A DNA stretch of 40,260 nt, taken from the IMG/VR virus record IMGVR_UViG_3300022539_000216, positions 1 through 40,260 of that record, one strand, 5' to 3'. Shown here in pieces: positions 1 through 40,260 of this stretch. The notes under the pieces were generated by a model. It was not told the origin of the DNA and did not search any database. It was given only the letters and a program-made list of their open reading frames with translations. This stretch comes from a virus. The position numbers and the translations under genes are program-made. Each line of letters begins with the position of its first letter. Position 1 is the stretch's first letter.

Positions 1-8
1 TTCCTCAT
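1..8 (-). CDS. Start of a gene leaving the left edge
   Basis: An ATG read leftward at 8..6 is preceded by GAGG five bases upstream. The upstream context GAATTGAGGTAT is the same as that before the gene starting at 267. Only the first codons are present, so no product can be named. By position it continues the leftward operon. Confidence 0.35.
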
Positions 9-15
9 AAATACC

Positions 16-267
16 TCAATTCAAAATTGCCTTGTGTGACCAATGTTTTATGTAGCGAAAGCCGAAAAACTCGATTTCAACTGCGAACTCATTTCTGTAT
101 TCAGACATACGACCAATATCTAAACAAAAAATGCTTTTGGCTTTTTCACAGTATCTTTTTAAGTATGTACCAAAACCGAAAGCAACTCTATCGTTTAAAA
201 TGAGCAAATTTACAAGATATAATTTTTTTCCTGATAATCTTTGAATACTGAAAAGTTCTATTATCAT
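16..267 (-). CDS. Hypothetical protein, 83 aa
   Basis: I do not recognise a family. The frame could open at a TTG (279) overlapping the TGA of the upstream gene, but the ATG at 267 has GAGG six bases before it and is the better start. The product begins MIIELFSIQRL and is mixed and basic, with no membrane segment or metal motif. It follows the gene at 276-533 with almost no gap and is probably co-transcribed with it. Confidence 0.6.
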   Translation of the reverse strand: MIIELFSIQRLSGKKLYLVNLLILNDRVAFGFGTYLKRYCEKAKSIFCLDIGRMSEYRNEFAVEIEFFGFRYIKHWSHKAILN

Positions 268-275
268 ATCATACC

Positions 276-533
276 TCAATTCACCAAAAAATCCTCGCCA
301 GATTTCATCTTCGACAAAACCTTAGGACAGGCAGCCATCAAATCGCCCATATTAACCTGATTCGCACGACTCGTCAAGAACGCCATAAAATCGGCGAACT
401 TCTTCGCCAAGACAGACGCCTCCTGTGGGTTGTTCACGGCTATCAAGACCTTGCGACCGTTGAAGCCTATCTTCGTGTCGGCCAAAAGAACCTGCTTCGC
501 CATCTGCTTCTTAATGCGACGTAGATTGCCCAT
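276..533 (-). CDS. Hypothetical protein, 85 aa
   Basis: A short basic N terminus (MGNLRRIKKQMAKQ) is followed by a stretch compatible with a small alpha/beta or helical fold. No motif identifies a function. It sits in the leftward small-gene string after the terminase small subunit gene. A perfect 9-base DnaA-box-like sequence lies just upstream of its start (537-545). Confidence 0.6.
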   Translation of the reverse strand: MGNLRRIKKQMAKQVLLADTKIGFNGRKVLIAVNNPQEASVLAKKFADFMAFLTSRANQVNMGDLMAACPKVLSKMKSGEDFLVN

Positions 534-536
534 AAG

Positions 537-545
537 TTATCCACA
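537..545 (+). promoter_or_regulatory. DnaA-box-like site TTATCCACA
   Basis: The consensus DnaA 9-mer TTATCCACA occurs exactly here, in the short gap between two genes. A second exact copy lies at 10932-10940 inside the replication gene. A given 9-mer is expected well under once in 40 kb counting both strands, but two isolated boxes do not make an origin. Confidence 0.3.
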
Positions 546-559
546 ATCAGCCGTATCTG

Positions 560-679
560 TTAATACCAAACATTATCTCTAAACCTGTCGCACTTCGAAC
601 AATGGTCGCCAGTGCGGTAAACTTTCCACTCGTGCCTACAAAACAAAGTTTTGAAAAACCATTTAAGTTGCTTAATCAT
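560..679 (-). CDS. Small zinc-knuckle-like protein, 39 aa
   Basis: The ATG at 679 is preceded by GAGAGGAATTAAAAG. The product, MIKQLKWFFKTLFCRHEWKV.., has Cys-x-His near residues 14-16 and a CxxC at 27-30, spaced like the phage DUF1660 type of tiny zinc-binding protein (C..GHxW....CxRCG). It lies four bases after the gene at 683-844. Function unknown. Confidence 0.6.
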   Translation of the reverse strand: MIKQLKWFFKTLFCRHEWKVYRTGDHCSKCDRFRDNVWY

Positions 680-682
680 CTT

Positions 683-844
683 TTAATTCCTCTCTATCGG
701 CTTGCCGTTAGCATCAAAAGCCACCGGCACTGTATAAGTCGAATCTCGATTACTGGCGGGTATTACCAAAACTACAAAATGCGGAACTATAGGCCGCTCG
801 TTGGCGGCAACCAACGCCCTATACGCAACCTCAAAACTGTCCAT
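683..844 (-). CDS. Hypothetical protein, 53 aa
   Basis: The ATG overlaps the stop of the preceding gene as TAATG, which implies translational coupling. The 53-residue product MDSFEVAYRALVAANERPIV.. has no recognised domain. The AGGAG needed for initiation lies inside the end of the upstream gene (CACAGGAGTTCCTAATG). Confidence 0.65.
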   Translation of the reverse strand: MDSFEVAYRALVAANERPIVPHFVVLVIPASNRDSTYTVPVAFDANGKPIERN

Positions 845-1020
845 TAGGAACTCCTGTGTAAGACTCGATAAAGGGTGTCTGAAAGTCGGTTAATAAACCA
901 TTCGGGTATCTCTGTATTAACTACGAGTATCTCGCCTTTACCACAACGCTGGCACAAACGGCCGTCCCCTGTACTAACCCATTTATGACCCCAAAAATAG
1001 CATATTAAACGCTTAACCAT
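844..1020 (-). CDS. DUF1660-like zinc-binding protein, 58 aa
   Basis: The product begins MVKRLICYFWGHKWVSTG and continues GRLCQRCGKGEI. It has C7, H12, C23 and C26 in the arrangement of phage DUF1660 proteins, a C-x4-H-x10-CxxC metal site. The C-terminal half is ordinary helical sequence. DUF1660 proteins are common in phage accessory regions and have no established function. Coupled by TAATG to the next gene. Confidence 0.7.
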   Translation of the reverse strand: MVKRLICYFWGHKWVSTGDGRLCQRCGKGEILVVNTEIPEWFINRLSDTLYRVLHRSS

Positions 1021-1099
1021 CAATTTTTACCTCATACCTATATCCAATAGGTACTGCTTTGAGCATCGCCGCGTCATTCCGATGGGTGGGGGGTCGGGA

Positions 1100-1222
1100 T
1101 TAAGCATGCTTTTTCCTCGCCCGTGCCGGCAGCCGCTTGCCCTTGGACTCGTGCAGGTGGCGCTCAAGCTCGGCAGTGCTCATATCTTTGAACCGAACTA
1201 TCTTACGTCTTCTTTTTGCCAC
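1100..1222 (-). CDS. Small very basic protein, 40 aa, GTG start
   Basis: A GTG at 1222 follows AAGGAGG with seven bases between. The product, VAKRRRKIVRFKDMSTAELE.. ending ..RLPARARKKHA, is strongly basic at both ends with a central helix, and could bind nucleic acid. It overlaps the preceding gene in another frame by 20 bases. No family recognised. Confidence 0.55.
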   Translation of the reverse strand: MAKRRRKIVRFKDMSTAELERHLHESKGKRLPARARKKHA

Positions 1223-1322
1223 GTCTTCGCCTCCTTAACTCGGCACCCATAGCACCACGCTGTGCCTTCGATGTAATGGGCGTGTGCTTCCTGCCTTTTT
1301 TCTTACAGCCTTTGCCTGGCAT
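1203..1322 (-). CDS. Small basic protein, 39 aa
   Basis: The ATG at 1322 has GAGGTGAGACT immediately upstream. The product runs MPGKGCKKKGRKHTPITSKA and ends in an Arg/Lys-rich tail. Proteins of the form ..TPITSKAQRGAMGAEL.. occur as tiny basic phage proteins; their role is not known. It overlaps the following GTG gene, whose ribosome binding site lies inside this one. Confidence 0.6.
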   Translation of the reverse strand: MPGKGCKKKGRKHTPITSKAQRGAMGAELRRRRRGKKKT

Positions 1323-1336
1323 AGTCTCACCTCTCA

Positions 1337-1672
1337 CTAATCTCCCACTAATATCGCAGCAATGGGCGCTGCCCCTGATTTGGTCTCCATTAAGTATCGC
1401 CAGCCAGGTATAAAGGGTAGGCCTTCAGCTTGTAGCTGCTCAATGAACGTGGTCTTTAGATGATGTATCATCTGCCGATACCACGTCCCGCCCTGCTCAC
1501 CGTTAGCATATATCCTGAGTGCGTCAGGTAAGCCAGCGAACAGCTCATCGTCAGGTGGCAGGTCGGGCATAGTACCTTGGGATGTAGTACCCGCCGACGT
1601 AGTACCCTGCCGCTTGCGCCTTGCCCATTCTTTATTAGCTTGCTTTTGCTTCTCTCTGTCCTTAAACGGCAT
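1337..1672 (-). CDS. Phage protein next to terminase small subunit, 111 aa
   Basis: The ATG overlaps the TAA of the terminase small subunit gene (TAATG). The N terminus MPFKDREKQKQANKEWARRK is the charged helical opening often seen in short phage proteins near packaging genes. A Thr/Gly-rich linker follows (about residues 23-36), then a more hydrophobic C-terminal part. No enzymatic motif seen. Possibly an accessory DNA-binding protein, by position only. Confidence 0.6.
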   Translation of the reverse strand: MPFKDREKQKQANKEWARRKRQGTTSAGTTSQGTMPDLPPDDELFAGLPDALRIYANGEQGGTWYRQMIHHLKTTFIEQLQAEGLPFIPGWRYLMETKSGAAPIAAILVGD

Positions 1673-2187
1673 TAGCTTGCCTCCTGTGCTGCCCTTAAAA
1701 GCCTGATATGACTTGCAGGTTTAGGCTCCGTAGACTCGTCCTCAGTACGCTGGTGAGCCAACTCAGCCAGCTTCTCAGCCTCTTTAGCCTCCATAGCCTT
1801 CTGTGCGGCCTCTCGTTCAAGATTAGGGGCAGTTTCACGATGATAACCAAGCATTTCGTTCTGCTCAGCTATTACCGCCTTGCCAGCTGTTACATTCTTT
1901 TGCTTAACTGCCAACTCATAAAGGAAATTAAGCCTATTTAATTGCATAGTCCGTGAAATACTTGTTTTTCTATCGTCTTCCGCTCTTAATGCATCAAAAT
2001 AGGCCATTACCTTCTTATTTGTTGTTAAGAGTTTGCAAGCACACTGCTGAGCTATTTTCCTGCTCTTAGCCTTAAAAGTTGCGTTTACATAAGCATCAGC
2101 CCTGTCTTGGCCACTTTTAAGCAAGTCTACAAACTCAACCTGCTTTTCAGTTAGCTTCATCCTTAGTTTGTTTAGTTTTTCGCTCAT
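1672..2187 (-). CDS. terS: Terminase small subunit
   Basis: The 171-residue product has the opening of the terminase small subunit family: LTEKQVEFVDLLKSGQDRAD followed by AYVNATF and a helix with CKLL. This is the DNA-binding HTH half; a helical C-terminal region with a charged tail follows. The protein recognises phage DNA and hands it to the large terminase at the portal. The large subunit is not in the window, and several small genes follow instead, which is an uncommon separation. A start at the internal Met before KLTEKQ is also possible. Confidence 0.75.
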   Translation of the reverse strand: MSEKLNKLRMKLTEKQVEFVDLLKSGQDRADAYVNATFKAKSRKIAQQCACKLLTTNKKVMAYFDALRAEDDRKTSISRTMQLNRLNFLYELAVKQKNVTAGKAVIAEQNEMLGYHRETAPNLEREAAQKAMEAKEAEKLAELAHQRTEDESTEPKPASHIRLLRAAQEAS

Positions 2188-2392
2188 AATCGCATATATT
2201 TACCTGATACCCAATACCAACAATTCTTGCCTTAGCTTGCGCTCTTTCGCTATAACATTGTACACCCGCAGATGTGGCATTTATTATCATAGCCAGCGGA
2301 GTAATAACTGCCAAGCTGTTAGCAACAGCATGCCAGAATCATAACTCTAACTCTTTTTCTTTAGCAGTTAGCTTTTTTGGTTTTTGGCTCAT
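2147..2392 (-). pseudogene. Coupled 17-codon ORF with in-frame TGA, possibly a broken gene
   Basis: An ATG at 2392 overlaps the TGA of the upstream coiled-coil gene (ATGA), a clear coupling signal. It encodes MSQKPKKLTAKEKELEL before a TGA at 2341-2339. The same frame then stays open for 63 more codons to 2147, overlapping the start of the terminase gene. It may be a tiny real peptide, a gene interrupted by a nonsense mutation, or chance. Confidence 0.3.
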
Positions 2393-2715
2393 TCTTTGTG
2401 CGCTTTGACCAGTTTTTCCGCTTCGGCAACAGCTTCGGCTTGTGCCTCAGCAACCTCTTTGTCAGCCTCTTTCTTGGCCTTAACCTGGGCGAGCAACGCT
2501 TTGGCATCAGCGAGCTTTTTCGCTTTAGCGTCAGCTTTCGCCTTTATCGCCGCTTTTGCTTTTTCCTTACGCTCGGTTTCGGCTCTTTTCTTTGCTCGCC
2601 CCTGCCTTGCTGGCGCAATCAACAAATTGACGTCGTTTACCTCGTCCACTAAGTCATCCAAAAAGACCTTCAGTTTCCTCGGTCTGTGAATGTCCTGTAA
2701 GTTGAGTTTCTCCAT
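2389..2715 (-). CDS. Ala/Lys/Glu-rich coiled-coil protein, 108 aa
   Basis: Residues 1-38 form a short ordered part. About 40-108 are almost wholly Ala, Lys and Glu in a long charged helix (KAKADAKAKKLADAKALLA). No family is assignable from such composition. It is the first gene of the leftward transcript from the promoter at 2780-2808 and has GAGGTG eight bases before its ATG. Confidence 0.7.
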   Translation of the reverse strand: MEKLNLQDIHRPRKLKVFLDDLVDEVNDVNLLIAPARQGRAKKRAETERKEKAKAAIKAKADAKAKKLADAKALLAQVKAKKEADKEVAEAQAEAVAEAEKLVKAHKE

Positions 2716-2779
2716 AATTTCACCTCATTAAGTTATTTGTTCCTATTTCGATATTTAGAGCCAGGGGTTCTGTGTTCAT

Positions 2780-2808
2780 ATTTTACAATATTCATTCGCT
2801 TTTGTCAA
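2780..2808 (-). promoter_or_regulatory. Sigma70-type promoter for the leftward genes from 2715
   Basis: Read leftward, TTGACA (2808-2803) is separated by 17 bases from TAAAAT (2785-2780). Spacing and hexamers are near consensus, about 65 bases before the first gene. It should drive the terminase-side operon. Confidence 0.75.
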
Positions 2809-2895
2809 CTTATAATTATATTAGCGTGCCTTATGGCTGTAAGCTCTTTGTTTATAATGGCTTAAAAGATTTTTTAATTATTTTTTCCCTTTTAC

Positions 2896-2923
2896 TTGAC
2901 TTTTTGTGATTTTGTGGTAAAGT
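2896..2923 (+). promoter_or_regulatory. Possible rightward promoter
   Basis: TTGACT (2896-2901), a 16-base gap and TAAAGT (2918-2923) form a plausible sigma70 promoter pointing to the plus-strand genes from 3083. A nearby TTGACAAGT (2952-2960) recurs before two later genes at 3299 and 3677. The leader would include the folded element at 2993-3045. Confidence 0.45.
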
Positions 2924-2992
2924 TTAATTAGACAATTGACGATAAAATGTATTGACAAGTTAAAAGCGTTTGCAAATTCCCATCGAAAAAGT

Positions 2993-3045
2993 CCCCGCTC
3001 GTTTGCGTTGCAGTTCGGCAAACGCTCTGCGACCTGCGAGTGGGG
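2993..3045 (+). ncRNA. Structured leader element before the rightward genes
   Basis: CCCCGCTCG (2993-3001) pairs with CGAGTGGGG (3037-3045), nine pairs with one G-U. The enclosed sequence offers alternative helices (GTTTGC with GCAAAC at 3018-3023, or GTTGCAG with CTGCGAC). It lies 37 bases before the first gene of the cluster. It does not match a riboswitch I recognise. The remainder of the 2716-3082 gap is AT-rich promoter sequence. Confidence 0.35.
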
Positions 3046-3082
3046 CATTTACTGTGATAGGTATAATTGAAAGGGTAAGCAA

Positions 3083-3283
3083 ATGAGAAGGTTAACAGTT
3101 AAACAAAAAAAGCTGCTCGACAAATGGTACGAGCAAAACAACATTAAGGACGAGCCTGGAATAGCCGTGTGCAATGTTGTTCAGGATTTATTACCTGACG
3201 AACTGTGGGATGAACTTCAAGAAGTTAACAATACCGAAGTGCTGTATCAGGAAGTAAACTGTTATATCACCGACAAAGCATAG
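3083..3283 (+). CDS. Hypothetical protein, 66 aa
   Basis: The first plus-strand gene after the divergent promoter region. AAAGGG lies seven bases before the ATG. The product opens with a basic helix, MRRLTVKQKKLLDKWYEQNN, and is acidic afterwards. Small phage proteins starting this way are common, but no function is known. A short hairpin (AGAGTC/GGCTCT) follows the stop. Confidence 0.65.
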   Translation: MRRLTVKQKKLLDKWYEQNNIKDEPGIAVCNVVQDLLPDELWDELQEVNNTEVLYQEVNCYITDKA

Positions 3284-3342
3284 AGTCTTGACGGCTCTTT
3301 GACAAGTTAATACGGTATCGGGCGGAAAGGTAAGGTGTGATT

Positions 3343-3510
3343 ATGGAAACAACAACAGGCATAAAAATTGAATATGTATCGCAAATAGACGAATGGCAAA
3401 TCAGCGTTAAGAACGAGCAAGGTGTTTATAATTACACAGGGATATATGGCAAGTCTCTTGACGAAGCAATCGGCCAATTATCACTTCACTTTGCAAAACC
3501 GATAACTTAA
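3343..3510 (+). CDS. Hypothetical protein, 55 aa
   Basis: The product METTTGIKIEYVSQIDEWQI.. has two short beta-type stretches and an amphipathic helix (SLDEAIGQLSLHF), compatible with a small alpha/beta fold. No family is recognised. The gene is enclosed by a 10-base inverted repeat, ACGGTATCGG (3312-3321) and CCGATACCGT (3519-3528), which could pair across the whole message. Confidence 0.6.
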   Translation: METTTGIKIEYVSQIDEWQISVKNEQGVYNYTGIYGKSLDEAIGQLSLHFAKPIT

Positions 3511-3718
3511 ACCATAGTCCGATACCGTGAAAACGCCCTGCAATACAGCTTATTCGGCAGACAGCTACTGCTGGCAGGGCTTAGCAGATTAAGTTCTGCT
3601 CGGTGGGGCAAGCAACCGTAAAAGTGCTTAGGCCGGTCGTGGGCTGGAAAAAACCGAAAAGCTCACATTTAGGTTTTTGACAAGTACATAAGGGTAAAGC
3701 AAGAAAGCGAGGTAAATT
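3511..3718 (+). ncRNA. Hairpin-rich intergenic region, candidate structured RNA
   Basis: This 208-base stretch has no gene but several helices. GCCCTGC (3535-3541) pairs perfectly with GCAGGGC (3574-3580). AGCAG pairs with CTGCT around 3583-3600. GTGGGCT pairs with AGCTCAC around 3639-3666, enclosing an A-run. A TTGACAAGT (3677-3685) then precedes the next gene. I cannot assign it to a known RNA class. Confidence 0.35.
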
Positions 3719-3931
3719 ATGCTTATTAAGGAAATAAGTCGATGGGACTTGCCTACGGGGTACAAAAGCGATTATCCTAACAATGAGTACACTCCAGATT
3801 TGTCGGCTACCAACTTAAAAACGGTTATCGAAAAAGTTAATGAAATAGTAAAAGTTGTCAATCAAATCGGAGAGGTAAAAGTGCTTCAAAAAAGAAATAT
3901 AAATCAACAATTTAGCAGCTTTACCCTTTAG
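3719..3931 (+). CDS. Hypothetical protein, 70 aa
   Basis: GAGG precedes the ATG at a good distance. The product MLIKEISRWDLPTGYKSDYP.. contains a predicted helix with regular hydrophobics (LKTVIEKVNEIVKVVNQI) that may oligomerise. No homologue is recognised. Its stop codon is the first base pair of a compact hairpin (3931-3971). Confidence 0.55.
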   Translation: MLIKEISRWDLPTGYKSDYPNNEYTPDLSATNLKTVIEKVNEIVKVVNQIGEVKVLQKRNINQQFSSFTL

Positions 3932-3971
3932 CCGTCCGCAGTTTAGCTGTGGCTTCAAGGCAACGGGCGGC
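3931..3971 (+). ncRNA. Intergenic hairpin with 8-bp stem
   Basis: GCCGTCCG (3931-3938) pairs with CGGGCGGC (3964-3971), with one G-U. The interior can form two smaller arms, giving a three-way-junction shape. It has no T-run, so it is not a typical terminator. It sits between two genes and ends four bases before the next ATG, where it could limit ribosome entry. Confidence 0.4.
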
Positions 3972-3974
3972 TTT

Positions 3975-4131
3975 ATGAAAAAGAAAAGAATTAAGGTTAA
4001 ATGTCGCAAGTGTGGTCGTAAGGCTATTAAACCTGACAATCGGCAATTACCTGAAAACTGGGAAGGTGAATATTGGGAAAACCACACCATCACTTATTTA
4101 TGCGACAAATGTAAAACACTTAACCTTTAAT
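3975..4131 (+). pseudogene. Zinc-ribbon ORF with a +1 frame disruption
   Basis: From the ATG at 3975 the frame reads MKKKRIKVKCRKCGRKAIKP and then stops at 4113-4115 after a His-rich tail. A run of five A at 4078-4082 is where the frame appears lost. With one A fewer, it continues into ..TITYLCDKCKTLNL ending at 4131, giving a complete CxxC..CxxC zinc ribbon. Options are a real mutation, programmed slippage or a homopolymer error in the sequence. Confidence 0.45.
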
Positions 4132-4147
4132 CGAAAGGAGCGAAATA

Positions 4148-4462
4148 ATGAGAATTAAAGAAATAGCATATCATCGAAACGGAATTGGCGGTGAAGGGTT
4201 TTATGTTGTATATTTTACAGCACGAGGCCCGTGCAAAGTCCGCAATAAAACCTTTTATGCTATCTTGTTTGATACAGTAGGACAATGTGCTGTTTTAGGC
4301 CAAGCAGAATTAGCAGAAGGCACTATTGCCTTTGGCAAAAATAGTTGGCGAGGTGATGATTTTGAACCTGATTTGCGAAAAGCCATTGCTGATTGGGAAA
4401 CGAACCGTACTCGCTCTGTTTTTGAAGGAAAACCTGATGGCTCAAGAACCCAAACCACTTAA
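4148..4462 (+). CDS. Conserved-looking hypothetical protein, 104 aa
   Basis: The very strong AAAGGAG seven bases upstream fixes the start. The N-terminal part alternates beta-like segments (GEGFYVVYF, KTFYAILF) and resembles small proteins opening with KEIxYHRNGxxGEGF, which I recall from phages and some bacterial genomes without function. The last 26 bases overlap the next gene. Confidence 0.7.
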   Translation: MRIKEIAYHRNGIGGEGFYVVYFTARGPCKVRNKTFYAILFDTVGQCAVLGQAELAEGTIAFGKNSWRGDDFEPDLRKAIADWETNRTRSVFEGKPDGSRTQTT

Positions 4463-4613
4463 CCTGTATTTCCGTATCCGCCCCGAGACACGGCTAACCC
4501 TCGACCGAGTGCGCTTCAAACGCCTCCAAAAAGGCCAAAAGGCTACAGTTATAGACCTTATAGCCGAGGCCGTCGAAAAGACCTTTGGGGGTGGTAACCA
4601 CTCCACCCCATAG
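4437..4613 (+). CDS. Ribbon-helix-helix-like DNA-binding protein, 58 aa
   Basis: The start at 4437 is chosen because AAGGA lies seven bases before it; the frame is open further upstream but has no such site. NLYFRIRPETRLTLDRVRFK forms a strand and first helix, and QKATVIDLIAEAVEKTF the second, the layout of the Arc/MetJ-type ribbon-helix-helix fold. These proteins bind operators as dimers. Likely a regulator of this small rightward cluster or of the facing early operon. Confidence 0.6.
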   Translation: MAQEPKPLNLYFRIRPETRLTLDRVRFKRLQKGQKATVIDLIAEAVEKTFGGGNHSTP

Positions 4614-4694
4614 TTATCTGGCTCTATTCACTTATTAAGCCGTTTCAGCCTTTGAGAACGTCGAATTTGCCCGCCGTGCTTATACGACAAGGAT

Positions 4695-4934
4695 TTATAC
4701 TTTTGACCTTAAAAACCGCTCAACCTTACTTTTTTTGATTGAACCCCACCTGCCACGCAATGAAAAGGCCTGTTTATAACCTTCTAAGCCACGAACAGAC
4801 AAACTGTTAATAAACCTCAGCTCCTCGCCAGTCGTCCAATTTTTGCTATAATCATTTGCCACTAATTGTATTTTCGGAGAGATGATAAACTTTGAAAAGG
4901 ACAAAATTGTCCTTTTTTCAAATTGATGTGGCAT
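4695..4934 (-). CDS. Hypothetical protein, up to 79 aa, start uncertain
   Basis: This is the last gene of the long leftward operon and faces the plus-strand cluster. The C-terminal 55 residues (NWTTGEELRFINSLSVRGLE.. and FSLRGRWGSIKKSKVERFL) resemble a small phage protein family without known role. The ATG at 4934 has no ribosome binding site, but AAAAGGA precedes an in-frame TTG at 4901-4899. That binding site lies inside the palindrome at 4895-4916, so initiation could be controlled there. Confidence 0.55.
   Translation of the reverse strand: MPHQFEKRTILSFSKFIISPKIQLVANDYSKNWTTGEELRFINSLSVRGLEGYKQAFSLRGRWGSIKKSKVERFLRSKV
4895..4916. promoter_or_regulatory. Perfect 22-bp palindrome, candidate operator
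   Basis: AAAAGGACAA (4895-4904) and TTGTCCTTTT (4907-4916) are exact inverse copies two bases apart. The site ends one base beyond the stop of the XRE regulator gene. The GGACA-N4-TGTCC core is typical of operators bound by dimeric HTH repressors. It could also form a hairpin that hides the start of the 4695 gene. Confidence 0.45.
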
Positions 4935-5145
4935 TCAGCGCAAAAAGAAGTGATTGCATTTCACTGGAACATAAACAAAAATAATCTACCTGTTCAAAAC
5001 GTTGAACTTTTTTGATAGTCCACCCCCAATTATTGAGTTTTTCCACAAGTTTGGGCTGGGTAAAACCAATGGCTTTCCGCAATCTTTTTAGCTCTACCCC
5101 TCTCATACACTTTTCGGGCGAGTTGAATATCTTAGCGTGCTGCAT
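4918..5145 (-). CDS. XRE-family helix-turn-helix regulator, 75 aa
   Basis: Residues 14-39 (MRGVELKRLRKAIGFTQPKL and VEKLN) match a Cro/C1-type HTH, followed by the helix around QRFEQ. The rest is shorter than the usual 65-residue domain plus oligomerisation part and ends FALNATSI. GGAAGGA lies seven bases before the ATG at 5145. It may be a Cro-like regulator of the early operon, and the palindrome right after its stop is a candidate operator. Confidence 0.65.
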   Translation of the reverse strand: MQHAKIFNSPEKCMRGVELKRLRKAIGFTQPKLVEKLNNWGWTIKKVQRFEQVDYFCLCSSEMQSLLFALNATSI

Positions 5146-5181
5146 ATAGGATCCTTCCTGCTAATGCAATTAGGGCAGTTT

Positions 5182-5298
5182 TTACCCCATCCATCGTTCC
5201 TGCCAATTCCACATTGCAATATAATCCCCTGTGGACACTTTATATTTAAACCCTACCCAAAACAAAAGATACGCTACTGCTTTTTTAAGAACCTTCAT
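5182..5298 (-). CDS. Small hydrophobic/aromatic protein, 38 aa
   Basis: The ATG overlaps the TGA of the upstream gene (ATGA). The product is MKVLKKAVAYLLFWVGFKYK followed by an aromatic-rich tail. Residues 5-17 could dip into a membrane, but the segment is short. No family recognised. Confidence 0.5.
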   Translation of the reverse strand: MKVLKKAVAYLLFWVGFKYKVSTGDYIAMWNWQERWMG

Positions 5299-5879
5299 TT
5301 TGTACACTCCTTGAAATCCTCGTCGCCGAGGGTTTCTTTAACAAAAATAATATCTTCTCCAAGAAAGCTATAATGATAAACATTCCACAATCTTTTTATT
5401 ATTTTCCTCCGCTTGTCGAGACGGGACTCAAGCTTATTTGCTATTTCACAATTCCTTACGGCGTGAGCATAATCAGCCTGTTGAACCTTTTTAAGGTCTG
5501 CATAATCAGCCTCAAGCTCTTTCTTTTCTGCCTCAAGGCGGTCGAGACGGTCGCAGGCTTCAACAAAAGAACCAATGTATCGTCTGATTGTTTTTGTAAA
5601 CTCCCCCGCTGGCGGCTGCTGGCAATCAGGACAAGGAATATACTCTATGTAACCGTAAGAATGGCTGGCTGGTATATCACCGTGAGATGTTTCAATCACA
5701 GGGTCTACTTGTTCCCCTTCTGGGTTGGGTATCTTCCTTGTTCCTCCACAGGTTTCACATACAGGCTCGTCAAGCAAATTATCAATCTCTGCTATTAACT
5801 CGCCAGTTCCTTCATCTCGGCCTATAACTAAATAATGTCTTATTTTTTCCAGCAATTCTTTCGCCTTTTCAATGTCCAT
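5295..5879 (-). CDS. DnaJ-type zinc-finger and coiled-coil protein, 194 aa
   Basis: An N-terminal helix (DIEKAKELLEKIRHYLV) is followed by CETCGGT at about 41-47 and CPDC at about 82-85, the paired CxxC of DnaJ-like treble-clef or ribbon sites. A strong coiled coil follows from about 100 to 155 (RLDRLEAEKKELEADYADLK). Phage proteins with this plan are frequent in early operons and have no defined function. I chose the ATG at 5879, with AAAGGTGG upstream; an in-frame GTG lies at 5888. Confidence 0.65.
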   Translation of the reverse strand: MDIEKAKELLEKIRHYLVIGRDEGTGELIAEIDNLLDEPVCETCGGTRKIPNPEGEQVDPVIETSHGDIPASHSYGYIEYIPCPDCQQPPAGEFTKTIRRYIGSFVEACDRLDRLEAEKKELEADYADLKKVQQADYAHAVRNCEIANKLESRLDKRRKIIKRLWNVYHYSFLGEDIIFVKETLGDEDFKECTK

Positions 5880-5880
5880 C

Positions 5881-6099
5881 TCAACCACCTTTCAGGGCTT
5901 GCTCTTCAAGACTTCCAGCAACAACTGCTATCATAGACTTGTTATGTTTGCGCCTTAATGCCTCTTTTAGAACGCCACTTTCCCTTAAACATAATGCCTT
6001 CAGCCGCTCGACATCCGCCTGCAAGCACAAAGGGCACAAGCCACCTATGTGAGCCTCGACTTTCTGGTCAACACTATGTTCACATTCTTTATCAGCCAT
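5881..6099 (-). CDS. Hypothetical Cys/His protein, 72 aa
   Basis: The start at 6099 has AAAAGGGTGG upstream and gives MADKECEHSVDQKVEAHIGG. A CPLC pair near residues 22-25 together with the upstream Cys and His residues suggests a metal site. The rest is helical (QADVERLKALCL). The frame is open further upstream, but that part overlaps another gene. Function unknown. Confidence 0.6.
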   Translation of the reverse strand: MADKECEHSVDQKVEAHIGGLCPLCLQADVERLKALCLRESGVLKEALRRKHNKSMIAVVAGSLEEQALKGG

Positions 6100-6283
6100 A
6101 TTCACGCCACCCTTTTGGTTTTTTACAGCTAAATTCTGATGGACGAGTTTCACCACAATAGGGACAAGTCCCGCAGTTATGGTCAGCCGAACTACCAAAT
6201 GGCACATTCTCAATATGAGACGTCTCGCAGTTATGGCATTTATATTCCATTTGATAAGTTTTTTTCTTTTCGTTATCAGCCAT
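6092..6283 (-). CDS. Zinc-ribbon protein, 63 aa
   Basis: The product has CHNC (about 16-19) and CPYC (about 40-43) with short strands between, a classic four-Cys zinc ribbon, and a basic C terminus. AAGGGAAG lies upstream of the ATG at 6283. The frame also covers nine more codons upstream. It overlaps the NinG-like gene by eight bases. Confidence 0.65.
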   Translation of the reverse strand: MADNEKKKTYQMEYKCHNCETSHIENVPFGSSADHNCGTCPYCGETRPSEFSCKKPKGWREYG

Positions 6284-6689
6284 TTTGTCTTCCCTTCTCA
6301 ATCTGCTCAAGTATTTCCTCTAAATCCGAATTGCTGAATTTCCAAACTATATGCCGCCGCATTTTTATCACGCCTTGTTGGTCGGGTATCCGTTTATGCA
6401 AATACACCCACCTATCATAAAATTTGTCTTTAAGGAACATTGCTGAATCTATTGGATTATTGTGCCACCAACGATGGCAATGAAAACACAAGTGCAAGAT
6501 ATTCCTAAGGTCAAACCGCAAAAAACTTGCCCCTTTGCCCTTTGGGATAATGTGCGCAGGGTGAGAATTTGAGCCAGTTACATACTTGCCGCACTTCTGG
6601 CAGCGACCATTAGTGCTCTGCCGGACAATCTGCCGACAAAGACCATCCAAGGCATCTATTAGCTTTTTTCGCTTGCTCCTCTTAGCCAT
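6276..6689 (-). CDS. ninG: NinG-like recombination protein with HNH-type zinc site
   Basis: The 137-residue product has CQKCGKYV near residue 30, HPAHIIPKG near 43, and NILHLCFHCHRWWHNNP near 63-79. This pattern is seen in lambda NinG (Rap) and related HNH-type phage proteins. NinG stimulates RecBCD-pathway recombination between plasmid and phage and probably cleaves branched DNA. It sits with other DNA-metabolism genes and overlaps both neighbours by a few bases. Confidence 0.7.
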   Translation of the reverse strand: MAKRSKRKKLIDALDGLCRQIVRQSTNGRCQKCGKYVTGSNSHPAHIIPKGKGASFLRFDLRNILHLCFHCHRWWHNNPIDSAMFLKDKFYDRWVYLHKRIPDQQGVIKMRRHIVWKFSNSDLEEILEQIEKGRQNG

Positions 6690-7377
6690 ACGGCAACTCC
6701 CTAACCTTTTTAAGTAAAACCACGATGCCCATTTTGCTCAACTCCCAATGTAACTCTTTAACTTTCTCAATTGGTGGTTCAGGTAAATTGTTTTTCTTTG
6801 AGTCATAGCCAATCCAGACCATACAGGGGTTAATATCTTTTATTCTACTGCGGAAAATTTCTACATCAAAATCGAGGACTGGTTCAATAGTAATCATCTT
6901 AAATAAATGTTGAATTTTGATAAAATCTAAACATCTTATAACTGGTAATGGAGCTTTTGATATTTTGTAATATTGATACATACCCCCGCAGTTTGTTTCT
7001 ATGGTTACTCCCAAAATCACATTATTAGGCCAATCAATCCGCGCAAAAGTTTTGGGGTTTTTCGATTGTATTAGAAAGGTTTTATTCTGCTCTCGGCGTA
7101 TTCGGCCAACTATTTTCTCAAGATACTCCATAGAGCAAAAGGATATATCGCCCATCGAGCAAGTAAAAACAAACTGCATATAACCTGTTTCTGGCAAACT
7201 TTGATTAAGTCTTTCGGGATGTTCGTGCGGTTCGAAGTTATAACATCTTTGACAATTCTTTTTTGCCCACCTTTTTAACTGTGCCTGAAAAGAATTGCGG
7301 CAATAAATACAATCGAATTTACAGCCACAAAAGGGATTCCATTGATAAACCGAATGCGAATACATATTTGCTCCCAT
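6682..7377 (-). CDS. DUF5131 (Gp37/Gp68-like) radical-SAM-type protein
   Basis: The 231-residue protein opens with a CxxxCxxC motif (C19, C23, C26 in NPFCGCKFDCIYCRNSF), the [4Fe-4S] cluster site of radical SAM enzymes. Later segments (FLIQSKNPKTF, NVILGVTIETN, ITIEPVLDFD) match the phage DUF5131/Gp37-Gp68 family, whose substrate is not established. GAAAGGGATATAGG precedes the ATG. The neighbouring nuclease and methyltransferase remnant place it in a DNA-modification-flavoured block. Confidence 0.75.
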   Translation of the reverse strand: MGANMYSHSVYQWNPFCGCKFDCIYCRNSFQAQLKRWAKKNCQRCYNFEPHEHPERLNQSLPETGYMQFVFTCSMGDISFCSMEYLEKIVGRIRREQNKTFLIQSKNPKTFARIDWPNNVILGVTIETNCGGMYQYYKISKAPLPVIRCLDFIKIQHLFKMITIEPVLDFDVEIFRSRIKDINPCMVWIGYDSKKNNLPEPPIEKVKELHWELSKMGIVVLLKKVRELPYG

Positions 7378-7408
7378 TCCTATATCCCTTTCTCAAGTCT
7401 TTGCGGGG

Positions 7409-7906
7409 TCATTCGAAAAATCCTGCCAATTTCAAATATTTATAACCAATAGAACGTGCGGCCTTCATAGCCCAATCATTTTTGTTTTTATGAAGTAATG
7501 GAGGTAGCTTTAAGCAACAATCTATACGACCCATATTCGATACAAGATACAAACCTGCGTGCTCTGGTACATCCTTCTCTGTAATGCCAAGATATTCAGG
7601 TACAACAAACGAAAATCTATTTGGCACTCGGCTTATCGCACCCCATTCAGGAATGCCACCACTTAAAACAAGAGCATAAGTTCTGTGCTTATACCGTTTT
7701 TTTCTGTCTGCAAAAAAGTCGCTGCGGCTTACTTTAATTTCAAACTCTTCTGCGTACCCACTACGTCGCAACATAAATAAATCCGCTTCACCAAAACCAG
7801 TATTTATGTTTGGTGCAATAAATTCCACGCCTTTCCAAAAAAAGCGTTGTATAACCGCCCGTTGAACATCAAAAGCAGTAAATTTTATCTTATCAGTTGA
7901 ACTCAT
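7409..7906 (-). CDS. MmcB-like PD-(D/E)XK nuclease
   Basis: The 165-residue product has the family layout: an N-terminal helix, then NTGFGEADLFMLRRSG with D42, then EEFEIKVSRSDF with E56-x-K58, the PD-(D/E)XK catalytic pattern. KKRYKHRTYALV and an NRFSFVVPEYL strand follow, as in MmcB-type DNA-repair nucleases. It probably cleaves DNA in repair or host-DNA processing. The start is placed at the ATG at 7906 with AAAGGG upstream; it overlaps the methyltransferase remnant by four bases. Confidence 0.6.
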   Translation of the reverse strand: MSSTDKIKFTAFDVQRAVIQRFFWKGVEFIAPNINTGFGEADLFMLRRSGYAEEFEIKVSRSDFFADRKKRYKHRTYALVLSGGIPEWGAISRVPNRFSFVVPEYLGITEKDVPEHAGLYLVSNMGRIDCCLKLPPLLHKNKNDWAMKAARSIGYKYLKLAGFFE

Positions 7907-8331
7907 TCCCAAAGCCCTTTCTGCCCTATTTTCTGCTCGACGACCGGCACGCCAGTATCAACAACCTTTAATCTCATTCGGGCAATTTCACAGTACTTTT
8001 CAGATATGTCTATGCCAATGTATTGGCGACCTAACATTTTGGCGGCGACACAGGTTGTCCCTTCTCCGCACATTGGGTCTTCTACAATATCATTCTCATT
8101 GCTTAGTCGATTAACAAGCCAGCGTATAGGGCCAATTGGCTTAGGACAAGGATGTCCAAGTTTTCTTGGCGTTTCCTCCATTACAAAAGCATCTGGCCAG
8201 CAACCAAGCATATTTGCAAGTTTTGGGTCCTTGCCCCAAACAAGAATCGGCTGCCAACAATTAAAACCCCATTTACAATAGTTCGCTCCGCCTGCATAAA
8301 ACCAAGCCATTGTCCAATCTGGCTCTGGATA
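7903..8331 (-). pseudogene. C-terminal remnant of an N6/N4 DNA methyltransferase
   Basis: The open frame carries the C-terminal half of a DNA methylase: YPEPDWTMAWFYAGG, HPCPKPIGPIRWLVNRLS, and the SAM-binding motif DPMCGEGTTCVAAKMLG plus YIGIDIS. The catalytic D/N-PP-Y half that should precede it is missing. An in-frame TAA lies directly before YPEPDWT. The only Met start (8310) cuts into conserved sequence and lacks a clear ribosome binding site. It looks like the surviving end of a gene after a deletion, and activity is unlikely unless supplied in trans. Confidence 0.65.
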
Positions 8332-8492
8332 TTACCTACACAGGGCTTACCATCTTTCCCTTTATGTCGGCGAGGAAAACGTGCAGACCCATCACCAATA
8401 CCTTCATCGTATCTTCCTCTCGAAATCCGCCCTGCCGTCAACTTTCCGCATACAACACACTTAAAGCGAGTTACTTTTTTTCTATCAGCCAT
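8181..8492 (-). CDS. Zinc-ribbon protein fused out of frame to methyltransferase DNA
   Basis: Residues 1-54 (MADRKKVTRFKCVVCGKLTA.. to ..DGKPCVGNI) are a small zinc-ribbon protein with CVVCG and a later Cys, basic and Gly-rich. From about residue 55 on, the frame reads the methyltransferase remnant in the wrong phase (QAERTIVNGVLIVG..), so the C-terminal half is probably junk created by a deletion. The start overlaps the previous gene by eight bases. Confidence 0.5.
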   Translation of the reverse strand: MADRKKVTRFKCVVCGKLTAGRISRGRYDEGIGDGSARFPRRHKGKDGKPCVGNIQSQIGQWLGFMQAERTIVNGVLIVGSRFLFGARTQNLQICLVAGQMLL

Positions 8493-8691
8493 TTTTCATC
8501 TTCATTTTATCGCCCAAATTTACGGTTAATTTCTTATTCAGTTTCGGCCAATGGTCAATTGATACCGCTATACTTTCCCCTGCACAAGTAATCGCAAAAA
8601 ACATAGCAACCACCCAATCGCCCTTATACGCTGCTATTATCCCTAAAATCAAAAACACCCAATATAATACTGCACATAGAAACGATACCAT
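8485..8691 (-). CDS. Small membrane protein, 68 aa
   Basis: Two hydrophobic segments (about residues 4-21 and 28-42) are separated by a short charged turn. The tail LTVNLGDKMKMKNG is the peptide encoded by the repeated boundary module. AGGAGAAATAAG precedes the ATG. Early position argues against a holin; a superinfection or membrane-stress role is possible but unproven. Confidence 0.6.
   Translation of the reverse strand: MVSFLCAVLYWVFLILGIIAAYKGDWVVAMFFAITCAGESIAVSIDHWPKLNKKLTVNLGDKMKMKNG
8503..8521 (-). repeat. Boundary module, copy 1 (partial)
   Basis: Read leftward, this is the core TTTGGGCGATAAAATG, here coding for NLGDKM at the end of the small membrane protein. It is the least complete copy of a module found at five further gene junctions up to 9920. 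Confidence 0.45.
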
Positions 8692-8706
8692 CTTATTTCT
8701 CCTTTT

Positions 8707-8741
8707 CAGCCATTTTATCGCCCAAGCCTGCTATCTTTGCC
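8707..8741 (-). repeat. Boundary module, copy 2
   Basis: Bases 8715-8741 are identical over 27 bases to 9366-9392. The copy starts in the last codons of the 8731-9135 gene (..RRQR stop), could encode IAGLGDKMAEKEK in another frame, and ends just before the AAAAGGAG that serves the 8485-8691 gene. Confidence 0.7.
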
Positions 8742-9135
8742 TGCGTTTTGCTACATTTGTCCTGCGCAATTTGTTATCTGAAATCTTATTTCTCAAGCCT
8801 GTAAAATAAACATCATTACAATAAACACAGGTGTATTTCTCTATAATAGGGTCTCGTCTATCTATATTACTTGTTTTGGGGTCTATATGCGGTCTGCCAG
8901 GAATATGCTTGAGGCTATATTTATGCCATCCGATTTTACACAGAATCTTACGAAATGAGGGAGCGTTGTTGTATTTCTGCTGTTGCCGATATTCTTCGAT
9001 GGCACTTTCGTGTCCCTGTTGCCATCCGAAATATCTTTTTTTGTCTTTTGGTTCGTAAGGATTCGTATCGTCCAGACTTGCACATCTCCCTAACTGAACT
9101 GCCCCCAAAATCATTTGGTCTGGATGTAATGCCAT
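8731..9135 (-). CDS. Hypothetical zinc-knuckle protein, 134 aa
   Basis: Residues 1-60 (MALHPDQMILGAVQLGRCAS.., GWQQGHESAIEEYRQQQ) are helical and of unknown type. About 64-112 carry LCKIGWHKYSLKH and YTCVYCNDVY, a DUF1660-like Cys/His arrangement. The C terminus is very basic and ends in the boundary module. GAAAGGAT precedes the ATG. Confidence 0.6.
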   Translation of the reverse strand: MALHPDQMILGAVQLGRCASLDDTNPYEPKDKKRYFGWQQGHESAIEEYRQQQKYNNAPSFRKILCKIGWHKYSLKHIPGRPHIDPKTSNIDRRDPIIEKYTCVYCNDVYFTGLRNKISDNKLRRTNVAKRRQR

Positions 9136-9140
9136 CTTTT

Positions 9141-9174
9141 TATCCTTTCAAATTATCAGCCAAATCGGCGGTTA
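9141..9174 (-). repeat. Boundary module, copy 3
   Basis: Bases 9141-9163 are identical over 23 bases to 9894-9916. In one frame it reads ITADLADNLKG before a TAA. It carries the GAAAGGATA ribosome binding site of the 8731-9135 gene. Confidence 0.65.
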
Positions 9175-9183
9175 TAGGCAAAA

Positions 9184-9348
9184 TTAAACTATGTAATGAA
9201 ACAAAACTAAATATCGTCCACAACAAGCACATTTTTCCATAATTACATACTGGACGTCGTATAGGTATTCGTTTAGACGGCTAAGTGTTTCGTTAATATC
9301 CTTAAAATTACGAAACTCCATATAGTGCATTTGTCTTTCGCTTGCCAT
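9184..9348 (-). CDS. Small Cys-containing protein, 54 aa
   Basis: The ATG at 9348 follows AAAGGATAATGA, supplied by boundary-module copy 4. The product MASERQMHYMEFRNFKDINE.. is helical, then has KCACCGRY near residue 40, a possible half metal site that may need dimerisation. No family recognised. Confidence 0.55.
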   Translation of the reverse strand: MASERQMHYMEFRNFKDINETLSRLNEYLYDVQYVIMEKCACCGRYLVLFHYIV

Positions 9349-9353
9349 TTCAT

Positions 9354-9392
9354 TATCCTTTCAACTTATCGCCCAAGCCTGCTATCTTTGCC
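9354..9392 (-). repeat. Boundary module, copy 4
   Basis: This copy shares 27 identical bases with copy 2. It overlaps the end of the 9382-9624 gene (..KRQR stop) and also contains a 15-codon frame starting at an ATG, METAKIAGLGDKLKG, that ends inside the ribosome binding site of the next gene. Confidence 0.7.
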
Positions 9393-9624
9393 GTTTCCAT
9401 CGCAAATCAAAAGGCTCAACCTTGTATACTGCATTGCAAGACTTTTCGTTTTTTCGTCCAGCTTCTTCTCTTGCAAGTTTACGAGTACGGAAAAAAAGGG
9501 GGCGGCCAGTAAAAATGTCTGCGTCAAGTTTGTCTCGGAAACTCATTGCAAAAATCCCACACGGCCCAGTCCAATCTTTCAGCCCGCTTGCTTTCAGCCT
9601 ATAATAAACGCCCCATACTCTCAT
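9382..9624 (-). CDS. Hypothetical protein, 80 aa
   Basis: The product MRVWGVYYRLKASGLKDWTG.. ends VYKVEPFDLRWKRQR. The pattern of short strands and a helix with RKLAREEAGRKNEK suggests a small alpha/beta fold resembling conserved phage proteins that end YRVxPFDLRW. Function unknown. The last codons belong to boundary-module copy 4. Confidence 0.6.
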   Translation of the reverse strand: MRVWGVYYRLKASGLKDWTGPCGIFAMSFRDKLDADIFTGRPLFFRTRKLAREEAGRKNEKSCNAVYKVEPFDLRWKRQR

Positions 9625-9642
9625 TTTACGCTTTTCCTTTCC

Positions 9643-9672
9643 CAGCCATTTTATCGCCCAAAGCGGCGGTTA
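9643..9672 (-). repeat. Boundary module, copy 5
   Basis: Read leftward it has CGCTTTGGGCGATAAAATGG, then GGGAAAGGAAAAG, which is the ribosome binding site of the 9382-9624 gene. The possible peptide is TAALGDKMAGKGKA. It shares the GGCGGTTA end with copy 3. Confidence 0.6.
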
Positions 9673-9888
9673 GTTAAATCCTTCTATCCACTTTCTCATT
9701 TCAGCAACCGTATTTAGATGACCGCCAAAGAAAAGCATTGCGCCTAACTGTAAGGCTGAATGTTGTGCTGTTTCTGGGTGTTTTGACATATCCGAACTAA
9801 AAGAGGCAAATGCTTGTTTTGTATCCTCAATACTTACATATTCCATTGCCCTGTCTTTGCACCATTGTAAATGTTCGTTTCGTGTCAT
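9670..9888 (-). CDS. Conserved phage protein, 72 aa, unknown function
   Basis: The sequence MTRNEHLQWCKDRAMEYV.., with SSDMSKHPETAQHSALQLG and the C-terminal MRKWIEGFN, matches a short all-helical protein seen in many phage early regions, usually annotated hypothetical. AAAGGATAGAAAG precedes the ATG and belongs to boundary-module copy 6. Confidence 0.7.
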   Translation of the reverse strand: MTRNEHLQWCKDRAMEYVSIEDTKQAFASFSSDMSKHPETAQHSALQLGAMLFFGGHLNTVAEMRKWIEGFN

Positions 9889-9893
9889 CTTTC

Positions 9894-9920
9894 TATCCTT
9901 TCAAATTATCAGCCAATTTC
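9894..9920 (-). repeat. Boundary module, copy 6
   Basis: This copy shares 23 identical bases with copy 3. It supplies the GAAAGGATAG ribosome binding site of the 9670-9888 gene and separates it from the HNH gene. Confidence 0.6.
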
Positions 9921-9937
9921 GTAGTCAACGGTAATCG

Positions 9938-10195
9938 TCAAACAATCTCCATTCCAACCCGCTTTTTTAGTAGTTCAACAACAAAAGGACGACGGCTTTC
10001 TTTCGCGTGGCACGTTTCACACAAAACCAATAAATCCTCATCTTTTTCTTTCCCTATATTCCCATAAGATAAGTGGTGAACCTGAATATCCTCTTCGCTT
10101 CCACACAATTGACATCGCCAACCACGCTTGTTTATGACCCTTTTCTTAACACCAAGCCAACGTGGGCTTTTAATATATCTGTAGTAATCTACCAT
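9938..10195 (-). CDS. HNH endonuclease, 85 aa
   Basis: The whole protein is one HNH domain: WRCQLCG (C28, C31), VHHLSYGNIG (H40, H41 with the central Asn), and LLVLCETCH (C59, C62, H63). The two CxxC pairs bind structural zinc and the His-Asn-His residues bind the catalytic metal. Compact HNH proteins in phages nick or cut DNA and may act in packaging, recombination or mobility. Far from the terminase here, so an early DNA-processing role is more likely. Confidence 0.75.
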   Translation of the reverse strand: MVDYYRYIKSPRWLGVKKRVINKRGWRCQLCGSEEDIQVHHLSYGNIGKEKDEDLLVLCETCHAKESRRPFVVELLKKRVGMEIV

Positions 10196-10203
10196 CTTAT
10201 TTC

Positions 10204-11019
10204 TTAGCCATATTTCGGCTTCCCCTCTTTAATCCATTTTTCATAACAGGTTGTACTACACCACGGCAACCTCTCGCGCCAGATAACGCCCGTTCGACCG
10301 TCAAATCGCTCAGACGAGCCGCAACGATAGCAATATTTACCTTTAACGGACGGCTTTGTTTCCCTTTCAGCCTCCTCGCTATCAAAGACCCAACCTTGTT
10401 TTGTCTTATTCCACATTCGGGCAATATGGCTTTGTAAATTGGCAATCGGTAGCTTGTTGGCTCTTAGCCAGTCCTGAGCGTTGAAATGGTCAAAATACCC
10501 TTGGGCATTGCTTTCGGGAATACCATTCACAACACAAGCGTCTTTCACCTGTTGGAGATTATGTGTAAACACCCTGTCAACTTTTGTTGACGCTTCGTTG
10601 ACACTATGTGTATGTGTATGTGTATGTGTATTGGCCTTTTCTTCTTTTTCTTTGTTTCTTTCTTTTTCTCTGTGTTCTCGCTGTTTCTGGCGTAGATATG
10701 CTTTCCTGTCTACTTTTTTGTTTCGGTACTTAGCGTAGTTAAGTATTTGCCAGCCATCCTCTGTTGTTTTTATCCGTTTACCCTCATTTTCGGTGCTGCG
10801 GCTGTATTTATCGGGTTCTGATAGCTTTTTAAGGGCCTTTTCGCACACTTCGACCGGAATATTAGCCAAATTAGCTATTCCAGGTACAGAACCACACACC
10901 TTGCCCTCAAAATCCGCTAAGGCCAATAGGGTTATCCACATTATTCGGGTGTCGTTATCTTCCTGCCATACCGTCGAGGTGATTAAAGAATTAAATAGCT
11001 TAGTAAATCCATTTCCCAT
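10204..11019 (-). CDS. Phage replication protein (replisome-organiser-like)
   Basis: Residues 1-75 (GFTKLFNSLITSTVWQED.., TRIMWITLLALADFEG.., GSVPGIANLANIPVEVCEKA) form the N-terminal winged helix of phage replication initiators. A long charged helix (about 100-130) leads to a Thr-His repeat. Then comes the common C-terminal stretch (YFDHFNAQDWLRANKLPIAN) and a four-Cys zinc module, YCYRCG..WCSTTCYEKW, at about 230-262. Such proteins open the origin and recruit host helicase. A perfect DnaA 9-mer (10932-10940) lies inside the gene, where phage origins often reside. Confidence 0.7.
   Translation of the reverse strand: MGNGFTKLFNSLITSTVWQEDNDTRIMWITLLALADFEGKVCGSVPGIANLANIPVEVCEKALKKLSEPDKYSRSTENEGKRIKTTEDGWQILNYAKYRNKKVDRKAYLRQKQREHREKERNKEKEEKANTHTHTHTHSVNEASTKVDRVFTHNLQQVKDACVVNGIPESNAQGYFDHFNAQDWLRANKLPIANLQSHIARMWNKTKQGWVFDSEEAERETKPSVKGKYCYRCGSSERFDGRTGVIWRERLPWCSTTCYEKWIKEGKPKYG
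10605..10630. repeat. Hexanucleotide repeat coding for Thr-His
   Basis: TATGTG is repeated four times plus two bases, giving THTHTHTH in the replication protein. A six-base unit preserves the frame when copy number changes, so this is a length-variable linker rather than an on/off switch. Confidence 0.8.
10932..10940 (+). promoter_or_regulatory. DnaA-box-like site inside the replication gene
   Basis: An exact TTATCCACA lies in the coding sequence of the winged-helix domain. I see no iterated array around it, so an origin is only suggested by its location. Confidence 0.3.
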
Positions 11020-11048
11020 ATTACTGGCTTCCTTTCCAGTAGTAATTG

Positions 11049-11360
11049 TTATTTGGGTCGCTCCACTTTGCTCTCGGCAGCCAACTTAGCCTCTTCGCGG
11101 GCGGAGTCGATGTCGGTTGGAGTTTCCTGCAAAAGAGGTTCACAAATTTTCTTCCAGCCAATTTCGGCCTTGCCGCCTTGGCTAAAATCTACACTTCCGC
11201 CACACCACATTAAGGCTTCTCTGTAGTCCTCAATAATACGGGCAAATTCTTTAGCAAGCTCTGGTATCATCACAATTTTTTCGGTTTCAGGCGTACACCA
11301 AGCACGTGCAGCTACCCATAATGAAAATTCAGACGGCTGTGTTCTATTGTCTTTTCCCAT
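11049..11360 (-). CDS. Hypothetical phage protein, 103 aa
   Basis: A strong AAAGGAG precedes the ATG. The product is mostly helical (IPELAKEFARIIEDYREALM) with a middle segment WCGGSVDFSQGG and a C-terminal charged helix. It lies directly before the replication gene. No domain recognised. Confidence 0.6.
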   Translation of the reverse strand: MGKDNRTQPSEFSLWVAARAWCTPETEKIVMIPELAKEFARIIEDYREALMWCGGSVDFSQGGKAEIGWKKICEPLLQETPTDIDSAREEAKLAAESKVERPK

Positions 11361-11361
11361 T

Positions 11362-11541
11362 TTATTCTCCTTTCAAATCCTCATCATCACCGAACAGCTT
11401 GCGGTAATAGTCCGGCGCATCCTTTTTTAATCGTGCCCGCTGCGCCAATAGGGACGGCCTGTTAATCTGCCGCCGTTTCGCAAGGTCGCAAAATGGCTTT
11501 ACGGTATCAATCCTTTGGCTCTTGCGGCGACTGGTTTTCAT
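11362..11541 (-). CDS. Small basic protein, 59 aa
   Basis: The product MKTSRRKSQRIDTVKPFCDL.. is very basic for 40 residues, then ends in YYRKLFGDDEDLKGE. The end carries GAGGATTTGAAAGGAGAATAA, which doubles as the ribosome binding site of the following gene. The start has only a weak binding site. Possibly nucleic-acid-binding. Confidence 0.55.
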   Translation of the reverse strand: MKTSRRKSQRIDTVKPFCDLAKRRQINRPSLLAQRARLKKDAPDYYRKLFGDDEDLKGE

Positions 11542-11568
11542 CTATCAGCTTGCCTTCAGTAGTAATTA

Positions 11569-11850
11569 TTAGCTCTTAGCTTTTACCTCAAATTCGCCCC
11601 GATTGATTTTACTCCAACAGCACTTTTTGAATTTCTTGCCACTTCCACAAGGGTAAGGATTGTTACGACCAACTCTGATTTGAAAAAACTTATTTATTTC
11701 AGGCTCGCTTAATTTGCGCTGAGCAGCCTCAAGCATTCGCTGTTTGAACTGTTCAGGTGTTTCTTTTTCAGTTTCCTTTATGCCAAAAAACTCTCTAAAG
11801 GGTTTTGGCATTTCACCTTCTGCTAATGGCAGCATTTCTCTTTCTTGCAT
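11569..11850 (-). CDS. SEC-C motif protein, 93 aa
   Basis: The C-terminal part contains VGRNNPYPCGSGKKFKKCC, the SEC-C zinc-binding motif (CxCx8CC/H type) named after the SecA C terminus. The N-terminal half is helical with FREFFGIKETEKETPEQ. SEC-C modules mediate protein contacts and occur in several phage small proteins. I placed the start at the ATG at 11850, which has GAAGGAG upstream; a TTG lies five codons earlier. Confidence 0.7.
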   Translation of the reverse strand: MQEREMLPLAEGEMPKPFREFFGIKETEKETPEQFKQRMLEAAQRKLSEPEINKFFQIRVGRNNPYPCGSGKKFKKCCWSKINRGEFEVKAKS

Positions 11851-11938
11851 TTTTCGCTCCTTCAATAAGGGGCAGGCCGCAGGCTGTAAGCCACACGCTT
11901 AGACAGCCCACTCCATTTTTCGCACGAGGATAGCCTCT

Positions 11939-12130
11939 TTACTTAGCCTGCCCCGCTATTTCCTCAACAAGTTTGAATTTGCGAATTCCTGTTAGCTTAT
12001 AGACGCCTATTTCGCAGCCAGCATATTTCACTGTGTTGATGTCTGTTGTAGTCTCAAAGAACCATTCGTTGCTTGCCCCCCCTGTCCGAACAATAAAAAC
12101 CTTTCGCGGTAATTTTTTTGGCTTTGCCAT
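11939..12130 (-). CDS. Hypothetical protein, 63 aa
   Basis: The product MAKPKKLPRKVFIVRTGGAS.. looks all-beta with a final strand KFKLVEEI. Short phage proteins that open KxVFVxxEG.. and continue ..WFxxxxD are common and uncharacterised. AAAGGAAAATTAAA precedes the ATG. Confidence 0.6.
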   Translation of the reverse strand: MAKPKKLPRKVFIVRTGGASNEWFFETTTDINTVKYAGCEIGVYKLTGIRKFKLVEEIAGQAK

Positions 12131-12131
12131 T

Positions 12132-12380
12132 TTAATTTTCCTTTTCTAAAAGCATCACATCTTTTCTGCCTATGAAATTTTGCAGTTGTTGAAGGACATC
12201 CTTTTTTCGTTTGCCGCTCAACAGAATACAATCATCTTTCCTTTGGACTATTTTCGTAAGCCCACTTTTCTTCTTTGCGATATACGAGCAACATCGTTTA
12301 ATAACTAAAAACATCTGCCATCCGCGTCCTTTTTTATCAGGGCCAAAACATTCATCTGCCACTTCAATCCATTTTTTCAT
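12132..12380 (-). CDS. Hypothetical protein, 82 aa
   Basis: The start codon follows the stop of the upstream gene directly (GCAGGCTAAATG). The product has a basic central part with CCSYIAKKKSG and a strand-helix ending VLQQLQNFIGRKDVMLLE. No motif recognised. It is placed between coiled-coil and small beta proteins in the recombination neighbourhood. Confidence 0.55.
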   Translation of the reverse strand: MKKWIEVADECFGPDKKGRGWQMFLVIKRCCSYIAKKKSGLTKIVQRKDDCILLSGKRKKDVLQQLQNFIGRKDVMLLEKEN

Positions 12381-12749
12381 TTAGCCTGCCCCGCTAATGT
12401 CCAAGTGTTTGTAAATGCTCTGGTATCCGTTTAATTGTGCTCTGATTACATCGAGGTTGGTAACTGCCGCATTGTAGGCAGCAATGGCCTGCTCCAACTT
12501 GAGCCGCTCCTGCCAGCAAATACCTTTAGCTATTTTCTCGCAAAGGGTTGTGGGAGTGTTCTCGATGGTTTTCCCGTCTAACCCCATTGGCTTGCCGAGC
12601 TTTAGCTGGATTAAAACAATGGCAATCTGCTTATCGTATTCGGCGATTGCTTTGGCTTTAGCGTCTGCTCGCTCTCTTACGCTGGCACGAATGGTATCAA
12701 GAGCGTCTATCCTTTTCTGTATTTCGTCAGCAATGTTTACAACTTCCAT
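12381..12749 (-). CDS. Coiled-coil phage protein, 122 aa
   Basis: AAGGAGG precedes the ATG. Two long helices (about 5-55, ADEIQKRIDALDTIRASVRE; and about 85-120, RLKLEQAIAAYNAAVTNLDV) flank a short loop with GKPMGLDGKTIEN. Similar helical-hairpin proteins lie beside phage SSB and recombination genes. It may be an accessory to them, by position only. Confidence 0.6.
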   Translation of the reverse strand: MEVVNIADEIQKRIDALDTIRASVRERADAKAKAIAEYDKQIAIVLIQLKLGKPMGLDGKTIENTPTTLCEKIAKGICWQERLKLEQAIAAYNAAVTNLDVIRAQLNGYQSIYKHLDISGAG

Positions 12750-12763
12750 TATTGCCTCCTTGC

Positions 12764-13309
12764 TTAAAAGGGAATATCATCGTCAATCGGACGACCATCG
12801 GCAGTCGTTGGCTGATTACTCCCTTGATAGCGTTTTTGCTGCAAAGTCCATTCACCGGTTAAGATAAACTGGACACTTGTTAGCAAATACTCTTTAATCA
12901 TATCAGACGATACCTGCGTAGCACTCATCACGGCGTTCAAGGCATTACCACGCACTATACGCATCTCCGTTCCGCCGTTTGGCGATTGTGGGGCAGCAGG
13001 AGTGGGTTGCTGAGGCGGCTGCTGGCTTACCTGCGCCGTATTGTTCCAATAGCCGGAGAAAGCTGCTCCACGCTGGCCTTGATAAGTCTGCATCGCAAAT
13101 TGCAACCGCTGGTTTAGGCAGTTGTTATCTAACAGTAACCCCGTACTTTTGTTGATGGTTACAGTATGCTCCTCGCCGCTGTCGTCTCTTAGCTTGGCCG
13201 ACTGGTAGGGCTTGTTGTTTTTATTTAACTTTGATGTTCCCACCTCAAGGACAGTAGCAAGCATTGTTACTAACTGGCCATTAGCATTTAAGACCTCTAT
13301 AAAATTCAT
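12764..13309 (-). CDS. SSB-like single-strand DNA-binding protein
   Basis: Residues 1-75 form a small beta barrel (LVTMLATVLEVGTSKL.., PYQSAKLRDDSGEEHTVTIN) of OB-fold type. A Gln/Pro-rich linker follows (about 95-115), then a helical part, and the extreme C terminus DDDIPF (176-181) is the acidic tip with which SSBs recruit partner enzymes. Its place beside the RecB-like exonuclease suggests a phage recombination-replication module. Family membership rests on the tail and overall plan rather than a strict motif. Confidence 0.6.
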   Translation of the reverse strand: MNFIEVLNANGQLVTMLATVLEVGTSKLNKNNKPYQSAKLRDDSGEEHTVTINKSTGLLLDNNCLNQRLQFAMQTYQGQRGAAFSGYWNNTAQVSQQPPQQPTPAAPQSPNGGTEMRIVRGNALNAVMSATQVSSDMIKEYLLTSVQFILTGEWTLQQKRYQGSNQPTTADGRPIDDDIPF

Positions 13310-13310
13310 T

Positions 13311-13550
13311 TTATTCTCCTTCGTCGACTGGGGTTAAGTCTTGTATCATTGCTTCGTATTCAGGGTCAACGTCATCAGGGACAACCTCTTTTAAGCGAAA
13401 TATCCTATGTTCTTTGGCGTCCGTCAATAATTCTCCAACGTGTTCGGTGCAAGCTGTTGTGTCTGGAACACCATCGGCATAAATTTCCCATTCTGCTTCT
13501 TTTTCGCAACCCACTTTACAACAAGGCTCTTTTTTGCTTTTGTTATTCAT
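13311..13550 (-). CDS. Cys-rich small protein, 79 aa
   Basis: The product MNNKSKKEPCCKVGCEKEAE.. continues with TACTEHVG, giving CC-x3-C and C-x2-H groups that fit a single zinc site, as in small phage treble-clef proteins (CxxxCxxxA.W.....CxxH). The acidic C-terminal 40 residues are probably flexible or helical. The ATG at 13550 has GAGGTCG upstream; four more upstream codons are open. Confidence 0.6.
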   Translation of the reverse strand: MNNKSKKEPCCKVGCEKEAEWEIYADGVPDTTACTEHVGELLTDAKEHRIFRLKEVVPDDVDPEYEAMIQDLTPVDEGE

Positions 13551-13815
13551 TTTCGACCTCACTTTCTTTTATTTCCCCCAGTTCTATTTGCCGTAAAAGA
13601 TTAGCCAGTCTTTTGCGCTGCTGTCGCCATTTCGCCTTGCGGAATTTGTAGTCGCTCTCATCGCCATCAAGCCCTAAATCGAGATAATCATCAACGGCTA
13701 CTAAGGCACAGTGTTCGTAGTATTCCAATTTGCAATCATCGCAAAGAATTGTTAGGTCTTTTAAGCCGGTTTTCTTTTTTATCTCATCGCATTTTTGGCA
13801 ACCAGTAGTAATCAT
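13543..13815 (-). CDS. Zinc-ribbon protein, 90 aa
   Basis: CQKC (6-9) and CDDC (25-28) form a ribbon, followed by an acidic stretch (DDYLDLGLDGDESDY) and a basic helix (KFRKAKWRQQRKRLANLLRQ). This could be a small adaptor or DNA-binding protein. It overlaps the following gene by eight bases. No family assigned. Confidence 0.6.
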   Translation of the reverse strand: MITTGCQKCDEIKKKTGLKDLTILCDDCKLEYYEHCALVAVDDYLDLGLDGDESDYKFRKAKWRQQRKRLANLLRQIELGEIKESEVENE

Positions 13816-13816
13816 T

Positions 13817-14503
13817 TTAGAACCTCTTTTTTAAGTCATAAAGTTCACGGCAATTTACAAAAACATCCCAAGCATTAAGTATTTCTTCGTCAGATAACTT
13901 ATGGTCGGCAAAAGAACCATTTTCTTTGCCAAGATGTAAGAGGTGTATCTCATCAATAAAACCATTTTCTATTTCGGTTTCATAAGCGAATTTGTAAGCC
14001 GCCACTTGGACAACAAACTCTGGATAGATACCTTTGCTGCTTTTAGGGTCTATCAGCCATAGTTTGCCATTATTTTTAGCAAGAATATCTATTGTGCCAC
14101 CATAACGCCAAACCTTACTTACAATTTGCATTTCCGAGGCCACATAAACAAGATTGTTTCGTTTTTCCCAATCAAGATAAGCAATAAAAGCATTTTCGGC
14201 CTTGTCTATATCGGCTTGTGAAAAATCTTTTAAGTCGGCCTCAATCTTTTTGTTCTCGATAGCGCTCTTAATATGAGCCTCAATTAGTTTATGAACTACA
14301 GAGCCTATATCTCCAGCCTGTTCGAGTATTTTGTTGGGGTCTCGACCAGCAAGGGCTTCCCGTCTCGCCCAAGCAATTAAGATACGTTTGTTCCATCCCA
14401 ACTGACTATCTATAATCGTTGTAACACCAGGTACAATTTCGCCTTTAGGAAAATCGCTTGTCGGCTTTAGCCTATAACGTATATGTGCTGTTGTTTTACT
14501 CAT
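13817..14503 (-). CDS. RecB/Cas4-like PD-(D/E)XK exonuclease
   Basis: The 228-residue product has the motif series of RecB-family nucleases: GDIGSVVHKLIEAH (H71), SEMQIV (E124), GGTIDILAK (D139), LIDPKSSK (D152-x-K154) and QVAAY (Q166). It lacks the four-cysteine iron-sulphur cluster of Cas4. Together with the SSB-like protein it likely resects DNA ends for single-strand annealing. GGAGGG before the ATG at 14503 sets the start; an upstream TTG is less likely. Confidence 0.75.
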   Translation of the reverse strand: MSKTTAHIRYRLKPTSDFPKGEIVPGVTTIIDSQLGWNKRILIAWARREALAGRDPNKILEQAGDIGSVVHKLIEAHIKSAIENKKIEADLKDFSQADIDKAENAFIAYLDWEKRNNLVYVASEMQIVSKVWRYGGTIDILAKNNGKLWLIDPKSSKGIYPEFVVQVAAYKFAYETEIENGFIDEIHLLHLGKENGSFADHKLSDEEILNAWDVFVNCRELYDLKKRF

Positions 14504-14853
14504 ATTGCCCTCCAAGCATAGCAGCCGTTTCGCCGGACGTTTTGTTGATAACCATCGATAATTACAGTTACTATTTCCGCCTTGCTTTTATTAAAAAGCC
14601 CTGAGAATCGTCTGTCGACCATAAGATACTTCTTTGTGTTATCGCCTTTGTAATCTTTGTCATCTATTAAATAAGCCAATTCCTTAGCTGTATAGCCCGC
14701 AGGTCGGTCGTGCCGCTTTAAGACATCGTAGACAAGCCATTCCTGCTTAGTAAGCCTGCTGGATTCGACCAGCTTTCGGGCGGCATCCACCGAGGTCTGC
14801 GGATCGTTCTTTCGAGCTAATAAATGCTGCTCAAATGTCATTTGGCAGTTCAC
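14500..14853 (-). CDS. Winged-helix-like phage protein, 117 aa, GTG start
   Basis: DPQTSVDAARKLVESSRLTK and EWLVYDVLKRHDRPAGYTAK followed by ELAYLI read as a winged-helix domain like that seen in phage proteins encoded next to recombination genes. The end (NGCYAWRAI) is a terminal strand. GAGGGGGAAAAA precedes the GTG at 14853; an ATG four codons on is an alternative. It probably binds DNA, but the target is unknown. Confidence 0.55.
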   Translation of the reverse strand: MNCQMTFEQHLLARKNDPQTSVDAARKLVESSRLTKQEWLVYDVLKRHDRPAGYTAKELAYLIDDKDYKGDNTKKYLMVDRRFSGLFNKSKAEIVTVIIDGYQQNVRRNGCYAWRAI

Positions 14854-15083
14854 TTTTTCCCCCTCGTAATCGTTATCACTTCTTTAGTGCCCTTGCGGGG
14901 GAGAAAGCCAAGTAATTTTTTGGCAATGTGGCGGTAGCATATTTCAACAAGAGCAGAACCTTGCCTGTTGAGCCAACCCCATTCTTTGTCGTAGTACATT
15001 GTCTCATTTATTGCATAATTCCATAAATTTATTTCACCATCTTTATCTCTTGTAACCACGATTTTATGTTCTTTCTTGCTCAT
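14850..15083 (-). CDS. Hypothetical protein, 77 aa
   Basis: The ATG at 15083 has GGAGAGAGA upstream and overlaps the TGA of the preceding Cys-rich gene (ATGA). MSKKEHKIVVTRDKDGEINL begins with two strands; a helix LVEICYRHIAKKLLGF and a strand VITITRG follow. No family recognised. Confidence 0.6.
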   Translation of the reverse strand: MSKKEHKIVVTRDKDGEINLWNYAINETMYYDKEWGWLNRQGSALVEICYRHIAKKLLGFLPRKGTKEVITITRGKK

Positions 15084-15235
15084 TTCTCTCTCCAGAATTT
15101 CCACCATTTGCGGTGATATAATCTACAGTTACTACATATACTTGCAGTTCTATAACGCTTTCGACAATAAACACTAAGACAACTTCCAATATAGCCTAAC
15201 ATTTTGCTATACTTACAATCCTTACATTGTTTCAT
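15080..15235 (-). CDS. Six-Cys zinc-binding protein, 51 aa
   Basis: The product MKQCKDCKYSKMLGYIGSC.., with YCRKRY and CSNCRLYHRKWW, contains CxxC, C-x4-C and CxxC groups and a strongly basic aromatic tail (RKWWKFWREK). It is joined to both neighbours by ATGA overlaps. It may bind nucleic acid; no named family. Confidence 0.6.
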   Translation of the reverse strand: MKQCKDCKYSKMLGYIGSCLSVYCRKRYRTASICSNCRLYHRKWWKFWREK

Positions 15236-15438
15236 TTCTTTTTCTCCATTTCCTCGGCAGCCTTAAATTTCTCTATTGCTTCTCTAACTGTATCACTTGC
15301 ATCATCTTCGCTGGTTTCGTGCAATCTCCATCCTCTACTTGGGAAAGACTCTGACATTCGTAATACACATTTGCCTGTATAAGTTTTGCAATTATTAAGG
15401 CTTTCCAAAAAATCTAATAATTCTGTATCACTACTCAT
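15232..15438 (-). CDS. Hypothetical protein, 68 aa
   Basis: MSSDTELLDFLESLNNCKTY.. has a short helix, a two-strand middle (GKCVLRMS, GWRLHETS) and a C-terminal helix. Similar small proteins with DFLE..............GRGWRLHET occur in phages without function. GAGGTGG precedes the ATG. Confidence 0.65.
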   Translation of the reverse strand: MSSDTELLDFLESLNNCKTYTGKCVLRMSESFPSRGWRLHETSEDDASDTVREAIEKFKAAEEMEKKK

Positions 15439-15761
15439 TTTTCCACCTCAACTTTCGCCAGCATCGTTTGTCTGTGTTTTCTTAAATCTCGGCTTGTCAA
15501 TTCCTCTGTATATTGGTTGCCTAAAGCCCACTTGTATCTTTGTATTGTGTTCGGCCCGATAATGCTGTCCGGCTCTGCGCCGACCTGCCGCTGCAAATCC
15601 TCGATAGGCTTGATATAGTTATAACCATCAGCCCAACCTTGTTTATATAGTTTCATAGACCATCCGTTCAGGCGATAGCTCAGCACTACGCCCAAGCCTA
15701 TCAGGGCGGCAACAGTTACAATAACGCTAAAAGCAATGCTAACAGACTTTAGGATTTTCAT
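15435..15761 (-). CDS. Membrane-anchored protein with peptidoglycan-binding-like motif
   Basis: Residues 8-30 form one transmembrane or signal-anchor segment (FSVIVTVAALIGLGVVLSYR). About 50-75, with LQRQVGAEPDSIIGPNTIQR, resemble the peptidoglycan-binding_1 repeat (LQxxxGxxxDGIxGPxT). A basic tail follows. Such a protein could tether to the cell wall from the membrane. It is in the early operon, so it is not obviously the endolysin; no catalytic residues are visible. Confidence 0.5.
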   Translation of the reverse strand: MKILKSVSIAFSVIVTVAALIGLGVVLSYRLNGWSMKLYKQGWADGYNYIKPIEDLQRQVGAEPDSIIGPNTIQRYKWALGNQYTEELTSRDLRKHRQTMLAKVEVEK

Positions 15762-15912
15762 CTTCTCGTTCGGCTTTTTCGTAAAGACCCTTGATTGTTA
15801 AGGCAATGCCTTCTGATGGGCAGTGGGCAACACAGCATTTGATGTTGTCGCCTTCTGCTTTTGCCATAACAACAAATTCGGTAGTAACGTGTTTTTCTAT
15901 GCTATATTCCAT
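15739..15912 (-). CDS. Hypothetical protein, 57 aa
   Basis: AAGGAGTGAAAA precedes the ATG at 15912. The product MEYSIEKHVTTEFVVMAKAE.. has two short strands, a CCVAHCPSEG segment and a helix. It overlaps the next gene by 23 bases. No family recognised. Confidence 0.6.
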   Translation of the reverse strand: MEYSIEKHVTTEFVVMAKAEGDNIKCCVAHCPSEGIALTIKGLYEKAEREDENPKVC

Positions 15913-15947
15913 TTTTCACTCCTTCGCTGGCGGCGAAAGCCAGAGGG

Positions 15948-16214
15948 TTAATACACTGAATCTTCATCATTCATATCAGGATGTTTGCGTTTATGATTTA
16001 AGTGCCAATTGCGCATAATCTCAGCGTGTTCTTCTACATTTCTTACAATGTTCTCATCAGGCAAAGCAGATTGTTTAACCAAAGTGGCATATATATTGAG
16101 AATCACAGGAGCAAATATATCTTGTCCTCTCAACAAAAATACGGGTTCATCTGTTGGTATGATACCTTCAGAATCTTGAATCCTTTTATTGTAATCATTT
16201 CTTGCGTGTAACAT
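15948..16214 (-). CDS. Hypothetical protein, 88 aa
   Basis: The product is helical in the middle (FAPVILNIYATLVKQSALPD) and ends in a His/Lys-rich and acidic tail. AAAGGATTGAAAG precedes the ATG. It is the last gene before the tRNA-like block. Function unknown. Confidence 0.6.
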   Translation of the reverse strand: MLHARNDYNKRIQDSEGIIPTDEPVFLLRGQDIFAPVILNIYATLVKQSALPDENIVRNVEEHAEIMRNWHLNHKRKHPDMNDEDSVY

Positions 16215-16261
16215 CTTTCAATCCTTTCATAAAAGGTTATGATTGCAAAGCCAAGCAACAA

Positions 16262-16337
16262 AGCGGGCAGGATTCAAACCTGCGACCTCCGGCTCTACCG
16301 GTGGGTTAGCCAGACTACCCTACCGCCTATACGCTCG
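16262..16337 (-). tRNA. tRNA-like element, degenerate anticodon arm
   Basis: Read leftward it has a D arm (GGGT..ACCC around AGTCTGGCTA), a perfect T arm (GCAGG TTTGAAT CCTGC), and an acceptor stem with six of seven pairs. The anticodon arm has only CCGG-TAGAG-CCGG, a four-pair stem with a five-base loop, so no normal anticodon can be read. It may be a decayed tRNA or a tRNA mimic. Confidence 0.4.
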
Positions 16338-16590
16338 GCAAATATGCCAGTGGGCAGGATTGGCAACACCCGCTACCTGCTGCCCGTCTTAATCGGTGGG
16401 CTACCCGATGGATAGCGTGCACACCAGAGCCATCTGTTCTGCGTTTCACACACGCCGCCACTGGCACAGTTTGGGAGGGGCGGGCAGGATGAGCCTTAGG
16501 CGTATAGTCAACCGCTCATCGGTGCGAAATTGGTTATTGGTCAAAACCGCTATACTTACCGCTTTTTGCAAGCCGCCGCCCCGTCATATC
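16338..16590. other. Hairpin-rich non-coding block with tRNA-like fragments
   Basis: Two more copies of the GGGCAGGAT segment that ends the tRNA-like element lie at 16353-16361 and 16482-16490. GGGGCGG (16477-16483) can pair with CCGCCCC (16576-16582). GATGAGC (16489-16495) pairs with GCTCATC (16514-16520). Around 16386-16430 a D-arm-like GCTA..TAGC and a loop with TTAA resemble another tRNA piece. No convincing gene runs through it. Confidence 0.35.
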
Positions 16591-16603
16591 AATTGTCAAA
16601 GAA

Positions 16604-16753
16604 CTATATATTAAGAATTACCCCTATCAGCGCTCCCATAACCCCACCCAAGAAGAAAAACAAAGGCGGCGATTGTACTGCTGTTGCAGTATCTAAATGG
16701 TAGCCAAAGAGAGTAAAAAGAAGTAATATGAGTATTGCTATAACGAACTTCAT
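16604..16753 (-). CDS. Small two-helix membrane protein, 49 aa
   Basis: MKFVIAILILLLFTLFGYHL is a first membrane helix, and FFFLGGVMGALIGVILNI a second with a glycine-rich face. AAAGGGTAG lies upstream. The size and topology fit a small holin-type or membrane-modulating protein, but the early location leaves the role open. Confidence 0.55.
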   Translation of the reverse strand: MKFVIAILILLLFTLFGYHLDTATAVQSPPLFFFLGGVMGALIGVILNI

Positions 16754-16765
16754 TTTTCTACCCTT

Positions 16766-16837
16766 TCAAAAATTCAGGGCTGTTATGGGCCAGCCCTTGC
16801 CCCACGTCTGGAGGAGGGTGATGAAAAGTTTAGTCAT
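16766..16837 (-). CDS. Possible 23-aa peptide
   Basis: An ATG overlapping the end of the upstream gene opens a frame for MTKLFITLLQTWGKGWPITA and three more residues. It is too short to judge. It is listed because coupling by overlap is the rule in this operon. Confidence 0.2.
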   Translation of the reverse strand: MTKLFITLLQTWGKGWPITALNF

Positions 16838-17054
16838 AATCGCCTTCGGCATTTTGCTTATTCCATTCTCTTTTTGCTATCTGCTCTCGGCGGAAAGCAT
16901 CGTACTTTTCGGGGTCGGATTCGTCTTTGTCCGCCGCACTGGTAATTCGCCGACCTAATATCTGGTTGTATCGAGCGGTGATTTTGTTTCTCTTTTCGGC
17001 GTCCATAAACAGCCACCGTAAAAGCCTAATTTGTGCCCTGATTTCCTTACTCAT
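16830..17054 (-). CDS. Hypothetical protein, 74 aa
   Basis: The product MSKEIRAQIRLLRWLFMDAE.. is helical and highly charged (EKYDAFRREQIAKREWNKQN). No motif. It begins inside the stop of the upstream gene (ATGA overlap). Confidence 0.6.
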   Translation of the reverse strand: MSKEIRAQIRLLRWLFMDAEKRNKITARYNQILGRRITSAADKDESDPEKYDAFRREQIAKREWNKQNAEGDYD

Positions 17055-17269
17055 TGTTCTTTGCCCTCTGCTTTGGGTGTAAGATTTTCATTCACAACGC
17101 CATAGGTTTTTATTTGGCCGTTCTCCATAATAGTTTCGCTAAAAGTTTTAATGGCACGAAAAACCATTGAAGTTATAGTGTCTGCATCTACCTTTTGGGT
17201 GTAGCAGATATTATTTAAGTCCAAAAACAGCATACCAATATCCGCATTATTAAGTTTTTTATCTGTCAT
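17051..17269 (-). CDS. Hypothetical protein, 72 aa
   Basis: MTDKKLNNADIGMLFLDLNN.. has a helix, a short turn and a second helix (DADTITSMVFRAIKTFSETI), then a disordered tail. Its start overlaps the upstream stop (ATGA). Unknown function. Confidence 0.6.
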   Translation of the reverse strand: MTDKKLNNADIGMLFLDLNNICYTQKVDADTITSMVFRAIKTFSETIMENGQIKTYGVVNENLTPKAEGKEQ

Positions 17270-17667
17270 CTTTCAGCCACCGCAGTTATTTTCTTAAACT
17301 CTCTAACTCCAACTATAGTTTTTGGAAATTTCGGCATTACAATTGTACTAACAGTTAAAGTTTTTTTGTCGTCGCCGAGTGTTTTACCAATTTTTACAAC
17401 CCAAACTGGTTTAATTAAACATTCAAGGATTATGTTTGAACAAGTAATCCATTTTCGAGCAGATTTTTTGTCCCGAAAAGCGTGAATGGGATGGCCGTTG
17501 TATTGATAATTTAAGCCAGCCTTGAAAGAAATATTGGTGCGGAAATATTCTGGATAATAATGTTTTCCCCTAATAACAACTTTCCAAATACGGATATAGC
17601 CTTTTTGCTTTCCAGTTACTTTATAGCGGCTTAGAGACAATTGGCTTAATTCTCTTCCCATACACAT
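17266..17667 (-). CDS. Hypothetical protein, 133 aa
   Basis: The first gene of the long leftward operon to the left of attP. The start at 17667 is preferred because AGGAGAAATC precedes it; the open frame reaches 17709 but would run into the integrase promoter. The product is basic and beta-rich (GYIRIWKVVIRGKHYYPEYF.., RKWITCSNIILECLIKP). No family recognised. I see no strong promoter of its own. Confidence 0.6.
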   Translation of the reverse strand: MCMGRELSQLSLSRYKVTGKQKGYIRIWKVVIRGKHYYPEYFRTNISFKAGLNYQYNGHPIHAFRDKKSARKWITCSNIILECLIKPVWVVKIGKTLGDDKKTLTVSTIVMPKFPKTIVGVREFKKITAVAER

Positions 17668-17702
17668 AAGATTTCTCCTGTCAAAATAGGTAAAGATTTT
17701 GC

Positions 17703-17732
17703 TTGACAACTCCCTGTTAAGTTTGGTAATCT
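17703..17732 (+). promoter_or_regulatory. Promoter for the integrase in the free phage form
   Basis: TTGACA (17703-17708), 18 bases, then TAATCT (17727-17732). It points at the integrase 120 bases downstream, and the half-tRNA attachment sequence lies between them in the transcribed leader. Confidence 0.65.
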
Positions 17733-17747
17733 ACGCCCTTTGGGTAA

Positions 17748-17828
17748 GCCTCAAAATTGTACCAGCCTTCCAAGCTGGTCAGGTGGGTTCGATTCCCATC
17801 ACCCGCTTTAAGAAACGGGGTTTGAGGC
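17748..17828. repeat. 8-bp inverted repeat around the attachment core
   Basis: GCCTCAAA (17748-17755) and TTTGAGGC (17821-17828) are exact inverse copies on either side of the half-tRNA. They could be integrase arm- or core-type binding sites. Confidence 0.4.
17762..17807 (+). other. attP: attP core: 3' half of tRNA-Gly(TCC)
   Basis: The sequence contains an anticodon arm (CCAGC CTTCCAA GCTGG, anticodon TCC), the variable loop, a T arm (GTGGG TTCGATT CCCAT) and the acceptor strand CACCCGC. The matching 5' strand GCGGGTG and a D arm are absent upstream, so it is not a tRNA gene. Half-tRNA copies next to an integrase are the classic attP, which rebuilds the host tRNA on integration. Confidence 0.8.
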
Positions 17829-17855
17829 TAAAGGCTTGCAAATCAGGGGGTTGTA

Positions 17856-18701
17856 ATGTTTCAGGCGTTTGGCCGAAAGTTGCTGGCAGGGACGCCCATC
17901 ATCACCGCCATCGAGAAGTGGAGAGCACACATCCTGCGATTCACGCCGAGGACCCAGGAACACTATATGATGGTCTTGCGTCAATTTAGGCAATTTCTGG
18001 ACGTTGCTGCTCTTGAGGATTTACGACCTCGCCATATTGAAGGGTACATAAATCACCTGCTCGCCAAAGGCGTTAAGAACAGGACAATTAACGCCCACTT
18101 AACAGCCTTAAAGTCTTTCTGTGGCTGGCTGGCGAGGAACTATGATATTCCCAACATCGGCATAGGCTTTGATATGCTGCCAGAAGACCCACCTCGACAG
18201 CGAGTTCTAAGCCTGACAGAATATCAGAAGGTCTTAGCGGTCTGCGAGCCACACGAGGCTGATATGATAAAATTCTTGGCTCATACCGGCCTTCGAGCCA
18301 CAGAAGCCGTTATGTTGACTTGGAGGGATATAAACCCTGCCTTGACTAAGATAATCCTCACAGGCAAAGGCAGGCGCCGTAGAATCGTGCCTCTAAATAA
18401 GACCTGTCGTGAAATCCTCCAGAAATACCCTCGTACACCTGAAACTCATATTGACTTCTTAAAGAGCAACCGACGACATCTAAATTATATCTGCTGTAAG
18501 TTAGCAACTAAAGCTCATATTCGGCCATTCGGCCCGCACAGTTTGAGACATTTTTTTGTAACCCAAATGATTGTCGAGCATAAAGTTCCCTTGCCTATTG
18601 TCTCTCAAATTGTTGGCCATAGTTCCAGCCGAACAACCGAAAAAATCTATCTGCATATTTTAGAGAGCGACTTACTGCACACTACTGACGTTTTGGATTA
18701 A
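17856..18701 (+). CDS. int: Tyrosine-type integrase
   Basis: 281 residues. The N-terminal part (about 15-100) is the helical SAM-like core-binding domain. The catalytic domain carries R147 (HTGLRATE), K171 (TGKGRRRR), H228 and R231 (HSLRHFF), H255 (GHSSSRTT) and the nucleophile Y265 (KIYLHI), so the full catalytic set is present. No extra arm-binding domain is obvious. GGGGG precedes the ATG. It inserts the phage at a tRNA-Gly gene and lies directly after attP. The last 30 bases overlap, tail to tail, the YopX-like gene on the other strand. Confidence 0.9.
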   Translation: MFQAFGRKLLAGTPIITAIEKWRAHILRFTPRTQEHYMMVLRQFRQFLDVAALEDLRPRHIEGYINHLLAKGVKNRTINAHLTALKSFCGWLARNYDIPNIGIGFDMLPEDPPRQRVLSLTEYQKVLAVCEPHEADMIKFLAHTGLRATEAVMLTWRDINPALTKIILTGKGRRRRIVPLNKTCREILQKYPRTPETHIDFLKSNRRHLNYICCKLATKAHIRPFGPHSLRHFFVTQMIVEHKVPLPIVSQIVGHSSSRTTEKIYLHILESDLLHTTDVLD

Positions 18702-19127
18702 GTTTGCGTTTTCGTGGATGTTGCCTACGACTTTTAAATCTTTTCTATGCCCCGTGTTATAATAAGCATCCTCTTTCCAAATCTTCCAGTCAACTGTTCC
18801 ATTTCTCCATAATTGGTAAAAACCTTTGTCGTTCCACTTGACAACACTACCAAATTTATTGTTATCAAACTTAACTATATCCCCCTCATAAATCTTCTTG
18901 CCGTTCTTGTCCAAAAGGCCAGTGAATTGCATAATTTCAAAAGATTCAGGATGCCGCAGAACCCAATCTAAAGAAGAATGTTGGCGGGGGTCTTTTTTTG
19001 ACCTGAAAATGTAAAGACCTATTTTCTTATGGCTGCAACCTATAAAATCCTCTTCCCATCTTGCAGGTAACATCATTTCTTTTTCCACTTTATCCCACGC
19101 TCTAAACTTTATCTCTCGTCCCATCAT
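18672..19127 (-). CDS. YopX-family protein, 151 aa
   Basis: GREIKFRAWDKVEKEMM at the start, EIMQFTGLLDKNGKKIYEGD in the middle and VVGNIHENANL at the end are the signature blocks of the YopX family (PF09643), common in phages of many bacteria and of unknown function. It is the last gene of the short leftward transcript from 19.75 kb and ends antisense to the integrase. Confidence 0.8.
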   Translation of the reverse strand: MMGREIKFRAWDKVEKEMMLPARWEEDFIGCSHKKIGLYIFRSKKDPRQHSSLDWVLRHPESFEIMQFTGLLDKNGKKIYEGDIVKFDNNKFGSVVKWNDKGFYQLWRNGTVDWKIWKEDAYYNTGHRKDLKVVGNIHENANLIQNVSSVQ

Positions 19128-19128
19128 A

Positions 19129-19332
19129 TCACCTATTGCTGCTTATACTGCTTATTATCCTACTGCAATCCTTAATTTCGTCTGTGGATACATTAAAACA
19201 ATCGTGCTTTTTGGCAAGTTCACCAACCATCTTGATTTCATCTTTGGTTGCTTTGCCTAACAAAATAGACGCAGATAAACAATAGATTCTTGCTATTACT
19301 TCATTCTGTGTGGGCATTCCTTCTTTTGCCAT
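19129..19332 (-). CDS. Hypothetical protein, 67 aa
   Basis: GGAGGTGT precedes the ATG. The product is helical (QNEVIARIYCLSASILLGKA, DEIKMVGELAKKHDCF) and ends in a Ser-rich tail. No family recognised. It lies between a small membrane protein and the YopX-like protein. Confidence 0.6.
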   Translation of the reverse strand: MAKEGMPTQNEVIARIYCLSASILLGKATKDEIKMVGELAKKHDCFNVSTDEIKDCSRIISSISSNR

Positions 19333-19346
19333 ATTACACCTCCAGC

Positions 19347-19523
19347 CTATTGCTGCTTGGCTTTCTCCTGCCGCTCTGCTTCCTTAAACCATTTATCTAA
19401 TAAATCTTTTGCTTCAAATCCTGCGACAAGTCCATAATAAATAAACCCGCAAATAGCACCAATTATAAAAGCAGGAAGCCATAAAAATATAGTAATTGTA
19501 ATTCCCAAATCTACTTTTTTCAT
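19347..19523 (-). CDS. Single-span membrane protein, 58 aa
   Basis: Residues 6-34 form one long hydrophobic stretch with Gly (ITITIFLWLPAFIIGAICGF), followed by an amphipathic charged helix. The start overlaps the upstream stop (ATGA). It could alter the membrane during early infection or lysogeny. No family assigned. Confidence 0.6.
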   Translation of the reverse strand: MKKVDLGITITIFLWLPAFIIGAICGFIYYGLVAGFEAKDLLDKWFKEAERQEKAKQQ

Positions 19524-19699
19524 TTCCCAGCCCCTATCTCCTGCCGCTTCTGCTCCTCAACTTTATCACGAACAAAATCTCGAAGTGCCTCCGATTCTGT
19601 TCTATAGTTGTGCGCTCTCCACCATCGCTCGAAGGCTTCTTTTACTGACGGGTCAACCTCGGCAGCAATAACTTTAAGTTTTGTGTTTTCGTCAGACAT
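19520..19699 (-). CDS. Ribbon-helix-helix-like regulator, 59 aa
   Basis: KLKVIAAEVDPSVKEAFERW forms a strand and first helix, and RTESEALRDFVRDKVEEQ the second, as in Arc/CopG-type dimers. GGAGATAAAA precedes the ATG at 19699. It is the first gene after the promoter at 19736-19763, a usual place for an autoregulated early repressor. Confidence 0.6.
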   Translation of the reverse strand: MSDENTKLKVIAAEVDPSVKEAFERWWRAHNYRTESEALRDFVRDKVEEQKRQEIGAGK

Positions 19700-19735
19700 T
19701 TTTATCTCCAAAAATCATTCAGCATATCTACAGAA

Positions 19736-19763
19736 AGCATAAACTATATTACGGCAAAGTCAA
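19736..19763 (-). promoter_or_regulatory. Leftward early promoter
   Basis: Read leftward: TTGACT (19763-19758), 16 bases, TATGCT (19741-19736), about 37 bases before the ribbon-helix-helix gene. It should drive 19699 to 18672. Confidence 0.65.
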
Positions 19764-19868
19764 GCCCCGTCCTTAAATTTATTTTGAAATTGTTGTAAGT
19801 CCTTTGCTTGCATCCTACTTACAAGCTATAAGTTATGCTAATACAATTATAAGCAAGCGGTCGATATC

Positions 19869-19903
19869 AAAAAAGCCAGACTCTTAACAACAGAATCTGG
19901 CTT
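19869..19903 (-). terminator. Rho-independent terminator of the late operon
   Basis: Read leftward, AAGCCAGATTC (19903-19893) pairs with GAGTCTGGCTT (19883-19873), with one G-U, around a nine-base loop, followed at once by TTTTTT. It lies 21 bases after the last late gene and separates late from early transcripts. Confidence 0.85.
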
Positions 19904-19923
19904 CGGAGGAGTTGATGAAAAGC

Positions 19924-20346
19924 TCATTCGCCAACTTTGGCACTCATAATTTCCTTCATATAAAAGTCGGAAACAAACCAACCATCTTGAGTTACAATTT
20001 CCAAATCATCCGACCATTCAACACGAGCACCTTTAGGAATTTGAAAGATATGGTCGGGCGTAATCGGGTGCAGGACAATCGGCGGTTCGGAAGTTATGGG
20101 CGACCGTAACCAAATCCCTTTGCCGCAGCCGCCCAAGAATAATATTACTAAGAGCAAAATCCATTGCGCTCGGCGTACTTTGTCATACGCAGCAGTTATT
20201 TTTTGTGAGTCTCTTTTCTTTATACCTTCGCTAAGCATTTTTCGTCCCGCTTTCTTTATGGCTTTTCTTGCGGCGGATTGCTCCCGCCAGATACTAAAAC
20301 AAAGTATAAGCCATCTCAACACGGCTACTACGACTGTTAGCCACAT
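19924..20346 (-). CDS. Two-span membrane protein with lipobox-like site, possible spanin
   Basis: Residues 2-18 form a first membrane helix. A basic helical region follows (about 22-60). A second hydrophobic segment, WILLLVILFLGGCGKG, resembles a lipoprotein signal with Cys, and the C-terminal 65 residues would be outside. The final position in the late operon and the mix of signals suggest a spanin-type outer-membrane disruption protein. The start might be internal (MLSEGIKKRD), which would give a plain lipoprotein. Confidence 0.45.
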   Translation of the reverse strand: MWLTVVVAVLRWLILCFSIWREQSAARKAIKKAGRKMLSEGIKKRDSQKITAAYDKVRRAQWILLLVILFLGGCGKGIWLRSPITSEPPIVLHPITPDHIFQIPKGARVEWSDDLEIVTQDGWFVSDFYMKEIMSAKVGE

Positions 20347-20347
20347 C

Positions 20348-20572
20348 CTACCAAATTCCCCAAAACCAATGATATATCAAAAAAACCAAAAGCCCAAGAA
20401 CAATATAGCCGAAGACACGTTGGTCTTTACTACGAGCGCGTACATACTGGCTAAAGGTCGGTAGGTGTAATATCGCCAAAGCTGCGTCAATGGCTATTAC
20501 AAGGATAAACAGACCGAACCCTATCCAGCCTATGACGGTATAAGCTCTTGTTTTCCACTTGGGCTCTGCCAT
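20348..20572 (-). CDS. Holin-like membrane protein, 74 aa
   Basis: Two hydrophobic helices (about 13-36 and 53-71) with a charged loop between (RARSKDQR) and a short positive N terminus fit a class II holin. It is next to the possible spanin in the late operon. No sequence family confirms it. Confidence 0.45.
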   Translation of the reverse strand: MAEPKWKTRAYTVIGWIGFGLFILVIAIDAALAILHLPTFSQYVRARSKDQRVFGYIVLGLLVFLIYHWFWGIW

Positions 20573-20577
20573 ACTTA

Positions 20578-20772
20578 TTATTCAGGGTTGTCTGGTTCTT
20601 GAAGTTCTATACCAAAAACCGCTGCCATCATTTTGACACCTGCATCATCCCATCCATTTGGGGTTTTTAGAGCCTTCTCATAAAGACTTTGAAGCCCACG
20701 TCTCATCATTTCTTGAAAGGCTGCCACAATTTCAGGGGACATCTTTTCCAATAATTTTAGTAACCAAGTCAT
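20578..20772 (-). CDS. Hypothetical late protein, 64 aa
   Basis: MTWLLKLLEKMSPEIVAAFQ.. is an amphipathic helix, followed by KALKTPNGWDDAGVKMMAAV and an acidic tail. The KTPNxWDD pattern recurs in short phage proteins near lysis genes. Role unknown. Confidence 0.6.
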   Translation of the reverse strand: MTWLLKLLEKMSPEIVAAFQEMMRRGLQSLYEKALKTPNGWDDAGVKMMAAVFGIELQEPDNPE

Positions 20773-20873
20773 TCTTTCTTTCCTTTCTTAAAAAATCTTG
20801 CTATGGCACGAAAAGGGGTGCTAACAAAATACCAGATTACTTGAAATATGTTCGGGCCAATAAATCCTGTCAT
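20769..20873 (-). CDS. Small basic amphipathic peptide, 34 aa
   Basis: GGAGAATTAAG precedes the ATG at 20873, and the stop overlaps the next start (ATGA). MTGFIGPNIFQVIWYFVSTP is hydrophobic and the end (FRAIARFFKKGKKE) is a basic helix. It could associate with the membrane. Confidence 0.55.
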   Translation of the reverse strand: MTGFIGPNIFQVIWYFVSTPFRAIARFFKKGKKE

Positions 20874-21067
20874 CTTAATTCTCCTTCACAATTTATATGT
20901 TGTTCAATAGCTTCTTTAGCCTTAATAACATCAATTTCAATATCTGCAAACCGCGCGAAAACCGCACCATTAGTTTCGTGTCCGTCTTTTTCGATAATCT
21001 TGATTTCGGCTTTTATCTCATCAAGAGATTTATCAAGTTTGGCAAAATGTTCTTCGATTGTACTCAT
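20870..21067 (-). CDS. Coiled-coil protein, 65 aa
   Basis: MSTIEEHFAKLDKSLDEIKA with AEIKIIEK forms a heptad helix. A short DGHETNG turn follows, then a second helix (FADIEIDVIKAKEAIEQHI). It resembles the soluble half of small XhlA-like phage proteins. It overlaps both neighbours by a few bases. Confidence 0.55.
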   Translation of the reverse strand: MSTIEEHFAKLDKSLDEIKAEIKIIEKDGHETNGAVFARFADIEIDVIKAKEAIEQHINCEGELR

Positions 21068-21303
21068 TCCATTTTCTTTTCTATTCTATCAACCGCAGCT
21101 CGAATATATTTGACATCAGTTTTGACTACAGCAATATCTCTATCGTGTTGCTCCAATTTTGTTTTGTGCTGCTTGGTGGTTTCGGTAAGGCTTTGAACTT
21201 GATTGTTAAGAGCGCCATAGGCAACTGCTATGGCGACCAAAACACCACCGATAAGTAAAATCATTCTCAACCATCGCCAAATTTTTTCGTTGTTTTTTGC
21301 CAT
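21064..21303 (-). CDS. XhlA-like membrane-anchored coiled coil, 79 aa
   Basis: One transmembrane helix (about 12-31, LRMILLIGGVLVAIAVAYGA) is followed by a long coiled coil (VQSLTETTKQHKTKLEQHDR). Type II single-span proteins with a periplasmic coiled coil are typical of inner-membrane spanins and XhlA proteins. It is the first gene after the nested hairpin at 21326-21394. Confidence 0.5.
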   Translation of the reverse strand: MAKNNEKIWRWLRMILLIGGVLVAIAVAYGALNNQVQSLTETTKQHKTKLEQHDRDIAVVKTDVKYIRAAVDRIEKKME

Positions 21304-21325
21304 TTATTTACTAAAATTGCAAATG

Positions 21326-21394
21326 GCGCTGGGGCATTTCCGCAAGGGTTTACTCACTTGTAAACCCTATTCCTCCCCAGCGCTGCCTTTTTTT
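21326..21394 (+). terminator. Nested double hairpin with T-run
   Basis: GCGCTGGGG (21326-21334) pairs with CCCCAGCGC (21375-21383). Inside, AGGGTTTAC (21345-21353) pairs with GTAAACCCT (21360-21368). Seven T follow at 21388-21394, so it would terminate rightward transcripts. In the leftward direction the T-tail is weak, so late transcription may pass with processing or pausing. The next 160 bases to the promoter at 21557 show nothing clear. Confidence 0.5.
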
Positions 21395-21556
21395 ACTGAA
21401 TATTCCTGATTATTTTACCTCAAAACAAACATATATTCAAGTTTTTCGCATACTTAACTAATTTCAGTACCCTGTTCAACGCCTCTTAGACGCACCAGAT
21501 TGCCCCAGAATGCGAGAACTCAGGCCAATGGCTATCAAACTACCTTTATTTTTCAT

Positions 21557-21585
21557 TTGACATTCCTTGTTAAAATGGGTAAGAT
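21557..21585 (+). promoter_or_regulatory. Strong promoter of the small membrane gene
   Basis: TTGACA (21557-21562), 17 bases, TAAGAT (21580-21585). The ATG at 21593 is eight bases after the -10 element, so transcription should begin at or next to the start codon. Confidence 0.7.
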
Positions 21586-21592
21586 GCGGATT

Positions 21593-21856
21593 ATGAATAA
21601 ATGGCAAAGAATTTGCATTTTAGTTGTGCTTATTTTATTTCTCGTTATAACTTTTTTCCCACCTTGGCAAATTCAAGGCCAATCAGAAACATACCAAATT
21701 TCACATCATTTTTTATATCACAAATGGCCTACGCGAGAACGGTTCGGCGCCAATATGACATTTATAGACCTTAATTATAAACGTTTGTTTTTTGAATATT
21801 CCGCAATCGTTATAAGCGGCGCTCTTGTTTTTCTGTTACTTAAAACTAAAAAGTAA
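21593..21856 (+). CDS. Two-span membrane protein, moron-like cargo, 87 aa
   Basis: MNKWQRICILVVLILFLVITFFPPWQ is a membrane helix. A polar segment with YHKWPTRERFGANMTFIDLN follows, then a second helix ending SGALVFLLLKTKK. The FPPW turn recalls small bacterial two-helix membrane proteins found in host genomes. It is antisense to the flanking late genes, has its own promoter, and ends four bases from the stop of the 958-residue virion gene. In-frame ATGs upstream overlap the -10 element and are unlikely starts. Confidence 0.65.
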   Translation: MNKWQRICILVVLILFLVITFFPPWQIQGQSETYQISHHFLYHKWPTRERFGANMTFIDLNYKRLFFEYSAIVISGALVFLLLKTKK

Positions 21857-21860
21857 AATT

Positions 21861-24737
21861 TCATTTTCGAGCCTCGATGCGTATACGAGTTCTTGCTCTT
21901 TTCTTGGCTATTTCTATTGCCTTTTCGATAAATCGTATTTGTGCTTCTTTGGGCATTTTTCCCCAATCTGGTCTTTTCAAAATAGGAGTTAACACTGTTT
22001 GCAATTCTGCTGTTATATGGTCTTTGTATTCTTCATAACGTTCGTCATTCAAAGTCCATTTTCCAAAAGTTCGAGGTAAGCTACCAACGCGGATTTTAAG
22101 TCGTTGCATTTCTTCTTGTATTGATTCGGGCAATCTGCCCTCTACATCCATCCCCGCGACCAGTTGCTCCTTTTTGATTTCTTCCAAAAAAGGGAAAACT
22201 GTGCGGTCGTATTCGGCTTCCCGTTTCAAATTATCCAATAATTTATTATCACGCGTTAGAAGCGCCTGTTCAATCTCATTAAGGACATCCCATTCTTTCC
22301 CATAAGTTGCCATTGCCAACTCATCTTTCGCCCTTGTTAAAAGAGTCCACTTTGAAGGTTCCCACGTTCCTACACCAACACCAAAAAAGGCGGTAGTAGA
22401 AGTTATAGGCAACGCTCCATCCAAACCTTGATAACGTATGGCATCAACAATGTCTTGGGCAACCATTGGAATAACTCGTTTGGGTATATCTTCAGCAAGA
22501 AAAGTGGGTTCAAATTTCATCTCCTCGCCTACAAATGTTTGGCCTTTAAGAATATCCCAAGTAAGACCAGCGGGCGGAGAAAGTTTTGTGCGAACATAAC
22601 GCTCTATAACATCTGCTCTGTTTATATTGTATAGACGACCTGTTCCCGTTGCTTTTTGTTGACCTGATGCTGTTTGTGCAATCAATCTTGCCATTTGGGA
22701 AAATCCCGCCCAGAAGTCATATCGTGTATTTCCGTATTTAACTTTTCCAAAATCACTTGAGCGAGGGTCGGGTTCCGTCTCTACACCCTCTATTTGGTCA
22801 AGTAACCACAAGACCGTTATTCCGGTAGCTACAAATTTTACCTCATCCGCTATTATAAGTTTTCTCGCAGCAGGATTTTTGAGACTGACAAAAGCATCGT
22901 AAACAAGTTGTGGCCGTGAAATCTGATAACGAGGCGAGAAGAACATAGCATTAAGTTCTGGAGTAATGCCTGCGTATCTGGTTGGGATAGTCCCTCGGCC
23001 TGTGGCGTGGTTAAGAAAAGCTGCCAATCGTAGATATTCTTCTGGATGGGTGCTCCACGACATACCGGCGCTTTCCCAATTTCGAGCAATATCATCAAAT
23101 ACATTGATTCGTAATTGATTACTCATTGTTGTAAAAGTTCGCTCTGCCCATTTAACACCAGGTATTAATTCCGCCCAAGATGACAAAAATGGTTCTTCGC
23201 GCGTTGTTATACTGGTTAAGCCCCATTCTGTAATGTCAAGTTTGGCACTACGCCGCAGAGAAGCATATCGACTATTCTCTGCTAAATCTTCCAAGTGTCT
23301 GGCATATTCTTTTCCCTTGCTTCCTGGCCTCGCAGATTTAATCATTTGTCCAAAGGATATTGCCCATCGTTTTGGATGCCCTGGCAAAAGAATAATACCT
23401 TGCCGCAGAGGGAAAGATAAGTCGTATGAAGCTAAAGTAGCTCGTGGAATATTTAATACATCTATAACGTTTTGCCACGCCTTTGTGCCTAAAGTCCTTT
23501 TTTGAAGTATTGCCTTTGCTAATCCTTCGCCGAAATGTCTTTGTAATAAGACAGTTTCACCTCGCGTCGGCATATCACCACGAAGTATTTTAATTAATGC
23601 ATCGCTGGTATTTCTATAACGGAAATAAGGCATTTTGGAAATTCGCAATGATTCAAACAGATAAAATCGGTCGGCAGACGAAATCTCTGGAGCGGTAAAG
23701 GCCGGAACAGGATACTCGCCTGCCAGAGGGCCACGAGTTGCATAAGCAGCAGCCTCCCCTGTTTTGGCTCTGCGGATTTGTTCGGCAACCGCCACCCTTC
23801 GTGCTTTTTCTTGGCTGATTAATTTTTCTTTTTTGGGGTGAAGTTTTTTTGCTCTTTTTATTCCCGCCGCAAGCCGGTCAATTGCCACTTTTGTTGCTGA
23901 TGATAAATTGGTGTTCGCCGCCGATTCTGCTATTGGAACGTCATCAAGTAATTGGTAGGCATCCAAAGGTGTCATTCTTTGTATTTGTATTGGCTTATAA
24001 CCTCTTCTTAATAATTGAGCCTTCTCCGCTTTACTTAAAACAATAACGGCGGACTCTTTTGCCAACGTAGCCCTTACTTGTGCGGGTTGCATTTTTGCAA
24101 TTTGTTTAGTGGAGAAAATTCTTTTGGCTGCCTTGATTTCTATGGCAGTTAGTTTCGCCTTGCCAAATTCAGGAGCCATTCTTATTCTGCTTGCTCGTTG
24201 TGCCGCCGCCGCCGAAAACAAAAGAGCTTCAAAGGCGATGTCCATAGCAGGAGTATACCACCAGGGCGGCTCTTCTCCGGTTAATGGTATATACCAATCT
24301 TTAGCCATCGCTTCGCCCATAGTTTTCAGTTCGTCTGCCGCACCAGGGACGGGATAAAAAACTTTTCTTGCCCTCAACATTGATGGGAAAATATCCTTTA
24401 AGGCATTAGGGTTCAGTGTAGCTATTGTTTCCATTACTTCGGGAGCGGGTGATACTTCTGTTAAAAATTTATTCATTCGGTTAACAACGGAACCAACCAT
24501 TTTGAGACCAGTTGTAATAGGATATTTGGTAATGTTATAGAATTTTTCGTATCTATCAGGTTTCGTCCAGCGGCCTTCGTCTGGGAGAAAGTATTCTTTC
24601 CATTTCTGGCCAAATGTGGGTTCGGGAGCGGCCACAAAAGCCATCCCTTTATCCAAAGAGATTTTCGCACCGAATAATTCTTCGGTTGTTTTGACTTCAC
24701 CAAAAAGTTCTTTAGTTGTTCTTACTTCTTCCGCCAT
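21861..24737 (-). CDS. Large internal virion protein, gp16-like, 958 aa
   Basis: The last and largest virion gene. Position and size fit the T7 gp16 slot. I see no lytic transglycosylase motif at the N terminus. The middle (about 370-700, RATLASYDLSFPLRQGIILL.., ERTFTTMSNQLRINVFDDIA) resembles the large polyvalent protein domain LPD38 of podovirus ejection proteins. Similar proteins are injected with the DNA and help it cross the envelope. The start overlaps the upstream stop by 16 bases. Confidence 0.65.
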   Translation of the reverse strand: MAEEVRTTKELFGEVKTTEELFGAKISLDKGMAFVAAPEPTFGQKWKEYFLPDEGRWTKPDRYEKFYNITKYPITTGLKMVGSVVNRMNKFLTEVSPAPEVMETIATLNPNALKDIFPSMLRARKVFYPVPGAADELKTMGEAMAKDWYIPLTGEEPPWWYTPAMDIAFEALLFSAAAAQRASRIRMAPEFGKAKLTAIEIKAAKRIFSTKQIAKMQPAQVRATLAKESAVIVLSKAEKAQLLRRGYKPIQIQRMTPLDAYQLLDDVPIAESAANTNLSSATKVAIDRLAAGIKRAKKLHPKKEKLISQEKARRVAVAEQIRRAKTGEAAAYATRGPLAGEYPVPAFTAPEISSADRFYLFESLRISKMPYFRYRNTSDALIKILRGDMPTRGETVLLQRHFGEGLAKAILQKRTLGTKAWQNVIDVLNIPRATLASYDLSFPLRQGIILLPGHPKRWAISFGQMIKSARPGSKGKEYARHLEDLAENSRYASLRRSAKLDITEWGLTSITTREEPFLSSWAELIPGVKWAERTFTTMSNQLRINVFDDIARNWESAGMSWSTHPEEYLRLAAFLNHATGRGTIPTRYAGITPELNAMFFSPRYQISRPQLVYDAFVSLKNPAARKLIIADEVKFVATGITVLWLLDQIEGVETEPDPRSSDFGKVKYGNTRYDFWAGFSQMARLIAQTASGQQKATGTGRLYNINRADVIERYVRTKLSPPAGLTWDILKGQTFVGEEMKFEPTFLAEDIPKRVIPMVAQDIVDAIRYQGLDGALPITSTTAFFGVGVGTWEPSKWTLLTRAKDELAMATYGKEWDVLNEIEQALLTRDNKLLDNLKREAEYDRTVFPFLEEIKKEQLVAGMDVEGRLPESIQEEMQRLKIRVGSLPRTFGKWTLNDERYEEYKDHITAELQTVLTPILKRPDWGKMPKEAQIRFIEKAIEIAKKRARTRIRIEARK

Positions 24738-26350
24738 TTGTCATCGCCTATATATTCCCACGATTGACCTTCTCCATCTAAGCGAGTTTCTCCGATTTCG
24801 TATAGTTCTGGTTCTTCTGTCTCCGGCACAACGGGGAGAGGTTCTTCTTCAATTTCTTCCGGTTCGCCTAAAGCCAATTCCACCATTCGAGGTATATCTT
24901 CGATAGTCATCGTGGCTTTTAAGTGTTCAATAAAATAAGGCCTCACAACGGTTCGACCGATTTCTATAATTTCTTCACCTTTAGCATCTTGTTCTTTCAC
25001 TTGCTCTCGCCACTCTCTTAATGCCTTCTCATAAAAAACCATTGACATATCATCTGCAAAACCGAGTTCGGGCGACCAGCCAAGTATTCTTTTGAATAAC
25101 TGTTCTGTTTCTTTGTACCAGTGTTGTCGCCATATTTCTCTATCTTCTATCATTGCTTCTGCCGTTGTTGGACTTAAACCTTTGCCAACGGTATCTCGAA
25201 TCTCTTTATCAGTGATTGTATTATCCTCAATTCGTTCATATGTATCAGCCAAAACCGCCCCTTGGTCTCGGAAGGCATCCTCCAATTCTCCTTCGGAATA
25301 GTTATCAAATACCCGCAATTTAGTGAACCATTCCTCTTTCATATCAAGGGACAATTCCGAATCAGTAATCGTATCAAAAGTCAATTGCTCTTTGGTGGGG
25401 TCTAACTTATTTATAAGTAGTTTCATAAACGTTCCACTTATTTCGTCATCCTGTCTTTTTGCTTCTATTTTGGCTAATGTCTGTTCCCCAGTAAGCATTG
25501 TTTTTATGTCGAGAGTTATTTTCTTAACTTCCGCAAGTGATATGCTATAAGTTTTCGACCATTCCTGTTGGTTTTTAGGGTCAAGAATATGTCTGTAAGA
25601 TGACTCCCAACCCTCGGCAACAGCAATCTGGCGAACTTCTGTTTCTATTAGCCCTTTGGCAAAATCCAAAGTGGCTTCGGCAGTCATTTTCTCGACCTGA
25701 ACTCTTTTAATGGATGCCAATTCCGGCGTTATCAATTCGTACTTATCCATTAAATCAATATAGTAATTGGCTATTTCAAGACTGCCGTTACGAGCGGCAT
25801 CCTCCGACAATTTGGTCATCGCGTCTCGTTGAAACGAATCGAACTTTCTATCGTAGGCATGTATTATTTTCCTTTCTGCCCGTGCCCTTGTCTCAACCCA
25901 ATGTAGTTTATATCTTTCCGCAGTTTTACGACTGGAAAAACCTTGTGGGATTTTTGCGACAAGTTCATCGATATCCCTCATCGTCCCTTTAATAAGTTCA
26001 TCTCTTTTTTGAACTGTAAGTGCTACCAAAGTCTTTTCGTAGTCAGGGTCATCTGGCAAAGGCATATCCATTTTGAAATCGGTTCGCTCTATCTCATATA
26101 GTTTATCAGCAACGATTCCTTGGTCTCTTTGTGTCGCCCTACCCAATTGGATTTCGTCATCAAACATCCTCCGTCTTTGGTAGGCATCAAAACCTAAGCC
26201 AGCCACCTTTTGCATCGCCTCGCCCACTCGACTAACCCCACGCCAGATGGCGGTCTCGCCGGTTCGGGTCAGCGCGCCTATATCTTGAGCACGGACTAAT
26301 CCCGTTTCTCTTGGCGGCGGTGTTTCTGCTGTGTATCTTGGGAGCTTCAC
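24722..26350 (-). CDS. Internal virion protein, gp15-like, 542 aa, GTG start
   Basis: An almost wholly helical, charged protein (about 60-430) with an N terminus MKLPRYTAETPPPRETGLVR and an acidic Pro/Glu-rich tail (about 480-520). The plan and place match gp15-like ejection proteins of podoviruses, which form a tube with the gp16 analogue. GGAG precedes the GTG by eight bases. The HNH gene is inserted just upstream, antisense. Confidence 0.65.
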   Translation of the reverse strand: MKLPRYTAETPPPRETGLVRAQDIGALTRTGETAIWRGVSRVGEAMQKVAGLGFDAYQRRRMFDDEIQLGRATQRDQGIVADKLYEIERTDFKMDMPLPDDPDYEKTLVALTVQKRDELIKGTMRDIDELVAKIPQGFSSRKTAERYKLHWVETRARAERKIIHAYDRKFDSFQRDAMTKLSEDAARNGSLEIANYYIDLMDKYELITPELASIKRVQVEKMTAEATLDFAKGLIETEVRQIAVAEGWESSYRHILDPKNQQEWSKTYSISLAEVKKITLDIKTMLTGEQTLAKIEAKRQDDEISGTFMKLLINKLDPTKEQLTFDTITDSELSLDMKEEWFTKLRVFDNYSEGELEDAFRDQGAVLADTYERIEDNTITDKEIRDTVGKGLSPTTAEAMIEDREIWRQHWYKETEQLFKRILGWSPELGFADDMSMVFYEKALREWREQVKEQDAKGEEIIEIGRTVVRPYFIEHLKATMTIEDIPRMVELALGEPEEIEEEPLPVVPETEEPELYEIGETRLDGEGQSWEYIGDDKWRKK

Positions 26351-26371
26351 GAAAAAATCTCCATTTTTTTA

Positions 26372-26400
26372 TTGTAAGTATGGGTTATGTGGGATATACT
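26372..26400 (+). promoter_or_regulatory. Promoter of the HNH endonuclease gene
   Basis: TTGTAA (26372-26377), 17 bases, TATACT (26395-26400). The ATG at 26407 is at the expected transcription start, which makes the message leaderless. Confidence 0.6.
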
Positions 26401-26406
26401 ACTAAT

Positions 26407-27063
26407 ATGGAAAAACGGTATTTTAGCCCAAAAGAAATTAAAGTCATTTGTCAACAATATATAAGCGGTGTATCGGGCAAGATATTGGCTAAAGAATTTT
26501 CGTGTAATGATATGACTATTTATAAGCTCTTGGGACAACAAAACATACAACGAAGAAGTCATTCGCAAAATGCTAAACAACGTTGGAATAAATCTTATAA
26601 AACAGGTATGTATTGGAATAGACGAAAGCTGTTGCCTGAACAACGCTTTTTGAATAATATTAAAATTGCCCCTTTGGGTTGTTGGGAATGGCAAGGGAAA
26701 ATCACCAATTGGGGTTATGGAGATTTTTCTATTGAGTATAAACATAATCGCCGTCATTATCCTGCCCATCGTTATTCATATCTCCTATATAAAGGCCCTA
26801 TAATTCCTTCACATTTTACTATTGACCATATTTGTCGTAATCATTCTTGCGTTAACCCAGAACATTTAAGAGTTATGTCCAAACGAAACAATATTCTTAT
26901 TGGAGAAAGTCCACCTGCCCAAAATGCTCGAAAAACACATTGTAAGCGAGGTCATCCATTGTCTGGCGAGAATCTTTATATAACTTCACAAGGTTCTCGT
27001 AGTTGCAAAATATGTTGTAAAATTGCCTCACAACAATGGAGAAATAATCATAAGAAATCATAA
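26407..27063 (+). CDS. HNH endonuclease with N-terminal HTH, 218 aa
   Basis: Residues 7-45 (SPKEIKVICQQYISGVSGKI.. and NDMTIYKLL) form a recombinase-like helix-turn-helix. About 90-165 form an HNH_3 (His-Me finger) domain: GCWEWQG, AHRYSYLLYKG, TIDHICRNHSCVNPEHLRVM. A C-terminal module with C179, H183, C200 and C203 may bind zinc. It is typical of free-standing homing endonucleases of phages. It lies on the opposite strand between two virion genes without breaking either. Confidence 0.8.
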   Translation: MEKRYFSPKEIKVICQQYISGVSGKILAKEFSCNDMTIYKLLGQQNIQRRSHSQNAKQRWNKSYKTGMYWNRRKLLPEQRFLNNIKIAPLGCWEWQGKITNWGYGDFSIEYKHNRRHYPAHRYSYLLYKGPIIPSHFTIDHICRNHSCVNPEHLRVMSKRNNILIGESPPAQNARKTHCKRGHPLSGENLYITSQGSRSCKICCKIASQQWRNNHKKS

Positions 27064-27072
27064 ATTTCATTA

Positions 27073-27648
27073 TTATGCCCTTCTTATACCTGTACCCCAC
27101 GTTGTTCTTGTGGCTGCGTAAGAACCTCCACCTCCGCCTCCCCACATACCTGTTTGGTAGCCCATATAACCTGTTTGTGCGGCTCCGGTTAAGATAGAAG
27201 CACCAGCACCCCAAGCACCAGCTCGTCGGTAGCCCCCTGCCACGCTTCTGGCCGCACTTGCCTTTGAAATATCGAGTATAGAACGGCTTTCATAGGCACT
27301 TACTCGCCTTGCCCCTCTCATTCGGATATTGATGTTTTCAAGTGCCAGTTGTGCAGCGGTATCTTCCATTACCAATAGCGGAGAGCCTTCTACGGTTACT
27401 CCCGCTGCCCCTATCAAAGCCCGCTGTCTGGCAAATAACTGTTTCGCCTTTCTCTTTTGCTGTTGCGCTTCAAAAGCAACGGCTTGACGTTCAGCCTCGG
27501 CTTCTCTTTTGGCAATCAGAGCGTTATATTGATGCCAAGCGGCCTCCTGTTTGGCCTGCTGCTCGGCCATTCTACCTTGTTGGTACATACCATAGGCACT
27601 TATAGCCGTTCCGGTTATCGCCAGTGTTATTATTGCAGCAGTCGTCAT
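27073..27648 (-). CDS. Internal virion protein, gp14-like, 191 aa
   Basis: An N-terminal hydrophobic stretch (about 2-22, with Gly and Ala) is followed by an Ala/Gln-rich helix (about 25-75, EQQAKQEAAWHQYNALIAKR). Then come the GVTVEGSPLLVMEDTAAQLA block and a Gly-rich C terminus (GGGGGGSY). This arrangement is shared by short internal virion proteins of T7-like podoviruses that line the ejection channel. Only ten bases separate its end from the HNH gene. Confidence 0.7.
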   Translation of the reverse strand: MTTAAIITLAITGTAISAYGMYQQGRMAEQQAKQEAAWHQYNALIAKREAEAERQAVAFEAQQQKRKAKQLFARQRALIGAAGVTVEGSPLLVMEDTAAQLALENINIRMRGARRVSAYESRSILDISKASAARSVAGGYRRAGAWGAGASILTGAAQTGYMGYQTGMWGGGGGGSYAATRTTWGTGIRRA

Positions 27649-27649
27649 A

Positions 27650-28084
27650 TCAATCTCTAACTAACCTTGCATATACAATGTATTTTTTGTTGTCCTTTTC
27701 CCTAATCTGCACTCGCTTGAAACCAAAATGCTCAACAAGTTTTATCCCTTTTTCATAACTGCATTGTATTACCGCATTTAATTGTCTAAATGGAAAAGTC
27801 TCTTCGATAATCTTCAGGCCGGACTTGAGCCATCTATAGGTATCAATTTTGTGTTTCAAACATTCTTCACTCAACCTTAACCATAATTCGCCCTGTTCGG
27901 AATTTACTGGATGAACGCCACCACAACCAACAATCCGACCGTCTCTAATACCAGTTACGGCAAGGTTTGAATCCTCAATTGCCTGAGCCAATTCAGGGTC
28001 TTTCAGTTCGTCTATATCCATAGGCTCAATTGGCACAAAAGCACCTAAATCACTTTTCCTAAACGGTCTAACATAGACGCCCAT
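27650..28084 (-). CDS. GNAT-like protein, gp13/DUF2833 slot, 144 aa
   Basis: An N-terminal RPFRKSDLGAFV, a core strand AVTGIRDGRIVGCGGVHPV, and a C-terminal QCSYEKGIKLVEHFGFKRVQ follow the GNAT acetyltransferase fold. Podoviruses often encode such a protein (DUF2833) between tubular protein B and the gp14 analogue. It may assist assembly rather than acetylate. The ATG overlaps the upstream stop as TGATG. Confidence 0.75.
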   Translation of the reverse strand: MGVYVRPFRKSDLGAFVPIEPMDIDELKDPELAQAIEDSNLAVTGIRDGRIVGCGGVHPVNSEQGELWLRLSEECLKHKIDTYRWLKSGLKIIEETFPFRQLNAVIQCSYEKGIKLVEHFGFKRVQIREKDNKKYIVYARLVRD

Positions 28085-31000
28085 CAATACACCTGAAATT
28101 CAATCATCAAAGCCAAAAGCGTTAAGGGTTCTGGTGAATATTGGTAAATAAAAACTCGTCCACTTTTATCGTCATAGCCAGGCGGGAAAGTTTTTAAGTG
28201 GCTGGTTTCACCAGTAGTCATTCTATCAATAGAAACAAGTTCCTTATGGTCTACATCTTTACCATAGTAGAAATCTCCGCTTTCAAACCATCTTGGAACT
28301 ATCCCATTTATCCTTTTTACAAGACCCTGAATCGTCATGCCCTGTGCAAGCCAGCTTAGCGGCATTGTTCTTAACTGTACGGTATAAGGCAGTCCTATAT
28401 GAACGGTTTGATATACATCTCCTAAAGTTACCGTATTGCTATCTACATTAAATAGGTTGCCATCGTTATCAATTACATTACCATCGGCAAGAACAAAAAC
28501 ATCTTCACCTTCCAACCAATCCAAATCGCTGATTACATTAACATCCGTTGTGTAAGTTGCACCGCAATCGACATAAAAGGCATTATTAATATCTGAATTG
28601 AAATCTCTTGCTGAAAAGTATTCGATATACCTTACATCGTTCCCATCTATTGTTCTTTCGACCGAAACCCAAACCTCGTCTTCAGGGTCACCATGAATTA
28701 TGGCCACTGATTCAAAGCTGCCGTCCGTGATTTGCCTTGCCCAAGACGTAATTAGCTCTTTTCTTTCGTAACTGAAAGTTGCAGTTTCTCCATCGTCCCG
28801 AATACACCATAGAATAGAGTCTGGTATCTGTTGAAAAGATGTATCTATTATGCCATCTCCCGTAACCTCTTTGGCCAATATCGTCATATCCGGCGCAACA
28901 TAGGAATTAAGTTCCCAGTTATAGGTAAGCTCTCTCATCTTCTTAGCATTTCTCTGGAAGAACAAAACGGTATCGCTAACAAGATTGGCTTGCAAATATG
29001 CGCTGCCAAGGGTCGATTGCTGCTCGGCTTTTACATTCGATGGCGTGAGGGGTTCATCGTTGGAGCCACTCATCGTCCATTCGGCTCCACTGGTTCCGAT
29101 TAACAACCTTTTTTTCCCGATAAGCCACCGAATGACATTTATTTGATTTGAGGAAATGGTAAAATCAAGTGCGTCATCATCCTCGGCACCAGCTTTCATA
29201 TTATAGTAATCACCTGTTTTAGAACCCCAAATGGTCTGTGGTTTGTGATTATTCCCTCCAAACATCAATCTATCTTGAAAGAATGTTATTGTTTTAGGAT
29301 AGCCTCTTTTATCAGACCAAGCCCCTTCCGCCCAATATTTCGTAGCCGTAGTATCACCAAGAGTATATTGGACATCACCATTTACAACCGTGGGATTTGT
29401 ATAGGATGTAATTTTAACCACGCCATCTATATCAATACTTTCAGCCGTCAATGTATAGTCGCAATCGGTTGCCCCAGTAAATTCAATCATTTTAACACGA
29501 TAAATCGCATCACCATCTATCTCTTCGCCCGAAAAATCAAGATTGCTACCGCTTGCGCTTTTAAGGGCGTGTGTCGTTACGTCTTTCCAGTTAGTGCCAT
29601 TGTCATAGCTTTTTTGAAGTGCTATAGTTCCCGTCCAACTGCCATCGGTAACCAAACGGACATTTCTACCAAGTTGCATTGTTAAATTAGCGGAAACGGC
29701 ATCCAAAACGGACAAAGAACCTACTATAACATTGGCATCAACAGTATGTGTAACCTGCCAGAGCGCTCCTTCGTGGTTCATATCGAAAATTGACGCCGAT
29801 GCCGTCAGGCTTATATTGCCAGTCGTTGAGTTGGGCGTAATGGTTACATCGGTCTCATTTTGAGCAAGAAACGGGCCATTTATAATATTTATATCCTCTA
29901 TCTCCCACGAATCGTGCCAATAACGAGATAGCATTTGCGGGTGATGGTCAGAGTGAACCAAATATAGTACATCGGCAGATTGAGTATATCTCACGCCAAA
30001 AATTTCGGATGGTGTAAATGGAGATTCTATTTCATAAACACCAGTAGAATATAATGCTGTAAGTTCAGCGGCGGAAAGCTCTTTATTAAACAGTGCTATA
30101 TTATCCATCTTGTCCGGATAACTACCAACTGGAACTCCAATCTTAAAGTAACCACCAATTAACACATCTGTTGCACCGGCGGTCATTGCGACATAGCCCG
30201 CATCATCTGTAGCCGTAACTGTTTGAAGAACACTGTCAACATATAATTTCATATAGGTAGAAGGAACGCCAGTGCCACTATAGCCAGCATAAGTTGCAAC
30301 TACAAAATGCCATCCCAATGTCATTGCATCATTTGAAATAATTCGGGCCCTTTTATTATTGGCTTCATCATAAGTAAAAAATCTTAACTTTCTATTGCCT
30401 CCTATCTGAAATGTCCATTCTCTGTCTGGGCCAGTTGTGTCTTCCCATTTGGCTATAACTGTTCCAAAAGTTGTTACATATACCCACGCAGCAATACTAA
30501 AAGGACTATCAACCACTCCATTACCAAAAGAAAGTGCAGCGTTGTTGCCAACAGTTACAGAATCTACACCAAGGTTGAGGTCAAAGCATCCTGTCCCTAC
30601 TTTCCCTGGTTTGTGCAAATCCTCCGTGTTACTGCTTGCAATACCATCATGAGGAACTACACCGACATCATCATCGACAGCAGTGCTGGTAGCATCATCG
30701 TTTAATTTCCAATGTGCTACAAGATTGGCACTTAAAGCACTTAAATCTTCTGTTCCAACCGTTGTTTGTATTTGGCCACCATCTTTATAAAAACGCATAT
30801 ACTCATTGCCGAGTTCGATAATGTATGCCTGTTCGGTCGAATACTCAAAAGAGATGACCCTTGTGGGATAATTGCTATCTTTTACTTCGGCAACATATTT
30901 CGTGCCAGGTCTCTTCTGCGCCCCGCCCTGCGGCAAAGGGAAAAGATTTTCCATTAAAGAACAGCCAGATTGATATTTAGATAAATCTTCTCTGGCGGAG

Positions 31001-31113
31001 AGTAGCGGCGTCAATTCGCCCGCACTAAACGAATTTAATATGCGATATGGCTTATCTTGCGCCACCGCAACCGAATATAAACATAACAGCAAAATCCAAA
31101 AAAACTTGCGCAT
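28084..31113 (-). CDS. Tubular tail protein B (gp12-like) with signal peptide and LamG insert
   Basis: 1009 residues. GAGGAG six bases before the ATG at 31113 fixes the N terminus as MRKFFWILLLCLYSVAVAQ, a clear Sec signal sequence. Residues 20-115 (ILNSFSAGELTPLLSAREDL.., LPQGGAQKRPGTKYVAEV) are the conserved start of gp12-like tail-nozzle proteins. A LamG/concanavalin-type domain (about 129-358: VAHWKLND.., SIAAWVYVT.., ALFNKELSAAELTALY) is inserted before FTPSEIFGVRYTQSADVLYL, where the nozzle fold resumes. The rest (DRLMFGGN.., RELTYNWE) matches the family. A LamG fold suggests glycan binding on the outer nozzle. Confidence 0.85.
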   Translation of the reverse strand: MRKFFWILLLCLYSVAVAQDKPYRILNSFSAGELTPLLSAREDLSKYQSGCSLMENLFPLPQGGAQKRPGTKYVAEVKDSNYPTRVISFEYSTEQAYIIELGNEYMRFYKDGGQIQTTVGTEDLSALSANLVAHWKLNDDATSTAVDDDVGVVPHDGIASSNTEDLHKPGKVGTGCFDLNLGVDSVTVGNNAALSFGNGVVDSPFSIAAWVYVTTFGTVIAKWEDTTGPDREWTFQIGGNRKLRFFTYDEANNKRARIISNDAMTLGWHFVVATYAGYSGTGVPSTYMKLYVDSVLQTVTATDDAGYVAMTAGATDVLIGGYFKIGVPVGSYPDKMDNIALFNKELSAAELTALYSTGVYEIESPFTPSEIFGVRYTQSADVLYLVHSDHHPQMLSRYWHDSWEIEDINIINGPFLAQNETDVTITPNSTTGNISLTASASIFDMNHEGALWQVTHTVDANVIVGSLSVLDAVSANLTMQLGRNVRLVTDGSWTGTIALQKSYDNGTNWKDVTTHALKSASGSNLDFSGEEIDGDAIYRVKMIEFTGATDCDYTLTAESIDIDGVVKITSYTNPTVVNGDVQYTLGDTTATKYWAEGAWSDKRGYPKTITFFQDRLMFGGNNHKPQTIWGSKTGDYYNMKAGAEDDDALDFTISSNQINVIRWLIGKKRLLIGTSGAEWTMSGSNDEPLTPSNVKAEQQSTLGSAYLQANLVSDTVLFFQRNAKKMRELTYNWELNSYVAPDMTILAKEVTGDGIIDTSFQQIPDSILWCIRDDGETATFSYERKELITSWARQITDGSFESVAIIHGDPEDEVWVSVERTIDGNDVRYIEYFSARDFNSDINNAFYVDCGATYTTDVNVISDLDWLEGEDVFVLADGNVIDNDGNLFNVDSNTVTLGDVYQTVHIGLPYTVQLRTMPLSWLAQGMTIQGLVKRINGIVPRWFESGDFYYGKDVDHKELVSIDRMTTGETSHLKTFPPGYDDKSGRVFIYQYSPEPLTLLALMIEFQVY

Positions 31114-31114
31114 C

Positions 31115-31876
31115 TTATCTCCTCGATTCAAGCCATTTTGACGTTGTTATCTTTGCTCCACCACCTTCCTGTCCATCTATGGAGCGAGCAAAATCGAGGT
31201 AGCCAAGCGTTCTTTTGCTGCCGTGAAGCATTGTTTGAAGGTCTACGGCTGTTTTTGTTTCTTGCTTTATGGGACTGCAAAGTTTCAGGGCGAGATTGTA
31301 AACCACGCATTGATATAGATACTCCGGATAACTTGCGACCTCGGTGACTTGATAAACATATTCCACAGGAAGATATTGGTAATCCCCGCCCTTGTCAGTC
31401 CAGTAAGTATCTGTTGCTGCACCAACTCCAGGTTCATCATCTAAATCGCCAGATGTATGGGCGGCTAAACAAGTATAAGTTATATCGTTATTTGAAACGA
31501 CATTGCCAACAATATAGTCTGTAGCCGTAGCCCAATCGCTTGGCGTTTCGCCTTCATCGGTAAGAATCAGACCGCCTTCAACTTCAAATACGGCGAGAGG
31601 GTCTTTAGCAATCGTCCATACCTTCAGGCAATCGGAAGGTTTGGTAAAGGCGTTATCATAACCGAATAATGGGTCTGTAGTCTGAATTGCGAAAGTTCTT
31701 TTACTTGCATAATTCCAAGGATGGGCTTCAAGCATCTCATTTCTGGAACTCATAAAAAATGTCTCACAGTAAATGTGATTTTGTGAAGTACCATCAAGGA
31801 CTATCGCTTCCGCACCCAAAAAACCCAATGCCTGATTACATAGAGCTATATTGGCAGCAGTATCAATAACTCCCAT
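31115..31876 (-). CDS. Tubular tail protein A (gp11-like) with CBM-like insert
   Basis: 253 residues. IALCNQALGFLGAEAIVLDG and ETFFMSSRNEMLEAHPWNYA are the family blocks of the gp11 gatekeeper protein that joins portal and nozzle. Between about 112 and 165 lies a segment (DWATATDYIVGNVV.., YTCLAAHTSG.., DTYWTDKGG) with the aromatic pattern of chitin-binding-type (CBM5/12-like) modules. EYVYQVTEVASYPEYLYQCV then continues the usual fold. The insert could bind surface sugars or be structural. AAAGGTGATG precedes the ATG. Confidence 0.8.
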   Translation of the reverse strand: MGVIDTAANIALCNQALGFLGAEAIVLDGTSQNHIYCETFFMSSRNEMLEAHPWNYASKRTFAIQTTDPLFGYDNAFTKPSDCLKVWTIAKDPLAVFEVEGGLILTDEGETPSDWATATDYIVGNVVSNNDITYTCLAAHTSGDLDDEPGVGAATDTYWTDKGGDYQYLPVEYVYQVTEVASYPEYLYQCVVYNLALKLCSPIKQETKTAVDLQTMLHGSKRTLGYLDFARSIDGQEGGGAKITTSKWLESRR

Positions 31877-31882
31877 ATTGCA

Positions 31883-32536
31883 TCACCTTTCAAATAAAAT
31901 GTGGTTTGTTTTATTAGTTACAAAGTTGAAAAATCTTGCCATTTTATCTATAAGGTCAGAATTAAGTAATCTTCCGTATATTTGCGGATGAAGTTCCATA
32001 TCAACTTGACCAAAACAATCAGCTAATTCTGTAATTTGGTCAATAATGTATCTTTCTGCACCTTCTATATCACAAACAAGAAGGTCAACAAATTTAAGTT
32101 CCAGTAGTGAAAGTAGGGTCTTCAAATCAACTGTAAGAACTTTGTATTCTCTTTTGAACCATAGCGGCCTGTTCCTAACCAGATTCCTCAAAAAATCGCA
32201 TTTCTGACCTCTCTCGAAAAGACTGTTTCCTTTGCCCTGCCAGAAGAAGGGATAGCCGTACTCGTGAAAAGTGGATAGACCATTCTTTTCTCCGACGGCA
32301 AGTTTCAAAGGTATAATGTCTTTGTTCTTCGCTTTTTTGACCAAACGGCGAAAGGCCATATTGCTTGGCTCAACCGCATAGACAGTAGCACCGTTGAACT
32401 TGCTTGCGTCTCTGCCCTTGTAAGCACCGAGAATTAAAACTTTTGAATTTGCTGGTAAATTAAGGCTCATCTTGCACCATTGCCAATCGTCTACAACGCT
32501 TTCCTTCATAGTAAAAAGGGATGAGCCAAAGCCCAC
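31883..32536 (-). CDS. FkbM-type SAM methyltransferase
   Basis: SKVLILGAYKGRDASKF is the SAM-binding glycine-rich loop, YAVEPSNMAFRRLV the acidic second strand, and VDLLVCDIEGAERYII the FkbM-type DxEGxE signature. FkbM enzymes O-methylate sugars or similar hydroxyls. The gene lies between the tail fibre and tubular protein A, so it may modify host surface glycan or the fibre. The best start is the GTG at 32536 behind AAGGAT; an upstream TTG and a downstream ATG are alternatives. Confidence 0.7.
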   Translation of the reverse strand: MGFGSSLFTMKESVVDDWQWCKMSLNLPANSKVLILGAYKGRDASKFNGATVYAVEPSNMAFRRLVKKAKNKDIIPLKLAVGEKNGLSTFHEYGYPFFWQGKGNSLFERGQKCDFLRNLVRNRPLWFKREYKVLTVDLKTLLSLLELKFVDLLVCDIEGAERYIIDQITELADCFGQVDMELHPQIYGRLLNSDLIDKMARFFNFVTNKTNHILFER

Positions 32537-32546
32537 CCCTTTATCC

Positions 32547-34892
32547 TTACGGAATCGTGCCAATATCTAAAGCTGTTAGCGAAGCAGCGTCGTCAATCCT
32601 TCTAAAACACATCATGATTCTGAATACTCCGTCCACATCTCCGGCAGCACTGCTGCCGTGACAATAAATCGTAGTGCCACTTTCAATCAACAAAGGAAAT
32701 TGTTCGGTATCGAAGTCGGCCTCAGCAAGTGTTACACTACCGGTAAAAGTTGCCTTAGCTTCTGTGACAATAGGCGAATCCGGCCCAGTTGCGCCGTGAG
32801 TATTATCAGTCGAAATCTCGAAAACAGCCCAAGCGCTTGCACTTGTATTAGCACTGTCGGTCTGAACGACTATATTCTCAAGATACAGGTCGCCCGATGC
32901 AGCAGTAGTTATATCACTGGTAGCACCTTGTGTATTGTTCACTAAATCCTGAACATTAACATCGGCTACAATGCAAAATTGCGTACCAGAATTTGTGAAG
33001 TCAACGATAATTGCAGCAATGTTAGCATCTTGTGTTCCCATCCACGTGCTTGTAGCGTCCGCTATAGTTTCAATCTGTTGTATATTTGCATCTTGGACGC
33101 CAGTCCATGTAATTAGTGCAGCAATGTTAGTGTCTTGTACACCCATCCATGTGCTGGTCGCATCTGATATGGTCTCGATTTGTTGGATATTGGCATCCTG
33201 AACACCCATCCAAGTGCTGGTTGCATCCGAGATAGTTTCTATATCTTGGATGTTGGCGTCCTGAATACCTGTCCAAGTAATTATCGTAGCGATGTTGGTA
33301 TCCTGTGTAGCAGTCCAGGCTTCTATCTGGCCGATATTAGCATCCTGTCGACCCGTCCAAGCTACCAGCCAAGTATTAACATCAACAACATGGGTTTCTA
33401 TCTGCTGAATATTGGCGTCCTGTGCAGCAGTGAAGGTGTTCACCGTTGTTTCTACCAATTCAAGAGTTGTATTTACATCAACCAAATGAACATCACGAGC
33501 CTCATCAGCCGTATTCATGTCCGTTAGCCATACGTCCCTTGCGGTATCGGCAGTCTCCATGCTTTCAATCGTGGTGTTCATATCGGTTAGTTGGACGTCT
33601 CGTGCCGTATCAGTAGTCTCCATGCTCTCGATAGTAGTGTTCATGTCCGTAAGGTAAACGTCTCGTGCTTCGTCTGCTGTATTCATGTCTGTGAGCTGAA
33701 CATCACGAGCCTCATCTGCTGTGTTCATATCGGTCAAGAAGACATCCCTGGCTTCATTAGCGGTATTCATATCAACAGCGTGGACGAGTAAAGCATCAAT
33801 GCCCGTATTTGAATCTGCTAAAGTATCAGATATAGCTTCAAACGAATCAGTTAGATTGCTGTAAGATGAAGCTGATGGGGTAGCTGATTTGCTCAATATT
33901 TTAGCCCACAAGCTGTCATCCGCAACCGAGGCAGGATAAACACCCGTGCCGTCTTTCAAAGCACCTTTTTCCAGCTTGGCGGATTCTTGCAGAATTGTAG
34001 AATCAAAACTATAGGAATTATCAGGGTCGTCTGTAAATATACTATTGCTCCTCAAAGTAATCGTTGCAGACGTACCATCAATGTAAATTCCTTTGCCGGT
34101 TGCCTGTTTGTTCGTAATGATATTCTCCTCAAACAACATATTGATGCAGGCGTCTGCAGCTGTAGGAATGCGAATTGCACCTTCGTCATAATCGCCATAA
34201 AAGATGTTGCGCAGAATCCTGGTTCCAACCATATCAAACAGAATCTCAATAGCATGGTCGTTGTATGTATCCCCAGGTTGGTAGAAGCCACAATCTTCTA
34301 TGGTCAATCGGTTAGCCGTACCATCCGCAGAACCTACGGCAATAGCACCTAAACCATCCGTTGCTGAACCATCGGTAAAATAACATTCGGAGATGGTTAC
34401 ATCATTTGCTGTAACTGTGAGCATGGTTGCCAAGTTGTTTATTCCGTTCATAAAAATCAAGTTGCTTATAGTGCAGTCATCGGCGGTAATGTGCATATCC
34501 GCATCGACCGCAGTCGAAACGGTAAAAGTCGGCCTGTTATTGCCGTTGCCCATACCTTTAACCGATACGCCACGAACATTAAGGTCAATTAAACCATCTG
34601 ATATTATGTCATAAGCATGTCCTGGCGCAACATAAATCGTATCGCCTCTATCGTCTTCACAAAAGCCTATTGCTTCTTGGAGAGTAATAAAAGCACCATT
34701 CCAAGTCTTGCCATTGCCAGAATGACTTTGACCGCTATCGACGTACCATATATGTCCTGCCTGTTCGACTTCTTCACCTTTGAACAAGTCTTGTAGGGCA
34801 TCTATCTGGTCTCTAAGCGCAGTAACCTTTCTTGCAAAACAAGGGGTAGAGGCAAATAGCAGGATTAACAAAAGAATAAATATCTTCTTCAT
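32547..34892 (-). CDS. Tail fibre/spike with signal peptide, beta helix and repeats
   Basis: 781 residues. AAAGGA before the ATG at 34892 makes MKKIFILLLILLFASTPCFA the N terminus, a textbook Sec signal peptide. About 25-40 form a short coiled coil. About 45-300 form a right-handed parallel beta helix of the pectate-lyase type (TISNLIFMNG.., LTIEDCGFYQPG..). About 375-640 form two families of 14/21-residue repeats. About 645-781 form a beta-rich tip. This is the receptor-binding fibre or spike. Its location after the decoration protein, rather than near gp17, is a rearrangement relative to T7. Confidence 0.75.
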   Translation of the reverse strand: MKKIFILLLILLFASTPCFARKVTALRDQIDALQDLFKGEEVEQAGHIWYVDSGQSHSGNGKTWNGAFITLQEAIGFCEDDRGDTIYVAPGHAYDIISDGLIDLNVRGVSVKGMGNGNNRPTFTVSTAVDADMHITADDCTISNLIFMNGINNLATMLTVTANDVTISECYFTDGSATDGLGAIAVGSADGTANRLTIEDCGFYQPGDTYNDHAIEILFDMVGTRILRNIFYGDYDEGAIRIPTAADACINMLFEENIITNKQATGKGIYIDGTSATITLRSNSIFTDDPDNSYSFDSTILQESAKLEKGALKDGTGVYPASVADDSLWAKILSKSATPSASSYSNLTDSFEAISDTLADSNTGIDALLVHAVDMNTANEARDVFLTDMNTADEARDVQLTDMNTADEARDVYLTDMNTTIESMETTDTARDVQLTDMNTTIESMETADTARDVWLTDMNTADEARDVHLVDVNTTLELVETTVNTFTAAQDANIQQIETHVVDVNTWLVAWTGRQDANIGQIEAWTATQDTNIATIITWTGIQDANIQDIETISDATSTWMGVQDANIQQIETISDATSTWMGVQDTNIAALITWTGVQDANIQQIETIADATSTWMGTQDANIAAIIVDFTNSGTQFCIVADVNVQDLVNNTQGATSDITTAASGDLYLENIVVQTDSANTSASAWAVFEISTDNTHGATGPDSPIVTEAKATFTGSVTLAEADFDTEQFPLLIESGTTIYCHGSSAAGDVDGVFRIMMCFRRIDDAASLTALDIGTIP
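32975..33765 (-). repeat. Tandem 42/63-base repeats in the fibre gene
   Basis: The first set codes for MNTADEARDVxLTD (14 residues) and MNTTIESMETxDTARDVxLTD-type units (21). The second set codes for WTGxQDANIQQIET (14) or the same plus ISDATST (21). All unit lengths are multiples of seven, consistent with a heptad-based trimeric stalk whose length can change by recombination without losing register. Confidence 0.8.
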
Positions 34893-34942
34893 TTTATGTC
34901 CTTTCAAAAATAGGGGGAGCTTTATAGAAACTCCCCCATCGG

Positions 34943-35737
34943 TTATTCAAGCATTAAATCCACAAGGGCGTAATCATCTGCAGCGGCGGCATACAATACT
35001 CTGCCCCATATAGCATCAGTGCCATCAGCGTTAATCACACCGCAAGCACCAGCAACAGAGGCAGTGCCAGTAGGTTCGCCTATTGGCCCACCGATAGCTG
35101 GGGAATCGCCAGTATCGACAAGAAGCGGAGCCGCGCCTCTGGTCTTTGCCCAGAAGTAATAATCCGCCGTTACATCAACCAAAGGCACGCCAATAGCAAC
35201 TGCATCTCTGTCTGTGGCATGAACCGCCACATCACGATACTTATTCTTTACTAACGTGATATTTTCCGTTGCATCAATAACTGTGCGAATACCACCATTA
35301 TCAGCTATCTCGATATAGAGAATGGTATCGCCCGTTATCCAAGTATTGTCCTTGATGATATACATATCACCAGCGCCACTGGCTCCGGCGGTATTGACCA
35401 GCATAATGCCGTCAGTCAATTCGTGGTCGAGCAACCCACTGCCAGTTGTTACCTTCATATCAAACTTGGTCTCACCAACAGAAACGCCGTAAGAACCCTG
35501 AAGCTCATCCTCAAGTTCGGCATCGGGAGGATAGGTAGCCGCCATGTGAGCTCTCGTGATACCAGAACCACCATCCTTTTGATACCTGAACCTATCACCA
35601 TTATTGAAATCCCAAATACGACCCAACCAATTCCTCTGGTCGATAGTCGGAGTGAAGATATTGGAATCACCAAAAGGTTGTGCTGGTTCAGATACTTTAT
35701 TCCTTTGAAATTCGTGATTGTAATTTGGATAATTCAT
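34943..35737 (-). CDS. Probable capsid decoration or head fibre protein, 264 aa
   Basis: A beta-rich protein directly after the major capsid gene. N-terminal NYPNYNHEFQRNKVSEPAQP and the closing VADYYFWAKTRGAAPLLVDT-like segment (residues VTADYYFWAKTRG), with SVAGACGVINADGTD and ending YALVDLML, match proteins that sit next to podovirus capsid genes and trimerise on the head. AAAGGAAAATA precedes the ATG. Confidence 0.6.
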   Translation of the reverse strand: MNYPNYNHEFQRNKVSEPAQPFGDSNIFTPTIDQRNWLGRIWDFNNGDRFRYQKDGGSGITRAHMAATYPPDAELEDELQGSYGVSVGETKFDMKVTTGSGLLDHELTDGIMLVNTAGASGAGDMYIIKDNTWITGDTILYIEIADNGGIRTVIDATENITLVKNKYRDVAVHATDRDAVAIGVPLVDVTADYYFWAKTRGAAPLLVDTGDSPAIGGPIGEPTGTASVAGACGVINADGTDAIWGRVLYAAAADDYALVDLMLE

Positions 35738-35795
35738 ACTATTTTCCTTTCAATGTTTCAGCCTTAACCGGCAAACTAATTAACCGCTGGCTATT

Positions 35796-36755
35796 CTATT
35801 GACATTCAACTAAACAAATTCTGTCCTCGTCCTGTCTGAACGCACCCAAATTCATGTGGATATAAATCTGTTGTGCTTCGGAACGGTCGTGTCTGATGGA
35901 AAACGTAACGCTTACCGAATCCTGAACGCCAAGGATTATCCCGTCCATAACCCATGCCCAACACCGATAAACATTGGTATTACCATCAACATCGTTGGAC
36001 GAACCTTTGACTACCTTGTTGGAGACAATCCAGTTTATTCCGTGCCAGTTCTTCAACAGTCGTCCTGTTGCAAGAGGTTTGTCCGTGTTGTAGTCGATGT
36101 TGATATACTCTTCCTGACCAAAGAGATTCGTTGCCTGACGAGGACTGATGGCGCAAAAGATAGGGGTTTGCTCATCCACTTCGTTTTTCTTGAAATATTC
36201 GATTATCAACTCGGCCTTTTCAACGGTCATCCCAGTATCGGATGCCGAACAATTGCCTTCCGAACAATCATGAGGAATCGTTCTCCCGCCCGATGTTTCG
36301 GTGTACTTAGTAGTACCCGCTTGAGATGCCCAAGTAATACTTGAACCCGCCCGCCTGCCGCTGGTAACGGCGGCGTTAAAAGAGGCGAGGATGATGTCAT
36401 CCTTTTTACGATTGACGGCCTTTCTAAGTGCAACAACAATAGCCGAAGTGGGGTTGTTCTTTAACGAAAGGTCATCGTCTTGGTCGTAAAGAAAACCTTG
36501 GTGATAAGGTGTGGTAAAGCACCAACGCCTTTGCGTGGACACATCAACGGTAGGAGTCTCAGGATTACGCCCCGTTTTCTCCACCACTTCAAGCGAACCC
36601 ATCATATCAAATGCTTTATCTTCGGCGCTAAGAATTGGTTCGACTTGCACGCCGCGGGCGAACAAAGATTCCGACTGTTGAAGAACCTGATAAATAGTGT
36701 CTGCGAATTGGTCAGCAAACCATTCCGGTATCCCCGTACTAAGTGTTATACTCAT
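35796..36755 (-). CDS. Major capsid protein
   Basis: 319 residues. MSITLSTGIPEWFADQFADT.., EVVEKTGRNPETPTVDVSTQ with RRWC.., NRKKDDIILASFNAAVTSG.. and the late strand block IYIHMNLGAFRQDEDRI fit a podovirus HK97-fold major capsid protein; size and position after the scaffold gene agree. GGAAAGGG before the ATG gives strong initiation. I see no maturation protease gene in the cluster. Confidence 0.8.
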   Translation of the reverse strand: MSITLSTGIPEWFADQFADTIYQVLQQSESLFARGVQVEPILSAEDKAFDMMGSLEVVEKTGRNPETPTVDVSTQRRWCFTTPYHQGFLYDQDDDLSLKNNPTSAIVVALRKAVNRKKDDIILASFNAAVTSGRRAGSSITWASQAGTTKYTETSGGRTIPHDCSEGNCSASDTGMTVEKAELIIEYFKKNEVDEQTPIFCAISPRQATNLFGQEEYINIDYNTDKPLATGRLLKNWHGINWIVSNKVVKGSSNDVDGNTNVYRCWAWVMDGIILGVQDSVSVTFSIRHDRSEAQQIYIHMNLGAFRQDEDRICLVECQ

Positions 36756-36848
36756 TTTAAGCCCTTTCCAAAAAAGTTAATAAGTTTCTCTCTCGGAAAG
36801 GTTATCCTTAGCAGGGGCTTCCCTACTGTTTAACGTCCGACTGGGACG

Positions 36849-36863
36849 GTACTACTTTAGTAC
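36849..36863. repeat. Short inverted repeat in the capsid leader
   Basis: GTACTA-CTT-TAGTAC is a perfect 6-base inverted repeat with a three-base loop in the 130-base gap between scaffold and capsid genes. It could be an RNA processing or pausing site in the capsid leader. No promoter was recognised in the gap. Confidence 0.3.
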
Positions 36864-36885
36864 AAGCACTGCGACCCTTGCGGGG

Positions 36886-37779
36886 TTATGCAGAATGTTT
36901 CCTTTTATACAATTCAGTTAGTTCGTCATTTAGCGCCTTAAACTGAGGATGCTTTTTGTCTATAAGTGCCGGATTCGCCCTTATTTCGGCAATCTTGGCT
37001 TCTATCTGGCCTGTCGTCGGAGCAGTAACGGTAGTAAGACCTTTCAAGGTATCTTCGCTAAGGCTTTCAGCAATGTTATCAAATAACATTCGCATCCAAG
37101 GCGAAGTTTTAAGATTTGGATTTTCTTCTTCCAGTTTTTGTATTAGCGATTTTTCCGTGCCATCATCTTCTTTAATAACATCATTGCCATAATAATTTCG
37201 TAATGCTTCGGCACGAGCCACTCTTTTTTCAACATCTGCTCCAAGTTTTTTCCTTAATACAACAAGAGCACCTGCTTTACTTTGCTCAGTTTTTTGGGCT
37301 TGAGCTAAATCGAAAGCATCAATATCCGCACCGACCGAAATAAGCCAATCGTTTGCCAGTCCCAGAAATTGCGCTTGGCTGAGATGATGCTTTTTCGCTA
37401 TTGCTGCCCAATCTTTGATTTTAGCATCGTTAAGTTCCACTTTTTCGGAGATGTCTTTTGACCTTTCAAACTTGTAGTCATCGGCAGTATCAAGCTCTCC
37501 AGCGGCCTTCCAGAATGCGGCCTTGACTTCATCGGGCGAATCCTCTTTAGGTATTAGGATAAGAGAGTCAGGGTCTTGGCCAGAATGTCCGAACTTTTCT
37601 CGGAGATTCATATCCGAATTTACAAAATCATCAAAAGTTTTGAATCTCGACAGCGTTGCCCTGCTGCCTTCGGGATACTTCTGTTCCCAGCCCTCGACAA
37701 AACTGCCATCGGGATTCACGACGGACTGAGTTGCCTGGGACTCACTACTTTGACTTTGAGTGTTGTCAGAGTCAGCCAT
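36886..37779 (-). CDS. Capsid scaffolding protein
   Basis: 297 residues, acidic and helical, with the usual scaffold profile. A disordered Ser/Gln-rich N terminus (MADSDNTQSQSSESQATQSV) leads to a middle helical part (EKVELNDAKIKDWAAIAKKH) and a basic amphipathic C terminus (ALNDELTELYKRKHSA) that should touch the capsid protein. It is located between the Bbp19-like gene and the capsid gene, as in T7-like phages. AAAGGAAC precedes the ATG. Confidence 0.8.
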   Translation of the reverse strand: MADSDNTQSQSSESQATQSVVNPDGSFVEGWEQKYPEGSRATLSRFKTFDDFVNSDMNLREKFGHSGQDPDSLILIPKEDSPDEVKAAFWKAAGELDTADDYKFERSKDISEKVELNDAKIKDWAAIAKKHHLSQAQFLGLANDWLISVGADIDAFDLAQAQKTEQSKAGALVVLRKKLGADVEKRVARAEALRNYYGNDVIKEDDGTEKSLIQKLEEENPNLKTSPWMRMLFDNIAESLSEDTLKGLTTVTAPTTGQIEAKIAEIRANPALIDKKHPQFKALNDELTELYKRKHSA

Positions 37780-37791
37780 TTTTAGTTCCTT

Positions 37792-38088
37792 TCAATTAGG
37801 GGTTTCGGTACTTTTTAACATCTCTCTTGCTTTTTCAACGTCCTGATTTATACAGTTATCTATGAAAATCGCTACCGACCTGCGACCAGCATTGTAAGCA
37901 CTTACATACGGGTCGGAGTCGAAAGTGTCGTTTTTCATTCCGCAAAGTTTGTTTATCTCATCAAGTGCAAGTTCGCCATCAACGCCTCTAAATATTCTTT
38001 GAAAACACGCAGAGCGATGCGTTCGTCTTTCGATTTCTTGTCTATTTTTTTCAATTTCCTTTTTCTGGTCTTCGTTAAGTTGCGGCAT
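37792..38088 (-). CDS. Bbp19-like small virion-operon protein, 98 aa
   Basis: ACFQRIFRGVDGELALDEIN, then LCGMKNDTFDSDPYVSAYNA and GRRSVAIFI, is the core of the Bbp19 family, named from Bordetella phage BPP-1, which is always found between portal and scaffold genes. Function unknown. The ribosome binding site AAGGAG lies in the last codons of the portal gene, with a 14-base overlap. Confidence 0.75.
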   Translation of the reverse strand: MPQLNEDQKKEIEKNRQEIERRTHRSACFQRIFRGVDGELALDEINKLCGMKNDTFDSDPYVSAYNAGRRSVAIFIDNCINQDVEKAREMLKSTETPN

Positions 38089-39697
38089 CTATCAACTCCT
38101 TAGTTATTGAGCCTTCTTCGGGAGCTTTAGAAACATTTCTAAGACCTTTACTTAATTCAGAGGCTTGCGCCAGAGCTGCTTGAGCTTGCTCCTGTTGAGC
38201 AAGCGCTCGACGTTCGGCATCTCTTTGTTTTATGTTTTTAAGCCATGTTGCTGGCATTCCATTATTTCTTGCCGAATCTCTAAACGCCACATCTACATCG
38301 AGATTATCTAACCAACTATTATCAAGTTCGCCCATCGGTGCCCAATCCGTCAAAGTTTTGGCAAGACCTTCGGTTTCAAGAGTTCGCATCGCAAGGGCAA
38401 GGCGGCCAAGATACATTATGCTGTAATCTGCATTCTCAAGTTGTGGGGGTTTGGCAGGCAATAAACCTTGACGTCCCAAAATTCCGATTATTCTGTGAAT
38501 CATAGGATTAAATAAATCGCTTTGTAGACGGCCTATAATCGGGGTAAGAAATCTCATTTTTTGTTCCACTCTTGCCATAACCTCGGTAGCTGTCATATTC
38601 TGCCTGTCAACAAGCGGGTCGAACATATCAAGGTAAAAGCCCTTTTGAATCTTTTGTTGAACGGAAAGAATCGCCTTCTCCATCTCTCTGAGGTCGCCTT
38701 TGAACTCAAACCATTCGGGTTTATCTCCGCCAGCACGGTAATAAATCACACCACCTGGTTGAGTAGCAAGAGGCCAAATAGAACCGTCATCAGGTAAAAG
38801 TGCGGGCGGGTCAACCTGCTTTTCCCAACCTTTAATTCTTGCCTTCTGCATTTTGTTGACCATCTTTATATCGGGCAAGGATTTCATTGTTGGAGACCTG
38901 CCATAAACCTCCAATGGGTCTCTGTCAAACATACTGACCTGATAAGGCATCTCAGAGTATCCACTTTCATAAATTAGTTTTTTCTCATCCCGATTAACCC
39001 AAGAACTTGCCCAAGGCATACCAAGAGGGTCATCGGGTTTGTCGGCCTCTTCCCTTGGAAAAACAGCGTGAATAAACCCGAATTTCTTGTCCTGTTGTTT
39101 CGGGTCGTTGTAAGCCTCCAATAGTTTTTCGCCAAGGTTGTCTTTATGCTTTTTGAACTCCTGAACAGCTTGACGTGCTGTATACTCAAATGGTCTATAA
39201 ACAGTATCGACTTTTCTGTCAGAATTAAGGGCGATATAGTATCCAGCTATATGATGACAAATAAATGTAATGGGAGATTTTTTGCCCTTTTCCTCATACA
39301 AACAAGCAGGCCCGAAACAACCCAATGATTTTAGAAATTCAAAAAACGCTTGACGAAAATCACTACTAACAAGATGTTCGTGAGTAATAGTGGTAGTCCT
39401 TTCAAACCACTGTGTAGCTTCATCATCTTCAGCGAGTTCTGGGTCATCAGTCTTCAAAACAAATGCACGGCTATCCGTCGGGAACATATACGAATATAGT
39501 CCCGCCGCCAGTTGGATATTAGAATCCTCAGCGGTTGTATCAAATAAGTCCGGTTTGGCTTCGCCTGGCGAGCGCTTTGTCGTAATCTGATTACTGTTCG
39601 GCATACCGTAATCGGCGCACTGCTGCCATTGGTTATCGAAGTTGACACGGTCAGCCTCAAATTTCTCCATTCTTGTAATGATTTCTTCTGCTGTCAT
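38075..39697 (-). CDS. Portal (head-tail connector) protein, gp8-like
   Basis: 540 residues. MTAEEIITRMEKFEADRVNF.., DTTAEDSNIQLAAGLYSYMF.., SLGCFGPACLYEEKG.., GYSEMPYQVSMFDRDPLEVY with GRSP, and LVDRQNMTATEVMARVEQKM are the conserved blocks of the T7-like connector family (PF12236). The length agrees with T7 gp8 (536). It forms the dodecameric portal through which DNA is packaged. The ATG overlaps the upstream stop (TAATG). Confidence 0.92.
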   Translation of the reverse strand: MTAEEIITRMEKFEADRVNFDNQWQQCADYGMPNSNQITTKRSPGEAKPDLFDTTAEDSNIQLAAGLYSYMFPTDSRAFVLKTDDPELAEDDEATQWFERTTTITHEHLVSSDFRQAFFEFLKSLGCFGPACLYEEKGKKSPITFICHHIAGYYIALNSDRKVDTVYRPFEYTARQAVQEFKKHKDNLGEKLLEAYNDPKQQDKKFGFIHAVFPREEADKPDDPLGMPWASSWVNRDEKKLIYESGYSEMPYQVSMFDRDPLEVYGRSPTMKSLPDIKMVNKMQKARIKGWEKQVDPPALLPDDGSIWPLATQPGGVIYYRAGGDKPEWFEFKGDLREMEKAILSVQQKIQKGFYLDMFDPLVDRQNMTATEVMARVEQKMRFLTPIIGRLQSDLFNPMIHRIIGILGRQGLLPAKPPQLENADYSIMYLGRLALAMRTLETEGLAKTLTDWAPMGELDNSWLDNLDVDVAFRDSARNNGMPATWLKNIKQRDAERRALAQQEQAQAALAQASELSKGLRNVSKAPEEGSITKELIDAAT

Positions 39698-39900
39698 TAT
39701 GCACCAAGAATACTTTTTAATTCAGCAGGGGAGGTACGTTCGGCCATCATTCGACCGGCCAGAATAGTTGACTCCAAGCCCCTTGCGACTCTTGCACGTC
39801 TTCTAACCTTCTTTTTGGCCTCTTCAACTTCCTCTTGTACCTTCGGCATTGGAGCCGGAGGAGGAGGAGCAGGGACTTTTGGTCTTCCGCCGCCGCCCAT
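39697..39900 (-). CDS. Pro-rich small protein before the portal, 67 aa
   Basis: MGGGGRPKVPAPPPPAPMPK is a Pro/Gly-rich opening, followed by a charged helix (EEVEEAKKKVRRRARVARGL) and ESTILAG. Short proteins of the form PxAPxPP..EARRRARGRASTILTG are encoded just upstream of podovirus portals. Probably a minor head or packaging accessory. AAAGGGG precedes the ATG. Confidence 0.65.
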   Translation of the reverse strand: MGGGGRPKVPAPPPPAPMPKVQEEVEEAKKKVRRRARVARGLESTILAGRMMAERTSPAELKSILGA

Positions 39901-39915
39901 AATATTCCCCTTTCT

Positions 39916-40260
39916 CTAAAATCCTTTAAGTAGAAGTTTGCTATCACATTCTGCCGTAGTAGTAACAACCACCAGAATATCAGCACCTTGCAAATCTATT
40001 CTGGCTGTAGCCACTCTGTTATTACCAGGACTGGTTGAATCCCATTCTGCCTCCCAATCTTTATATGTAACAGTTATAGTAAGAGTATCAGCAAGCTCAT
40101 ATGTGCTTGTGGTTGAGACTTGTTGGCCTATTGTAAATGCAAGTTGACCGAGATAGGCAAGTTCGCAATCAGTGGCCTTGCCTAAAGTGCCAAGGTAAAG
40201 TTGGTATGTAACCGAATTATTATCTGAAATACCAATGCAACGGAAACGACCGGCGTTGTA
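39916..40260 (-). CDS. Partial beta-rich protein, C-terminal 114 aa
   Basis: The frame enters from the right edge and ends at TAG 39918-39916. The visible part (..RFRCIGISDNNSVTYQLYLG.., YELADTLTITVTYKDWEAEW.., LQGADILVVVTTTAECDSKL) is made of beta strands. It is likely a small structural or packaging-region protein, but the N terminus is missing and no family is recognised. It ends 16 bases before the next start. Confidence 0.6.
   Translation of the reverse strand, partial: YNAGRFRCIGISDNNSVTYQLYLGTLGKATDCELAYLGQLAFTIGQQVSTTSTYELADTLTITVTYKDWEAEWDSTSPGNNRVATARIDLQGADILVVVTTTAECDSKLLLKGF

Follow-up and report, generated by a model that had tools for sequence, protein, structure and literature searches.

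Why would parts of a phage tail begin with signals for export, when the assembly of tailed phages is taught as wholly cytoplasmic? The question is raised by an IMG/VR virus record of 40,260 bases, the whole of which is called the window below. A first-pass annotation had recognised Sec leaders on two of its tail proteins, tail tubular protein B (the nozzle) and a tail fibre, and had described exportable tail parts as paradoxical, a description that our analysis upholds. On the minus strand, the genes follow the order portal, small gene, scaffold, capsid, g35, fibre, FkbM methyltransferase, adaptor, nozzle, GNAT-like protein, internal virion protein and two large putative ejection proteins (Table 1).

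Table 1. Leaders, leader-bearing genes and neighbouring virion genes of the window.
Feature	Position	Strand	Basis
Nozzle leader MRKFFWILLLCLYSVAVA, Sec/signal peptidase I type, predicted cleavage after residue 18	31060..31113	-	Sequence; scorer; kept across lineage A
Mature tail nozzle (tail tubular protein B, T7 gp12-like) with inserted ConA-like lectin domain	28084..31059	-	phrog_376, PF13385, AlphaFold2, structure matches
Nozzle Shine-Dalgarno GAGGAG, within the 3' end of the adaptor gene	31119..31124	-	Sequence
Fibre leader MKKIFILLLILLFASTPCFA, Sec/signal peptidase I type, predicted cleavage after residue 20	34833..34892	-	Sequence; scorer; lineage A fibre family leader-bearing
Mature fibre or spike	32547..34832	-	AlphaFold2, alignment, Foldseek to viral beta-helix proteins
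Fibre Shine-Dalgarno AAAGGA	34899..34904	-	Sequence
Adaptor (tail tubular protein A), leaderless	31115..31876	-	phrog_394
g35, beside the capsid gene, leaderless	34943..35737	-	Census of relatives
Major capsid protein, leaderless	35796..36755	-	PF19821, phrog_3437
Scaffold-like protein, leaderless	36886..37779	-	Position and conservation
Portal, leaderless	38075..39697	-	PF12236
GNAT-like protein (phrog_308/4177) and internal virion protein, no Sec leader	27073..28087	-	PHROG match; census of relatives
Two large putative ejection proteins (542 and 958 aa), leaderless	21861..26350	-	Position after the nozzle

Predicted Sec leaders of the nozzle and the fibre

The nozzle gene starts with an ATG at 31113 and encodes an N-terminus in which MRKFFWILLLCLYSVAVA is followed by QDKPYRILNSFSAGEL, the predicted mature start being QDKPYR; the fibre gene starts with an ATG at 34892, and MKKIFILLLILLFASTPCFA is followed by RKVTALRDQ. 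Both ATGs are preceded at good spacing by a Shine-Dalgarno (SD) sequence, in agreement with the earlier claim that these are true N-termini. The leaders were called using a rule-based scorer of the n-, h- and c-regions, which looks for a basic start, an uncharged hydrophobic core and small residues at -3 and -1. With E. coli K-12 proteins, it gave a score to 16/16 exported and to 4/64 cytoplasmic proteins, all four of the latter being low; a cut-off of 8.5 splits these sets 16/16 versus 0/64 and, having been set on the same 80 proteins, has a true error rate that is somewhat higher. As for chance, when random open reading starts with the same base composition as the window are scored without a cut-off, 1.7% of them pass.

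The nozzle and fibre leaders (18 and 20 residues) score 13.3 and 15.4, respectively, on a scale that cannot firmly separate cleaved signals from N-terminal anchors, and the earlier observation of Sec-type leaders on both proteins is confirmed. Each has the basic n-region, the uncharged hydrophobic core and the small -3/-1 residues of Sec/signal peptidase I signals; for the fibre, the scorer's own cleavage pick is residue 25, versus the predicted residue 20. We found no twin arginine of the Tat type in the leader starts (MRKFF in the nozzle, MKKIF in the fibre), and no lipobox with its cysteine in the 31 nozzle leaders collected from the window and its relatives or in the window fibre leader. 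A SAR domain was also considered and rejected, because the proteins are a nozzle and a fibre, and the cores are strongly hydrophobic with AxA-type ends. Judged from sequence, export of the two proteins by these predicted Sec signals is strongly supported.

A leader ahead of a complete nozzle fold

The protein behind the first leader is a T7 gp12-like nozzle by sequence family, fold and gene order. Its residues 25-1008 match phrog_376 (E 2.2e-194), and the adaptor gene ends one base ahead of the nozzle start. The AlphaFold2 model (mean pLDDT 80), which begins with a helix at residues 2-18, matches the Carin-1 nozzle 8ck1_A (Z 37.5, rmsd 2.4, 636 aligned) and T7 gp12 (6r21, Z 24.4). T7 gp12 and Carin-1 gp36, both of phrog_376, thus share with the window nozzle the fold, the position after the adaptor and the docking domains; they differ from it at the N-terminus, in that the known nozzles start at the mature position, whereas the window nozzle has an 18-residue leader ahead. 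In the structural alignments, the first five residues of almost every solved nozzle listed (T7, P22, crAss001 and others) fall on model residues 19-24, the exceptions being Carin-1, which reaches back to model residue 13, and cyanophage A4, which has its own longer N-terminus. Since the solved nozzles begin at the predicted mature start, the leader is an addition ahead of a complete nozzle fold. In T7 gp12, the N-terminal 45 residues form three strands of the platform barrel, which docks on the adaptor (PMC6702177); an uncleaved hydrophobic helix would project at or near the adaptor-nozzle joint.

The window nozzle also contains a PF13385 lectin domain at residues 189-351, and its residues ~123-402 match lectin-type jelly rolls. 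In the related contigs L018, L030, L033, L050 and L052 the nozzles have about 1,300 residues, with two lectin-type stretches in L018 and L050.

Fibre or spike

The AlphaFold2 model of the second leader-bearing protein is weak, with a mean pLDDT of 55 and little confidence beyond the beta-helix, and consists of a right-handed beta-helix at precursor residues ~48-290, a coiled coil at 364-581 and a C-terminal beta domain; the protein may be a pectate-lyase-like phage fibre or spike. Foldseek matches it to viral beta-helix proteins. No Pfam family passed for this protein, comparison of its sequence with solved structures gave nothing credible, and MW202647 is the only phage record in which a relative was found, a leaderless one. 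The stalk is made of short repeats (DMNTADEARDV..., WMGVQDANIQQIET...) and is predicted to be a single long coiled coil.

The label 'tail fibre' for the gene starting at 34892 goes back to fold type only, and the product may instead be a head spike, a reading which the gene order fits: the head spike base of Carin-1 (gp40), together with gp39, occupies the same place, between the capsid/cement and the connector genes. Unlike the window fibre, gp40 and gp39 carry no leader, and we saw no sequence similarity between them and the window fibre. The earlier identification is therefore better read as a fibre or spike. The distribution of leaders described below is unchanged by a head-spike reading, because a head spike is also an exterior part.

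Conservation of the nozzle leader in related phages

Scanning IMG/VR for the portal gave about 30 contigs with 52-80% portal identity, which we call lineage A, and many more with 31-37%. Every lineage A nozzle with a readable start has a leader, down to portal identities of 52%. The readable set comprises the window, L011, L012, L018, L023, L025, L029, L033, L045, L048, L050 and L052, to which a nozzle scan added L127, L128, L131, L133, L137, L140, L143, L149 and L156. The L021 nozzle has the same leader, IKKLITFFLLCSVALG, in a frame that opens at an ATA codon, and the L144 leader ends in a proline at -1, which the scorer refuses. Leader-bearing nozzles are found also in the divergent lineage B (L148, L151-L153, L155 and L169; ~35-43% identity) and in a small lineage C (L157 and L183), where the nozzle alone has a leader. 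None of the approximately 43 nozzles of distant relatives carries one.

The 31 nozzle leaders contain no acidic residue and have about two basic residues within the first six. Their length is 16-19 residues in lineages A and B, and 25 in C; position -1 is occupied by A (19), G (9), S (2) or P (1), and position -3 mostly by A. Mean pairwise identity is 41% in the leader versus 60% in the first 100 mature residues, both values being slightly lowered by the mis-framed L021 row. Considering this lower identity together with the constant composition, the letters of the leader drift and its Sec/signal peptidase I properties are kept.

Leaders on outer parts of the particle

A census of the other virion genes gave a sharply divided pattern. 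In lineage A, a leader is present in 14/15 genes of the fibre family and in 17/19 genes for a 175-residue protein that has the fibre's C-terminal domain; the exceptions are a start-choice error (L032, where the leader is present from an upstream ATG) or genes cut by contig ends. No leader was found in the portal (0/28), scaffold (0/31), capsid (0/31), g35 (0/31), adaptor (0/25), GNAT-like (0/13), internal virion (0/9) and two ejection proteins (0/7 and 0/2) of the same census, so that the head, neck and injected classes together give 0 of about 180. The window and its relatives agree for the portal, scaffold, capsid, g35, adaptor, GNAT-like and internal virion proteins, and the absence of such sequences from the portal, the capsid and tubular protein A, as first noticed, extends well beyond the window.

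In lineage B, the large fibre gene directly before the nozzle, which is unlike the lineage A fibre in both position and sequence, has a leader in 5/5 cases. The same is true for the protein after the internal virion protein in 3/4 cases, the fourth being a fused reading, and the lineage B adaptor, capsid, internal virion and ejection proteins have none. The rule in this group of uncultured short-tailed viruses is that predicted leaders occur on outer parts and not on head, neck or injected parts. Over all loci, 46 of 240 other genes of at least 150 aa carry a leader in the 31 leader-nozzle loci, versus 3 of 475 in the 61 other loci, and a leader on another gene is found in 26/31 versus 2/61 loci; these counts are non-independent, as the loci share descent and few independent changes underlie them. 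What the sequences show directly is that the leaders are there, that they are conserved throughout the lineage and that they are confined to exterior proteins.

Some lineage A contigs have extra leader-bearing proteins in the interval between terminase and portal, with fibre-like, lectin or polysaccharide deacetylase domains. For instance, L022 (80% portal identity) encodes at 7711-9123, between these two genes, a leader-bearing protein similar to polysaccharide deacetylases. The fibre leader of L048 (5917-7005) is lipobox-like (MKKLIFICAALMVFAGC, FAGC), the sole such case, and judging from this motif the L048 fibre could be a lipoprotein. L045 has at 10374-11885, between the fibre and adaptor genes, an O-antigen ligase (Wzy_C) gene with a TPR end, which possibly alters the host surface. 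In L206 (BK063671, a virus of Methanomicrobiales), the pre-adaptor gene (7869-8384) has a leader-like start and the nozzle has no leader.

History of the trait

On a nozzle tree of 92 rows, built with the leader excluded by a quick method and containing some long branches, the leader state changes at least three times, and the well-supported branches alone force three changes, a count which by itself does not separate gain from loss. One supported group unites L148 with lineages A and B. Nested in it is the pair L154/L179, which lacks leaders on the nozzle and on the neighbouring fibre-region genes alike; the trait therefore seems to come and go as a set, and this pair offers a natural control for its effect. 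Lineage C stands apart on the tree, which suggests a second gain of the leader.

Proposed export of exterior parts and late joining to filled heads

On balance, we lean towards a reading in which the exterior parts are exported, cleaved and joined to filled heads outside the cytoplasm, probably at lysis. The leaders would act as working Sec signal peptides that signal peptidase I cuts off; the nozzle, like the fibres or spikes on the exterior, would be translocated from the cytoplasm and would mature outside it. The cytoplasm would be the place where portal, scaffold, capsid, adaptor and ejection proteins form heads and where these heads are filled with DNA, and the adaptor-nozzle joint would be the boundary between the two compartments. 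The exterior parts would probably wait in the periplasm or outside the membrane until lysis opens the inner membrane, and would then be joined to the filled heads, which are capped by the adaptor. Cleavage of the leaders, the completeness of export and the place and time of joining are parts of this scheme that we infer.

Because signal peptidase has its active site on the non-cytoplasmic side of the membrane, any nozzle that it cleaves would already be outside the cytoplasm. Three observations favour the scheme. We found no second, leaderless nozzle gene in the near-complete genomes G000, G001 and G002, where several segments belong to one ORF; each has a single nozzle gene, so its exported product must also serve in the virion. 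In the 12 correctly framed nozzles, no internal start with an SD could give a leaderless form. Moreover, the divide between proteins with and without leaders falls exactly at the adaptor, which is the last ring on the head side. The most complete form of the scheme, a split-compartment morphogenesis with cytoplasmic filled heads, exported nozzle and fibres, and an infectious particle completed only at lysis, is a tentative proposal to which we give rather less than an even chance; if it is true, every cell holds non-infectious halves until it bursts.

The export reading also has its difficulties: folding of a nozzle of 1009 residues and of long fibres would have to take place beyond the cytoplasm, these parts would have to reach the heads after lysis in spite of dilution, and in lineage C the leader is on the nozzle only. 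Mature nozzles show no excess of even cysteine numbers, the fraction being equal in nozzles with and without leader, so disulfide bonds give export no support. Regarding the host, a weak Rz-like spanin match in the window (a 79-residue protein, E 1.6e-4) hints at a host with an outer membrane, and such a host would have a periplasm available for tail storage. GTDB genome contigs yielded no in-lineage prophage to the portal patterns used, no tRNA is present in the window, and a nozzle search of one phylum gave matches, of which the strongest new one checked is leaderless.

Other readings of the leaders

The first-pass annotation had offered three explanations, namely membrane anchors or assembly handles, secreted decoys or depolymerases, and tail assembly involving the membrane. 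The last comes closest, although what the data indicate is more specific, namely that exterior parts are exported and joined late. Secretion as decoys or depolymerases alone is disfavoured by the single nozzle gene and the missing leaderless start. A dual use, in which only some of the nozzle and fibre is exported by way of the leader and inefficient export leaves a cytoplasmic pool for ordinary assembly, is unlikely in our judgement. The exported pool might block receptors, exclude superinfecting phages or cleave polysaccharides, at the surface or in the medium, and the lectin domain within the nozzle itself would suit such roles, as would the leader-bearing surface-type proteins of relatives (polysaccharide deacetylase in L022, pectate-lyase-like in L011, lectin-domain in L050 and L047). 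However, no SD-led internal start for a leaderless nozzle is found in 12 correctly framed nozzles, the genes belong to the late virion block and to no lysogenic-conversion cassette, a leader left in place would protrude from the adaptor-docking platform, and the absence of leaders from neck and head proteins is left unexplained.

Another possibility is that the hydrophobic helix stays uncleaved, as an anchor which tethers nozzle and fibres at the inner membrane while assembly proceeds or inserts in the host envelope at infection. Although the first 18 residues are most simply read as a hydrophobic helix, modelled as such by AlphaFold2, and some fibre leaders are long (L017, L031 and L032), we consider this improbable: the A, G or S at -1 in 30 of the 31 nozzle leaders and the prevailing A at -3 are needless for an anchor, lineage A and B leaders are short, and solved nozzles begin at the predicted mature start. 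An annotation artefact, with true starts downstream or leaders arisen by chance, is very remote and was rejected, since against the leaderless distant homologues and the GTG and TTG codons inside some leaders stand the good SD that precedes the leader ATG, in the window as in many relatives, and no internal codon, the leader at the same place in all readable lineage A nozzles, its conservation over deep divergence, a chance below 2% per gene, and the restriction to exterior proteins in two lineages. The refuting condition set by the first-pass annotation, leaderless homologues as the mark of a mis-set start, accordingly has a mixed outcome that speaks for that annotation.

Relation to known systems

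Among phage proteins that take the Sec route, M13 coat proteins and secreted endolysins come closest to those of the window, and both are of a different kind. The M13 coat proteins pIII and pVIII are virion proteins with Sec signals that are held at or beyond the inner membrane before assembly. A cleavable Sec signal is described for G3p of this filamentous phage (PMC8310372). The likeness lies in virion proteins with cleavable Sec signals; M13, however, is extruded through the membrane and has no pre-filled head, whereas the window encodes a tailed phage with portal, capsid and terminase, and with signals on exterior parts only. Secreted phage endolysins with a signal peptide or a SAR domain, such as Lys44 of fOg44 (PMC6116005), also use the host Sec route during infection, but are lysis enzymes and not virion parts.

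Both the nozzle family and this type of signal peptide are known. In the open-licence literature we found no report of signal peptides on structural proteins of tailed phages, nor of their combination with the exterior proteins of such phages. We know of no other tailed virus with export signals on outer particle parts only. Conserved export signals restricted to the exterior make the rule of cytoplasmic assembly testable, and split assembly would be categorically new if it were proved. Should export be real, it would provide a new assembly route and a means of keeping virions inactive until lysis, as well as an annotation clue for fibres and depolymerases of uncultured phages, genes which annotation pipelines may miscall as secreted host-like proteins.

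Other features of the window

The record contains a small terminase gene (1672-2187, phrog_51) and the portal gene, and no large terminase was seen in the window; it seems to be a fragment of a permuted genome from which the stretch between small terminase and portal is missing. A tyrosine integrase is encoded on the plus strand at 17856-18701 (PF00589), so the phage is probably temperate. A possible lysis cassette at 19924-21303 comprises a small protein with two transmembrane segments, a lipobox-like protein and the weak Rz-like match mentioned above. Between the internal virion protein and the ejection genes, on the opposite strand, an HNH_3 gene (26311-27063) looks like a homing endonuclease. 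Finally, the FkbM-family methyltransferase gene (31883-32563) lies inside the virion gene block and overlaps the end of the fibre gene.
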